Source: Siphonodentalium dalli (Eukaryota > Mollusca > Scaphopoda > Gadilida > Siphonodentaliidae). From it: a DNA stretch of 64,000 nt. The translations under genes were made by a program, and so were the position numbers. Shown here piece after piece: positions 1 through 64,000 of this stretch. Location of the stretch: the NCBI GenBank assembly GCA_032622095.1, contig CP136065.1, forward strand, positions 246,511,474-246,575,473, written 5' to 3'. Below the pieces are notes generated by a model. It saw nothing but the letters and a program-made list of their open reading frames with translations, was not told the DNA's origin and did not search any database. Numbering within the stretch: position 1 is the stretch's first letter; each line of letters opens with the position of its first letter.

Positions 1-139
1 ATGTTCATGTTAACTTCAACGTTGTCTTCGTTGTTTGACACATGGCATTGCTAACTGTCCATATTTTAAATGCACATTGTGTGACCCCATCAAATGACTT
101 ATGTCATAGCAGATGACTCATTTTAGAGCTGCTCAGTAT

Positions 140-775
140 CAGCTGAATATTGGACCCTTATCTCTCAGTACCACTGTAAATCTGAATATTTGACCCTTAT
201 CTCTCAGTACCACTTTAAATCTGAATATTGGACCCTTATCTCTCAGTACCACTGTAAATCTGAATATTGGACCCTTATCTCTCAGTACCACTGTAAATCT
301 GAATATTTGACCCTTATCTCTCAGTACCACTGTAAATCTGAATATTTGACCCTTATCTCTCAGTACCACTGTAAATCTGAATATTTGACCCTTATCTCTC
401 AGTACCACTGTAAATCGGAATATTTGACCCTTATCTCTCAGTACCACTGTAAATCGGAATATTTGACCCTTATCTCTCAGTACCACTGTAAATCGGAATA
501 TTTGACCCTTATCTCTCAGTACCACTGTAAATCTGAATATTTGACCCTTATCTCTCAGTACCACTGTAAATCGGAATATTTGACCCTTATCTCTCAGTAC
601 CACTGTAAATCAGAATATTGGACCCTTATCTCTCAGTACCACTGTAAATCGGAATATTGGACCTTTATCTCTCAGTACCACTGTAAATCGGAATATTTGA
701 CCCTTATCTCTCAGTACCACTGTAAATCGGAATATTTGACCCTTATCTCTCAGTACCACTGTAAATCTGAATATT
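140..775. repeat. 39-bp tandem array, about 16 copies
   Basis: The unit is GACCCTTATCTCTCAGTACC followed by actgtaaatctgaatattt, with few variants. The unit length is divisible by three and lacks stops in several frames, so long open frames appear on both strands. They are not proteins. Each unit contains a pyrimidine run plus CAG (CCTTATCTCTCAG) resembling a splice acceptor. The array ends 15 bp before GALNT exon 1. Confidence 0.95.
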
Positions 776-790
776 TTATTAATTATACAG

Positions 791-884
791 ATAGGTGGAG
801 CCATTCCGGACAACCTTGCTGGACCACTAAGAAAAATTGATTGGCACGATTATAAGATGATTGCTGAAGAAGAACTTAGAAAAG
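791..884 (+). CDS. GALNT exon 1 (in-window): stem region
   Basis: Acceptor ttatacag at 783-790, donor gtgcgt from 885. The 31 complete codons read [20 protein letters not shown] and continue to EEELRK, ending with the first base of a Gly codon completed by exon 2. The DWHDY stem motif and phase continuity with exon 2 (giving RKGPGERG) identify it. The open frame running through it from the upstream tandem array is a different frame and stops inside the exon. The exon lies only 15 bp downstream of that array. Its own 5' neighbour exon is outside the window. Confidence 0.85.
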
Positions 885-3800
885 GTGCGTATTATTTATC
901 CTCTCATGCCAACACTCACACTCCATACTGTACACTAAATCCGGCCATTTATGGGACAATCTCCTTATATACTCAACAGAATATATGCAACAAATGAATT
1001 AATTTGAGCCATGGATGAGTGCAAAATATACCTGTGTGCTTTATGAATGATGCAAACAACATGGTAATTATAATGAAAATGAATTTATGACTGAATGCCC
1101 ATCATTATAATCAAGCCTTGAAATAGGTGTAAGCAGAATGAGGTCCCCAGAGCAGGGACCAGCCTAGACCAGATTTTCAGGGCGAAATGACTTCGCCCTA
1201 CTATAAAAATAAGGCGAAGTGGCCGTTCTATAGGGCGAAGTGAGTCTACAACATTTAAATTGATCAGTACCACGACAGGAGTCGCTATAGAACGAAAATA
1301 GGAGAGATGAAATATGTCAATTAAACTTATGAAACAATGGTTGAAATATGGAGTCATTATGTTCACTCATGACCCTAATAACTATTAATAATACCCAAAC
1401 ATAATTGTGAGAGGATAGCAGCATTTTATATCGTAATTGTGAGAGAATGACAGGATTTTATTTCATATTTTTCGGGTTGTTAAAAATGCCAACAATATTT
1501 ATCAAACAGAAACGAAACGAAATCATGAACACTTTTACTGCGCTCTGATAGTTATCCCGTTTGAAATTTTAATATGCTTCACAAATGAATTTGTTTTAAA
1601 ATTTCATTAACCAAACTCCATAGAGGGAGTGATGAATTGACACATTGTGAGAGGTGTGAGTTGTAATCTTCATTGTAAGGTGTGGTAATCACGGTAATCT
1701 AAAAATAACAACAACCAGATTAACACTTGAGGCCCGACAGCTTTCACAGCTGCCAGTAATCAGACTCCATTGTCAACGTTGTCAGATTGGAGCATTACAG
1801 GTGTTAATTGTTTTATAACACCATGATACACCCTGATAGTGGAGTATTGTGTGCAATCACAGTTGACAGTTGTAAATTATCATAAATTATTTGGGACATT
1901 TTGCCGAATTTCGTCAACTTTGGAATTTTTAGGGCGACTTGAACTTCGCCCGACTGCAAAAATAAGGCGAAGCGGACGGCGCTAGGGCGAAGAAGTCGCC
2001 CACGTCGCCCTCTCGGCTGGTCCCTGCCCCAGAGGGTGAATTTGGGGTAGCATCACTAAATTCACCCTCTGGGGACCTCATTCTGCAAATGACAGACACC
2101 CTATTTCAAGGCTTGATTATAATTACATGTTGTTTGCACAAGTGTATTTTGCACTAATCCATGGCTCAAATTCATTCATTTGTTGCATATATTCTGTTGA
2201 GAATAAAAGGAGATGGTGCCATAAATGGCCGGATTTAGTGTACAGTGCCCCTTGAAGTAAAAACATTCACAAATGAATTTAACAACTCATCGGTTGAACG
2301 GAAGTACAGAAATGCCCTAAATAAGATCGACTCCTTAACCACAGCAGAATTATGGGTAACTTTTCAGGACTTAGTCGGAAATATGGCATGTTGCATTCAT
2401 CGGAAAGCTCTCACTGAGAGCTATCCGATGAATGGCAACAAGCCATATTTCCGATGTCGATTATTTAGGGCATTACTGTAATTATTTGTACACTTTTTCG
2501 TAGTATTGTTGTCGGTACAGTAGGCGACAAACACCCGGTCACCAGAAATATTATTTTATGGAGCTGTAACAACAAGCCTTGAAAGCCAGAGGGTGAATTT
2601 AGTGACGTTAACCAGCACAGATGCTTAGCATCACTAAATTCAACAGCTGGGGACCTCATTCTGTTTAGGCCTCATCTTTTGTGAAGTATCTATGGTCTCA
2701 AATTAACATTGTTTTAGTTACTTTTTCTCTTCTGTTCAGTTTCTATATCCCCTAATTTGCAGAAGATAACATGCATAATCGAGGTGACTAATGGGTGAAC
2801 ATCACCAACTTCAACTGGGGAATTTCAATCTGATCCTATGTCTCCCATAGCAGTTAACGCCTCTGCAGAATTAGGTTCCCAGAGGGTGAATTTGGTGACA
2901 CTATTCTCCCGTGCTGGATAGCATCACTAAATTCACCCTCTGGGGACCTCATTCTGCAAAAGACAAACACACTATTTCAAGGCTTGTATAATAACAAAAA
3001 AATGAGGCATCCATGAATAGCAGTGAAAACAAATCTTGCTGTAGTTTGGGGGAAATTAGGATGTTCATCAATCATCATAAGAATATTCAAAATCCGTACC
3101 AATTTCCAGAACAAATTTGGCATAGATATAGTGCTTATCGTACCACCGATATGAGGAAAGTAACTTTCAGTGGTTAATCTTTGGGTGTTTACAAGATAAC
3201 ATAGCATTATTCTACTCACCAATCAGGCTTATTATACCCCTCTTTTAAAAAACAAGGGGGGGGGGTACTGTGAATGGCTTTTAATTCGTTGGTATCAATT
3301 TTCGTGGTTCAGCCATTTATGACTTTTTCGTGGGTTCGTAAATTCGTGGTTCCGTCGGTGCTAAATGTCACCTCCAAATCCCCAATAACAACAATCAAAT
3401 CGAACTAATAGAAGTGTAGACACATCGACGAGCCGTCGGTAATTGCGCATCCGCACTGCAGGCGTAATTAGCACGTCCCGTGTATAAGCTTTTGTTGCCG
3501 GCTATCGAGCATATTTGTAACGACGGGATTGTATTACTTAACTTAAGCATACAAAAGCTAGATGAAAGTACTCGCTTAATTCTCAACACAGTTGTTGGAA
3601 ACTTGTCAAAAAACCCGAAAAGAGATGTCACCACCCCTACTTATTAGCTCAACTTTACTTTGTAAAGTTTGAGCTATTGCCATGGCTTTGTCGTCCGTCG
3701 TCCGTGTGTACGTGTGTGCGTGTGTACGTGTGTACGTAAGGCGTCAACAATGCAGTCTACAGGTCGTACCTTTGGTCGGATCATTATGAAATTTCTCATA

Positions 3801-6800
3801 GCTGTTGACATCAACATTTAGACCAGAAAGATTAATTTTGGGGTCATTCGGTAAAAAAACATGGCCGCCAGTGGCCATCTTGCATTTCAAAATTCAATCC
3901 ATTAGCACGGGCTACAGGGCGTACTGTTTGTCTGATCGTCATGAAATTTGTCATGGATGTTAATATTGACATGTAGATGGGAACGAGTAATTTTGGGGTC
4001 ATTCGGCCCAAAAACATGGCCGCCAGCAGCCATCTTGGATTTTACTCTTTGTATGACTAAATTCTTTAGCACGGGCTACAGGTCGTACTTTTAGTCTGAT
4101 CATCATAAAATTTGTCAAGAATGTTAATAATGACATGTAGATGGGAACGAGTCATTTTGGGGTCATTCGGCCAAAAAACATGGCCGCCAGCAGGCATCTT
4201 TGATTTCACTCTTTGTATGACTAAATCCTTTAGCACGGGCTACAGGTCGTACCTTTAGTCCGATCATCATAACATTTGTCATGGCTGTTGAAATTGGAAT
4301 GTAGATGGGAACGAGTCATTTTGGGGTCATTCGGACAAAAAAAAACATGGCCGCCAGCGGCCATCTTGGATTTCAAAATTCAATCCATTAGCACGGGCCA
4401 CAGGTCGTACTGTTCGTCTGATCATCATGAAATTTGTCATGGATGTTAATATTGACATGTAGATGGGAACGAGTAATTTTGGGGTCATTCGGCCAAAAAA
4501 CATGGCGGCCAGCAGCCTTCTTGGATTTTACTCTTTGTATGACTAAATTCTTTAGCAAGGGCTACAGGTCGTACCTTTAGTCTGATCATCATCAAATTTG
4601 TCATGGATGTTAATATTGACATGTAGATGGGAACGAGTAATTTTGGGGTCATTCGGCCAAAAAACATGGCCGCCAGCAGCCATCTTTGATTTTACTCTTT
4701 GTATGACTAAATCCTTTAGCACGGGCTACAGGTCGTACATTTAGTCTGATCATCATAAAATTTGTCATGGCTGTTGAAATTGGAATGTAAATGGGAACGA
4801 GTCATTTTGGGGTCAGTCGGACAAAAAACATGGCCGCCAGTGGCCATCTTGGATTTCAAAATTTAATCCATTAGCATGGGCCACAGGTCGTACTGTTCGT
4901 CTGATCATCATGAAATTTGTCATGGTTGTTAATATTGGATTTTACTCTTTGTATGACTAAATTCTTTAGCATGGGCCGTACCTTTAGTCTGATCGTCATA
5001 AAATTTGTCATGGATGTTAACGATGACACGTAGATGGGAACGACTCATTTTGGGGTCATTCGGCCAAAAACATGGCCGCCAGCAGCCAACTTGGATTTTA
5101 CTCTTTGTATGACTAAATTCTTTAGCACGGGCTACATGTCGTACCTTTAGTCTGATCATCATAAAATTTGTCATGAATGTTAATAATGACATGTAGATGG
5201 GAACGAGTCATTTTGGTGTTATTCGGCCAAAAAACATGGCCGCCAGCAGCCATCTTGGATTTTACTCTTTGTATGACTAAATTCTTTAGCATAGGCTACA
5301 GGTCGTACCTTTAGTCTGATCGTCATAAAATTTGTCATGGATGTTAACGATGACATGTAGATGGGATACAATCATTTTGGGGTCATTCGGCCGAAAACAT
5401 GGCCGCCAGCAGCCATCTTGGATTTTACTTTTCTCTTCATGTCTATAAACTAGTATTAGACATTCAACTTTCCACATTCCTAATCGCTCCATTGACTGTA
5501 ATACATTAAATTATTCCCTTTCCAAGTTGAGCTACAGTGTCATTGACACTTTCTTTTTAAATTTTCATTTGTTAACTACATAAAGTTCACAAACTTGATA
5601 ATTGTGTTTATCGGTCGTCGGTCATCCTATCTATCTCAAATCGCAAAAGAACACCCAGCGGTTAGAATACCTGAGTCACATTACTTAATAATCGACCAGT
5701 CCCGCAATCGCTATAATGGCAATACAAAACTGTCGATATTTGCATGTATGAACATGTATATAGGTCGCACAATATTCTTCCCAAAATGAGAACGATAACA
5801 AGTCAGGTAGCAGTCGCAACTGCAGTACAAATAGGTCAAGCATGACACGTCTATTTATAAACACTGCGAGTTTTAGTTCACTGTGTCATCTGCCAAGTTG
5901 TCAACACGTGGCTTTGTGATGTTCGTGTTTGGTGATTTACATTCGTTTAATACAAGCTCTGTCTGTGTAAACATTACGCGAGTTTGCCATACAGTTAATA
6001 AATCAAATTATGCTGATATATTGGTACAAATTATAGTATAAATAATCAGTATAAAGTCATAGGTTGAAAATAGCGGATAACCAGTTATGATCCGGTTACA
6101 CGTCGCGGTTAACCGGCTACAAAAATAGGTCAACTGTTTCAGCACTACTGTGCCAATGCATTCTCTTATATATGCGAGTCGACCATAGGTCGTCTCGCAT
6201 ATATAAGAGATTGCATTGGCCTAACAATTTTTTACAATTTTAATAATTTTTTCTTGTATTCTTTAACAATTTTATAATTTCACCCATACAGAGCCCCAGA
6301 CAAACATGAGCAGACGACACTCTTCTATATGCTTCTATATATGTGTGGGGCTCCCTGCAGGGTAATGGATGTTTTTTATTTTATGTCCTAAAAATTGTAA
6401 GAAACATTTATTTTAAAAAAATGATAAAAAATTGTTAGACCAATGCATTCTCTTATATATGCGAGGCGACCTATGGTCGACTTGCATATATAAGAGAATG
6501 CATTGGCACAGGGTAAAAAATCCCGACTTACGACTGGACAGTATTACTGAGAGCCTCAACTATTATAGATCATGCCATGAATCTCTTATCTGTATAACGC
6601 CCGTAGACTGGCGTAGAGATCATATTCTACCTGTACAAGACCTGGGAAGTTTTTGAAGTTTTGACAGGGAACATTATAAAGTCGAAAACGTAATGCGGGG
6701 AATATATTTCTTAGTTATTATCTTTTCCTTAATAATGTACTTCACTGTAGGTGAATGTCCCAAACTCAAAATTACATGCTTTTCTCTGACTTTTGTGAGC

Positions 6801-9800
6801 CGATGTTGCAATAATTACCCAGTAAAAATGCCATAACTATATGCGACGCAAAGCAAAATGGCTCACAAATTCACTTAAATCTTGAAATTTCGAGTTGGGA
6901 CCTTCACCTACTGCGAAGTAAATTATTAAGAAACAGATACAACTAAGAGATATATTCTCCGCATTATTTTTTCGACTTTAGAAGTTTCCCTGTCAAAACT
7001 TCAAAAAGTTCCAATGTTTTGTACTGGTGGAATATGATCTCTACGGGCGTTTGCCAAAGTAGACATTCATGGCATGATCTACCAGTATTACTGACAGCAC
7101 TGTCAGGTGAGCCGAGGCAAATGCAAAGGCAGAAATAAATTTTGTTGGCTATTTTTTAATGTGAGCCAAATTTCAGAGCCTGACAATGTTTTGTGCAAAA
7201 TTTAAACAATTTCAGGGAGCAAATTAACTTGTATCGCAATATGCTACCCAAATTTGGATAATAGCTATGCAATTTGGTATGAATTTTTTATGATTTTTGA
7301 ACAATGCTATCTAATCATGTCAATGTGAGGTTATTTGCTAATCAAAATTTCAAAAGTAATTTACTCTCTGAACAATTTGCTGCAGACAATGTCTTAGTAT
7401 CAGACTGTGGAAGTCTGCAGACAACAACAAATTAATTCTTAAATGCCAAGAACTATTATGCAGATCGTCGGCTTTTTAACCAGGAAAACATCTGTCCTAG
7501 GCATTTTTTTTTAGCTGCTAATTAACTAGATTGCTACTAGTATTTACTTTTGTGTGCAGATGGGACCAGGAACTATATGTTTATTTTTGGTGTTAAAATT
7601 TAAAACATTCATCATTATTTCAGTAATATCCATATTTGATTTTGAATAATTCAGAACTTATTGTATATCTCTTAATTCAAAAGAGTACCAATGAATCATC
7701 TAAGTTGAAGTTGGTAAAAAATGCAGCAAATATGATTGCATATCAGCCTTTACCCCTTTCCATACTATAAAATGGATTCTCCCGTCAGTTTTAAAAGTAT
7801 ACATTGGAATGGTTTATTATATACATTTGGAGGTGTAATTTAATTTCCTACTAATAATATATTGAATATAAGTTAGTAATATGTGACCCGCCATATCAAA
7901 TCCAGTCGGAAGTCGGGATTTTTTTTACCCTGTGCCAATGCATTCTCTTATATATGCGAGTCGACCATAGGTCGCCTCGCATATATAAGAGAATGCATTG
8001 GCCTAACAATTTTTTATCATTTGTTTTAAATAAATGTTTCTGACAATTTTTAGGACATAAAATAAAAAACATCCATTACCCTGCAGGGAACCCCACACAT
8101 ACAATGTATATAGAAGCATATTATAGAAGAGTGTCGTCTGCTCATGTTTGTCTGGGGCTCTGTATGGGTGAAATTATAAAATTGTTAAAGAATACCAGAA
8201 AAAATTATTAAAATTGTAAAAAATTGTTAGGCCAATGCATTCTCTTATATATGCGAGGCGACCTATGGTCGACTCGCATATATAAGAGAATGCATTGGCA
8301 CAGGGTAAAAAAAATCCCGACTTCCGACTGGATTTTATATGGCGGGTCACATATACACAAGACACTGGATGGATGACCACATCAGTTAAGTGTAACATTC
8401 ACAAATATAATATATTGCCACTTCATTTAACAATACATCAATATTTATCCTGATCAAACACAAATCAGTCTTTTAGAATTTTATGTTCTGTATATTGACA
8501 GTTTTGTGGGTGACAATCTCGGTTGTTTTCACTGGAATTCTCTCAGATGAAACAGTAATAACACATTTAGTATTGTGATCAAACAAAGAATTCTAAGACT
8601 CTCCACTGAAATAAGTTGAAATATTTTGAAATTGGTGGGTCATTGCTTGCGGTGAAGTTTTGTGTAATTTATTTTCGCAATGTGATACTTCTTTGCCTAT
8701 TTATATTGGGCAGACCCTAATAGCCCCTTTCAATAGAATTTGCGGTCTGTACTGTACTTCAGTCGCATTGAGTAAACAGAATACATTTGTGGGTATAACT
8801 AGAAGTTGCCTTATTCAAACAAAAGTTTGAGGTGAACTAAACCTAATTGCTCTGTGCAATAACAATAGAGAGAGTTTCTTCTTTGTTCAGTGGTGCACAA
8901 CATGCTGCATCCTAATCGAATAAATCAACTTTAAATATTGACTGAGTTTCCATTTGAGAGAAAGTGCAGTTTCATCTTTCCTTTTTTTGGTTAACCCTTT
9001 CAGTGCCAGGGGCCGATCTCATCGGCCCTAATTTACGGTCTTAAAATCGGCCCTAAAAAATATATATATTTTTTTTTTTAAAGATTTTTTTGTGTTGAAT
9101 TTTTTTTGGGTATGCTTAAAGGTACTCAATCCGATAAAACTCCTCTCAATTACTATTTCAATGGCTTCGGGGGTTAAAAATATTTGATTCGAGTCGAGGA
9201 AGTCGCCCATCAAAGCTCAGATTTGTTAGATATCGATTTTAGAAATCTATTATTTTTCATTATTGGGAATACTTTCCGGCCCAGAACACAGTCAAAATTG
9301 CGTTATTATTACCACTTGATTTTAGAGTTATCCATCCTTGTCTGGTTGAATAGTGTTTTGGTGTACACATCTCGAGCAGATTAAGGCAGTTGAAGGCAAT
9401 TATTAGTACTCATCTCGAGAAAATAACAAATTTCAAAAATCAATATCTAATAACTCTGAGCTTTGTTTGATGGGTTCCTTGACTCGAATCAAATATGTTT
9501 TACCCCAAAAGCCAAAGAAATAGTAATATAGGACCCTCTGATCGGATTGTTGTTGTTGGAATCTGTTGAGATGGGGACCCTCTGATCGGATTGAGTACCT
9601 TTAAGCATGCTATAGCGAATTTAAAAACAAACTGGATAAAACTTTAGGGGCATGTTATAACTCAAAACTATCACCAAGTATTCATAGTAATAATTTTGAT
9701 GCCCATGAAAAACGTAAGATTCCCTGGCACTAAACCTACAAAATAAGTCTGTTAAAGAATATAAGAAAAAATTATTAAAATTATAAAAAATTGTAAAAAA

Positions 9801-12800
9801 TAATAAACAAATGATGAAAAATTGTTGGCCAATGCATTCTCTTATATATGCGAGGCGACCTATGGTCGACTCGCATATATAAGAGAATGCATTTGCACAG
9901 GTATATGGGTTGATACAAAAATTGGACCTGGCACTGAAAGGGTTGGTTAACCCATTGTTTGGTCATGAATGAAAAAATTGTTAAAGTGATGTGAAACACT
10001 CCGGTAGGGTGATCAAATAGAAACGGAGAATAATCTTGCTCAAAGTAGTTATTTTTACTAATATTATATCCAAATTGACAACACACCCCGTCATTCTAGT
10101 ATATTAATTAAATGCAGTGACTCTTGTGTGTGAATTCGTTTTCGTTAGTTTATCGCAAATAATTGCGTCCTAAATCGGGAAGTAAATATTTACAATTAAG
10201 CATAGTTCAGACAATGTTTTCTATGGAGTGGTACATGTACGGTCGATTTGCTTGAGAGTTTCGATGATGTTACTAAAATGCTCCAATTGGCATAGTGATT
10301 GAATACTAACTTATCAGATTCAACCACCTGAACAAGTCCATAATATGTCTTTAACCCAATTTTTTGGGCCAAGAACCCCTAGAGAACTTGAGCAACTCAT
10401 TCAAAGTATATTCCACAATGCTACCAATAATAGATAATTAGTAACTTGAAGATTTGTTTAAACGAATCCAGTACTTGATGATGTCCATACATCACGAGTA
10501 GTGCAGGTGAGAATGTTTGGCCGGCTTAGTCACGTTAACCCATCTTCGATGACATGACCTTTATTTTGTGTAACTCGTAGGCGAACGGACCTTTGTTCAC
10601 CTGAAATTTTCTGCACTGTAGTGGATCCTTTTCCACTTTTCCAATTTTTCTTCTATCCATACATTATTGTGGAAGACATTGTGAAATGAAGGTCAAGTAA
10701 GTAGGTAAAGAGTTAAATGAGTTTGTAATGATGATCTGCTTGTTGTAATGTCGGTAACGTTTAGCCAAAGGCATTGATTGTATTTGTGAAATCATCAAAT
10801 ATTTTAGCCTTGGTTGGCTTTTTTTACTGGTAGAGTGGAATATTTAATGGAAAACACCACAGTATGTTGATGTTGATGTGTTAATATTTTCAAATGTGTT
10901 CTTAACCCTTCCATGACTGGAGCTTCCTGATTTTTTTGCGAAAACCTTGTGTCAATGCATTCTCTTATATATGCGAGGCTCCCATAAGTCTAACAATATT
11001 TACCTTGACCTTGTAAACCAGTCCATTCTCTTATATATGCAATACTGCCTATATGAGACTCGCATATGTAAGAGAATGCACTGGCACATGATCTTTAATG
11101 CTGCACCAGCATAGGTCCTGTCATGAAAGGGTTAAACATTAACACCAAATATTCTCCTGATGAATCATGAATCAAGTATGTTTATTATTTTTTTTTAAGA
11201 TTTTCAACCATGTACATGTATATTAATGTTAAGTCTTTGAGATTTCAAATGAACCATTATGTTGAGCCACTCCTCTTCGTACGTTTTGCTGAGTTATCTT
11301 TCGTGGGTTATGGTATGGTATGAAATGACCTTCGCCACTTCAGCCTTCATATTTTCAATCGTGCAATAGCAAAGGGGCTTATGGAACACATTCATTGATT
11401 TACAGCTCTGGAAGTTGCAGAATACTTGACACTACAGATATTCTCAAAATAAAATGTCCCCTCCAATGAGGTTTTCAAATATTTAATACTCAGTGAGAAC
11501 ATCAACATAACAAATTGATCAAGCCTTGAAATAGTATGTCTGTCATTTGCAGAATAAGGTCCCCAGAAGGTGAAATTAGAGACGCTACCCCACACAGCAG
11601 GGTAGCATCACTAAATTCACCCTCTGTGGACCTCATTCTGTTTAGGCCTCATCTTCTGGGAGGTGTCTACATTGTATAGTCTCAAATTAACATTGTTGCT
11701 ATTACTTTTTCCCTTCTGTTCAGTTTCAATATACTCTAATTTGCCAAAGATAAAATGCATAATTTAGGTGACTAGTGGGTGAAATCGCCAATTTCAACTG
11801 GGAAACTGAAATCTTATCCTAGGTCTCCCATAGCAGTTGAGTCCTCAGCAGAATGAGGTCCCCAGAGGGTGAATTTGGTGATGCCAGCCCACCATGCGAG
11901 ATAGCATCACTAAATTCACCCTTTGGTGACCTCATTCTGCAAATGACAGACACACTATTTCAAGACTTGGCATTGATGGAGAGCTTAAAACACGTTAAAG
12001 GGACTCAGACAATTTTGAGAATGTGAAATGTTTAGGCATATATTTTTATGTTATTATTTTTTATATTCTATAGGTCCGGGAGAACGTGGAACTTCAGTCA
12101 TTGTGCCACCTGATGAGGAGAAGCCGAAACAGGAACTCTACAAAGTGAACGGTTTCAATGCATACGGCAGTGATAAGATCTCCCTGAATCGCTCACTCAA
12201 AGATATCAGGAACCCTTTGTAAGTCTATATAAAGTGAACCCTTCAATGCATACGCCAGCGATATGATCTCGCTCACTCACTCAAAGATATCAGGAACCCT
12301 CTGTAAGTCTATATAAAGTGAACCCTTCAATGCATACGGCAGCGATAAGATCTCCCTGAATCGCTCACTCAAAGATATCAGGAACCCTCTGTACTCTAGT
12401 GATCCGAATAATAGTAGGGGTCGGAATAATAGTAGGGGGTGGAAAATTTGCCAAATTTTAATAATAGTAGGGGTCGGAATAATAGTAGGGGGTGGAAATG
12501 TCAATGAAAATAGAGATCATTGAAGAACACTGATTTAATTATCAAACAAAAACTTATAATAAACACTCCTCGACCCAGCACGGACAACGTCTGGTTCTTG
12601 CAGAACCTTTTCAATGTCATTGATTTGAACGGAGAACACTGCGTCAACACTTTTATACGAATTTTCAGTTCCAGCACAAGGCTCGAAAAATCTAACCAAC
12701 TACTCAATTGTGTTCTAATTAAAGAAACTTTCAAACGTAAGCCCCAGATGTTGATTAACTTCTTAGTTAATAACGCGTCAATTGTAAAAAAAAAACACAG

Positions 12801-15800
12801 ACATAACGCGTTGTCACCTTTGTTCGCCTCACTGAACGATAAACAATACCCGCAGAGGGGGGTCTGTCTATTGCAATAGGGTCGCACGAATTGCAAAATA
12901 GCGACACGTGCGAGGATGGAGTTACTTCCCATGGATCAAATCATTGATTATATTGCGATGCCAGACGGTTGCGCGAATTCTTTGAACGTATTCCGCTTCA
13001 TGCATGCCATTTGATTAAAAACAACGAATAATGCGATCATTCATGGAGTATGGGTGATCAAAATTAAATAATCGTAGGGGCTTGAATAAGAATCGTAGGG
13101 GGTGGATTTTTTCTCAAAAATTAACAATCGTACGGGTACGGTTATTCGGATCACTAGAGTAAGTCAATATAAAGTGAACCCTTCGATGCATACGCCATCG
13201 ATGTGATCTCACTCGCTCACTCAAAGATATCAAAAACCCTCTGTAAGTCTATATAAAGTGAACCCTTCAATGCATACGCCAGCGATATGATCTCGCTCGC
13301 TCACTCAAAGATATCAGGAACCATCTTTAAGTCTATATAAAGTACAACCCTTCAATGAATACGCCAGCGATATGATCTCGCTCACTCACTCAAAGATATC
13401 AGGAACCCTCTGTAAGTCTATATAAAGTGCACCCTTCAATGCATACGCCAGCGATATTATCTCGCTCGCTCACTCAAAGATATCAGGAACCCTCTGTAAG
13501 TCTATATAAAGTGAACCCTTCAATGAATACGCCAGCGATATGATCTCGCTCGCTCACTCAAAGATATCAGAAACCCTCTGTAAGTCTGTATAAAGTGAAC
13601 CCTTTCAATGCGTACACCAGATGATGATATTTCACTCGTTTGGTTACTCTAAGATGTAAGAAATGCACCATCACAAGGTTTTTCAAAGAAATATAAAATG
13701 GTGAAATTAACATTTTCCTTTTTTTTTGGTTCCATTCTGCCCATGTTTCAAATGGGGGTATTCCAGCACCCGTGGTTAAACCTCCTATAAATTATGTTGG
13801 GATTTGATACATACATTTGATCGTAGGGTCCTGCAAATATATTCCATATTTGATTCATTATTCGATTCAGTCCCTTTATTTGATTAAAATTCAGTTAGAA
13901 AATATTGGTTTGAAAATGAACTAACATCCCAAAGGTGTTCTTCATCCATCTCTTTTGACCATTTGATGATGGGAACAGGCTGGTGCAGCATTAAAGACCA
14001 TGTGCCAGTGCATGGGTGACTCGCATATATAAGAGAATGGATGCACTACTCTGCAGTAAGATCTCTACCAACGTTGAGCTAAATAACCAACTTTTTTTGC
14101 TTTTGGGATTGAGAAAAATGATAAATATCCACATTGACACTCTAACTGTTAACTATAGACTAGCCTTCTGGAGAAAATTGAAAAAATAAATTGAGGCAGG
14201 CAAGACAATCTCAGCCAGGCAGGGTATCGGAAACAAAGAGGTTTTTTTTGTGCCTTAGTCATCTCCAATAAATTTCAACAAATATTCCAAATCAACCAAG
14301 ATAAAATTAAACCTGTGAAACAAGGCAATTAAAGAAGATTTCTTGCTTTGTCACTTCTTTGAATATATTTGAATCAACATTTTTTTCACAAACATTAATG
14401 TGTATTAGAGCAGGATTAATTGTTTGCACGAACTTAACCCTTTACCCAACAAAACGGCCAAAAACGCCCAAATAAAGCTTCAACAGCCTAAAATATCTTC
14501 CGTCTGTCTCAATAACACCATACAAATATGGATATCATTGGAACCGGTTCATTGACCACATTGTGATGGTTACAGTTATGCCCTGTGCCAATGCATTCTC
14601 TTATATATGCGAGTCGACCATAGGTAGTCTCGCATATATAAGAGAATGTATTGGCCTAAAAAAAATGTTTTTTTAACACTTTTTACCATTTTTTCTTACA
14701 TTCTTTAACAATTTTATAATTTTTTCTTACATTTATAATATTTTTATACATTCTTTGACAATTTTATCATTTTTAATATGTGTTAAGCCAATGCATTCTC
14801 TTATATATGCGAGGTGACCTATGGTCGACTCGCATATATAAGAGAATGCATTGGCACAGGGCCGTTCTGTTGGGTAAAGGGTTAATTGATGTCACCCACA
14901 ATATCTAACAATGTCATATACAAACCATCGAAATAATAATTATTATACATTTTGTTTTTTTTCACTTGTTTTTTTAGATGCAAAGATAAGAAATATTACA
15001 ATAGACTACCTAATGCGAGTGTTATAGTTCCATTCCACAATGAACACTGGACGACTCTACTCAGGACTGCATCCAGCGTTGTTAACAGATCTCCCAAAAA
15101 CCTCCTACACGAAGTTATCTTAGCAGATGATTTCAGCACAAAAGGTATGCATTAACCATTTACCCAACAGAAGGGCCCTGTGCCAATGCATTATCTTATA
15201 TATGCGAGTCGACCATAGGTCGCCTCGCATATATAAGAGAATGCATTGGCTTAACACATTAAAAATTATAAAATTGTTAAAGAATGTAAGAAAAAATGGT
15301 AAAAAGTGTTAAAAAAAGTTTTTTTTTTAGGCCAATGCATTCTCTTATATATGCGAGGCGACCTATGGTCGACTCGCATATATAAGAGAATGCATTGGCA
15401 CAGGGCATAACTGTAACTATCACAATGTGGTCAATGAGCCGGTTCCAATGATATCCATATTTGTATGGTTCTATTGAGACAGACCGAAGATATTTTAGGC
15501 TGTTGAAGCTTTATTTGGCCGGTTTTGGCCGGTTTGTTGGGTAAAGGGTTAATGTAGTACTTATAAACATTGCGATATCGTAGATTGTTTTCTATAATGA
15601 ATTGATTTATTGATTGATTGAGGGCTACACGAAGTTATCTTAGCAGATGATTTCAGCACAAAAGGTATGCATTAAATCAGAATTGTATCCTTACATAAAA
15701 TCAAATAAAAGCAGACAATTAATTTGTCATTTATTCATGACTGTTTATTACTGAATATTAAAGTGATATGAAACACTCCGGTAGGGTGATCAAATAGAAA

Positions 15801-18800
15801 TTGAGAATAATCTTGCTCAAAGTAGTTATTTTTTACGAATATTAATCCAAATTGACAATACATATCGTCATGCTTATGTAGTAATTAAATGCAATGACTC
15901 TCGATGGCGAAATCATTCGTGTTAGTTTGTCGCTGATATTTGCGTCCCGAATTGATATGTAAATATTGACAGTTGAGCGTAGTTCAGACGATGTTTTCTA
16001 GGAAGTGGTATGGTCGATTTCTCTGAAATTTTCGACGATGTTAGTTAAATGCTGCATTCCCCATGTTGACATAGAGCCTGGGTACTAACTTATCAATTTC
16101 ACGCACCCGAATAAGTCCATAATATGTCTTTAAACATATGAACAAGGACGCTGGAAGCACCAAAGGGCAAGGGGGGCAAACCAGTCAGGAGGGCACTTTT
16201 CATATACCCACTGGACTCTAATGGGCCAGGGCAAGGGGGCAAATGCCCCTGCATTCCCCCCTTCCCCGGCATCCCTGCATATGAAAATAGGAAATGTTAT
16301 CACTGGTTTCAGAACCACGTCGATCTCTGCTTATTCGAAGTTGGTTCGCTTAATTTTAACACAGGATGCTCCGGAATTGAGAAATTTTTTAATGAAAATT
16401 GGATAAAAAATCAGAAGGTGTAAAATTCCTGAGTTAATTCAAAATGCTGAATATGTTCGGAAACAGAACAAACACGTGCTCATGTATCTATTTTATACAA
16501 TCGAATGAGGGGTAAAGTATACTCGTAGTATGGGATCATAACTTCTGATGATGGGTGACATATATTTAACAGAATTCGGTTGTATTTGGTTGTCTTAAAT
16601 CGGTCCCTTCGAATATGACTCTTTATTTATCGGTCCACATTTGTATATGAATTCCGTCCTATAACTGGATGCAATTCATAGGAATGTTAACAATTATCAT
16701 CATGTGCCGACTGGTAGCATGTTGCTGTCAGTCAAACATTATTTACAAGAACAGCAACGTCCCATCTTTTTTTCGGTTTTAAGGTTTAATTGTGCCTTGG
16801 TTGAGTTGGAATATTTAACAAACTGGTTTGAGAACTCAAAATAGTGCTTTTGTAATGTTAAACTTGGAACTCAGGGTGAATCGGCCCTGGAATTATATAA
16901 TCACATCCCTGGTCTTGCAAATAAATACAAATAAAAACACCCGCCCTCATTGATTCAGAAAGAAATATTGTCTGAAACTAAAATTATCTTTTTTGTTTGG
17001 TCTGAGGGATAACTGTGTGGAGAAGATTAAAAATGTCACTATCAGTAACTGTAGTTTTTAGTAAGGTACAAAATTTAAAAGAATGTGTCTGGGAAAACTT
17101 AATTTTGGAGCTAATTAGTGGGTATTTGCCAACGAATATTTGCAATTGACTGTGCTGAAAAATACTTCATGTTTATCCCTACTCTTATTGAGAATTACAA
17201 AATAATTATCACTTTTGAACCCACTAACCAGCTTAACTGCTTTTACTACTTATAATAGTTCTTACTTTTTTATATTGTGTGAGTTTTTAGCAGTTTCAAT
17301 TGTGACATTCTTTTTCAGAATTTTTGAAAAAGGAGTTGGAGGATTACTTGAAAGAGCACTTCTCTAATGTCAAGGTCGTAAGAGCAGAAAAACGAGAAGG
17401 ACTCATTAGAACTCGGTTACTTGGAGCGAAGCACGCGACGGGAGAAGTCCTTATATTCCTGGACGCACATTGTGAAGCTAACACTAATTGGCTCCCACCA
17501 CTCTTAGGTGAGACTCAATTCTATTTCATGTTTCATAAATCCAGCTCCCATCACTCTCAGGTGAGACTCAGTTCTATTTCATGTTTCATAAATCCAGCTC
17601 CCATCACTCTCAGGTGAGACTGAATTCTATTTCATGTTTCATAAATCCAGCTCCCATCACTCTCAGGTGAGACTCAATTCTATTTCATGTTTCATAAATC
17701 CAGCTCCCATCACTCTCAGGTGAGACTCAATTCTATTTCATGTTTCATAAATCCAGCTCCCATCACTCTCAGGTGAGACTCAATTCTATTTCATGTTTCA
17801 TAAATCCAGCTCCCATCACTCTCAGGTGAGACTGAATTCTATTTCATGTTTCATAAATCCAGCTCCCATCACTCTCAGGTGAGACTGAATTCTATTTCAT
17901 GTTTCATAAATCCAGCTCCCATCACTCTCAGGTGAGACTCAATTCTATTTCATGTTTCATAAATCCAGCTCCCATCACTCTCAGGTGAGACTCAATTCTA
18001 TTTCATGTTTCATAAATCCAGCTCCCATCACTCTCAGGTGAGACTGAATTCTATTTCATGTTTCATAAATCCAGCTCCCATCACTCTCAGGTGAGACTGA
18101 ATTCTATTTCATGTTTCATAAATCCAGCTCCCATCACTCTCAGGTGAGACTGAATTCTATTTCATGTTTCATAAATCCAGCTCCCATCACTCTCAGGTGA
18201 GACTGAATTCTATTTCATGTTTCATAAATCCAGCTCCCATCACTCTCAGGTGAGACTCAATTCTATTTCATGTTCCGTAAATCCAAACTGTTATTAGTTA
18301 TTAGTATCGAAGAACACTTTATCCGTTTCTGTAATGTCAATATTTCAGATTTTATGAAAACTCAGTACCTCGGAATTTTACTAAAAAATGTTTGCAGTTT
18401 CAATTGTGACATTCTTTTTCAGAATTTTAGAAAAAGGAGTCTAATCATCTCATGATTTCAAAATTTATTCTCGTCGTAAAGTCACAAAATGGTTGAAAAT
18501 AACTGTTACCGAGAATATTTTATTAAAAATCTCCCTGACGAACTCCAAAAAAAATTGCAATGCACATGGCAAATCAACAGAGACAAGAGAGAATTCCAAG
18601 AAAGTGAGGGCAGATACTAACAATGCAAACTGTTGTAGAGGGTATAATAAAAGCAGAAATAAATCAGTCTGTCTGCGTCTGTGTATCCAACTTTGTCCAA
18701 ACTTGTATTCCTACATTTTCTTGTCATTTTATATGTTAATACTTGATAGAGATGTTTTCCATCATGGGAACCTGTGCACCAGTATTAACGATTTTTAGTG

Positions 18801-21800
18801 GAGTTATCCCCATTTTTTTTACTTAGAAATGTTTTGCAACATACTTAATTTTATCCGAAATATTATTTCTTCATTTCTTGGTTAATTGTTTTAAAATTTA
18901 GCATAAGATATTTGACCACCTGCCTCTGTCTTACTTTTATAATGAAGTTAACCTGTGCACCTGAATCATTTTACTCCGTTCTAAGAAATATAATTCTCAT
19001 CATTGATACACATAATTATTGCCTTATTCTGAAAGATATCGAAGTTGACATCGCTAAAAGCCATGTGTTTGCTTCTGCCTAGCTAGTTAAGTTGCTATAT
19101 GTTGCTATCCCAATTTATACTGATCATGTAAACCAGATATTAGCTGGCAAAAGCAGGGGTGGGGTCATTGTAATTTGTAATTGACTGTAATTAATTACTT
19201 TTTCTCAAATAGTTGAGAGTAATTTGTAATTGGACCATTTCTCAATTACAAGTAATTGAAAGTAATTAATTACTTTGACAAATAGCATGTAATTCGATTA
19301 CTTTTTCAATTACATTCAAAGAGGACATAATAAACTTTTGTACATTTATTGGTGAGGTTTCATCATGCAGTTGTTCATCAAAATATTAAAAAGTATTTGT
19401 AATTGTAATTTATTACATTGGATAAGTAATTGACACATCCCTGGCTGGGCAAAAGTTGATTTCCTCATTCTCAGTTTCAAATAGTTCTTAATGTATGTAA
19501 GTATACTGTTAATTTTCAGATCCAATTGCTCAGAACCATAAGACTGTTGTATGTCCATTTATTGATGTCATCGATTATGAGACCTTCGAGTTGCGTGGAC
19601 AAGATGAAGGTGCCAGGGGTTCGTTCGATTGGGAGTTCTTCTACAAGCGTTTACCTCTCACCAAAGAGGATCTTAAACATCCAGCTGAACCGTTCAAGTA
19701 AGACTGCAGAATTATAAATATACAAGCCTTGAAATAGGGTGTCTGTCATTTGCAGAATGAGGTCCCCAGAGGGTGAAATTAGTGATGCTATCCCGCATAG
19801 TGGGCTAGCATCACCAAATTCACCCTCTGGGGACCTCATTCTGCTTACACCTCAGCAGAATGAGGTTCCCAGAGGGTGAATTTGGTGATGCTAGCCCACT
19901 ATGCGGGGTAGCATCACTAAATTCACCCTCTGGGGACCTCATTCTGCAAATGACACACCCTATTTCAAGGCTTGTAAATATATAGTACCCAGATGCAGCA
20001 AGTCTGAGTTTAGTGTGCCTGTCATTTGCAGAATGAGGTCCCCAGAGGGTAAATTTTTATGCTATCCCGCATAGTGGGCTAGCATCACTAAATTCACCCT
20101 CAGGGTACCTCATTCTGCTAAGGCCTCATCTTCTCTGGACAGTTTCTTTATTATCAAATTTCTATAAAACTTCTTCACATAGATTCTATTTCTGTTTTAG
20201 TTAGTTTCTCTATATCCCCAAATTGGCCGACGACACATTGCATAATCGAGGTTCCCAATGGGTGTACATCACAATATTCACCATTTGGGAACTTCAATCT
20301 AAGTCTATGTCTCCCATAGCAGATGAGGCCATGCAGAATGAGGTTCCAGGAGAGTAAATTTGGTGATGCTAGCCCGCTATGCGGGATAGCGTTACTAAAT
20401 TCACCATCTGGGGACTTCATTCTGCAAATGACAGGCACACTAAACTCAGACTTGAGCTGTAGGGCATACTCTTGTGTGCCAAATAGAAGTTTAGGTTAAG
20501 GGCAGAATATAAGTACATGGTGGAAATTTATGAAAAAATAAATAGTGCCGGGCGGAATAGAAGTACCACATGAAAGTGTATTATCAATTCTCACACAAGG
20601 CAATAATTATTTTCATGATTTTAGTATTAAACTATAACATGGTGTTAAGGACGAAGAAAATTAAATGTCTGGTTGGATTTACAAGTCAGAAAAAATAAGG
20701 TTTGTGAATTGGCTTGAAATTTAATATTGTTAACTAATGAGGGAGTCGTTTCTATGCTTGTGATTAGGTGGGGGGAGTCATATTGTATTGAGCTAACATA
20801 TTATAATCAACCAACATGAAAAATGTCTTATAATGTATTTATATATAAAACAGAAATCATGATCATTTGAATGTTATAGTTGTTTATTTTTACCTTTATG
20901 TTCTTGATTTTGAAAGATTCCTGTTATAAACAGGGATGCAATGTTTTTTTTTTGGAGGGATCTTGGAACCCTCGTCGTTTCATTTTAATGTAATATATAT
21001 CTGATTTTGTATCATGTTATAATCAACCCACATGTAAAATGTCTTGTAATGTATTACTAGTAATATAACAAACAGAAATCATGATCATTTTAATGTAATA
21101 TATATCTGATTTTATAGGAGTCCTGTGATGGCCGGAGGATTGTTCGCCATTCATCGGGATTGGTTCTGGGACCTCGGAGGTTACGATCCTGGCCTTGACA
21201 TCTGGGGTGGAGAACAATATGAACTGTCATTCAAGGTGAGTTTGCAGGTTTTGTTTGAATGAGATGAAGTAATACGTACTTAAGAGGGTCACAAAGACTC
21301 ATATTGCCTGCAAAAGATTCAAATAATCTGAAGCACTTACTTATTTTGTGTATGTACAAGTGTAGTGCACCTTTATACTCTCTATGAGGGCTAATCACGG
21401 TCAATTATTTAAAGCCCTGTCATATGATAAATGCAAGCCTTGAAATAGTGTGCCTGTCATTTGCAGAATGAGGTCCCCAGAGGGTGAATTTAGTGATGCT
21501 ACCACGCATAGCGGGCTAACATCACCAAATTCACCCTCTGGGGACCTCATTCTGCTTACATCTCAGCAGAATGAGGTCTCCAGAGGGTGAATTTGGTGAT
21601 GCTAGCCCGCTATGCAGGGTAGCATCACTAAATTCACCCTCTGGGGACCTCATTCTGCAAATGACAGGCACACTATTTCAAGGCTTGGATAAATGATTCA
21701 TGTGAATCCGACAAATTAGAAGACATCAGGTGCAATGGGGACCTTACTTCCTTTGGAAATGTTCAGATAATAAGTTCAACAAGCACCCATAAGTCATTTG

Positions 21801-24800
21801 TTGAAATTATTATCTGAACATTTCACACCAATGAATATGAATCATTCTGCTCTTGTATTATCTGTTTTTATGTGTGTCGTCTGCTTTTGTTACCTGAACA
21901 CCCTCCATATGAATAATAGACCATTTCAATGTATACTTTTATAACTGATGGGAGAATCTATTCAGTATATAAAGGATTAATGAACCCAAGCCTTAGTTTA
22001 GTGTACCTGTCATTTGAAGAATGAGGTCCCCCAGAGGGTGAATTTGGTGACGCCATCCCGCATCGCAGGCTAGCATCATCAAATTCACCCTCTGGGGACC
22101 TCATTCTGTATAACCTCATCTGCTATGGGAGACAGACTCAGATTGAAGTTCCCAAATAGTGAATATTGTGATGTACACCCATTGGGAAACTCGATTATGC
22201 AATTTGATAATAAAGAAACTGTCCAGAGAAGATGAGGCCTTAGCAGAATGAGGTCCTCAGAGAGTGAATTTAGTGAATTCACCCTCTGGGGACCTCATTC
22301 TGAACATGACAGGCACACTATACTTAGGCTTGAATGTACCATGATATTTACCTGACCTTTGACCTTTTTATTTCAGCTCTGGCAGTGTGGCGGAATGATG
22401 GTAGATTCACCATGCTCAAGAGTGGGACATATCTACAGAAAATTTGCTCCGTTCCCAAATCCTGGTATTGGAGATTTTGTTGGCAAGGTAACTGAACTCA
22501 AACTAACATATAAAATTACCTCAACCGACTGTAATCCAAGTTTTACAACATACTGTTTAGTAAAGCTTGTCAATCAATTGTAAACCCAGTATTACAATAC
22601 ACTGTTTAGGAAAGCTTGTCATATTGTTGTCCATTTTATACGTCGGTTTTTTAAAAACTTTTTTGGTTTCCAGATGATCACTTTAGATAGTCTCAACTGA
22701 ATGGAATGAAATTTGGTATGTGGGTTTACTAACACAAAATATCAAGGTCAGATTCAACCCAGATCACATTATATCACATTATATCACATTATGTCACATA
22801 TCACATTATATCTTCACATTATCACATTATGTCACATATCACATTATATCTTCACATTATCACATTATGTCACATATCACATTATATCACATTATCACAT
22901 CATATCACATTATATCTTCACATTATCACATTATGTCACATATCACATTATATCACATTATCACATCATATCACATAATATCTTCACATTATCACATTAT
23001 GTCACATTAGATCACATTATATAAGGATTAACTGTCATGTGGACTGTTTTTATGGAGATGTAACGGTGAGGTAAGTGGACATAACTTGTGTAAAACCCGA
23101 AGGGTTTTACATACAAGTTATGTCCACTTACCTCACCGTTATATCTCCATAAAAATAGTCCACATGACAGTTAATCCTTATATTTATATACATTTAGCGA
23201 AAAAGCCGCTTTTGTAAATATATTTAAATAGAAAAGTGTATCGTGACAAGATCAGCCCAAAATACCCAATAGCACCCTTGGCAAAAGTTAATAGGAACAA
23301 TTTCTCTTCATGTTGAAACCCGATGATGTATTAAGTCAATCCTGCGCGAGTCAAAATGCGCCCAAAGCATTACGCGTTCGTCTTTCCAAACCTAATGACG
23401 TATCGATGGTGTTATTAGCTTGGTGTTATGAGGCGTTACGCATTCACCGAGAAATAACTGCAACTAGCCACATGGGCGCCGACCAATCAGAATGCTGGAT
23501 TTAGTGATGACAACACTTAGTGTGTAAATATATCACATTATCACATCATATCACATTATATCACATTATATACAACGTTAGGCCTGACCAATTTAATAAC
23601 TTGAATTACGAACGCAGAGAATGAAAACCTGTAGATGCAGGAGGGGGGAAAAAACCAAATACGGGAATATCCACATTTGTTATAGTAAAAGCAAGGAAAC
23701 ATTACTTAAACAGTAAAATAACTTTATGTGGTATGTGATAATAATGTAAATAATAATAATAATACAGTGAATTTAACATTAAAGAAACAAAGAGAGCACA
23801 AAAACTGACATTTGCATCATTTGTATTACAGTCTACGTATTCCTGCACTAGTTCATGATTAATTTAATAGCATACATGTTAAGGATCTCTCATGGCATAT
23901 TTTAAAGTTATAAAGTTCCAAAGCATTAAACATGAAAGCTTGTATTAAACAAGCTATATATTAATGTGTTAAACTTATCAGTGTTGTCATTTTAATAACT
24001 TGAATGTTCTCAGGACATGTTTTCCTGCTGTTAAAACACTCTCCGGTGAGAAACTGAACTGCTTCTCGACAAATAAGTCAATTAGATCGTTGAACAAAGT
24101 ATAGTCATTCCTCATTTTTGTGGAATCAACTTTGTCAGGATAGCATTTTGTGAGTCTGTTGGACATCAGGAAACTAAAAGCATTCCCTTTCTGTTGTATC
24201 TCGAGTTGTGTTACAAAAATAACTATGTATTTCCCTCCGAAATCTGACACAACATGCAGTGGAGTATCGTTTTTGAGTTCATGACCTTCATCTTGAGGAG
24301 ATGTTTTCGAGACGATTCGGTCTATCTTGAAGTTCTCATCGACCTCACTAAATAACACGGACACTGTGTTCTCTAGATCTAGCTTCAATAGTCTCTTTTT
24401 GACAACAGTCCCCGACTTTACGACTTCTACGCTGAAATAACTCATTCATGCCCTCGAGTGTCCATACTAACGAAACCGAAACTTAACGGATGTGAACGAG
24501 TTATCTTTGTTCGAAATGTTTAAAGACCAGGAGCTAGCCGGAAACGGAATGTCGCTCATACTGGAATCCGGAAAATTAAAAATCTCGGCAAACTAAAACG
24601 CAGAAATGGACCGCACTTGTGTACCGAAACCCGGGAAAAAAATTAATTGCGTTTGGAATTTCCGTTTTTTTTTTTTTATTTTCTCGGAAATTGTTATCGG
24701 CGCGTTCGTAATTCAAGTCATTAAATTGGTGTCGCCTTATCTTTATTTTATACCATTTGAAAGAGGAAGTCCAAAACATTGCAATATCAACTTTTCTGGT

Positions 24801-27800
24801 TGAATAAACTGTGAAATAGTTTTTTTTTGTCGTGGTACCGACATGTGTTCTGAGTCATTCTGTGCTTAATTGAAATTTGTAATTTGTAATAATCCGCATT
24901 TGTCTCTCTGTTGGGGAATGTATGGGGACATCAGGGCATCCATGTGTGTGTCCGCCCCATTCCTTGTCCTGACGTTAACTCCAGTTCAAATTATCTGATC
25001 GAAACAAAACTTGGTATGAGAAATAACCATCACATTATTGACCCGCCATATCAAATCCAGTCGGAAGTCGGGATTTTTTTACCCTGTGCCAATGCATTCT
25101 CTTATATATGCGAGTCGACCATAGGTCGCCTCACATATATAAGAGAATGCATTGGCCTAACTAATCATTTTTTTTAAATAAATGTTTCTTACAATTTTTA
25201 GGACATAAAATAAAAAACATCCATTACCCTGCAGGGAGCCCCACACATATATAGAAGCATATAGAAGAGTGTCGTCTGCTCATGTTTGTCTGGGGCTCTG
25301 TATGGGTGAAATTATAAAATTGTTAAAGAAATCAGGCTTTAAAACTTACTTTGAAATATATTATTTTGCAACTGTTCATATTCTAAAGCTATGTCGCTAT
25401 AATATTGTAGAACTACAGAAGAGTGGCAGAGGTGTGGATGGACGAATATGGAGAGTTTCTGTACAAGAGACGGCCTCAGTACCGAAGTATCGACCCCGGG
25501 GATATCTCTGCACAGAAAGCTGTCAGAACGAGGCTTAAGTGTAAATCGTTCAAATGGTTCATCGAAGAGGTGGCTTTTGATCAGAAGGATTACTACCCAC
25601 CAATAGAACCCCCACCTCTGGCGGCCGGTGAAGTGAGTATGGTATAAACAGGGATGTAGTGGTGGGGGAGGTTTATCCAGTAGAACCCCTACCTCTGGTG
25701 GCCAGTGAAGTGAGTATGGTATAAACAGGGATGTAGTGATGTGGGCGTGGGGAGGTTTATACAGTAGAATCCATACCTGGTGGCCGGTGAAGTGAGTATT
25801 ATATAGAAGAACCCCCACCTCTGGTGGGCGGTGAAGTGAGTATGGTATAAACAGGGATGTAATGATGGGGGGGGGGCATGGGGGAGGTTTATACAGTAGA
25901 ACCCCTACCCCCGGTGGTTGTTGATGTGAATATAGCATAAACAGGGATATAGAAAGGGATGTTCAAAGAAATCTATTTTTGACCCTTTTATACTTTTATA
26001 CTAAATACTCATTGACGAGTAGTTACCTTAGGAAATGTTCAGATAATAAGTTCAACAAACGACCATATGTCATAGGTTGTTTTATTGAACTTATTATCTG
26101 AACATTTCCCACAAAAGGATATGAATGATTCTGCACTTGTATTATATTTTCATCATACTGTCATCTGCTAATTTTTTTCTGTACATTCCTCCAAACAAAT
26201 AAATAATATACCTTTCCATTCTATTATAGCTGATGGAAGAATCCATTTAGTATAGGAAGGGTTAATATATAATTTCCTTTCTCATTTGTTCAATTCGAGT
26301 GTGGTAATAATAGTAAAAACATGATCCTATCAGACATTAAAGGTACCCAATCTGATTCGATGGTCCCCATATCATCAGATTCCAACAACAACAACATTTT
26401 TGAAACGCTGCTTCAATTATGAGAATCGAGTAATTGCCCAAAAATAATGGTAACCACAGTCAACTATAGTATAAAATTGCCCAAAACCTGTTATTTATCA
26501 ACATTTTTTCAATGAAATTTTGCCGGTTTATCAAATATCTGACACAAAATCGCTACCTGATTTTAGAGTTATCCATCTTCATCCGCAATTTGGTCCGAGA
26601 CCGTGTTCTCATTGATATCTGATCGATATCTGATCACTCTGAACTTTGATGGGTGGGTTCCTCGACTCAAATCAAAATTTTCAAATTACCCCTGAAGCCA
26701 AGGAAATTGTAATTTGCGAGCGATAATTTGGATTATGCATTTTTAAGGTCTCACTAGCAGCCCTCCAGAAAGGATTAATAGATCTGATATAACAATGACA
26801 TGATTTTGGAGGGCGTTTAGGTGTATTAACGTCCCGACAGAAATGATTAACAGCCCAACAGCTTATAGTCTTGGGCCGTTAACCCTTCGATGACTGGAGC
26901 TTCTTGAAATGTTGCGAAACCCCTGTGCCAATGCATTCTCTTATATATGTGAGTCTCAAATAGTGAGCCTCGCATGTATAAGAGAATGCATTGACCTAAC
27001 AATATTTACATTGATCTTGTAAGTTGTAAGCGAGTAAATTCTATGTGAGGCTTCCTTTGGGAGACTTGCATATATAAGATAATGCACTGGCACAGGATCT
27101 TTATTGCTGCACCAGCACAGCTCCAGTCACGAAAGGGTTAATACGGTGAAGGCCTGTTAATAATTTCTGGATGGCTGTTGATATACCGACAGCATCATAT
27201 TATTACTATTATTACCAAATTCTCTGTTGCTCTGTTCAAACATGAGGGACGTGGTAAGCAATATTTGGAAGCAAACTTTTTTGGAACAACAAACACTTTA
27301 TTGATTTATCCTCTTTTTCATACCAAATGAATCAATTGATGTCACATGACATGTTGAGCATTATCATTGCTTAACCGTTTCATGATGGGAGCTGCGCTGG
27401 TACAGCATTAAAGATCCTGTGCCAGTGCATTCTCTTATATATGCGAGTTTCCCCATAGGGAGACTCGCATATATAAGAGAATGCTCTGGCTTACAAGATC
27501 AAGTTAAATATTGTGAGGCCATTGCATTCTCTTATATATGCGAGGTCCCCTTTGAGCGATTCACATATATGTCAAAGAGAATTCATTGGCACGGGGTTTA
27601 CACAAAAATTCAGGAAGCTCCAGTCATGAAAGGGTTAACTCCCGTAATTTGATGAGAATGAGTAGATTGACACACAGAAGTGACTCATAACCGGCTCCTT
27701 GACCACATTGTGATAGTTACAGTTATACCCTGTGCCAATGCATTCTCTTATATATGCGAGTCGACCATAGGTCGCCTCGCATATATAAGAGAATGCATTG

Positions 27801-30800
27801 GCCTAAAAAAAATCTTTTTAATGTGTTAAGCCAATGCATTCTCTTATATATGCGAGGCGACCTATGGTCGACTCGCATATATAAGAGAAAGTATTGGCAC
27901 AGGGCCCTTCTGTTGGGTAAAGGGTTAAGCCTCTCATTTATTTTTCAGTTCAGAAACAAAGCTGCGAACTTGTGCATGGATACAAGGTTCAAGAAAATGA
28001 ACGAAAGATTCCAGCTTGAACAGTGCATCACAGACGGCAAAGGTGCCAGTGGAGAACAGGTAATTGTGACATAGCCTTATCAGAACCCACTTGTAATGAT
28101 GCTCATGTTTTGTCTGTCGTCTATTTTTTCCCTTCAATATTCTGCTGTTTGATACAATTTACCATGTAGTCCATTCCAAACATAAACAGCAATAAATTTG
28201 ATTTTTCACATCTCTTTTTTTTTTATCCAACAGCACTTATTTTTTTTAAATAATTGAATTCAAATAAAAAGACTTTATAATTATAGCTATATATTACCAT
28301 CTATTACTATTTATTACTATTTATTGCTATGAATTTGAAATTTACTGTTGAACAGGGTCTTTTTTGGCCAGAAAAATTTCTTTTGGTAATTTTTTCAGCC
28401 ATTTCTGAATTTGTATGGCCATATTTTTTATCACAAACTTCGGCCAATTTGAAAAACCAAAATATATAATGATAAAATAAATGAAATAAAAACAAATCAA
28501 AGCATTTCCGGAAAACTGGATCCTGATTTTTCTTTAACATGGAACAATAGTTATCCATCTTAGACTATTCCTGATATGGTAAAATTTAAAGAACATTTTT
28601 GTCTTAAATATGTGCGAAAAATTAAAAAAATTTGGAAAATTATCATGAATTTTTTTTCAGAGTATTTAAAGCCTTTAACTCACTGAGTGCCGACTCTCAT
28701 TCGAATGACATGACAAAAGTACAAGATTACTCATAGTAGGCACTCAACGTGTTAAATCCATATTTTATGTATTTTTGATTTAAACATATTTTTATTAGTA
28801 TATAAATGCATAAATAATACATAACAAATAAGGGATTGGAGGACAAGTTCTTTGAAACTTAGATGGACCTCCGCTCCCTACAGATCATACATGAAACATA
28901 AATATAACAATTTATTTTGGATTTATATCAGGTTTTGGTAGGGCGGGTAGAATATATATATTGTGAGAATAAGATATTACATGGGGTGTTAATTATTATA
29001 AATCAGTGGTGTGGTGGGGTAATAAGTATAATTATACATACCTATGACTAGTATGCCAACTGGCAGCATATATATGTATAAGGTGGGGAAAGCGTTAGTT
29101 GGTGTGTTTGGGGAATGGTAGATAGAAAGGGGTCGTTTGAGTAAGTAACAGAACAGGATATTGGGGCAGCAAGTACATTTATGGTACAGAGTTAAGATTT
29201 TATGTATTTATCAACATATGTTATCCATCCTTCCAAATTATGTTTAAATGAGCCATGTCCATATGAGTGTTCTTACTTTTCATTCTGTAGGAACTTGAGT
29301 TGACATGGCATAAGGATATACGACCAAAGAAAAGGACCATCTGCATTGATGTATCACAGTCTATTATGAAAGCGCCAGTCATACTCTTCAACTGTCACGG
29401 CATGAAAGGAAACCAAAGATTCAAGTATAATCCAGTGAGTATTTCATCTAATAGAGGGTCCCATTCAGGTCCTATGGGTCCAGTCAGGTCCGGGTGGTAA
29501 TTAGTCTGTGATGAAAACACCAGTCATCCTTCAATGTCATGGCATGAAAGGAAACCAAAGATTCAAGTATAATCCAGTGAGTATTTCATCTAATGGAGGG
29601 TCCCATTCAGGTCCTATGGGTCCAGTCAGGTCCGGGTGGTAATTAGTATGTGATGAAAACACCAGTCATCCTTTAACTGTCACGGCATGAAAGGAAAGAT
29701 TCAAGTATAATTCTGTGAGTATCTCATCTGATGGAAGGTCCCATTCAGGTCTGGGTGGGTCCGGGTGGGTCCAGGTGATAATTAGTCTATTATGAAAGCA
29801 CCAGTCATCCTCTTCAACTGTCACAGCATGAAAGGAAACCAAAGATTCAAGTATAATCCTGTGAGTATCTCATCTGATGGAGGGTCCCATTCAGGTCCGG
29901 GTGGGTCCAGGTGGTAATTAGTCTATTATGAAAACACCAGTCATCCTCTTCAACTGTCACCTCATGAAAGGAAACCAATGATTCAAGAATAATTCAATGA
30001 ATATCTCATCTTAGTGTAGAGTCCCATTCAGGTCCGGGTGGGTCCAATCAGGTCCGGGTGGTAATCAGTCTGATGAAGCTCTCATAATTATGTTGATGAA
30101 AGGAAATTAGAGATTAAAATATAATCTGGTGAGTGTCTCATCTTAGTGGAGGGTCCCATTCAGGCGCCGGTGGGTCCGGGTCAGACCTGTGTTATAATAA
30201 GTCCCATGATGAAAGTTCCCGTAATTCTGTTCAGCTGTCATGGCATGAAAGGAAATTAGAGATTCAAATATAATCTTGTGAGTGTCTCGTCTTAGTGGAG
30301 GGTCTGGGTAAAGGGTCCAGGTGGGTCCGGGTCAGATGGTAATTAACCGTGATGAAAGCTCCTGTAATCCTCTTCAAATGTCATGGTATGAAATGAAATC
30401 ATAGATTCAAATAGTATCTAATCTTAATGGAAGGTCTAAGTAGATGGTCCAGGTGGGTCCTCAGGTCCCTGGAGTTTATTCTCAATTTCTTGCCTTACCT
30501 GTACCCTCCATATCAAGCCTTGATATAGTGTGTCTGTCATTTGCAGAATGAGGTCCCCCCCAGAGGGTGAATTTAGTGACACTACCCTGCACAGTGGGCT
30601 AGCATCACTAAGTTCACCCTCTGGGGACCTCATTCTGCTTAGGCCTCATCTTCTAGAAAGTATCTTTAGTCTAAAATTAACATTGTTTTTAGTTCCTTTT
30701 TCCCTTCTGTTCGTGCTGTTTCTATATCCCCTAATTTGCAGAAGATAAAATGCATAATCAAGGTGACTAATTGGGTGAACATCACCAACTTCAACTGGGG

Positions 30801-32347
30801 AACTTCAATCTGATCCTAAGTCTCCCATAGCAGTTGAGGCCTAAGCCTAAAATTTTTGGCCTAATGAAAATTTCTTTGGCCATTTTGGAAAAAAATTGAC
30901 TGCTGACAGCATGAACCCTATAGCAGTTATACATGTAGCATCCAATATATGAGGTTCTCAGAGGGTGAATTTAGCGATGCTACCCCGCATAGTGGGCTAG
31001 CATCACCAAATTCACCCTCTGGGAACCTCATTCTGCTGAGGTGTAAGCAGAATGAGGTCCCCAGAGGGTGAATTTGGTGATGCTAGCCCGCTATGCGGGG
31101 TAGCATCACTAAATTCGCCCTCTGGGGACCTCATTCTGCAAATGACAGGCACACTATTTCAAGACTTGAACCAGTGTTTAGACTGCGACATGGGTAGCCA
31201 CAAGCTGTTTATGATTCTGATTGGCTATAGTGATCTGTGTGTTATGTTCTAACACCCAATTTCAACTAGATTCAACTACAAATGTTGAGGATATTTCTTT
31301 GATATCCTACTTGGAATTCGTGAAGTATGTAAACTATTTTCGCAGACAAAGTTGTATGTTTTAACCCTATACCCAACAAACCGGCCAAGAACGCCCATTT
31401 AAAGCTTCAACAGCCTAAAATATCTTCGGTCTGTCTCAATAGAACCATACAAATATGGATATCATTGGAACCGGCTCATTGACCACATTGTGATAGTTAC
31501 AGTTATGCCCTGTGCCAATGCATTCTCTTATATATGCGAGTCGACCATAGTCGACATCGCATATATAAGAGAATGCATTGGCCTAAAAAAACAACTTTTT
31601 TTTACCATTTTTTCTTACATTCTTTAACAATTTTATAATTTATAATGTGTTAAGCCAATGCATTCTCTTATATATGCGAGGCGACCTATGGTCGACTCGC
31701 ATATATAAGAGAATGCATTGGCACAGGGCCGTTCTGTTGGGTAAAGGGTTAATGGGTATGCCCATTCTTTGTTATATTTGGATTGATGACATAAATGACA
31801 TCTCCAATATGATGTTTTTTCCTGGCCTGTTAGGTGCAGTAATGCCCTAAATAATCGACTCCTTAACTACAGCAGAATTATGGGAAACTTTTCAGGATTT
31901 TTAGTCGGAAATATGTCTTGTTGCCATTCATCGGAAAGATCTCAGTGAGAGCTTTCCGATGAATGGCAACAAGCCATATTTCCGACTAAATCCTGAAAAG
32001 TTACCCATAATTCTGCTGTGGTTAATTAGTTGATTAATTAGGGCATTAATGTATGTGCATATTACATAATGTGTAACCTATCAACCAGGGACTAGTAAAA
32101 CTTTGGGGGGGTGCTAGGTGGTGCATTGAACTTGTTGGTTATGTGTCCGTAACAAATTTGATTGGTTGAATTCCAGAAAACGAAACAGTTATATCACCCA
32201 ATCAGTAACCAGTGTCTAGACTGCGATGTGGGAAGTCACGAACTGTTTATGACGCCGTGTAAACCTGAGCTCGACACACAGAAATGGATCATACCATGGA
32301 TCAATGCAACGGCGGTGCAGGTAGACTTTGACCATGGTGACATCTAA
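791..32347 (+). CDS. GALNT10-like: GALNT10-like polypeptide N-acetylgalactosaminyltransferase, 5'-partial, 11 exons
   Basis: The enzyme transfers GalNAc from UDP-GalNAc to Ser/Thr to start mucin-type O-glycosylation in the Golgi lumen. Coding segments join in phase: 791-884, 12074-12218, 14978-15144, 17319-17507, 19520-19697, 21118-21235, 22377-22487, 25411-25632, 27949-28059, 29291-29434, 32177-32347. They total 1650 nt, or 549 aa plus TAA. Residues 1-80 are stem, including DWHDY and [17 protein letters not shown], which match my recollection of vertebrate GALNT10. The catalytic domain follows, with SVIVPFHNE, the metal-binding DxH as D184-A185-H186, [16 protein letters not shown] (287-293) and CSRVGH (H315, third metal ligand). 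From about residue 409 a ricin-type lectin domain has its three Cys-x-Asp repeats: LCMD, ICID and CLDCD. Human GALNT10 is about 600 aa, so roughly 50-100 N-terminal residues with the type II anchor lie upstream. Family assignment is firm; the exact paralogue (GALNT10 versus GALNT17/GALNTL6) is likely but untested. Confidence 0.93.
1112..2115. mobile_element. hAT-like CAAGCCTTGA element, TSD ATTATAAT, itself interrupted
   Basis: It begins CAAGCCTTGAAATAG and ends CTATTTCAAGGCTTG. Perfect 8-bp target duplications ATTATAAT lie at 1104-1111 and 2116-2123. It belongs to the most common hairpin family of this window (inner sequence 'GAATGAGGTCCCCAGAGGGT' and its mirror). An 8-bp duplication is characteristic of hAT-type transposition; no transposase is present. 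Confidence 0.88.
1153..2026. mobile_element. hAT-type non-autonomous element, TSD CCCCAGAG
   Basis: It starts CAGGGACCAGCC and ends GGCTGGTCCCTG, with perfect 8-bp duplications CCCCAGAG at 1145-1152 and 2027-2034. Its subterminal regions carry inverted 'AGGGCGAA' and 'AAAATAAGGCGAAG' motifs. Length is 874 bp. No long ORF of its own. It split the terminal hairpin of the 1112-2115 element. Confidence 0.92.
2305..2480. mobile_element. Near-perfect palindromic MITE (family C)
   Basis: Terminal TACAGAAATGCCCTAA / TTAGGGCATTACTGTA with long arms meeting at GAGAGCTATCC. Fuller relatives are at 31835-32053 and 44211-44406. It would fold into one hairpin. Confidence 0.85.
2573..2986. mobile_element. 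hAT-like CAAGCCTTGA element, left end deleted internally
   Basis: It has the two hairpins of the family plus its middle segment (GAGGTGACTAATGGGTGAAC). The left terminus reads caagccttgaaa directly joined to the hairpin, so about 30 bp are missing. Flanks tgtaacaa / tataataa match at 6 of 8 positions. Confidence 0.75.
2987..3640. other. Intronic, no gene seen; G tract and 'TTCGTGG' repeat
   Basis: It contains a poly-G run near 3256-3266 followed by repeated 'aattcgtggt' / 'ttttcgtgg' phrases (3280-3360). The short open frames here show no recognisable protein. Confidence 0.5.
3641..5560. repeat. About 160-bp degenerate tandem array, about 11 units
   Basis: Recurring landmarks are CGGGCTACAGGTCGTAC, 'TTTGTCATGGATGTTAATAT', 'GATGGGAACGAGTCATTTTG' and 'AACATGGCCGCCAGCAGCCA', spaced about 155-165 bp from 3740 to 5430. 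The edges carry AGCTCAACTTTAC / CCAAGTTGAGCTA. The - strand open frames inside are repeat artefacts. Confidence 0.88.
5561..6148. other. Intronic, nothing recognised
   Basis: AT-rich sequence with one 64-codon open frame at 5595-5789 that has no recognisable motif, splice context or repeat copy. Confidence 0.4.
6149..6535. mobile_element. MITE fragment with paired 'TATATATGCGAG' hairpins
   Basis: Two mirror-image hairpins (about 6152-6215 and 6438-6507), each built from CATTCTCTTATATATGCGAG and its reverse complement. They bracket the family's spacer (AGAGCCCCAGACAAACATGA). The right flank 'aaatcccgactt' matches the 7879-8353 element; the left terminus is lost. Confidence 0.85.
6566..7081. 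mobile_element. Foldback element with about 250-bp inverted arms
   Basis: The left arm reads gatcatgccatgaat, then gtagagatcatattc, ttgaagttttgacagg, and on to 'cttcactgtaggtgaatgtc'. The right arm is the reverse complement in the opposite order: 'gggaccttcacctactgcga', then cctgtcaaaacttc, gaatatgatctctac and attcatggcatgatc. No ORF. Confidence 0.75.
7082..7878. other. Intronic, nothing recognised
   Basis: AT-rich unique-looking sequence, without an open frame of note or clear repeat structure. Confidence 0.4.
7879..8353. mobile_element. Complete TATGTGACCCGCC MITE with paired hairpins
   Basis: Terminal inverted repeats ATATGTGACCCGCCATATCA / mirror run about 55 bp to 'accctgtgcc'. Two 68-bp hairpins follow (7933-8003, 8231-8299). 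The spacer holds cctgcaggg and 'tcatgtttgtctggggctct'. This is the best complete copy of the family; 6149-6535 and 25036-25325 are fragments. Confidence 0.88.
8354..8990. other. Intronic, nothing recognised
   Basis: AT-rich sequence without a supported gene or a repeat shared elsewhere in the window. Confidence 0.4.
8991..9950. mobile_element. TTAACCCTTTCAGTGCCA element with nested insertions
   Basis: The left end is TTAACCCTTTCAGTGCCA; the right end is tggcactgaaagggtt with its flanking TTAA altered to TTGG. Inside are the TTAA-flanked element 9116-9604 and a hairpin at 9832-9898. TTAA target plus CCC ends suggests piggyBac-type mobilisation (inference; no transposase present). Confidence 0.75.
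9116..9604. mobile_element. TTAAAGGTACTCAATCCGAT MITE (family D)
   Basis: Flanked by TTAA at both ends, with inverted ends AGGTACTCAATCCGAT / ATCGGATTGAGTACCT and inner inverted 'TTTGATTCGAGTCGAGGAA'. Relatives are at 26337-26750, 49070-49506 and 50560-51046. The 66-codon frames inside are non-coding. Confidence 0.88.
9981..10354. mobile_element. TTAAAGTGATGTGAAACACT element (family E)
   Basis: It begins TTAAAGTGATGTGAAACACT and ends AAGTCCATAATATGTCTTTA-A. Conserved copies lie at 15758-16133, 57000-57385 and inverted at 57870-58140. Both ends are TTAA. Confidence 0.82.
10355..10901. other. Intronic, nothing recognised
   Basis: No supported ORF, splice-bounded exon or shared repeat seen. 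Confidence 0.4.
10902..11135. mobile_element. TTAACCCTTCCATGACTGGA MITE
   Basis: TTAA at both ends, inverted ends CCCTTCCATGACTGGAGC / ggtcctgtcatgaaaggg, with two degenerate TATATATGCGAG hairpins inside. Relatives: 26879-27141 and 27371-27638. Confidence 0.82.
11136..11519. other. Intronic, nothing recognised
   Basis: AT-rich spacer between two elements; no feature seen. Confidence 0.4.
11520..11969. mobile_element. hAT-like CAAGCCTTGA element
   Basis: Full-length family member: CAAGCCTTGAAATAGTATGT at the left, mirror 'CACTATTTCAAGACTTG' at the right, two hairpins and the middle 'AAATGCATAATTTAGGTGAC' type segment. Flanks aaattgat / gcattgat agree at 6 of 8 positions. It ends about 100 bp before exon 2. 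Confidence 0.85.
12074..12218 (+). CDS. GALNT exon 2: stem to catalytic domain
   Basis: Acceptor ttctatag ends at 12073; donor TT|gtaagt at 12219. It encodes [20 protein letters not shown] and continues through [19 protein letters not shown] to RNP, with the last Leu codon split with exon 3. The final 70 nt or so of this exon, with its donor, is the seed of an 84-bp tandem array in the following intron. Confidence 0.93.
12219..13605 (+). repeat. 84-bp tandem array copying exon 2 3' end plus splice donor
   Basis: Each unit is gtaagtctatataaagtgaa followed by a degenerate copy of the last ~70 nt of exon 2, ending 'atatcaggaaccctct'. Donor-like GTAAGT recurs at about 12303, 12391 (split by an insertion), 13243, 13412, 13496 and 13580; one copy is mutated to TTAAGT (about 13329). 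The copies carry a 1-nt deletion relative to exon 2, so they would not keep its frame. Confidence 0.92.
12394..13159. mobile_element. TA-flanked element inserted in a duplicated splice donor
   Basis: Inverted ends CTCTAGTGATCCGAATAA / TTATTCGGATCACTAGAG, flanked by TA (12392-12393, 13160-13161). Removing it restores the array's CTCTGTAAGTC. Subterminal repeats of 'ATAATAGTAGGGGTCGG' type occur at both ends. It holds overlapping open frames of 119 codons (+, 12520-12879) and 143 codons (-, 12501-12932); I recognise neither. The TA duplication fits Tc1/mariner-like or similar cut-and-paste elements. Confidence 0.85.
13606..14433. other. Intronic; one solitary half hairpin
   Basis: No gene seen. 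Around 13985-14040 a fragment of the hairpin family remains (catgtgccagtgcatgggtg, then gactcgcatatataagagaa). Confidence 0.5.
14434..14885. mobile_element. TTAACCCTTTACCCAACA MITE with paired hairpins
   Basis: TTAA at both ends; ends CCCTTTACCCAACAAAACGG / ctgttgggtaaaggg. Two 68-bp hairpins (14588-14655, 14788-14858) flank a T-rich spacer. Relatives: 15152-15552, 27686-27928 and 31361-31752. It lies 92 bp upstream of exon 3. Confidence 0.88.
14978..15144 (+). CDS. GALNT exon 3: start of GT-A fold
   Basis: Acceptor tttttttag ends at 14977; donor AAAG|gtatgc at 15145. It encodes [20 protein letters not shown], then [10 protein letters not shown] and the [10 protein letters not shown] strand. 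SVIVPFHNE and the ADD segment are nucleotide-sugar-binding regions of family GT27. A 51-bp exact copy of the 3' end with donor lies at 15625-15675, beyond a TTAA element. Confidence 0.95.
15152..15552. mobile_element. TTAACC(A/C)TTTACCCAACA MITE directly after the exon 3 donor
   Basis: TTAA at 15152-15155 and 15549-15552; ends CCATTTACCCAACAGAAGG / tttgttgggtaaaggg. Two hairpins inside. It sits 8 bp after the donor of exon 3. The uninterrupted paralogous site is at 15625-15675. Confidence 0.9.
15625..15675 (+). repeat. Exact 51-bp copy of exon 3 3' end, donor and intron start
   Basis: Identical to 15105-15155: ctacacgaagttatcttagc through the AAAG|gtatgc donor to GCATTAA. It lies 481 bp beyond the authentic donor. 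The copy lacks the TTAA element, so it is an empty-site paralogue. Confidence 0.95.
15758..16133. mobile_element. Family E element (TTAAAGTGATATGAAACACT)
   Basis: Same ends and internal order as 9981-10354 (CGGTAGGGTGATCAAATAGA, then 'ataagtccataatatgtctt'). TTAA at both ends. Confidence 0.82.
16134..17318. other. Intron 3 remainder, nothing recognised
   Basis: A G/C-rich patch (16150-16265) has inverted copies of 'ggcaagggggcaaa' and is probably a repeat remnant. The rest is AT-rich, without exon-like or repeat signals. Confidence 0.45.
17319..17507 (+). CDS. GALNT exon 4: DxH metal-binding motif
   Basis: Acceptor ctttttcag ends at 17318; donor CTTAG|gtgaga at 17508. It encodes [15 protein letters not shown], then [19 protein letters not shown] and [20 protein letters not shown] is the Mn-binding DxH (usually DSH in vertebrates). 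The 3' end with its donor seeds a 53-bp array. The 5' end with its acceptor has one copy at 18394-18440. Confidence 0.95.
17508..18272 (+). repeat. 53-bp tandem array copying exon 4 3' end plus donor, about 14 copies
   Basis: The unit is GTGAGACTCAATTCTATTTC followed by atgtttcataaatccagctc and ccatcactctcag. The last part copies exon 4's GGCTCCCACCACTCTTAG, each copy ending CAG|GTGAGA, a stronger donor match than the authentic TAG|GTGAGA. Copies differ mainly at CTCAATT/CTGAATT. Confidence 0.95.
18394..18440 (+). repeat. Copy of exon 4 acceptor and first bases
   Basis: Matches 17290-17337 (GCAGTTTCAATTGTGACATT, then ctttttcag and the first ~18 exon bases) with essentially one difference. 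It lies about 120 bp after the end of the 53-bp array. Confidence 0.9.
18441..19519. other. Intronic; 'TAATTACTTT' repeat region at 19160-19440
   Basis: Low-complexity repeats of 'gtaattgaaagtaattaatt' type in both orientations suggest a degenerate palindromic element. The 101-codon frame at 18493-18798 shows no motif or splice context. Confidence 0.45.
19520..19697 (+). CDS. GALNT exon 5: catalytic domain
   Basis: Acceptor aattttcag ends at 19519; donor TTCAA|gtaaga at 19698. It encodes [20 protein letters not shown], then [18 protein letters not shown], ending at PAEPFK with the Lys codon split. CPFIDVID and FDWEFFYKR are typical GT27 segments. A hAT-like element is inserted only 25 bp past the exon. 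Confidence 0.94.
19723..19974. mobile_element. hAT-like CAAGCCTTGA element, TSD TAAATATA
   Basis: Short family member with two abutting hairpins. Perfect 8-bp duplications TAAATATA at 19715-19722 and 19975-19982. Ends CAAGCCTTGAAATAGGGTGT / mirror. Confidence 0.92.
19999..20454. mobile_element. hAT-like CAAGTCTGAG variant element
   Basis: Ends CAAGTCTGAGTTTAGTGTGC / GCACACTAAACTCAGACTTG, two hairpins and middle segment. Flanks agatgcag / agctgtag match at 6 of 8. It starts 16 bp after the previous element's duplication. Confidence 0.85.
20455..21117. other. Intron 5 remainder, nothing recognised
   Basis: It contains a short direct repeat (attataatcaaccaacatga at about 20800 and a near copy at about 21020, with 'cagaaatcatgatcatttga'). 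No gene. Confidence 0.45.
21118..21235 (+). CDS. GALNT exon 6: UDP-Gal/GalNAc-transferase signature
   Basis: Acceptor ttttatag ends at 21117; donor AAG|gtgagt at 21236. It encodes [20 protein letters not shown], then [26 protein letters not shown] is the conserved second-half catalytic motif. No duplicated copy of this exon was seen. Confidence 0.96.
21434..21687. mobile_element. hAT-like CAAGCCTTGA element, TSD GATAAATG
   Basis: Perfect 8-bp duplications GATAAATG at 21426-21433 and 21688-21695. Ends CAAGCCTTGAAATAGTGTGC / mirror; two hairpins. Second short, intact member of the family. Confidence 0.93.
21745..21985. mobile_element. Family F element ('GAAATGTTCAGATAATAAGT')
   Basis: Hairpin arms ggaaatgttcagataataag and ttattatctgaacatttc around 21757-21822, with downstream 'ggagaatctattcagtatat'. 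Relatives: 25980-26265 and 49517-49795, the latter starting TTAACCCTTTCTATAG. Confidence 0.7.
21987..22332. mobile_element. hAT-like CAAGCCTTAGTTTAG element, TSD 7/8
   Basis: Ends CAAGCCTTAGTTTAGTGTAC / CACTATACTTAGGCTTG. Flanks aatgaacc / aatgtacc match at 7 of 8. The middle segment is inverted relative to some copies. It ends 44 bp before exon 7. Confidence 0.85.
22377..22487 (+). CDS. GALNT exon 7: metal-ligand His
   Basis: Acceptor tatttcag ends at 22376; donor AAG|gtaact at 22488. It encodes [20 protein letters not shown], then [17 protein letters not shown], phase 0 to phase 0. CSRVGH carries the third metal-binding residue in GT27 structures. The intron just downstream contains an imperfect two-copy repeat of about 54 bp, but it does not include the exon. 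Confidence 0.95.
22766..23020. repeat. Microsatellite-like 'ATCACATT' array
   Basis: Alternating tatcacattatatcttcac and atcacattatgtcacat phrases. The frames of about 100 codons seen here are artefacts. Confidence 0.9.
23022..23195. mobile_element. Near-perfect foldback (ATAAGGATTAACTGTCATGT)
   Basis: The left arm ATAAGGATTAACTGTCATGT continues to 'cttgtgtaaaaccc'. The right arm is its mirror, ending 'gacagttaatccttat'. Arms are about 80 bp with a loop of only a few bases (gaag). Confidence 0.85.
23588..24731 (-). mobile_element. 1.1-kb element with 29-bp inverted repeats carrying an ORF
   Basis: ACCAATTTAATAACTTGAAT through TACGAACGC at 23588-23616 matches the reverse complement of 24703-24731 with one mismatch. 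The 152-codon ORF lies inside on the - strand. No clear target duplication was found, so the true edges may lie slightly outside. Confidence 0.7.
23987..24445 (-). CDS. Unrecognised 152-aa ORF inside a TIR-bounded element
   Basis: It starts [20 protein letters not shown] and ends [21 protein letters not shown]. Unlike the other long frames here, its composition looks like a soluble folded protein: mixed charge, no internal repeat, hydrophobic strands such as [14 protein letters not shown] do not recognise the family. Being enclosed by inverted repeats, it is most likely a transposon-encoded accessory protein, a transposase N-terminal piece, or a captured host exon. It lies antisense within GALNT intron 7. 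No membrane segment or signal peptide is evident. A splice site could extend it; none was identified. Confidence 0.45.
   Translation of the reverse strand: MSYFSVEVVKSGTVVKKRLLKLDLENTVSVLFSEVDENFKIDRIVSKTSPQDEGHELKNDTPLHVVSDFGGKYIVIFVTQLEIQQKGNAFSFLMSNRLTKCYPDKVDSTKMRNDYTLFNDLIDLFVEKQFSFSPESVLTAGKHVLRTFKLLK
25036..25325. mobile_element. Truncated TATGTGACCCGCC MITE upstream of exon 8
   Basis: Left end 'tgacccgccatatcaaatcc', one hairpin (25087-25156) and spacer as in 7879-8353. The right half is missing. The homologous sequence stops at 'gttaaagaa', about 85 bp before exon 8. Confidence 0.85.
25411..25632 (+). CDS. GALNT exon 8: end of catalytic domain and linker
   Basis: Acceptor aatattgtag ends at 25410; donor GAA|gtgagt at 25633. 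It encodes [20 protein letters not shown], then [20 protein letters not shown] and [12 protein letters not shown], 74 codons, phase 0 at both ends. [10 protein letters not shown] and CKSFKWF are near-invariant GT27 motifs. The 3' end with its donor is repeated about four times downstream. Confidence 0.95.
25633..25945 (+). repeat. Tandem copies of exon 8 3' end plus donor, about 4
   Basis: The unit is gtgagtatggtataaacagg, then ggatgtag(t/a)g..., a G-rich stretch, 'ggtttatacagtagaacccc', and cctctggtggccggtgaa, a copy of the exon's last ~28 nt. Donor-like GTGAGT lies at 25710, 25792 and 25836, plus a decayed copy near 25926. On the - strand the array gives a spurious 199-codon proline-rich frame. 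Confidence 0.92.
25980..26265. mobile_element. Family F element
   Basis: 'gacccttttatacttttata' at the left, hairpin arms ggaaatgttcagataataag / mirror at 26033-26108, and 'agtataggaagggttaa' at the right. Similar order to 21745-21985. Confidence 0.7.
26337..26750. mobile_element. Family D element (TTAAAGGTACCCAATCTGAT), 3' part degenerate
   Basis: Left end as in 9116-9604 but inverted internally. It contains 'gggttcctcgactcaaatca'. The right terminus is diverged. Confidence 0.7.
26879..27141. mobile_element. TTAACCCTTCGATGACTGGA MITE
   Basis: TTAA both ends, CCCTTCGATGACTGGAGC / ctccagtcacgaaaggg ends, with two decayed TATATATGCGAG hairpins (26930-27000, 27030-27092). Confidence 0.83.
27371..27638. 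mobile_element. TTAACCGTTTCATGATGGGA MITE
   Basis: TTAA both ends, with right end aagctccagtcatgaaaggg. Two hairpins at about 27420-27490 and 27521-27592. Confidence 0.83.
27686..27928. mobile_element. TTAACCCTTTACCCAACA MITE, 5' truncated, ending 20 bp before exon 9
   Basis: Begins within the family ('taaccggctccttgaccaca'), has both hairpins, and ends ctgttgggtaaagggTTAA at 27928. The first ~65 bp of a full copy are missing. The exon 9 acceptor lies at 27948. Confidence 0.85.
27949..28059 (+). CDS. GALNT exon 9: lectin domain, alpha repeat
   Basis: Acceptor tttttcag ends at 27948; donor CAG|gtaatt at 28060. It encodes [16 protein letters not shown], then [19 protein letters not shown], 37 codons. 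LCMD is the first Cys-x-Asp motif of the ricin-type lectin domain. The polypyrimidine tract begins at the very edge of a TTAA element that ends at 27928, 20 bp upstream. Confidence 0.9.
28060..29290. other. Intron 9, nothing recognised
   Basis: AT-rich, with several short - strand frames lacking motifs. It has no hairpin element and no tandem array, which is unusual in this gene. Confidence 0.5.
29291..29434 (+). CDS. GALNT exon 10: lectin domain, beta repeat
   Basis: Acceptor cattctgtag ends at 29290; donor CCA|gtgagt at 29435. It encodes [20 protein letters not shown], then [20 protein letters not shown], ending at FKYNP. 48 codons. ICID and CHGMKGNQ fit the second lectin repeat (GALNT10: SMKGNQLWKY). 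The last 65 nt or so with the donor is repeated about seven times in the next intron. Confidence 0.94.
29435..30465 (+). repeat. About 140-bp tandem array copying exon 10 3' end plus donor
   Basis: Each unit runs gtgagtatttcatctaat, then 'gggtcccattcaggtcc', a CCGGGTGG tract, and a copy of the last ~65 nt of exon 10 (ATGAAAGGAAACCAAAGATT). Donor-like GTGAGT lies at about 29577, 29715, 29861, 30128 and 30278; others have decayed (29995). The first copy has a net 3-nt loss and keeps the exon reading frame. Divergence rises with distance from the exon. Confidence 0.93.
30514..31168. mobile_element. hAT-like CAAGCCTTGA element, enlarged
   Basis: Ends CAAGCCTTGATATAGTGTGT / CACTATTTCAAGACTTG. It has an extra hairpin pair near 30950-31135 and an unrelated stretch at 30840-30950. 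Flanks do not match, so it may be a recombinant of two copies. Its right end abuts the exon 11 fragment. Confidence 0.75.
31169..31219 (+). pseudogene. Diverged partial copy of GALNT exon 11
   Basis: Reads [15 protein letters not shown], against [15 protein letters not shown] in exon 11 (about 87% at the nucleotide level over 45 bp). It lacks the exon's first ~30 nt and its acceptor, because a hAT-like element end lies directly at its 5' edge. After LFM the frame runs into unrelated sequence. It probably comes from an older tandem duplication of exon 11. Confidence 0.88.
31361..31752. mobile_element. TTAACCCTATACCCAACA MITE with paired hairpins
   Basis: TTAA at both ends; hairpins at 31510-31580 and 31652-31722; ends CCCTATACCCAACAAACC / ctgttgggtaaaggg. 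Confidence 0.87.
31835..32053. mobile_element. Palindromic MITE family C
   Basis: The left arm GCAGTAATGCCCTAAATAAT runs to 'ggaaagatctcagt'. The mirror right arm ends 'agggcattaatgta'. It ends 123 bp before exon 11. Confidence 0.88.
32177..32347 (+). CDS. GALNT exon 11: lectin gamma repeat and stop
   Basis: Acceptor gaattccag ends at 32176. It encodes [20 protein letters not shown], then [20 protein letters not shown] and a tail ending in DHGDI followed by TAA. 56 codons. LYHPIS, CLDCD and QKW match the last lectin repeat. A diverged fragment of the same exon is at 31169-31219. Confidence 0.93.
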   Translation, partial: KTKQLYHPISNQCLDCDVGSHELFMTPCKPELDTQKWIIPWINATAVQVDFDHGDI

Positions 32348-32489
32348 ACTCTCAAACATCGACCACGGTGACGTCTAAACTCTCAAACAATCAGCATTGC
32401 TAAAGAGCAACATCATTACTAATATTTGCAACTGAAGCTGATAGGGGTCAATGTCATAATGATCTAAACATAGATAAATGCCGCATATA
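32348..32489 (+). other. Probable start of GALNT 3' UTR
   Basis: Follows the TAA of exon 11. The first ~45 bp contain an imperfect duplication of 'accatggtgacatctaaact', that is, of the stop-codon region itself. Possible AATAAA-type signals occur at about 32524 and 32753, inside the next array; neither can be assigned. Confidence 0.4.
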
Positions 32490-32760
32490 TTTATGTATAC
32501 ATAAACCCGGCGTGCATTTTTGTATACATATTAAAATAAACCCCACATGTATTTCTGTATGCATAAACCATGCAAGCATTTCTGTACACATAAACCATGC
32601 GTGCATTTCTGTATGCATAAACCATGCACGCATTTCTGTATACATAAACCATGCGTGCATTTCTGTATACATATACCATGCATGTATTTTTGTATACATA
32701 AATCATGCATGTATTTCTGTATACATAAACCCTGTGTGTATTTTTGTATACATAAATAAA
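32490..32760. repeat. 27-bp tandem array, about 10 copies
   Basis: Unit ACCATGCGTGCATTTCTGTA followed by tacataa. Its length is divisible by three, giving repetitive frames on both strands that are not proteins. Confidence 0.93.
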
Positions 32761-33225
32761 ACCAATTCTATCCCAACAATGAAAATGGATGTTGGTCGTT
32801 GGTCACACAATTAAAGAGAATTGTCATTTAGATTAGCGAATGGGGCTATTTGTGTATTTCTGTATAAAACAATATAGCAATGGCCCATGTCAGATAACAT
32901 TACCGGTATGTGAGACTGGATAAAACAAAAGTACAACGACTCCACCAACAGCACTAAACACTTACTTAATGTTAGATTATGGCCAGTGGATATAAATGTG
33001 ATATGTCATGGAATTGCCCAATCATTTCGTCTATATTTGAAGCCATTATATCATATCATTTGGAATTGAGAACTGTCTCAATTATTAACATTTGATCATT
33101 CGGAAAAGTCAGATAGTGTCTTGAGTTTATGGGCATTAAACAGTGAATGACAGTGAAATTTAAATTCCAACTGTTCCAACTTGCCATTTACAAATTTGGA
33201 ACAGTTGCATAGATCATGATTATCT

Positions 33226-34340
33226 ATGAAAACAAGCAATCAGTACTGCAGTGAATTTACTATGCAGACGAATTATTACTACTTTAGTGAATTTACTATT
33301 ATAGAGATGAATTATTACTACTTTAGTGAATTTTCTATGGAGACGAGTTATTACTGTTGTGAATTCACTATCTTACTATGGAGCAAAGTTATTAGTACTG
33401 TAGTGAATTCACTACGTTACTATGGAGACGAGTTATCACTAGTGTAGTGAATTCACTATGTTACGATGCAGACCAGTTATTACTACTGTAGTGAATTCAC
33501 TATGTTACTATGGAGACAAGTTATTACTACTGTAGTGAATTCACTACGTTACTATGGAGACGAGTTATCACTAGTGTAGTGAATTCACTATGTTATGATG
33601 CAGACCAGTTATTACTACTGTAGTGAATTCACTATGTTACTATGGAGACAAGTTATTACTACTGTAGTGAATTCACTACGTTACTATGGAGATGAGTTAT
33701 CACTACTGTAGCGAATTTACTAGGTTACCATGGAGATGAGTCATCACTATTGTAGTGAATTGACTATGTTTCTATGGAGACGAGTTATCACTGCTGTAGT
33801 GAATTGACTATGTTACTATGGAGACAAGTTAGCACTAATGTAGTGAATTCACTATGTTACTATGGAGACAAGTTATCACTACTGTAGTGAATTGACTATG
33901 TTACTATGGAGACGAGTTATCACTACTGTAGTGAATTGACTATCTTACTATGGATACGAGTTATCGCTACTGTAGTGAATTGACTATGTTACTGTGGATA
34001 CGAGTTATCGCTACTGTAGTGAATTGACTATGTTACTATGGAGACGAGTTATCACTACTGTAGTGAATTGACTATGTTACTATGAAGACGAGTTATCACT
34101 ACTGTAGTGAATTGACTATGTTACTATGAAGACGAGTTATCACTACTGTAGTGAATTGACTATGTTACTATGGAGATGAGTTATCACTACTGTAGTGAAT
34201 TGACTATGTTACTATGAAGACGAGTTATCACTACTGTAGTGAATTGACTATGTTACTATGGAGACGAGTTATCACTACTGTAGTGAATTGACTATGTTAC
34301 TATGGAGACGAGTTATCACTACTGTAGTGAATTACTATGC
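33226..34340. repeat. 44-bp tandem array, about 25 copies
   Basis: Unit TTACTATGGAGACGAGTTAT followed by cactactgtagtgaattgac and tatg. It is degenerate at the left edge and homogeneous at the right. Each unit holds the small palindrome TCACTACTGTAGTGA. Confidence 0.93.
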
Positions 34341-34726
34341 TACATTTCAAAGTCATAATATTTTGTGTTCTTAAGACTATTGGTGAGTCTGTGTTTGTGA
34401 TATTTTTTGAACGAGTCGGGTTTATTGTGATGCACATGCAAGATTTTGTGAATGACGTCAGGTTTAATGTGACAAATGTGAGAATTTGTAAATGATGTCG
34501 GGTTTATTGTGACACTTGCGATATTTTGTGAATGATGTCGGGTTTATTGTGAGATTGTAACTGATGTGATATGGTACGGTTTCAATGATTGATTGCTATA
34601 TTTATGAAATTTACTGCAATGTGTGTAAGATAGTGCTGGGATACCTCAATGCTATATATTGTTAAATATCAAATTTACACAAATTTATTTTAATAATATT
34701 GGAAAACTTAGTGAGACACGTTTTAA
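34341..34726. repeat. Short degenerate tandem repeat 'GATGTCGGGTTTATTGTGA'
   Basis: Four to five imperfect copies of 'tttgtgaatgatgtcgggtt' type between 34400 and 34560; the remainder is AT-rich with no gene. Confidence 0.65.
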
Positions 34727-35022
34727 AGGGGTAGGTACACTAAATCTGGCCATTTATTGAACCATCTTTTTTATACTCAACAGAATATATGCGACAAATG
34801 AATGAATTTGAGCCATGGATTAGTGCAAAATAAACTCATGTGCTCTATGAATGATGCAAACAACATGGTAATTATAATGAAAATGATTTAATGACTCGAG
34901 CCATAAACTCATTTTAATTATAATTACCATGTTGTTATACATGTTATACATATATTCTGTTGAGTATAAAAGGAGATGGTCCTATAAAGGTCCGGATTTA
35001 TTGTACAGTCCCTCTTTAAGAA
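34727..35022. mobile_element. Solo palindromic element related to 926-2247
   Basis: TTAAAGGGG at the left and CCCTCTTTAA at the right; arms contain 'ttgagccatggattagtgca' and 'caacatggtaattataatga' with mirrors. It shows the uninterrupted structure of the outer element at 926-2247. Confidence 0.8.
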
Positions 35023-37071
35023 CATATCTTGAAATTATCAGAAAACTTTAAAAATGTTGTGGTGAGGTAATCCCATCATGGTTAGCATGTAGTGTTGAGG
35101 TGGTCCCATGGTTACCAACTTGGAATGTCATGGTGTAAAGAAGTCACTTGCTAAAATCCCGCTGGCTGTCATTTGAACATCACACTTTCTTGTCGCCTTC
35201 CACAAGCGACTCAAACTGGGATGCTTGCCTGTAAAAAAGGCTGTAATGAATCATTCCTGCTATGATATGATAAGTATCATGATTATTGCTCACAATTTGA
35301 TATGCATATCGCGATTCTTATTATTGAAATTGTAACCCGCAGTGACGAATAGTGGCCTGAATGATAATTCCATTTGTAATAGCATACCATTCCATGTGAA
35401 AGCTTAAATAGCCTCACGAAAACAACTGAATTTATACTTTAGCTTCAGTTGGACATGTTGGATTTCAGAGTAATGTATAATTTATGGATTTTAGTCATCG
35501 TTTGCATGAGCTATAAGCCACATGTGGTGCTGTATTAAGTATTATGAACTGCTTTGTTGGTATAATATCAATGTTTGGAAACAATTCACAATATCACAGA
35601 CATATTTAAAACAATACCTTAATGTCACAGACATACTTAAAATGATACAGAATATCACAAACATATTTAAAACAATAAGACATATTTAAAACAATAAGAC
35701 ATATTTAAAACAATAAGACATATTTAAAACAATACACAATGTCACAGACAAACTTGCTCAAAAAAATTGCTCATCAAGAAATAGCTTAAAACAGATGGCG
35801 AAATTTTGGTGTGAAAAAAACAGACAATTGAAACATGACAATCTATCTTGAAATTATCAAAAACTATACACCATGTGATGCTTTAATTTAATTAATAATT
35901 TAATAATTCAGTCAAATAAGTACTGAAAAAATCACCTCATAATTAATTTAATAATTTAGTCAATTATTGACTTTGAAAAAATTACCTCAGAATTAATTTA
36001 ATAATTTAGTCAAATAATTAACTTAATAATTTAATTAAATAATTAGTTAATTTAATACTTTCGTGAAAATATTAATCCCTTCTTAAATCTAGCAAAATTC
36101 CTTATTTAAATTGTCACAAATTTCTGATTTTGTTATATTTTACTTTTAAAACACTGACTCGATCTATTTCAGATATAAGATTAAGGGGCGATTTCGCTAA
36201 GGTGGATGAAAAACATGTGCATGGTGTTCTGAATTTAATCCACACCTTGGCATCTTGTAAGCCCAGTCCTTGATTTGGGATTCTAACTTTCATTCATGGT
36301 ATCAGTAATTAACATATTAAATCAGGTTTTAATTTTGATGAGAAAACCATCAACTATTCAGCGTACTTGAAAATGACTCAGTTACATAATAATGCTTTGG
36401 CGAGGAGTTGATAATGTCAATGAAATGTAGTTCTAGTTATCATATTCAACAGGTTGGTGCTGAAAATATTTATTAAATGGTATTATTTCTGCTGAATAGA
36501 TGGTCTCAAGTGACAGGTGTGAAATAAACTAGTGACTAAGTAAAGCTTAACAAAACTCCTATATTAATCATTATATAGTCATTATGTCAACACTAAAGGA
36601 GGGTAAATTTTTACTTTTGTCTTTGTTCATGTCGCACTGTTCCATATTTTATCACACATATCATCCAATATTCTTACATGATACATGTCTCTATTATACA
36701 TTCACGATACATGACTAATATTTAGTTATACCATTGCATGATACATGACTATTATACTGTTCTACCATTGTACGATACATGACTATTATAGGGTTTTATT
36801 ATATGACTCAATATTTTCACTAAATACCACCATTGTTTGGTGATGGTTTTCTGATTAATCGGATCATGATAGTATCGTGATCCGATTCCATACCATGCGT
36901 TTCTGAGTCAGAACGAGGCTCCTGAACTATTTTCAATTGAGACACTTCTTAAAATTGTTGTTGATTAAATTGTTGCGATTCGTTCATTAAATTTGAATTC
37001 AACTTGTCACCCTTTTCGCAATAAAATTTCTGAGAATAATTAAGTCCAATTGGTCATATAATAAACATATT
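35023..37071. other. Intergenic, AT-rich; small local repeats only
   Basis: It contains 'agacatatttaaaacaata' repeats (35600-35730), 'aatttaataatttagtcaa' repeats (35880-36050) and dispersed 'gatacatgactattata' phrases (36680-36790). No gene seen. Confidence 0.5.
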
Positions 37072-37230
37072 ATTACTACAGTGAAGTGATGCGAGTCTCC
37101 ACATCACGTCTCGTTGAGAAGGTGAGATCACGGATCAGACTCGCAGCCTACGGCAGCTCATCTGATCCGTGATATCACCTTCTCAATTCGGCGTGATATG
37201 GAGACTCAGATCACTTCACTGTAGTGATAA
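37072..37230. mobile_element. Palindromic MITE (TTACTACAGTGAAGTGAT)
   Basis: Arms ctacagtgaagtgatgcgag ... gaaggtgagatcacggatca, mirrored to 'tcacttcactgtag'. About 75-bp arms and a short loop. Confidence 0.82.
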
Positions 37231-38807
37231 TCTCTTATACCATTGTATGATACATGACTATTATACAGTATACCATTGTATAATATGTATCTATTGTACG
37301 GTATACCATTTTACAATACATGTCTATTTATATGGTTATACCATGGTACTTACATTGTTTAGGGTTTCTCTTGATAGTCGTCATTTTTGCCACAGGACAT
37401 GCACAAAAAACAACATAACAATTATTACCCATCATTCTGCTACAACTCTTTCTCGTTAACCGCGGAAAGGAGAAAAATGCTCCAAGAATATGAAGAGAAA
37501 AGATCTTATTGTACTTATTTTTGTATAATAATTAATTACAAGTTTACTTACAATTATTTGAATTGTGTGTCAATAAGGGTAACTCTGTTTATTTATTACA
37601 GAGTTGTAAAAGCCAATGTTCAACCCCGAACTGTGATTGCTAATTATTATTATCCGCCATTGCCCAATTCCAATTTTGGTTATCAGCTGATCAATTCTTT
37701 GATTGGTGACACAGTGACCCATTTACAGTGTGGCTCACTTAGATGCCAATTCTATTGTATTGAAGAGGGTTATATCTAAAAATTGTTGTCAGTCCCTTTG
37801 TCTGTTTCCTAGTTTTGGCTGATGTTTTTTGAATTTGTTATTTGTTCATTTTGCATTCAGTGTTTGTTGTTGGATGTGATGTATCAGCAATAACTTACCT
37901 TTCACCATTAATCAACATGATTTGACTCATTTCTATCACCTGAAAAGGCAATCAAAATGAGAGTTTCCTGCATTATATTTGGTTCTACGAAATCAGTGGT
38001 CACTCTGTTTAAAGACGTATTCAGCATTCAAGACCCCATTTAAAACAACACAAAATATAATTTATTATTATCCATCCCTTAACTAACACCATTTCCGATT
38101 GGGCAAAAGCCACCACGTGATAGTCCTGGAAAAAGTCATATTGGACTCCCGAAAGTCATCCCGACTGTACAATATCACTTTTTTATTGGGACTCCGTGAT
38201 GTCACGAATGAACTCTATTGCGAAATGAATCGGTGAAATTGTGATGCGCGCGCGCGACACTGATGGATTTTAGCAGACGTTTCACTTCCGCATTGAGTTT
38301 TTTCTTGTACTCGTCCAGGTTGTGTTGAAAAGTCATGGACTCGACACTGGCGTGTCTCGTCCAATATGACTTTTCACCACAACCTGGACTCGTACAAGAA
38401 AAACACATACTGTACACAACATTGTATAATAACTTTATAGCATCACATTTCCCTTTGTTTAATATTGAAAACCAAATGCAACATACTCTTCCAGTACATT
38501 TGGTCTGTAAATCCCGCTATAAACTGGGGACTCATTGTAGATCATCTATATGTTCATCATTCATTAAAACAATTTCAGCCCATTATTTTCCCATTCACAA
38601 TGATTCACACACTTACTCTTACCAAAGTTTTCTTAATCCTTCCATCTTTATTGAGTTGTCTGTCCTTTCCAGCATTGTTGTTTATTTTTGCCCTATGCTT
38701 GTTGTACTTTGTCCGGGTGAACCCTAAATCTAGTATTGTCAATGTCAGAACCATAATTTAGGACCCTGTCGTTCTAGCACCAGGACTCACAAATTTTATT
38801 TGTTGCT
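37231..38807. other. Intergenic; hairpin at 38304-38403, no supported gene
   Basis: A 45-bp inverted pair (TTCTTGTACTCGTCCAGGTT ... aacctggactcgtacaagaa) lies at 38304-38403, making a tight hairpin. Open frames of 96-130 codons here are AT-rich with no recognisable domain. Confidence 0.5.
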
Positions 38808-39363
38808 TTAACCCTTTCAGTGCCAAGTACAATTTTTGTATCAACCCATATTTCCTTGATCATTTTTCAAATTTATTGATTATAATAATATGATACATTG
38901 ATGGAAAGAGCTCTTAGAGGGGGGGGGGATGGATTGAAGGGACGGGAGTCTCAAGAAATAACTAGTCGTTGATAACAAAAACAATTATCTTCCTGATAAT
39001 AATACTGAATACGAGTCATGCGATGTGACAATGTTGTAAGATCACACGTGTGCTGACCCTTTGATGTTTCGTTTTGACGTCGGCAGGCTGTTAAATGTAG
39101 CCTTCAAAGAGCCGACACACCGCGTTTGATGTTGTTCCGTCAATCTCGGATTCATTTTAATTGACGGAGACAGATTAACCCTCTTATAGCCAGTTATAGC
39201 TGACCATCACAGTGATCATACACTATAATAGTGATGTTACGGTTAACCGACCACGGCAAATCCGTGACCGGTCACGGCCATAGTTGGTGGTTAACCGCAT
39301 AACCGTCCCAGCTCTACAAAACATAGTTGATACAAAAATCGTACTTGGCACTGAAAGGGTTAA
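38808..39363. mobile_element. TTAACCCTTTCAGTGCCAAG element
   Basis: TTAA both ends, with right end 'gtacttggcactgaaaggg'. The left subterminal 'tttttgtatcaacccatatt' is mirrored only partly on the right. Related to 8991-9950 and 44542-45140. Confidence 0.82.
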
Positions 39364-39400
39364 ATATCTGGTGATATGGGACTACCTAGACTGCTGTTTA

Positions 39401-39800
39401 CGGGATCCCCCAATCGTTGCTTGGTGATTATTACATGTATTGCATATATTATTTGTTACTAAATCAATAAATACTTATTTATTAGCGTAACTTGGTCAAA
39501 ATCTATGTGGAATTATGTCCAATGTTTGCACCATCAGATGTCAATGGTACCATATGCACTGAAAGTTTTCATTGGCACCAAACTAACACCATTTGGCACC
39601 AGTTTGGCAACAATGCTACCCTCAAAGGTTTTCATATTACCGGTAGTGTTTTCATTTCGGATTCATTCAGGCCTACATTGACCTGTAACACACCACAGTA
39701 TTTTCAATTAAATAATATCTCTTGTTTAATTTGTATGAAATATACCAGGAACAAAGAGGATATAAATGAAACATATTGCAGGTATTTGTACTGATGTCTC
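39401..39800. repeat. Dispersed repeat shared with 44720-45025
   Basis: gggatcccccaatcgttgct through 'caaaatctatgtggaattat' and 'accatatgcactgaaagttt' recurs at 44720-45025 at about 90% identity. The open frame sharing MVKIYVELCPMFAPSDVNGT is present in both but broken early in the second copy. Confidence 0.82.
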
Positions 39801-39889
39801 ATTGTAGGAAATTCTATCAAATTAAATTTGGAGCCAAGTGATTTTGTTTGGTGCTAGAATCTTCGAAATCAGCATCAAATATATGAGGA

Positions 39890-42727
39890 GGCCTTGTCGA
39901 AAATGTCCAGAAAGATAAATTAAATATATGACGAGACACTGTCTAAAAATGTCCAGAAAGATAAATTAAATATATGACGAGACACTGTGTAAAAATGTCC
40001 AGAAAGATAAATTAAATATATGACGAGACACTGTGTAAAAATGTCCAGAAAGATAAATTAAATATATGACGAGACACTGTGTAAAAATGTCCAGAAAGAT
40101 AAATTAAATATATGACGAGACACTGTCTAAAAATGTCCAGAAAGATAAATTAAATATATGACGAGACACTGTCTAAAAATGTCCAGAAAGATAAATTAAA
40201 TATATGACGAGACACTGTCTAAAAATGTCCAGAAAGATAAATTAAATATATGACGAGACACTGTCTAAAAATGTCCAGAAAGATAAATTAAATATATGAC
40301 GAGACACTGTCTAAAAATGTCCAGAAAGATAAATTAAATATATGACGAGACACTGTGTAAAAATGTCCAGAAAGATAAATTAAATATATGACGAGACACT
40401 GTGTAAAAATGTCCAGAAAGATAAATTAAATATATGACGAGACACTGTGTAAAAATGTCCAGAAAGATAAATTAAATATATGACGAGACACTGTCTAAAA
40501 ATGTCCAGAAAGATAAATTAAATATATGACGAGACACTGTCTAAAAATGTCCAGAAAGATAAATTAAATATATGACGAGACACTGTGTAAAAATGTCCAG
40601 AAAGATAAATTAAATATATGACGAGACACTGTCTAAAAATGTCCAGTAAGATACATTAAATATATGACGAGACACTGTCTAAAAATGTCCAGAAAGATAA
40701 ATTAAATATATGACGAGACACTGTCTAAAAATGTCCAGAAAGATAAATTAAATATATGACGAGACACTGTGTAAAAATGTCCAGAAAGATAAATTAAATA
40801 TATGACGAGACACTGTCTAAAAATGTCCAGTAAGATACATTAAATATATGACGAGACACTGTCTAAAAATGTCCAGAAAGATAAATTAAATATATGACGA
40901 GACACTGTCTAAAAATGTCCAGAAAGATAAATTAAATATATGACGAGACACTGTGTAAAAATGTCCCGAAAGATACATTAAATATATGACGAGACACTGT
41001 CTAAAAATGTCCAGAAAGATAAATTAAATATATGACGAGACACTGTCTAAAAATGTCCCGAAAGATACATTAAATATATGACGAGACACTGTCTAAAAAT
41101 GTCCAGAAAGATAAATTAAATATATGACGAGACACTATCTAAAAATGTCCAGAAAGATAAATTAAATATATGACGAGACACTGTGTAAAAATGTCCCGAA
41201 AGATACATTAAATATATGACGAGACACTGTCTAAAAATGTCCAGAAAGATAAATTAAATATATGACGAGACACTGTCTAAAAATGTCCAGAAAGATAAAT
41301 TAAATATATGACGAGACACTGTCTAAAAATGTCCAGAAAGATAAATTAAATATATGACGAGACACTGTGTAAAAATGTCCCGAAAGATACATTAAATATA
41401 TGACGAGACACTGTCTAAAAATGTCCAGAAAGATAAATTAAATATATGACGAGACACTGTCTAAAAATGTCCCGAAAGATAAATTAAATATATGACGAGA
41501 CACTGTCTAAAAATGTCCCGAAAGATAAATTAAATATATGACGAGACACTGTCTAAAAATGTCCCGAAAGATAAATTAAATATATGACGAGACACTGTCT
41601 AAAAATGTCCCGAAAGATAAATTAAATATATGACGAGACACTGTCTAAAAATGTCCCGAAAGATAAATTAAATATATGACGAGACACTGTCTAAAAATGT
41701 CCCGAAAGATAAATTAAATATATGACGAGACACTGTCTAAAAATGTCCAGAAAGATAAATTAAATATATGACGAGACACTGTCTAAAAATGTCCAGAAAG
41801 ATAAATTAAATATATGACGAGACACTGTCTAAAAATGTCCAGAAAGATAAATTAAATATATGACGAGACACTGTCTAAAAATGTCCAGAAAGATACATTA
41901 AATATATGACGAGACACTGTCTGAAAATGTCCCGAAAGATAAATTAAATATATAACGAGACACTGTCTAAAAATGTCCAGAAAGATAAATTAAATATATG
42001 ACGAGACACTGTCTAAAAATGTCCAGAAAGATAAATTAAATATATGACGAGACACTGTCTAAAAATGTCCAGAAAGATAAATTAAATATATGACGAGACA
42101 CTGTCTAAAAATGTCCCGAAAGATAAATTAAATATATGACGAGACACTGTCTAAAAATGTCCAGAAAGATAAATTAAATATATGACGAGACACTGTCTAA
42201 AAATGTCCAGTAAGATAAATTAAATATATGACGAGACACTGTCTAAAAATGTCCAGAAAGATAAATTAAATATATGACGAGACACTGTCTAAAAATGTCC
42301 AGAAAGATAAATTAAATATATGACGAGACACTGTCTAAAAATGTCCAGAAAGATAAATTAAATATATGACGAGACACTGTCTAAAAATGTCCAGAAAGAT
42401 ACATTAAATATATGACGAGACACTGTCTGAAAATGTCCCGAAAGATAAATTAAATATATAACGAGACACTGTCTAAAAATGTCCAGAAAGATAAATTAAA
42501 TATATGACGAGACACTGTCTAAAAATGTCCAGAAAGATAAATTAAATATATGACGAGACACTGTCTAAAAATGTCCAGAAAGATAAATTAAATATATGAC
42601 GAGACACTGTCTAAAAATGTCCCGAAAGATAAATTAAATATATGACGAGACACTGTCTAAAAATGTCCAGAAAGATAAATTAAATATATGACGAGACACT
42701 GTCTAAAAATGTCCCGAAAGATACATT
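39890..42727. repeat. 46-bp satellite-like array, about 61 copies
   Basis: Unit ATATGACGAGACACTGTCTA followed by aaaatgtccagaaagataaa and ttaaat. Variants are GTG/GTC, CCAG/CCCG and AAATT/ACATT. A rare variant pair (CTGAAAATGTCCCG followed by ATATAACGAG) occurs at 41921 and 42427, 506 bp apart, which is eleven units, indicating local higher-order duplication. No coding frame. Confidence 0.97.
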
Positions 42728-43058
42728 AATGGACAATGATGGAGATTGGTAGTTTCCTCTAATGCTTTTACCAAAGTTTACAATCATATGATTTTTCACG
42801 ATTTGTGGAGTGATCTTTTGTTCGAAAACTGTGGTAAGAATATTAGAGAAAACTACCAAGAAAATTGGCTCAAATGGGGTATTATAGCTGGTCATATGCT
42901 CGTCACTATAAAATTATTTTGCCATCCTGGTGCCATGGGGGTCTATTTGAAATAATCTTTTGCCTGATATTTTTTTCAAAATCCGCAATTTTTATTTTGT
43001 GTACTCATCAACTTGAGACTAATTAATTCACGGCAGAATCTCTGTCTCTGGTATCGTT

Positions 43059-43305
43059 CATCTGAAGTTATCATCTGTAACTCATATTACTGAGATGTAA
43101 ACTGAAGTTATCATCTGTAACTCATATTACTGAGATGTAAACTGAAGTTATCATCTGTAACTCATATTGCTGAGATGTAAACTGAAGTTATCATCTGTAA
43201 CTCATATTGCTGAGGTGTAAACTGAAGTTATCATCTGTAACTCATATTGCTGAGATGTAAACTGAATTTATCATCTGTAACTAATATTGCTGAGGTGTAA
43301 ACACT
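43059..43305. repeat. 40-bp tandem array, about 6 copies
   Basis: Unit ACTGAAGTTATCATCTGTAA followed by ctcatattactgagatgtaa. Confidence 0.95.
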
Positions 43306-43343
43306 CTTCTGTGCTACACCACACAAGCTATACATATTAGGAG

Positions 43344-43802
43344 CAAGCCTGAGTTTAGTGTGCCTGTCATTTGCAGAATGAGATCCCCAGAAGGTGAATT
43401 TAGTGGCGCTATCCCGCATATCGGGCTAGCATCATTAAATTAACCCTCTGGGGACCTCATTCTGCTTAGGCCTCATCTTCTCTGGAAAGTTTCTTTATTA
43501 TCAAATTTCTATAGAAATGGATTTACATAGATGCTATCTCTTTTTTAGTTTAGTTTCTCTATAACCTAAAATTGGCAGACGACACATTGCATAATTGAGG
43601 TTCCCATGGATGTACATCACTATATTCACCATTTGGGAACTTCAATCTGAGTCTATGTATCCCGTAGCAGATGAGGCCATGCAGAATGAGGTCCCCAGAG
43701 CATAAATTTGGTGATGCTAGCCCGCTATGTGGGATAGTGTCACTAAATTCACCCTCTGGGGACCTCATTCTGCAAATGACAGGCACACTAAACTCAGGTT
43801 TG
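43344..43802. mobile_element. hAT-like CAAGCCTGAG element
   Basis: Ends CAAGCCTGAGTTTAGTGTGC / GCACACTAAACTCAGGTTTG with two hairpins and the middle segment, closest to 19999-20454. No matching flanks. Confidence 0.83.
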
Positions 43803-44210
43803 CCCACCCTGCTGCTGTTATGTTTCTTCATGTGGTGCATTTTATAAAGATTTGTTAACATATTGATCATATTTATTTATCACACACTCACACACAACAT
43901 GTATATATAAACCAGGGTTCCCACTGATTCATTCTTGAAAAGTCTTTCTTTCTGTCCTTGAAAAGTACTTTAATTTAAGTATCTTTTCTTTAAAAAATAT
44001 TTGGAATTGAGATAAATATTGTGTTTGGAACACATTATGCTGTATTTCCAATCAGAAAAAGAAAGTGATGATTGTACGTAAATTAATTATAGCTGATGGA
44101 TTATCTCTTTAAATAACAAATTTAGATAGTTTCATGGGTATGAAATAATACTTATGAGTTGCAAATCCCTGCCCAGAAACGATTCTATCACAAAATGAGT
44201 TGTTGGGATA

Positions 44211-44406
44211 TACAGTAATGCCCTAAGTTAGTAATCGAGTAATTTTTCAGGATTTAGTCGGAAATATGGCATGTTGCCATTTATCGGAAAGCTCTCACTG
44301 AGAGCTTTCCGATGAATGGCAACAAGACATATTTCCGACTAAATCCTGAAAAATTACCCATAATTCTGCTGTGGTTAAGAAGTCGATTACTTAGGGCATT
44401 ACTGTA
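44211..44406. mobile_element. Palindromic MITE family C
   Basis: TACAGTAATGCCCTAA ... TTAGGGCATTACTGTA. Arms meet at ctctcactgagag. The left arm lacks about 20 bp present in the right. Confidence 0.88.
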
Positions 44407-44541
44407 TTTCATTATTTGAATAGCTTGCTGATATCTTAGGAAAATACAGAAAAAAACGAATGTTGAAATTGCCAGGTGTGATGTCTTGACACCATTTTCG
44501 AGAAAATTATGATGTTGATTCCCAGCCCTGACGGCAATATT

Positions 44542-45140
44542 TTAACCCTTTCAGTGCCAAGTCCGATTTTTGTATCAACCCATATTTCCTTGATCATTTT
44601 TCAAATTTATTGATTATAATAATGTGATACATTGATTGCTCTTTCCATCAATGTATCACATTATTATAATCTATAAATTTGAAAAATGATCAAGGAAATA
44701 TGGGTTGATACAAAAATAGGGATCCCCAATCTTTGCTTGGTGATTATTACATATATTTGTTACTAAATCAATAAATACTTATTTATTAGTGTAACTTGGT
44801 CAAAATCTATGTGGAATTATGTCCAATGTTTGCGCCATCAGATGTCAATGGTACCATATGCACTGAAAGTTTTCATTGGCACCAAATTACACCATTTGGC
44901 ACCAGTTTGGCAACAATGCTATCCCCAAAGGTTTTCATATTAGTGTTTTCATTTCGGATTCATTCAGGCCTACATTGACCTGTAACACACCACAGTAATT
45001 CAATTTAAAAATATCTCTCTTGTTTAATTTGTAAGAGCTCTTTCCATCAATGTATCACATTATTATAATCAATAAATTTGAAAAATGATCAAGGAAATAT
45101 GTGTTGAAACAAAAATCGGACTTGGCACTGAAAGGGTTAA
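44542..45140. mobile_element. TTAACCCTTTCAGTGCCAAG element containing the 39401-type repeat
   Basis: TTAA both ends; ends CCCTTTCAGTGCCAAGTCCG / mirror. The left arm is a complete inverted pair (about 44555-44715). The dispersed repeat 44720-45025 follows, then another copy of the inner arm (45030-45110). Confidence 0.82.
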
Positions 45141-47370
45141 ATTGGTTGGAATTATATAATACAATTTCTGTTTTTGGAGTAAAATATTACTATGTCCAAT
45201 AGTCCCTTTAACAATGTCCTTAGTCTTAAATATTCCACAGATTAGATTTGATTCTCAGATATCGGTGGGAACCCTGTCTTGGTAAACACATATGTATATA
45301 TATGGGGGGTATAAATGTGTGAATGACGCCATTATGATGGGGATGGAAGTGGGTGTGATAGTGGTAAATTCTTTTTATGGACACACATTATTTATTAGAT
45401 CATTTATTTTGTAATATATTGTTAGTTTCATTTCATACTAATATATATTTTCAATAAATGTTTTATCAAACACACTGATTTTACTTTGAATATATATAAC
45501 ATTGTATTCTGGAACATGTCCCAAGTAGACTTTAAAGGCACGGATGGCCTTCGCGATTGGTATTGCTGTTAAAAAAGTCACATCCTTTAAAACTGCCATA
45601 AACATAAAGAATATTAAAATATAGACAGATTTTGTTCTTGTACCAATCATAACTATCGCATAAATAGCATGCTATTGTCAAGATCGTATGCCTTGTTAGT
45701 AAACATAAGCCATATTATGATGCAGTACAGTGTGTAGTGTGCAATATGCAAAACACTCAACACCAGGGAGACCCCACTTGGTACTTTGGTCAAAATTGAC
45801 ACCATATTGTTTGCAACATACTGATATAGCGCTTGCTAATCCTCATCACTCAAGATTTTGATGTTGAATGGGTCATCGTGAATCTTTCTATACCCAAAAA
45901 ATTGCCACCGTATTGAGTGTTTTGCTTATCGCACACTCTTTATGTACTATATATAAACAAACGCTGACAAATGCTCCGTTCACACAAAGTGTGTTTTGTG
46001 TGTAATATCACATTCATACAATCATTATACTATACTATTAGTATATTCTTGAGGGAATTCATAATTTGATAACTTTTATTTAAAACCTACAAACAAGGCC
46101 ATGCATTCCTTTAGAATGAGCATGATGGTACATGTTTATACTTATAGTCAAAGATTTGGGACATGTAGCATGCAGCAAAGAACACAAGGGTCGTCCCTGT
46201 CTGAAGACGAAGCCTTCTAAAAGTGGGAGGAGTGATAAATGAACACCATAGCCTGAATTTAGATCTCCACTTATTTCACAATATGACTGTTGAAAGTGAC
46301 ATTAAACCCAAACTAGAGATGGGCCTGTCCCAGTTGGGACTAAGGTATATCCCCGCACTCAACATGTTATTTGAATGTAGTAGCCATTACTATATATTGG
46401 GCACTGAAATTATGTGAACAGGTAACCCTAAATCCCCAAGCCCTAACACTAATCTTGAACCTCTTAACCCTTAATCCTAATCCTAAAACCTATTGACTGA
46501 AAAATGTAGAAATAAAAGCTCGGACAAAATTATGCATTTTGAGAAGATTTTGTAAGTTGAAAAAGGGGGCTAACTCCAAAAAAAATCGGACAGACCTCAT
46601 AATCAAATTATGCATTTTGAGAAGATTATGTAAGTTGAAAAAGGGGGCTAACTCCACCAAAAAAAATCGGACAGACCACAGGTTTTCAAGGTACTAAATA
46701 TCTGTGCCGAGTTTCAAAAATATTGACCAGAAAATGTAGGAATAAAAGCTCGGGGACAAAATTGTGTCCACGGACGGACAAGCTGATTTCCAGTATACCC
46801 CCCCCCCCCACAACTCGTTGCGGGGGGGGGGGGGGTATAATTAACTAACTAATCTTTATATATCCTGATTTTGAAAACAAATTTGTTTTAGATGCTATAT
46901 TTGGATTTAATTATAAGGAACATCAAGATGACCGAAAAAATTCTTTTCTTTAGAGTTATTGCTTCTTTCTTGACTGAAAATAACTTGAATTCCATCGAGA
47001 TATGGGTACTCCTCATACAACCTCATACAATTTGCATGATATAGACTTATTCCTTGCGGACATTGTTACAAGTTGAAGTTGTGTGATTTTTATGTTGAGC
47101 TCAGTGTTCAGTTTGCCTGATATATTTGTCCCTCAGTTCTTAAATTTGAAAGTTTTTAATAGATAGTCATTTGTGGGTGCCTTAATGGTGTGACACACTC
47201 CTCCTGGACTGTTAATTGTTCTGAATCATGAGTTCAGTCCGTCCATCTCATGGGTAGCTGAGGAATTAGGCATACAACAGTTACTGTCAAAAGGAATGTT
47301 TTATGTATATTATGAATTTTCACAGGCTTCAGTTGAAGAAAATAAACCCGACAGATGAATATGATTGCAG
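45141..47370. other. Intergenic; C/G-tract hairpin, no supported gene
   Basis: At 46500-46740 'gaaaaagggggctaactcca' repeats twice. At 46798-46834 a run of about 12 C pairs with a run of about 14 G across 'acaactcgttg'. A related, inverted C-tract plus 'gtatactggaaattg' sequence is at 52662-52760. Confidence 0.55.
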
Positions 47371-47803
47371 CGTGTCTGTCATTTGCAGAATGAGGTCCCC
47401 AGAGGGATAATTTAGTGATGCTATCCTGCATAGCGGGCTAGCATCACTAAATTCACCCTCTGGGGACCTCATTCTGCTTAGGCCCTCAACTGATATGGCA
47501 GACCTAGGATCAGATTGAAGTTCCCCAGTTGAAGTTGGTGATGTTCACCCATTGGGCACCTCAATTATGAATTTTATCTTCTGCAAATTAGGGGATATAG
47601 AAACTTCCTAGAAGGGAAATGTAACTTAAAACAATCTTAATTTGATACTATAGATACTTTCCCAGAAGATGAAGCCTAAGTAGAATGAGGTCTCCAGAGG
47701 ATGAATTTGGTGATATGCTAGCTCACTGCGCGGGATAGCATCACTAAATTCACCCTCTGGGGACCTCATTCTGCAAATGACAGACACACTATTTGCAGGC
47801 TTG
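47371..47803. mobile_element. hAT-like element with deleted left terminus, TSD 7/8
   Basis: Starts directly at CGTGTCTGTCATTTGCAGAA (CAAGCCTTG missing) and ends ACACACTATTTGCAGGCTTG. Flanks gattgcag / ggttgcag agree at 7 of 8. Confidence 0.8.
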
Positions 47804-48189
47804 GGTTGCAGGCATTTTATATCGACTGTTTATCACTGTTTATTGTCGGCTCAGTCTGATTAAAACTAGACTGCATGTTGTCAGCTTTGCTACCTTTCAA
47901 ATGTTTTAACGTAAAACGCTGTGCCCACTAATATTTGTAAAATATAGCCTCTTATTGACATATGAATTTTTCAAAAGTGGCACTCTTTAACGGCGCACTG
48001 AGAAAAGAATCCAGGACAATATGACTAACTTAGGGTTAGTTACAAGTACATGTAGTCATTTTGACAAACCCATACCCTTTTGCAAGTTGCTATGAATAAT
48101 TCTGTCCTTAGTCATAGTGACTAAGTTACACAAAGAATATTTACAACCTGCAGTGTTTTGAGATAATGCATATTTTTTTGATTGGGTGA

Positions 48190-48300
48190 GATTAGAATCC
48201 CGGCTGTGATGGTGCCTTGCGACTCAGTCTGATGTCAATACCACACGGTTACTGAAGAAATGGCCTTGGTTCGAATCCCGCTCAATAAAAAAATGTGCAT
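48190..48300 (+). other. tRNA-like / SINE-like fragment
   Basis: GGTTCGAATCC (about 48270) matches a pol III B box, followed by an A-rich tail (caataaaaaaat). Upstream 'ttgcgactcagtctgatgtc' could be a decayed A box. I could not draw a full cloverleaf, so I do not call a tRNA gene. Confidence 0.3.
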
Positions 48301-48524
48301 TGTTTCAGCTTCTAAATATCGGCGGCTTGTGTGTTATATATAGTCCCAGGTATGTACACAGAGCAATGCTCGGCATGACTCGGGAGACATGTCATGTCCA
48401 TATAACATGCAACTGTGCCAAAAATCTACCATATCTCATATATATTTTGATGACCTCTGTTTGTCTGTCTGTCTGTCTGTATGTATGTATGTTTGTTTGT
48501 CATTAATACAAATCTACGATTCTC

Positions 48525-49015
48525 GACCGATCGGGACGAAACTTGGTACGTGTGTGTAGTTTGACCAGGCGGTGGACGTTGTCGTATTGGCGAGCCCGTG
48601 CGGCGCCCGTGCAGTGCATGCGCAGACGAGATCTCGGAAACGGGTGGAGCTATCGACTTGAAATTTACTATGTGAATGTATCTTGCCCCGGATACGAATT
48701 TTATCGGGTCGCCGAGCCCGTGCGACGCCAGCTTCGCGCATGCGCAGACGAGATCTCGGAAACGGGTGGAGCTATCGACTTGAAATTTGGTATGTGAATG
48801 TATCTTGCCCCGGATACGAATTTTATCGGGTCGCCGAGCCCGTGCGACGCCAGCTTCGCGCATGCGCAGACCAGATCTCAGAAACGAATTTTATCGGGTC
48901 GCCGAGCCCGTGCGACGCCAGCTTCGCGCATGCGCAGACCAGATCTCGGAAACGGGTGGAGCTATCGACTTGAAATTTGGTTTTTGAATAGCCAGGACAA
49001 CGTCGGGCTCATCGG
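48525..49015. repeat. About 125-bp GC-rich tandem array, 4 partial units
   Basis: Recurring cgagcccgtgcgacgccagc, 'ttcgcgcatgcgcagacgag', 'atctcggaaacgggtggagc' and 'ccccggatacgaattttatc'. Composition differs sharply from the AT-rich surroundings. The overlapping open frames are repeat artefacts. Confidence 0.9.
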
Positions 49016-49069
49016 CTAGTATGTATATATATTTACAAAACTGCCTTAAATTATGTTTGATTTCCATTG

Positions 49070-49506
49070 TTAAAGGTACTCAATCCAATTAAACACCCCC
49101 TAAACTACTATTTCTTTGGCTTCGGGGGTAAAAAATATTTGATTCGAGTCGAGGAACCTACCCATCAAAGCTCAAGAGTGATCAGATATTGATTTTTGAA
49201 ATTTGTTATTTCAATTGTTGTGGCCCAGAAACACGCCATCAAAAGGATGGTCTTGTTCAAAACTGCGGACGAAGATGGATAACTCTAAAAACAAGTGGAT
49301 ACTCAAGTGATAATACGGCCATATTTAGTTGAACAAAATGTTAATAAATAACACGTTTTGGGAAATTTGATACCATAGTTGACAGTGGTTAGCATTATTT
49401 TGTTGCAATTAATTGATTCTGATAACTACAGCGTATTTTGAAGAAATGTTGTTGTTGTTGTATCTTGATGATATGGGGACCCTCTGATCGGATTGAGTAC
49501 CTTTAA
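49070..49506. mobile_element. Family D element
   Basis: TTAAAGGTACTCAATCCAAT ... gatcggattgagtacctTTAA. Internal 'tttgattcgagtcgaggaac' as in 9116-9604. Confidence 0.85.
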
Positions 49507-49516
49507 ATGTAAACTT

Positions 49517-49795
49517 TAACCCTTTCTATAGTAAATACTCATAGATGAGTATAGTTCCCCTAGTAAATTTTCAGAAAATAGGTTCAACAAACGACCATAT
49601 AAGTAATTATATGAACATTTTCCACCAATTATTAGAAAGCCTTATGCACTTGTATTATCTGTTTTATCTGTTTTTCTGTCTGTCGTCTTCATGAGTATCC
49701 TGAACACCCCTACAAATTAATAATAGATCATTCAAATAATTATGTACTTTTATAACTGGTTGGGAGAATCCATCTGGTAAATAAATGGTAATATC
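49517..49795. mobile_element. Family F element (TTAACCCTTTCTATAG)
   Basis: Starts TTAACCCTTTCTATAGTAAA; internal 'aaataggttcaacaaacgac' and 'ggttgggagaatccatctgg'. The right end is decayed. Confidence 0.65.
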
Positions 49796-49981
49796 CATTG
49801 CATGGCATTCTTTTAAATAAGTACTTGAACGAAATGACGGGAGGATATAATGGCATATATATATATCAGAACTCCACCCCACCCCAATTAAGGCTACAAT
49901 ATGGATAAAAGGTTCTAATTCATAGACACCACAGACATCTAAGGAAACGAACAAACTAGACAGACCTACACCACCTATCCT

Positions 49982-50316
49982 GCAAATAGTGTGTCTGTCA
50001 AAATAATGTGTCTGTCATTTACAGAATGAGGTCCACAGAGGGTAAATTTGGTGATGCTACCCTACACAGTGGGCTAGCATCACCAAATTCACCCTTTGAG
50101 GATCTCATTCTGCTTAGGCCTTATCTTCTGTGAAGTATATCTAGTCTCAAATTAACATTATTTTTAGTTACTTTTTCCTCTCTGAGAAGTTTCTATATAT
50201 CCCCTAATTTGCAGAAGATAAAATGCATAATCGAGGTTATCCTTGGTCTCCCATAGCATTTGAGGCCTAAGCAGAATGTGGTTCACAGAGGGTGAATTTG
50301 GTGATGCTAGCCCACT
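49982..50316. mobile_element. hAT-like element, 3' truncated
   Basis: 'aaatagtgtgtctgtc' followed by a near duplicate, the first hairpin and the middle segment. It stops in the second hairpin at 'gctagcccactgtgc'. Confidence 0.75.
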
Positions 50317-50559
50317 GTGCTGCTTTAAACTCGGTCTGATTCTGGATAGTATATCATCTGTCTTGAGTCTTGGAATTACTAATTCCCACCAACATAGATG
50401 TTCACCTTCCCAGTGACCAAGATAAGTTAGTCTTTATGACTAACTTTCTGACTTATATAGTCATTATGACTATCCTAATTAGTCATTATGTGGACAAACC
50501 TTAGACTAACATAACTTAGTCATTTTACTTTTTTCTCAGTGCATAAGCAGGCATACTAT

Positions 50560-51046
50560 TTAAAGGTACTCAATCCGATAAAACTCCTCTCAATTACTAT
50601 TTCAATGGCTTCGGGGGTCAAAAATATTTGATTCGAGTCGAGGAAGTCACCCATCAAAGCCCAGATTTGTTAGATATCGATTTTAGAAATCTATTATTTT
50701 TCATTATCGGGAATTCTTTCTGGCCCAGAAGACAGTCAAAATTTCGTTATTATTACCACTTGATTATAGAGTTATCCATCCTTGTCTGTTTGAATAGAGT
50801 TTTGGCGTAAAATCTCGAGCAGGTTACCAAATTGACGGCAGTTATTAGTACTCATCTCGAGCAATTAACAAATTTCAAAAATCAATATCTAATAACTCTG
50901 AGCTTTGTTTGATGGGTTCCTCGACTCGAATCAAATATTTTTTACCCCCAAAGCCAAAGAAATAGTAATATAGGACCCTCTGATCGGATTGTTGTTGTTG
51001 GAATCTGTTGAGATGGGGACCCTCTTTACGGATTGAGTACCTTTAA
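50560..51046. mobile_element. Family D element, full length
   Basis: TTAAAGGTACTCAATCCGAT ... ggattgagtacctTTAA; about 90% identical to 9116-9604, including 'gttgttgttggaatctgttg'. Confidence 0.87.
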
Positions 51047-52229
51047 GTTCCAGTAATATAGAGAAAACGCCCTATATACAAAACCTGCTATATACTCCAA
51101 TAATAAGATAACACAAATGATTCTGCTCTTTGTTGGATATATTATCCGAACAGCTTTACAAGTGAATGGAAATTAATCAATCCTGAAAACTTATAGATGT
51201 TACAATTGTGTGAAAGAAATTATTGCCTAAAAAATATAAACCAGTTCAAAATTTGTCTGCAGAGTGTATGTAACAATAAAGAGCGTTTTTCCGTATTTTA
51301 GTGGTTCGATTCGACTTGCGTTTAAAGACCCATTTAATTTTCAAGATTTTTGTTATAGTGGGTTGATATACAGTTTTAATAACAATCTATGATATAAAAT
51401 ATTATTAAAATACTATAATTCATCACCATTTGGAACGTCTGTATCTCAGAAGATGCCATGCATAGAGTAATAGAAAATAGCTGAAATCATAGAAACAATA
51501 TCCCCCTGTCTCACTCCCAGAATGCAACACAATTCAAATTAAGATATAGAGTTATTCCCCTTCCATTGAAAATAATAGACTTTACAGAATCTTAAGCACA
51601 AAAAACACATCGGTACACCAACAAGAACAACATGTTCACATTTTACTACACTGATGAGTTGATAATATAATGCTTTGGAGCTTCCTAGCTCTTTCAAATG
51701 GTATATACTATGGCATATATTTTATATAATGTGATCTGGTGGAGTGGTGGTTCGAAAATTATGTGGGCCTTAAATCAAACAAAGTACCGTATTGGTCCCC
51801 GGAACATGACAATGTTCAACGAGCAAGATCTACTCAGTTAACCTTGAGGTTTGGATGATATATGTCACTTTAAATAACGCTTCCGGGATCGCGAACATGT
51901 GAGTTGATGCTGGTTGATGTGTGATTATTTACCAGTGATCTGATGATATTGGATGCGGTTACAGGGCGTGTCAATTTGTCCAGAATAGGGGATATTCAAT
52001 AGAGTTATCCCCCTTCCGTAATGTTTGGGATAGTTTCGTGTGAAATATGATACGTTTATGCAATCAATTGACTGTCATTAGTGTACATACCAAGCTGTTC
52101 ACACAAATGCAAAGATTGTCTTTGAGCGATAATTACATGCAATAATTAGACACCAATTAAACCATGTAGCACCGTTGTCAATCAAAGTACACACCACGCC
52201 CTATTTCAATGTCTGACACTGGGCGATGG
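51047..52229. other. Intergenic upstream of sideroflexin, nothing recognised
   Basis: Unique-looking AT-rich DNA, free of the repeat families that fill the rest of the window. It may hold regulatory sequence for the downstream gene. Confidence 0.4.
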
Positions 52230-52237
52230 TATATAAG
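52230..52237 (+). promoter_or_regulatory. Possible TATA box of the sideroflexin gene
   Basis: TATATAAG about 100 bp upstream of the sideroflexin ATG, a spacing compatible with a TATA box and a short 5' UTR. No transcript data; many invertebrate housekeeping promoters lack TATA. Confidence 0.35.
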
Positions 52238-52337
52238 TCATTAGCATCGACCAATGCGTTTTATTTATAGATCGCATGCAGCAGAGGGATAACTTTGTTT
52301 ACGTAGCACACGCTGCAGGTAATGTCGCACTAACACG

Positions 52338-52610
52338 ATGGATAGAGTGAGTCTGAAGAACCCGGTGTGGGATTTGAAGACATTCGGGGACAGAGTTCGG
52401 TATTATAGCTGGGTGACAGACCCCAGACTCAGCCTGATTCCGACCCAGACGCTGTATGGGGCCAAGGACATGTTGGAGCGGTATCGGACTCACACCGAGC
52501 CGCCGGGGACGACGGTGTCACAGGTCCGTCGCGCGCACCAGATGTATCTGTCAGCATTCCACCCAGATTCTGGAGAACTGCAGAACTTCATCGGCAGAAT
52601 GTCATTCCAG
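52338..52610 (+). CDS. Sideroflexin exon 1
   Basis: 91 codons, MDRVSLKNPVWDLKTFGDRV to IGRMSFQ. The start context is ACACGATGG. The donor is CAG|gttagt at 52611. Confidence 0.93.
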
Positions 52611-54320
52611 GTTAGTTGCTCAAATAAACGTAGGCCCCTACATATTAATAAAATGGCTAATCCACCCCCCCCCCCCGCAACTAGAACTTTGTGGGGGGAA
52701 GCCAAGGGGTATACTGGAAATTGTCTGGAATCAGCTTGTCCGTCCGACCGTCTGTCCATGCCAACGAAATGGGTTTATGCGGTATGAACTTTAGGTGCTA
52801 TTTGAGTTTATGAGCTTAAGCCATTAAGCATTTGTCCCCAATGTCATAGTATAACTGTTGTTTGGGTCTTTAAATCATTCACAACTTTCTAAAAAAAACT
52901 ATCCCCTTCTTTCGACTTAGAAAATATTTTTTTCTATTCACAAATCTTGTATAAAGATTCAAAAACATGAGAAGCTGACCCCATCTGGACGTTGGAAGTC
53001 CGCGGGGTTAATTAGTCCAATGGTTTCGATAATCCGCACGATCATTAGTCCAATGTTTCGATACTATAAGTCCGATATTTCGATAATGCGGTACCCGTTA
53101 GTCCAATGTTTCGATACTCAAGCTATAGTGTTCGGTAATCCGAGCGATCGTTATACATGTATATAGTCCGATTATTTTTTCCCGCACGCTTCGCCCTTCT
53201 TGACCTATAGCCTATTTTGTTTCGTTCTAGGTTCAATCGAGCCTCCGAGGGCCCATTGGTCGGAGATTTCGATAATCCGAGGGCCCATAAGTTTGATGAT
53301 TTGAGTTCAATGACATCGGTTGTTCGATAGTCCGATCGAGGGTTCACTAGTCAGGTGGCCAAGTAATCCATGCATCGGTTTTGGTATTCTATATATAGTT
53401 TTATTCTGTAATCAGCAACGAGCATGTTCGACACCTAGAGGTGGCCGCACGACGCCCACCGACGCAAGAAATAACTCCGCCAAAGTAACAGTATGCAGAA
53501 ATTTCCGCCATATGTGGGCTTTATCGGTAGGCCTATAGGGCTATCGCGATATGCCTTTTTTTCTTCATTATTTTCCCAACGCTTCGCCCTTATTGACCTA
53601 GCCTATTTTGTTTCGTTCTAGGTTCCAGGTGGGATGGTTCTTATCGGTGCTATGGTGACATTCTATCGATCAAATTTAGCCGTGGTGTTTTGGCAGTTCA
53701 TGAATCAGTCGTTCAATGCGTTAGTAAACTACACAAATAGGAATGCTAAGTCTGACGTCACACCAAAGAAGATTGCTGTTGCTTACGTCAGCGCTACGTC
53801 ATGTGCTCTGGTCACAGCTCTTGGTTTAAAGACCGTCCTTTCAAAACGGGCACCTGTTCTTATGCAAAGACTCGTTCCTTATTCGGCGGTGGTCGCGGCC
53901 AATATCGCCAACATCCCGTTAATGAGACAAAGCGAGATTACAGACGGTGTCGCTGTTTATGACGAGAACGGAAACGAGGTGACCACGTCCAAATACGCAG
54001 CCGTTAAAGGAATCACACAAGTAACTATTTCACGGATTTTGATCTGTACACCCGGGATGGTGATCCAACCGATCGCCATGGAGTGGTTAGAGAGGAAACC
54101 ATTCCTCGCGAAGAATAAGTTCTTGACGCCAGTATTACAAGTGCTGTTCTCCGGAGTGCTTTTGTTAGGAATGGTTCCAATAGGGTGCTCGCTATTTCCA
54201 CAAAAATGCTCAATAAGATTTGACGAACTTTCCAAAATGGACAAAGAACAAATGGACCTTGTTAAAGCGAAACTTGGGTCTAACGTGCCAGAGAGATTAT
54301 ATTTCAACAAAGGGTTGTGA
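52338..54320 (+). CDS. SFXN: Sideroflexin (mitochondrial carrier), complete, two exons
   Basis: Sideroflexins are multi-pass inner mitochondrial membrane proteins; SFXN1/3 import serine for one-carbon metabolism. Coding segments 52338-52610 and 53622-54320 join in phase 0 (CAG|gttagt, ttctag|GTT) into 323 aa, close to the ~320 aa usual for the family. Diagnostic blocks: FHPDSGE (74-80), IGRMSFQ at the end of exon 1, VPGGM opening exon 2, then NQSFNALVNYTNRN, YVSATS, NIPLMRQ, DENGNEV, GITQVTISRI, LFPQKCSI and the C-terminal YFNKGL. Several hydrophobic segments (MVLIGAMVTF, QVLFSGVLLLGMVPIGCSLF) fit membrane spans. MSFQ-PGGM recalls SFXN2, while MVTFYR and YVSAT recall SFXN1/3, so the paralogue is left open. 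The ATG at 52338 gives an N-terminus of normal length. Confidence 0.94.
52611..53621 (+). other. Sideroflexin intron with repeat debris
   Basis: It holds a C tract plus 'gtatactggaaattgtctgg' (52662-52760, related to 46750-46834), and a degenerate repeat of 'tccaatgtttcgata' / 'ttcgataatccgag' between 53010 and 53345. A copy of the intron's own acceptor lies at 53186-53234. Confidence 0.7.
53186..53234 (+). repeat. Upstream copy of the sideroflexin splice acceptor
   Basis: ACGCTTCGCCCTTCTTGACC, then tatagcctattttgtttcgt and tctaggttc, versus 53579-53625 at the authentic acceptor: 47 bp, differing by one substitution and a 2-bp gap. Homology ends just after AG|GTTC, the first exon bases. Confidence 0.93.
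53622..54320 (+). CDS. Sideroflexin exon 2
   Basis: 232 codons plus TGA, VPGGMVLIGAMVTFYRSN to VPERLYFNKGL. The acceptor tttcgttctag ends at 53621. The whole remainder of the protein is in this one exon. Confidence 0.94.
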   Translation, partial: VPGGMVLIGAMVTFYRSNLAVVFWQFMNQSFNALVNYTNRNAKSDVTPKKIAVAYVSATSCALVTALGLKTVLSKRAPVLMQRLVPYSAVVAANIANIPLMRQSEITDGVAVYDENGNEVTTSKYAAVKGITQVTISRILICTPGMVIQPIAMEWLERKPFLAKNKFLTPVLQVLFSGVLLLGMVPIGCSLFPQKCSIRFDELSKMDKEQMDLVKAKLGSNVPERLYFNKGL

Positions 54321-54649
54321 TGAATGGTGAACTTATACACTCCAGAATTCCATTGTTCTGAGAAATCCTACCCATATAACCTATTTTATATAGATATTAT
54401 ATATAAACCATTTTTACAGGCCTTTTATTCTCAATAAGGACATCCCCTGTTCATCTTAGCTTCGAATTTTCATTTTGATTTAGTTATGTACAATAAGTCA
54501 ACAGAAGATTACAGCCCCATGGCTATTTAAACTAAATTTGTTCATGATTGTATTATAATCTTATGATCAAACTACTACAGGAAGAAAATGTATACCCATG
54601 CATATGATCCCCCATCTATATTTGAGTAGCAATGTGTGTGATACACTCT
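54321..54649 (+). other. Sideroflexin 3' flank / likely 3' UTR
   Basis: AT-rich. A variant signal AATAAG occurs near 54432 and 54490; no canonical AATAAA seen. The end of the transcript cannot be fixed. Confidence 0.4.
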
Positions 54650-56480
54650 CAGAAAAACAATTCAAGTTTGGATCCGCGGAGAAACTAATACCAAAATAGA
54701 ACTTAGCAGTTTGGTTCCACGCTTCTTTAGTTTCATCTGGAACCAAATTCCCAAGTTTGGTTCTTTAATGAACCCACCGAATCCAATATGTGTGTGGGCA
54801 CACGAACTAGCTTAAATGTTCTAGCTATTCTAAAATGTCAAATTTGTACACGTGGTTGGGGTTAAGATGGTTTGGGGAAGATTAGATCAAGCGTCATTCC
54901 TTTGAAATACCAACACACTTACGCCTAGAATGTTTTGCATTCATATTTGACCTCTAATCATTGGATTGCTGGCGGGCGGGGTTACTCTAGTCCTCATATC
55001 ACAAATTGGAGAAACAAAGTATGGAACAAACACTTTAAAAAGTATAATTCGATATATCCTTCAGACATCATGACATATTTCGGTGTCTATTCGGTCAATC
55101 AACAATGTGTGATATAATTTTTGAACATTATAACGTAATTACGAACCAATAGAACATTCAGAAACAACGTCACATCAAACGTGCTTATAATTGTATCGTA
55201 GTACCATTACAGCACAGTGTTTCCACGAACACTCATAATTCTTTCCTAGTCGGCATTTAATGAACCAGATTGGGAACCCAAAGGAACTATTTGGTTCCAT
55301 GTTCTGGTTCTATCTGGAGAACCAGATAGAGAACTAAAGCAGGCCACAGTGGTTCTCCCCCCTCAGGACAAACATTTTGGTTACATGTGGAATCATAATG
55401 TCTGTTATCACGGGGTCTCAGCTGCCCCGTGAGAACTGGTTCGCATTCAGTTTCGTCAATGTCACGGTGCGCGCTTGCAATTTCACAACAAATGGACAAG
55501 AATTTGCAGAAAATGGTAAGCATCTCTATCGTTATCAAGGATATAATATATGTGTGAGCGTTCGTCGATGGTTGGCCAAAACTTCGAAATATCGAACCGA
55601 TCAGCAATACTTGGTGATTATATGACAATGTCTGTTTTTAAATGCTATTTTCGCTACAAAAGCACACTTTACCAGCTGGGTTTTGCTAAACTTTCACCGA
55701 GACGACCAAAGCAGGTCAAATTGATTCTCCCTTTACACGGTGGGGAATCACGTGGTTTCGAGGTTAGTGAGCACCACACATTCAAAATGTGTAAACGCAC
55801 AAAACCTTAATATACGAGGAACTGGCACAAAACATCGCAGTTTGACTGTTACGAGCATATGCCAGTTTATTGTTGAAACAAGTTGATACCTTATTTGTTC
55901 GGAAATAGTTGGTGGTTTTCTATAACATTCTGACCAAAGTTGCCAGTCGGAAGTGCGTGGAATACACCAGTCCATACATCTTGGAGAATCCTTCGACTGA
56001 CAACTTTGGTCAGAATGTTAGAGCAAACAAATGTGAATTTGGACATAAATGGGTTATCAGCTTGTTTGAAAAAATAGTATAGCGTTTATCTGTCAAAATA
56101 ATATGTAATATATCATATCTTAGTTTATACCTGTTTTCCTCGCTTTTTTTCTGGTCGCGTTTTATATCGCCTCGGCCAGTTTGAATGCGTGATACTCATC
56201 AACTCGAAACCCCGTGATTCCCCACTGTGTAAAGGTAGAATCAATCTGAACTGCTTTGGTTGTCTATGTGGTTCTCCGAACAGAACCAGAACATGGAACC
56301 AAAAAGTTCATTTGGGTCCCCCACCATGCTTTAGAAACAAGTTTGGTTTCATGTGGAAACCGAATTTCTGTTGAAGAACCAAAATGTATGTTGGATTCTT
56401 CGTTTGCTTCTCTATACTGGGAGAAACACGGAAACCAGTTTTGGTTCCTCGGAGAACCAAGTTTTCTCTGTGTGCATTTA
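54650..56480. mobile_element. Large multilayer palindromic element ('onion' foldback)
   Basis: Several nested inverted pairs share one centre. The outer pair is 'aaccaa/ttggttc'-rich arms (54655-54790 versus 56330-56475). Inside it, ggttccatgttctggttcta (55293) pairs with 'agaaccagaacatggaacca' (56283). Next, 'ttgattctccctttacacgg' (55720-55760) pairs with its mirror at 56205-56245. Innermost, 'taacattctgaccaaagttg' (55922) pairs with its mirror at 55999. The spacing of the arms is uneven. Open frames inside are unsupported. Confidence 0.7.
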
Positions 56481-56779
56481 TTGTGGTCTGGAAAGAGCAT
56501 ACATATTGCATGGTAGAAAATCATCGCCTTGGGTTCCCACGTAAAAGACTATTTACGAGTGGAAGGATAAACAATCTGTATATAGGTAGCAGAACCGGTT
56601 GATAACGCTTTGCATGTTTCCCCTTCTTTGGGTATCGATGATATCGAAAGAATGATTTGTGTACCCACGCGCGGTCTCTGCAGTGTTGATCAGGGTTTAC
56701 CCAGGCCTAAAATCCCCAGATGCACGCGGACCTTATTTGGTCCGAACGAGAATATAGAGAATGAATACCATTCTTAAGT

Positions 56780-58490
56780 TCATGGTCCTGTTGAATTGCT
56801 ATGATGTTGGTGGGTGAAAATGATGCTGCTAAGAAACAATACCGCGTTATTTTTTCTAAAGTTTTCATTTTCGCGATGTTTGGATAATTGAGCAGACTGA
56901 GCGATTTGTGGAAATGTTAGTGCGGTATCTCTATGAGACGATCAATGAAAATACATATTCTAAAATATGTTAATAATGGCTGCGCAGCATGCTGTTTGGT
57001 TAAAGTGATTTGAAACACTCCGGCAGAATGATCAAAGATAAATGGAGAATAATCTTACTCAAAGTAGTTATTTTTACGAATATTAATCCAAATTGACAAC
57101 ACACACCGTCATTCTTATATATTTATTAAATGCAAATGACGTTAGGTTGCAAAATCGTTTGCGTTCGTTTATAGCCGATTGTTGCGTCCCGAATTGAGAT
57201 GTAAATATTTACAATTTAGCGTAGTTCAGACGATGTTTTCTGTGGTGTGGTATGGTCGATTTCTTTGAACTTGTCGGTAATGTTAGTAGAATGCTACATT
57301 CTGCAGGTTGGCATATGAGCCTGAGAACTAACGCATAAGTTTATTGCAATCGATCAAGTCCATAACATGCACATGATATTAACGGTAGACCCAGAACATC
57401 TGTGCTCCATTGCACAGCTGAGTATATCACTCTGCAGATGGTCTGATGTCATTATAATGTAATTGGTTTAATAGAGATGCCAGCCTTCAACATAAACAAT
57501 GCCTGTGATTTTTTGACAGCTCTGCTATATAATTGATATTAATGGGTCAGCAGTGAGGTGTGTTATCTTGATGGATGTTGTTGGTATAATTTGATACATT
57601 ATCATTGTAAACTTAACTTGGACTCTCTTAACCCAAGTATTCCATGTCCATATCACCTTTTCACATTTAACCCAAGGCGGTGGTGGTGAAGCATTACAAA
57701 TCCTGTGCCAGTGCATTCTCTTATATAAATGCGAGTGACCCATAAATTCCAATAATTTGTGTTATGTACATTTGTCTATAATAGTACATAACAGTATAGT
57801 CTATAATTCAACATCAAAACTCTCATTTATGATTCCGATCATAGTAATTTACTATCGCCAAGTGATGGGTTAAAGACATATTATGTATTTGTTCGGGTGC
57901 GTGAAACTGATAGGTTAGTATTCAGGCGCTATGCCAACTGGAGGAATGTAGCATTCTACTAACATCACTGAAAATCTCAAGCAAATCGACCGTACCACTC
58001 CATGGAAAACATTGTCTGAACTACGCTAAATTGTAAATATTTACTACTCGAATCGGGACACTTCTATCGGCGATAAACTAACGAAAACGATTTCGCCATC
58101 GACTGTCACTGCATTTAAATAATGTTTCACATCACTTTAACATCTGCCGATCGTGATCGGCCTCTCGTTTTTTCTATCTAATATCGATATTAGATCGTTG
58201 TTATTACCTGAAATTTATTGAAAATGGCGTACAGTACCCCTTTAACATCACCCAACATCATAGCAATTCAACAGGACCCACCGACATCATAGAAATTCAG
58301 CAGGACCCACCAACACCATATATAAAAATTCAACAGGACCCAACAACATCATAGCAAACAAACAGGACCCACCAACATCATATATAGCAATTCAGAAGGA
58401 CCCACCAACATTATAGCAATTCGGGAGGACCCACCATCATATAAATTCAGAAGGACCCACCAACATCATATCAGACAAGCAGGACCATTT
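56780..58490. mobile_element. Inverted structure with family E copies and 'caggacccaccaacatcata' repeats
   Basis: The left side has one 'gttgaattgctatgatgttg' copy (56789) and a + oriented family E element (57000-57385). The right side has an inverted family E element (57870-58140) followed by about 7 tandem copies of ~37 bp, 'caacatcatagcaattcaac' plus aggaccc (58248-58490), the reverse complement of the left motif. A half hairpin remnant is at 57705-57740. Confidence 0.7.
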
Positions 58491-60728
58491 AACCATGCAT
58501 GGGTGATGCTGTAGCTGAGCAATCGTATGTAGTATTCGTGTGCAATGAAGACCCTCAGACAACTTACTATACGGTCCTGGTGTTTACATGTACATTAAAT
58601 GCTAAAATGACATATTATGTAACACACTTTTACCAAGTAATTCTAAGTAATTTGATATATATAGTTTATAGTGTCATATATAATTGCCTGTACAAAAGAC
58701 AACCATATATACGTGCCATTTCCAAACAACTGTGTGCATGGTTGCATGCATAATGCCGACGCAGCATAAAATATATCAGTGTCGTATTTATAGGTAGGAA
58801 TGTAAATCTTCCGGGCCACATACATGAATACAGGGGCGTTGTCTTTTCGATTAAGATGCATGTTATGTTGGTTATAATCCCCTGTTCCCTGCCTTCGATT
58901 ATACGTTTATAACTTTTACGCGCTGTGGATATAAGGTTATATATTTCTGTTGTATATCGTGACAGAAGCCGCGCAGGTGCAACATTAAAGACCATGTGTC
59001 CGTGCATTCTCTTATATATGCGAGTCTAGAAAACCCTAGATTGAATGTGTTATATACCAAGGTTGTAAACATTTTATTTCATTTACGATCGCGCTGCATG
59101 AGCATACACAAACCTCTGAGAATGTTAAAATTACAGCCACATAATTCACATATACGGCCAGGACTTTCCCTGGTTTTGTGTCCGTTTCCGAACACAGTTA
59201 TAACGCTATCGGCATATATAGCAAAGGGGTGGGGTAGAGAAAGTTCGGAAATGTTTATATCACAATTAATTTTCCAAATATAGTTTCACTTGGTTTTACA
59301 ACAGTTTTCAATACAGATAGGCAGCTATACCCCTGAACCAGACCCAAATACTCAACTCCGGAAAACCCTAGGGTTTCAAACCTGCATGGCACACAATCAT
59401 TTCCAACTGGAAATTGATGACGGATGACTGTTACACTCCATATATTAGACAGAAAGTAGGAATATATTTTAACAACTCATCTTTTGGTATGAAAGTTCCA
59501 ACTATACATGCATGTTGTATTCGCTGGAGAAGCATATTTCTCATTATAAAACTTAGTTGCGGTGCAACAATGGCACAGCAATTACCTGGAACCCTGAGGG
59601 TGAAACTGCACGAGACTCAGGTTTGTGTATATAGCTTTGTATTGTGGTTAATTGAAGAATATGCGGTGTCATTTTCAAATTACAAAGCCAAAACCTGGCT
59701 GTAGTAATAGGAGAAAGGGTTGTTCATTACCGTCAGTCGCAACGTCGGTCACACGTGTTTTATAACGAGATACAGTATACCTAACCATTGGTATAAGATA
59801 CACCACATGTATGCTATATGGTGGTTTATATAGAGGAGAGCACTCGAGTTAATTGAATTCTTTTCAGGGGATAAACCTTACATTATATATTTTGTTCCCA
59901 TTATCTCCAATCCAAGTGCTTGTCTACGCTGTTTTATTATTTGAGTTTTTAGTCTATGTCCCACACTTATACCCTGTATATAGGATACACTGGTGTAAAT
60001 ATTGTTCGGAGTGACATCTAGGAGAGAATAAAATAGACACTAATTGCATGGTCAATAGCCTTGTGTGTTTTTGCATAAAAATGCATCACACCTCTTCCCT
60101 ATGATTTCCATAGGTGAAATAGCCATTAGCACAGGAATTAACCAATTGTAGTGAAGTTTGAATTTTGTGGTGTGTCAAAAATATTACATTATTTGTCAAA
60201 AAATATTACATTATTTTTAGGACCTATAGGATTTATATTGTAAACAGTATACGCTAAAACGTTCGCACTGAGGCCCATTGTAAATATTTACATCAGTGCA
60301 ATCTATACAGTGTACATTAGCTGCAGCAGTGCATATCGTAACGGTATCTCCTTGGACAAGAGACGCGGTCGGTAAAAATTGCATTATAGACCTACATGCG
60401 GTAAACGAGCACCAAATTGGGAGTTGGTGGGTATTATTATTAGAAATCGATGCATGATATCCACGAACATAATTATTTCCAGAACTGGGTTAATTCCTCG
60501 TCGGATGATGGAATTAAATGACATCGATGCTATTTGTTATATGTGATATAATCGGTGTGTACTGTGACGTGCCCCTTAAAGCAATTTGAAACAATGTTAA
60601 ACTGTTCATGGAGTGTGATGTAGATGAATGTAAGTGCAGCTAATGTATCCCTGTCAGTGTTTCATTTCGTTTATATTGGCCTACGTACTTGTATTGCGGT
60701 CGTCTGAGAATGGAGAAAGACAGTTATA
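58491..60728. other. Intergenic; half hairpin and one weak exon candidate
   Basis: Half a TATATATGCGAG hairpin remains at 58983-59026 ('gcattctcttatatatgcga'). At 59571-59621 an ATG with CAACAATGG context opens MAQQLPGTLRVKLHETQ, followed by CAG|gtttgt. This could be a first exon, and GTLRVKLHE resembles the first strand of a C2 domain, but no partner exon was found. Otherwise no gene. Confidence 0.35.
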
Positions 60729-60736
60729 AATACACC

Positions 60737-61936
60737 CAGGGATGTGGCTAGAGTGGGGGGGGGGGGGGTGGGGGTGTCCACATTGGGAACTTCCAACTGC
60801 ACCCCCCCCCCCCCTTGAGTCGGAATCACAACACAACTTTTTGCATAATTCCATTTGCACCCCCCCCCCCCCTTGAATCAGAATCACAGACCAAACACAA
60901 ATTTTGCATAATTCCATTTGCACCCCCTTGAATCAGAATCACAGACCAAACACAAGTTTTGCATAATTCCATTTGCACCCCCCTTGCACATCAGTCCTCA
61001 GGCCTAATATCCTATGTATTCATAAACTATGTTGTTATATATGCCCGGTATAAGAAAATTAAGATACTTTAACCTGAGAATTGCATAAATCCTAACATCT
61101 AGTAGCCTACCCCAGACAAATGCACACGGCTACGGGTAAGACACCAGGACATTGTGTCCGTCCATGTTTGTTCAGTCCGGTGTGAGAAAATTTGGAAAAC
61201 TATACAAGAAAATCGCAAATCGTAGCATCTAGACTGGCCTCAACTGAAGCTTCCCTAGTGTTGGAAATTTCAAACCTCATACTCCCTCTTAGGTTGGAAA
61301 AATCTCCAACTGATGACCATTTCAGTCCACAAGTTTGACCGAATGTACTAAACTATTGTTTTGTTAAACTAATTAGCAGTTTTGTATTGGTCACGGGGGA
61401 GGGACAGTGACACACCGGGCCGACCATGGTTCGGCCAGGTGTTCGAAAATTTAGAAATCTGAACAAGAAAATCGCAAAATCCTAGCATCTAGACTAGTCT
61501 CAAGTCTTCTTAGAGTTGGAAATTTCAAACCTGACACCCCCCCCACTTAGGTTGGAAAATTTCCAAATGATGACAATGTTGACCAAATGTATGACAATAT
61601 TGTTTTCTTAAATTTAGTAGCAGTTTTGACTAGCCACGGGGGAGGACCAGGACACAAGCTTTCCAAGTGTTGGAAATTTCCAACCTGTCACCCCCATAAG
61701 GTTGGAAAATTTCCAACTGATGACCATTTCAGTCCAAAATTTTGACAAAAAATAGGAAAATATGCAAATATTGGTCCAAAAACAATTAATTCCCCCCAAT
61801 AAATTGTTTGAAAATCAAACGACAAGAACATTTTCAACCCATTGTTGGTGTGAAATGAAATTTCCAACTGTTGAAAATTTTGACCAAAGTTGGGGAGTGA
61901 GACACCCCCACACCACCACCTCTAGCCACATCCCTG
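60737..61936. mobile_element. 1.2-kb hAT-type non-autonomous element, TSD AATACACC
   Basis: Starts CAGGGATGTGGCTAGAG and ends CTCTAGCCACATCCCTG, with exact 8-bp duplications AATACACC at 60729-60736 and 61937-61944. It contains G/C tracts, about 3 copies of a ~70-bp unit (gcataattccatttgcaccc) and 3 diverged ~200-bp units ('gttggaaaatttccaactga'). No transposase ORF. Confidence 0.95.
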
Positions 61937-61944
61937 AATACACC

Positions 61945-63280
61945 TTCTTCCGTGGAACCTTCAAACGGCTAGAACAATTTGAAGTGGGAGATGACTTATT
62001 GTGATTATTGTACAAATCTGCTAGTTTACTTTAAATTTCTGTGACACAACATCATGTTGATGACATTATATTACTATGATTATCAATCCACACTAACTCG
62101 TTCGATAGGCCATTGGGGCTTTTACGAGTATATCATGTAACTGTAAATAGAGCAAATATAATGTTATACTACGACATTGGCCAATACATGCGAAAGCTTA
62201 AAATAGGCCTGAAGATCACAGGTAAATCACAGGTAAAAAAAATTGTGACGCTGGGTGAACCTGAAACCATCCAACCAGATGACTATCCGGTATCCGGTGC
62301 AGACCGAAGTTTATACCGCACTTCCGGGAAAGTTACGCTCCGGGTACTTTTTTTCAGGGTTCTTGCACAACAACACGCAACTAAATCGAGATTACCCTAA
62401 AATTAAAGTTTTGCTATTCTTAAAAAATAGCTAGTTGGTGTTTATACCACCATTGGAAGGCTAGGACAGGTAATTTCACTATATAAGTTTTGAGGGTAAC
62501 GTATTATCGTTCCGAAAAACAGCAAATTTCCTAATTTCGATGGGGTAATGAGGTATCGGTCGCAGCGTCTATAGCAACTTCATAACTCTTGACATATCAG
62601 GTCTGGCAATTCCCAAATACAGCTATTGTAGCTACATTTGACTATCATAAAGCAATATTTTACCAATTGGCATGGCGCATAGTCATTACTATGGTGACAC
62701 AGTAAAAGTTGTAGTCCGATTTGGGGGAGGTGTGGGGGCGGTAAGTTGTGGATCCGGGCCCACTGGCCCCAGGGCCCACTCGCCCCAGGCAGTTTTTGGG
62801 GCGAGCTGGCCCAGCTTTCAGGGGCGGGTTGGCCCGGGTATTACATTTGTATTAAAGTTGTAAATAAGCCTCGGTTAATATATATTAATATATTAATTTT
62901 TTAAGTTCAGATTATGAAATTTCAGAATTATGTCCATCAATTTTGACATTTAGATTACTTTAGGCACGTTTGTTAGCAAAGATAATAGCCAGTATATCAC
63001 ACTACTAGTTGGTTTTAACAACGAACCGGCGAATTCATAAATAACAATAATGAACTGTTTTCACATTCTGGATATTAAAGTTTCTCTTAGGCCTAAAAAA
63101 AAAATACGTTTGTTTCCGCTAACCCGACCGACCCTATTTTAAGCCGCCGACCCTAAACTTTTTATTGCCAATTTAGGTCCCAATTCATATCATAACAAGA
63201 TGCAAAACATTTATATCTATTATATATTTTTGGAAGATCTGTGTCTGTGTGTGGTGTGAGGGTGTGTGTGTCTGTGTGTT
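61945..63280. other. Intergenic, no supported gene; GC patch
   Basis: A GC-rich stretch with repeated 'ggcccactcgccccag' / 'ggcgagctggccca' lies at 62750-62850. Nothing else recognised. Confidence 0.45.
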
Positions 63281-63825
63281 CGCGATGGACTCGAAAATGG
63301 CCAAACCGATTTCGATGAAACTTGGTATGTGGGGGTATTTTCGGCCGAGAACTGGCATAGGCCTATTAATTTGTCCGTGCGACATGACCTTGACCTTGAA
63401 ATCGGGTAATTTCAAGGTCAAACGCCCGAATATCACGGGATTTCGAGGAAACTTGGTATGTGGGGGTACTTTCTTATGGCGAGTCTCTTAAGCATATTCA
63501 TTTGCCCGCGCGACGTGACCCTGACCTTGAAATCGGGTAACTTCAAGGTCAAATCGTCAATTTTGATGGGATTTCGACGAAATTTGATACGTGGGGTTAC
63601 TTTTGTCCACTGATTGTTTTGGACGGGTCCAATCGTGACCCCGACCAGACCTTGACCTTCAAAATGATAAATTCAAGGTCAAAATCGGGTAAAACCGGAT
63701 GGATTTCGACGGGCACGTTTGTCGGGTACTTGTGTCCGGGCAGTGTTTTTGGACTGGTCAAATCGTGACCCCACTTGACCTTGACCTTCAAGGTCAAAGC
63801 CCGGACGAAGTCGGGTCACCTTCTA
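63281..63825. repeat. About 125-bp degenerate tandem array, 4 units
   Basis: Recurring 'gatttcgatgaaacttggta', 'tgtgggggtattttcggcc', 'cgtgacc..gaccttgaaatcgggtaa' and 'ttcaaggtcaa', about 120-130 bp apart. It resembles the array at 48525-49015 in general layout (a 'gaaacttggta' phrase, then a variable part). Confidence 0.85.
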
Positions 63826-64000
63826 GTCTATACTATATATTTTGAGACTTCGTATATATGTGTGTACTTCATAGAATCCAAAACACGTGTACAGATTGAG
63901 ATCAAATTTCGTATGTAAGTGTAAAATCCCACCGACACCGCCGTAATCGTGTTTTCGAGAAGCTCTGAGCACCCTTTATCCACTCCCAGTCATCGAAATC

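Follow-up and report, generated by a model that had tools for sequence, protein, structure and literature searches.

Mirage-like tandem arrays across exon/donor boundaries of a GALNT10-type gene in the scaphopod Siphonodentalium dalli

The window analyzed here, a stretch of 64,000 nucleotides from contig CP136065.1 of Siphonodentalium dalli, carries a gene of the GALNT10 type, the 5' end of which lies beyond the window. The assignment follows from the best PDB chain (2d7i, E 3e-177, exons 2-10 compared) and from profile matches showing that both GALNT domains are present in the product, the family-2 glycosyltransferase (PF00535, 3.6e-34) and the ricin-type lectin (PF00652, 2e-24). Exon 1 was placed by eye, and the total of ten donors (E1-E10) leans partly on it. 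No copy of exon 1 was found in the 39-bp array that lies next to its acceptor. The features are collected in Table 1.

Table 1. Exons, tandem arrays, copies and insertions in the window (positions are those of the window)
Feature	Position	Strand	Remarks
39-bp array, 16 copies	143..776	+	ends just 5' of the exon 1 acceptor
Exon 2	12074..12218	+	donor GT 12219; homology and splice context
Exon 2 array	12142..13620	+	84-89 bp unit, 77 exon and 12 intron bases; 7 downstream copies
Insertion splitting exon 2 array, 766 bp	12394..13159	.	inverted ends CTCTAGTGATCCG
Exon 3	14978..15144	+	donor GT 15145; homology and splice context
Insertion separating the two exon 3 copies	15156..15548	.	TTAA flanks, inverted ends
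Exon 3 single copy	15625..15675	+	51 bp identical; last 40 exon bases and donor
Exon 4	17319..17507	+	donor GT 17508; homology
Exon 4 array	17491..18285	+	53-bp unit, 15 copies, 98% matches
Copy of exon 4 acceptor and 17-18 exon bases	18391..18440	+	source 17287-17336; 96%
Exon 8	25411..25632	+	donor GT 25633; homology and splice context
Exon 8 array	25600..25952	+	~77-bp unit; 3-4 copies downstream
Exon 10	29291..29434	+	donor GT 29435; homology
Exon 10 array	29358..30413	+	~142-bp unit; 5-6 downstream copies, 79-93% identity to first
Copy of internal exon 11 piece, 46 bp	31169..31214	+	in intron 10, upstream of exon 11; 85%
Exon 11 (last)	32177..32347	+	by eye; stop codon inside; lectin domain match extends into it
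Tandem duplication over stop codon, 31 bp	32330..32389	+	

An earlier, sequence-only reading had described five of the ten donors (exons 2, 3, 4, 8 and 10) as having the exon end and its GT tandemly repeated on the 3' side, and all five arrays were confirmed. Its figures needed some correction: of the downstream copies claimed (7, 1, 14, 4 and 7), the first three numbers stood and the last two became 3-4 and 5-6, while the units, given as 84, 51, 53, ~70-80 and ~140 bp, were found to be 84-89, 51 (within a unit of ~120 bp), 53, ~77 and ~142 bp. The donor GT was retained in six of the seven downstream copies of exon 2, and CAG/GTGAGA stood at the donor in the 14 copies of exon 4. The insertion in the exon 2 array is probably flanked by TA, and its ends suggest the type of element. 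The 51-bp copy of exon 3 belongs to the ~120-bp unit, which is interrupted by a TTAA-flanked insertion that we take, from these flanks, to be a putative piggyBac-like element. An independent origin of the five arrays, also proposed earlier, is supported by unit comparison and genome searches: in whole-genome DNA searches, in which very common words were skipped, the units of exons 4 and 10 matched only their own arrays, and the units of exons 2, 3 and 8 were compared within the window. Absent from the earlier reading were the copy of the exon 4 acceptor, the copied piece of exon 11 and the duplication over the stop codon.

The frequency of such arrays was estimated from 200 other coding exons, selected manually among listed matches prior to any view of their sequence. 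Most were matches lacking both stops and long open frames, and they comprised 80 of the 123 kinesin, 40 of the 53 Cpn60, 40 of the 92 SNF, 20 of the 85 myosin and 20 of the 60 GALNT matches. Exons of the studied gene itself, which appeared among the GALNT matches, were left out. Exon ends in this sample are the ends of profile or protein matches rather than annotated boundaries. For the tests, related exons among the first 180 were pooled, which gave 150 clusters, and the 20 GALNT-paralog exons were kept unmerged, for 170 in total. Donor-spanning arrays were present at 18 of the 200 exons and acceptor-spanning arrays at eight, so that the sampled donor base rate is near 9%, about 1 in 11, and the studied gene is a local extreme. 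At the rate of 17/180, five of ten donors would be hit by chance with p 0.0013 and four of ten with p 0.010, values that are uncorrected for a gene singled out by the earlier reading. Specificity to the GALNT family was rejected, with a donor-spanning array in only one of the 20 paralog exons.

Predictions made beforehand for the second set of exons were donor arrays at ~10%, far fewer at acceptors, and an edge density raised several-fold. At a score of at least 150, donors and acceptors were equally affected (4/80 each; five and five at a score of at least 100); the expectation for acceptors was not borne out, and donors carried arrays at roughly half the predicted rate. No clear excess of acceptor arrays over expectation was found in the sample (eight loci or six clusters vs. 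4.7 expected; p 0.11 and 0.34, respectively). Related exons differed in whether they carried an array. Among six related myosin exons, two had a donor array (L164 and L166) and the others were single-copy (L165, L167, L168 and L169); an acceptor array was present at L176 and none at the related L175, and array lengths differed among the related exons L036-L038. Arrays at donors (n=18) resembled those within introns (n=49), with identities of 91.9% and 91.0%, median copy numbers of 2.85 and 2.4, and periods of 61.5 and 53.

Structures of this type are known from amphioxus as mirages, the original mirage paper being, reportedly, that of Canestro et al. 2002. In the available parts of two reports (PMC3087553, PMC3902484), mirages are minisatellite-like tandem duplications across 5' and 3' exon/intron boundaries, found in the amphioxus genes Adh3, globin, PGBD5 and TnC, which leave splicing undisturbed, regular splicing having been seen by RT-PCR. 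As far as those parts describe them, they share with the present arrays units that cross both boundaries, measure from tens to ~160 bp and contain AG/GT, as well as homogenization within an array. Mirages are further characterized by length instability between haplotypes; in the present genome, related exons (L036-L038) differ in array length. Here, units span an exon/intron boundary at five exons of the window and at 18 donors and eight acceptors of the sampled 200, 73 of the 86 downstream copies were counted as retaining a GT (77 of 86 after a by-eye correction of a one-base offset at exon 10), and acceptors are involved both in the sample, as at L176, and in the copied exon 4 acceptor. Unlike in amphioxus, five lie in a single gene, 18 of 200 sampled donors are affected, and the genome comprises 2.23 Gb in 9 contigs. 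The amphioxus genome is smaller, at about 0.5 Gb, and divided into a larger number of chromosomes. Searches with the profiles PF14830 and PF00379, made with no positive control, found no match in the present genome.

Two other known phenomena are comparable in part. The portions seen of a study on human segmental-duplication genes (PMC2812944), which worked from recent paralogs and transcripts, describe variable internal tandem repeats at exon-intron boundaries with a possible effect on splicing and the formation of novel introns; tandem repeats at boundaries are common to both cases, whereas new introns are reported only there. Intron gain through tandem duplication of AGGT segments is the reported subject of two further papers (PMC4974935, PMC2891723), and there too splice signals are duplicated, but a new intron is made, while the arrays here lie inside introns. 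Boundary-spanning units were not found in the accessible parts of a paper on an earthworm metallothionein gene, which has intron minisatellites (PMC12783039). The present arrays are filed under the known mirages, with a rough frequency estimate added.

The explanation that we consider likely is that the arrays are mirage-type minisatellites, the outcome of harmless repeat growth rather than of a special process at splice sites. Ordinary short tandem duplications, with units of about 20-190 bp and perhaps made by fill-in of staggered breaks, would by chance take in an exon end and its donor, and would then expand and homogenize as minisatellites. Such arrays would survive because the first copy is an intact exon with its own donor; if this first (exon-defined) donor stays in use, all later copies become intron. 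Where a duplication spans an acceptor, the last copy would be used, and where it spans a stop codon, the first stop. About 1 in 11 sampled donors would carry an array because the genome is rich in minisatellites, and the gene with five would represent the tail of the distribution. In support of this explanation, such arrays recur at other exons while some related exons are free of them, arrays overlap donors at nearly the rate seen in introns by plain coverage, donor and intron arrays are alike in identity, copy number and period, decoy donors decay in step with their surroundings and would be harmful in regular use, a stop codon has been duplicated as well, and the amphioxus mirages are a published precedent.

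Counting against it are excesses of array starts at exon ends, which could instead mean that exon ends or donors are hotspots of tandem duplication, through transcription-linked breaks, R-loops or nucleosome-bound exons, with donor arrays born more often than intron arrays. The earlier claim that arrays touch donors far more often than random placement would suggest, and the test of overlap against array density proposed with it, gave a divided result. By plain coverage there was no clear excess: 17 of 180 donor points were covered, and among 180 intron points the mean was 15.6 on the upstream side and 10.5 on the downstream side, the latter falling to 6.7 of 180 when donor-spanning arrays were left out; 50-mers at the donor had a downstream copy in 20 of 200 cases, no more often than those at +50, +100 and +150 (20, 26 and 20 of 200). 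Under stricter nulls, which ask that the donor lie inside the first copy of an array, donors were in excess, by 2.3- to about 5-fold. Left edges of arrays fell within the last 8-80 bp of the exon in 14 clusters and within the following 400 bp, which amounted to 5.7-fold more sequence, in 21 (ratio 3.8, p 3e-4); 14 donor clusters compared with 2.9-4.1 expected from intron first units (p about 1e-4); and an alignment-based count gave 14 clusters at donors, while the 12 intron positions compared averaged 6.1 (p 0.004), although one control position (+240) reached 13. The effect was weaker in held-out exons: sets 2 and 3 jointly gave an edge ratio of 2.4 (p 0.10) and, by alignment, five clusters vs. 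1.7, the edge ratio being 3.2 (p 0.069) for set 2 alone and 1.1 for the GALNT paralogs alone.

The excess at edges and in first copies is greater than expected from chance and tolerance, so that exon ends may duplicate more often. The suggestion that some property of 5' splice sites triggers duplication is weakly supported by the first-copy excess; against it stand the coverage result and the fact that acceptors and a stop codon were duplicated too. Further against a hotspot, array density had no clear GC trend, CpG o/e was alike in exon and flank (0.77 and 0.74), and donors were located anywhere in the unit, as judged by eye and not computed. On the whole we regard a hotspot as unlikely. Other candidates were tried and rejected. 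Exon GC as the cause of the edge excess does not agree with the GC content of intron arrays, which at 0.355 does not exceed the 0.371 of their flanks (n=49), or with array density being highest in the lowest-GC bin; exon-targeted methylation is unsupported by the CpG values; and greater longevity, in which arrays would stay recognizable for longer through their conserved exon copy, does not fit the equal identity of donor and intron arrays.

Whether the decoy donors are tolerated or selected had been posed as a choice, and tolerance is the better fit. Within the copies, donor letters diverge by 6.0%, the exon part by 7.2% and the intron part by 6.1%, a rough comparison given that copies are homogenized, and all 29 decoys identified by their motif would, if used, change the frame or bring in a stop, so that their regular use would be harmful. 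Selection, for example for additional U1 binding sites or backup donors, would agree with the retention of GT in most copies, but donor letters are no better conserved than the remainder, and no difference in donor strength at array loci was found (p 0.70) in a test that is rough, as the automatic finder located a donor GT at 16 of these 18 loci and chose wrongly at L164 and L166; we hold selection to be very improbable.

Two further explanations are more improbable still. Assemblers err readily on tandem arrays, but an assembly artefact is scarcely credible given the scattered substitutions among copies, the two arrays interrupted by insertions, and the similar arrays at other loci, including the related exons of unequal array length. 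Equally far-fetched would be intermediates of intron gain or recursive splicing, in which AG/GT units would turn into new exons or serve as ratchet points. TCTCAG/GTGAG is indeed present in the 14 copies of exon 4, with the juxtaposed AG/GT motif of recursive splice sites, and a mirage-to-intron model is proposed for amphioxus globins in the portion seen of one report (PMC3087553), but exon boundaries here come from homology alone, and any unit spliced as an exon would be hypothetical.

It is conceivable, if on balance doubtful, that mirages are a genome-scale feature of minisatellite-rich animals beyond lancelets, with about 1 in 11 coding-exon donors trailed by near-copies that include nearby exon sequence, exon edges two to five times as prone to duplication as the intron beside them, and a strict upstream-donor rule holding against up to 14 decoys. 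The count of 18 in 200 donors supplies a rough number for a phenomenon that the amphioxus literature, in the parts available, reports gene by gene. The arrays also offer natural experiments on 5' splice-site choice, in which exons are trailed by 1 to 14 donor copies with 17 to 77 exon-end bases and any motif-found decoy, if used, would spoil the message. For gene annotators they are a warning that exon-like copies beside real exons may be decoys.

Eleven exons of a GALNT10-type gene lie within the first 32 kb of the window, which covers C5:246511474-246575473 in a genome of 2.23 Gb and nine contigs. Homology placed exons 2-10, with GALNT10 as the best PDB match (E 3e-177), exons 1 and 11 were assigned by eye from open frames, and the lectin domain extends into exon 11. 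Ten donors fall inside the window (counting that of the eye-assigned exon 1), and at five of them, those of exons 2, 3, 4, 8 and 10, the exon end and donor are recopied downstream in the same orientation, as the sequence-only reading had reported; its copy counts for the five arrays agreed with a re-count to within two. Later insertions split the arrays of exons 2 and 3, and genome DNA searches, in which very common words were skipped, returned no matches elsewhere to the units of exons 4 and 10. Duplications that had been overlooked are those of an acceptor, a piece of exon 11 and the stop codon, which sits within a 31-bp tandem duplication, so donors are not the sole functional edge to have been copied.

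Features in and around the GALNT10-type gene (window positions) and on contig C4 of the same genome
Feature	Position	Remarks
Insertion in exon 2 array		inverted ends, probably TA-flanked
Insertion in exon 3 array		TTAA-flanked
Copy of exon 4 acceptor	18391-18440	includes 17-18 exon bases
Copy of exon 11 piece		46 bp, upstream of exon 11
Palindromic element, GCAGAATGAGGTCCCCAGAGGGTGAA...	e.g. 19752-19947, 21463-21658, 30949-31139	several times in gene
152-aa ORF	23987-24445, minus strand	M start, within intron 7; Pfam search at 0.01 gave no match
46-bp minisatellite	39877-42729	about 62 copies, 97% matches; longest array listed in window; outside the gene's exons
Myosin exon L176	C4:291689342-291689611	acceptor array upstream
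Row of many myosin-head exon matches	C4, about 274.2-275.5 Mb	scores nearly equal

The boundary-spanning arrays are the same structure as the mirages of amphioxus, described in globin genes and Adh3 as tandem repeats across 5' and 3' boundaries, with units of 10-160 bp, many carrying AG/GT signals, with unstable lengths, with regular splicing undisturbed as judged by RT-PCR, and with a mechanism called unclear (PMC3087553). They are also reported in amphioxus PGBD5 and TnC (PMC3902484), and repeats at boundaries in human genes (PMC2812944); a limited search of the literature, mostly of listings, returned no genome-wide estimate of mirage frequency.

Within the arrays, GT is kept in 77 of 86 downstream copies (73 before correction of a one-base offset at the exon 10 end; by eye, 4/5 copies at exon 10). 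The donor letters diverge by 6.0%, a rate similar to the 7.2% and 6.1% in the rest of the copies, which are homogenised within each array and hence non-independent. All 29 decoy donors found by motif (six at exon 2, one at exon 3, 14 at exon 4, three at exon 8, five at exon 10) would, if used, shift the frame or meet a stop first. Given such decay and such consequences, the simplest reading is that the first donor is spliced and the remaining copies would be silent intron.

Whether the pattern extends across the genome was addressed with 200 coding-exon matches, each with 550 bases per side, hand-picked from search listings with the sequence still unseen. The sample covers four gene families and GALNT paralogs (80 kinesin, 40 Cpn60, 40 SNF transporter, 20 myosin and 20 GALNT-paralog exons), with exon ends based on homology. 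Tandem Repeats Finder (score at least 100, period at least 20) placed arrays over the donor in 18 and over the acceptor in eight, and a donor-like GT lay within the repeated unit in all 14 of the 18 donor loci inspected by eye. The window's gene (5/10) exceeds the sampled 17/180 with p 0.0013, uncorrected for the gene having been singled out beforehand.

The excess at donors hinges on the null chosen, and the claim that the arrays touch donors far more than random placement would suggest was only partly upheld. Measured against array density, the refuting criterion that the sequence-only reading had itself set, there was no clear excess: donors were covered in 17/180, against means of 15.6/180 at upstream and 10.5/180 at downstream intron positions (6.7/180 downstream with donor-spanning arrays excluded), and a 50-mer over the donor had a downstream copy in 20/200, compared with 20, 26 and 20 at +50, +100 and +150, controls that take in later copies of donor arrays. 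First-copy nulls, however, gave an excess, and are fairer because a donor array survives only with the exon as first copy. With related exons merged, 14 donor clusters stood against 2.9-4.1 expected from intron first units (p about 1e-4); an alignment-based count also gave 14 clusters, where 12 control positions averaged 6.1 (range 1 to 13, p 0.004); 14 array left edges fell in the exons' last 8-80 bases versus 21 in the next ~400 bases (ratio 3.8, p 3e-4). The ratio was 5.7 in the first 100 exons, where the effect was first suggested, and 2.4 (p 0.10) in the held-out 100, with five clusters versus 1.7 by alignment. For acceptors it was 1.6 (p 0.21) in the whole sample, and of the predictions set before the held-out exons were scored, the one on acceptors failed. 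A modest excess at exon edges is possible but not established.

Identity, copy number and period are alike in donor and intron arrays, so nothing sets the donor arrays apart as a class of their own. Among related exons, L164 and L166 have a two-copy donor array and L165, L167, L168 and L169 a single copy; the acceptor array of L176 consists of repeated CAG/GTCTGGTCGATGCCGG units, and the related L175 is without it. Three two-copy donor arrays hold 1.9 copies (L047, L074, L086) and two others 2.1 (the related L164 and L166), leaving little room for bases shared at the break. Fill-in of staggered breaks is one mechanism of duplication, and as a source of these arrays would be consistent with such scant sharing.

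The palindromic element of the table is possibly of foldback or MITE type, and the row of myosin-head matches on C4 may represent a local expansion of a myosin gene.
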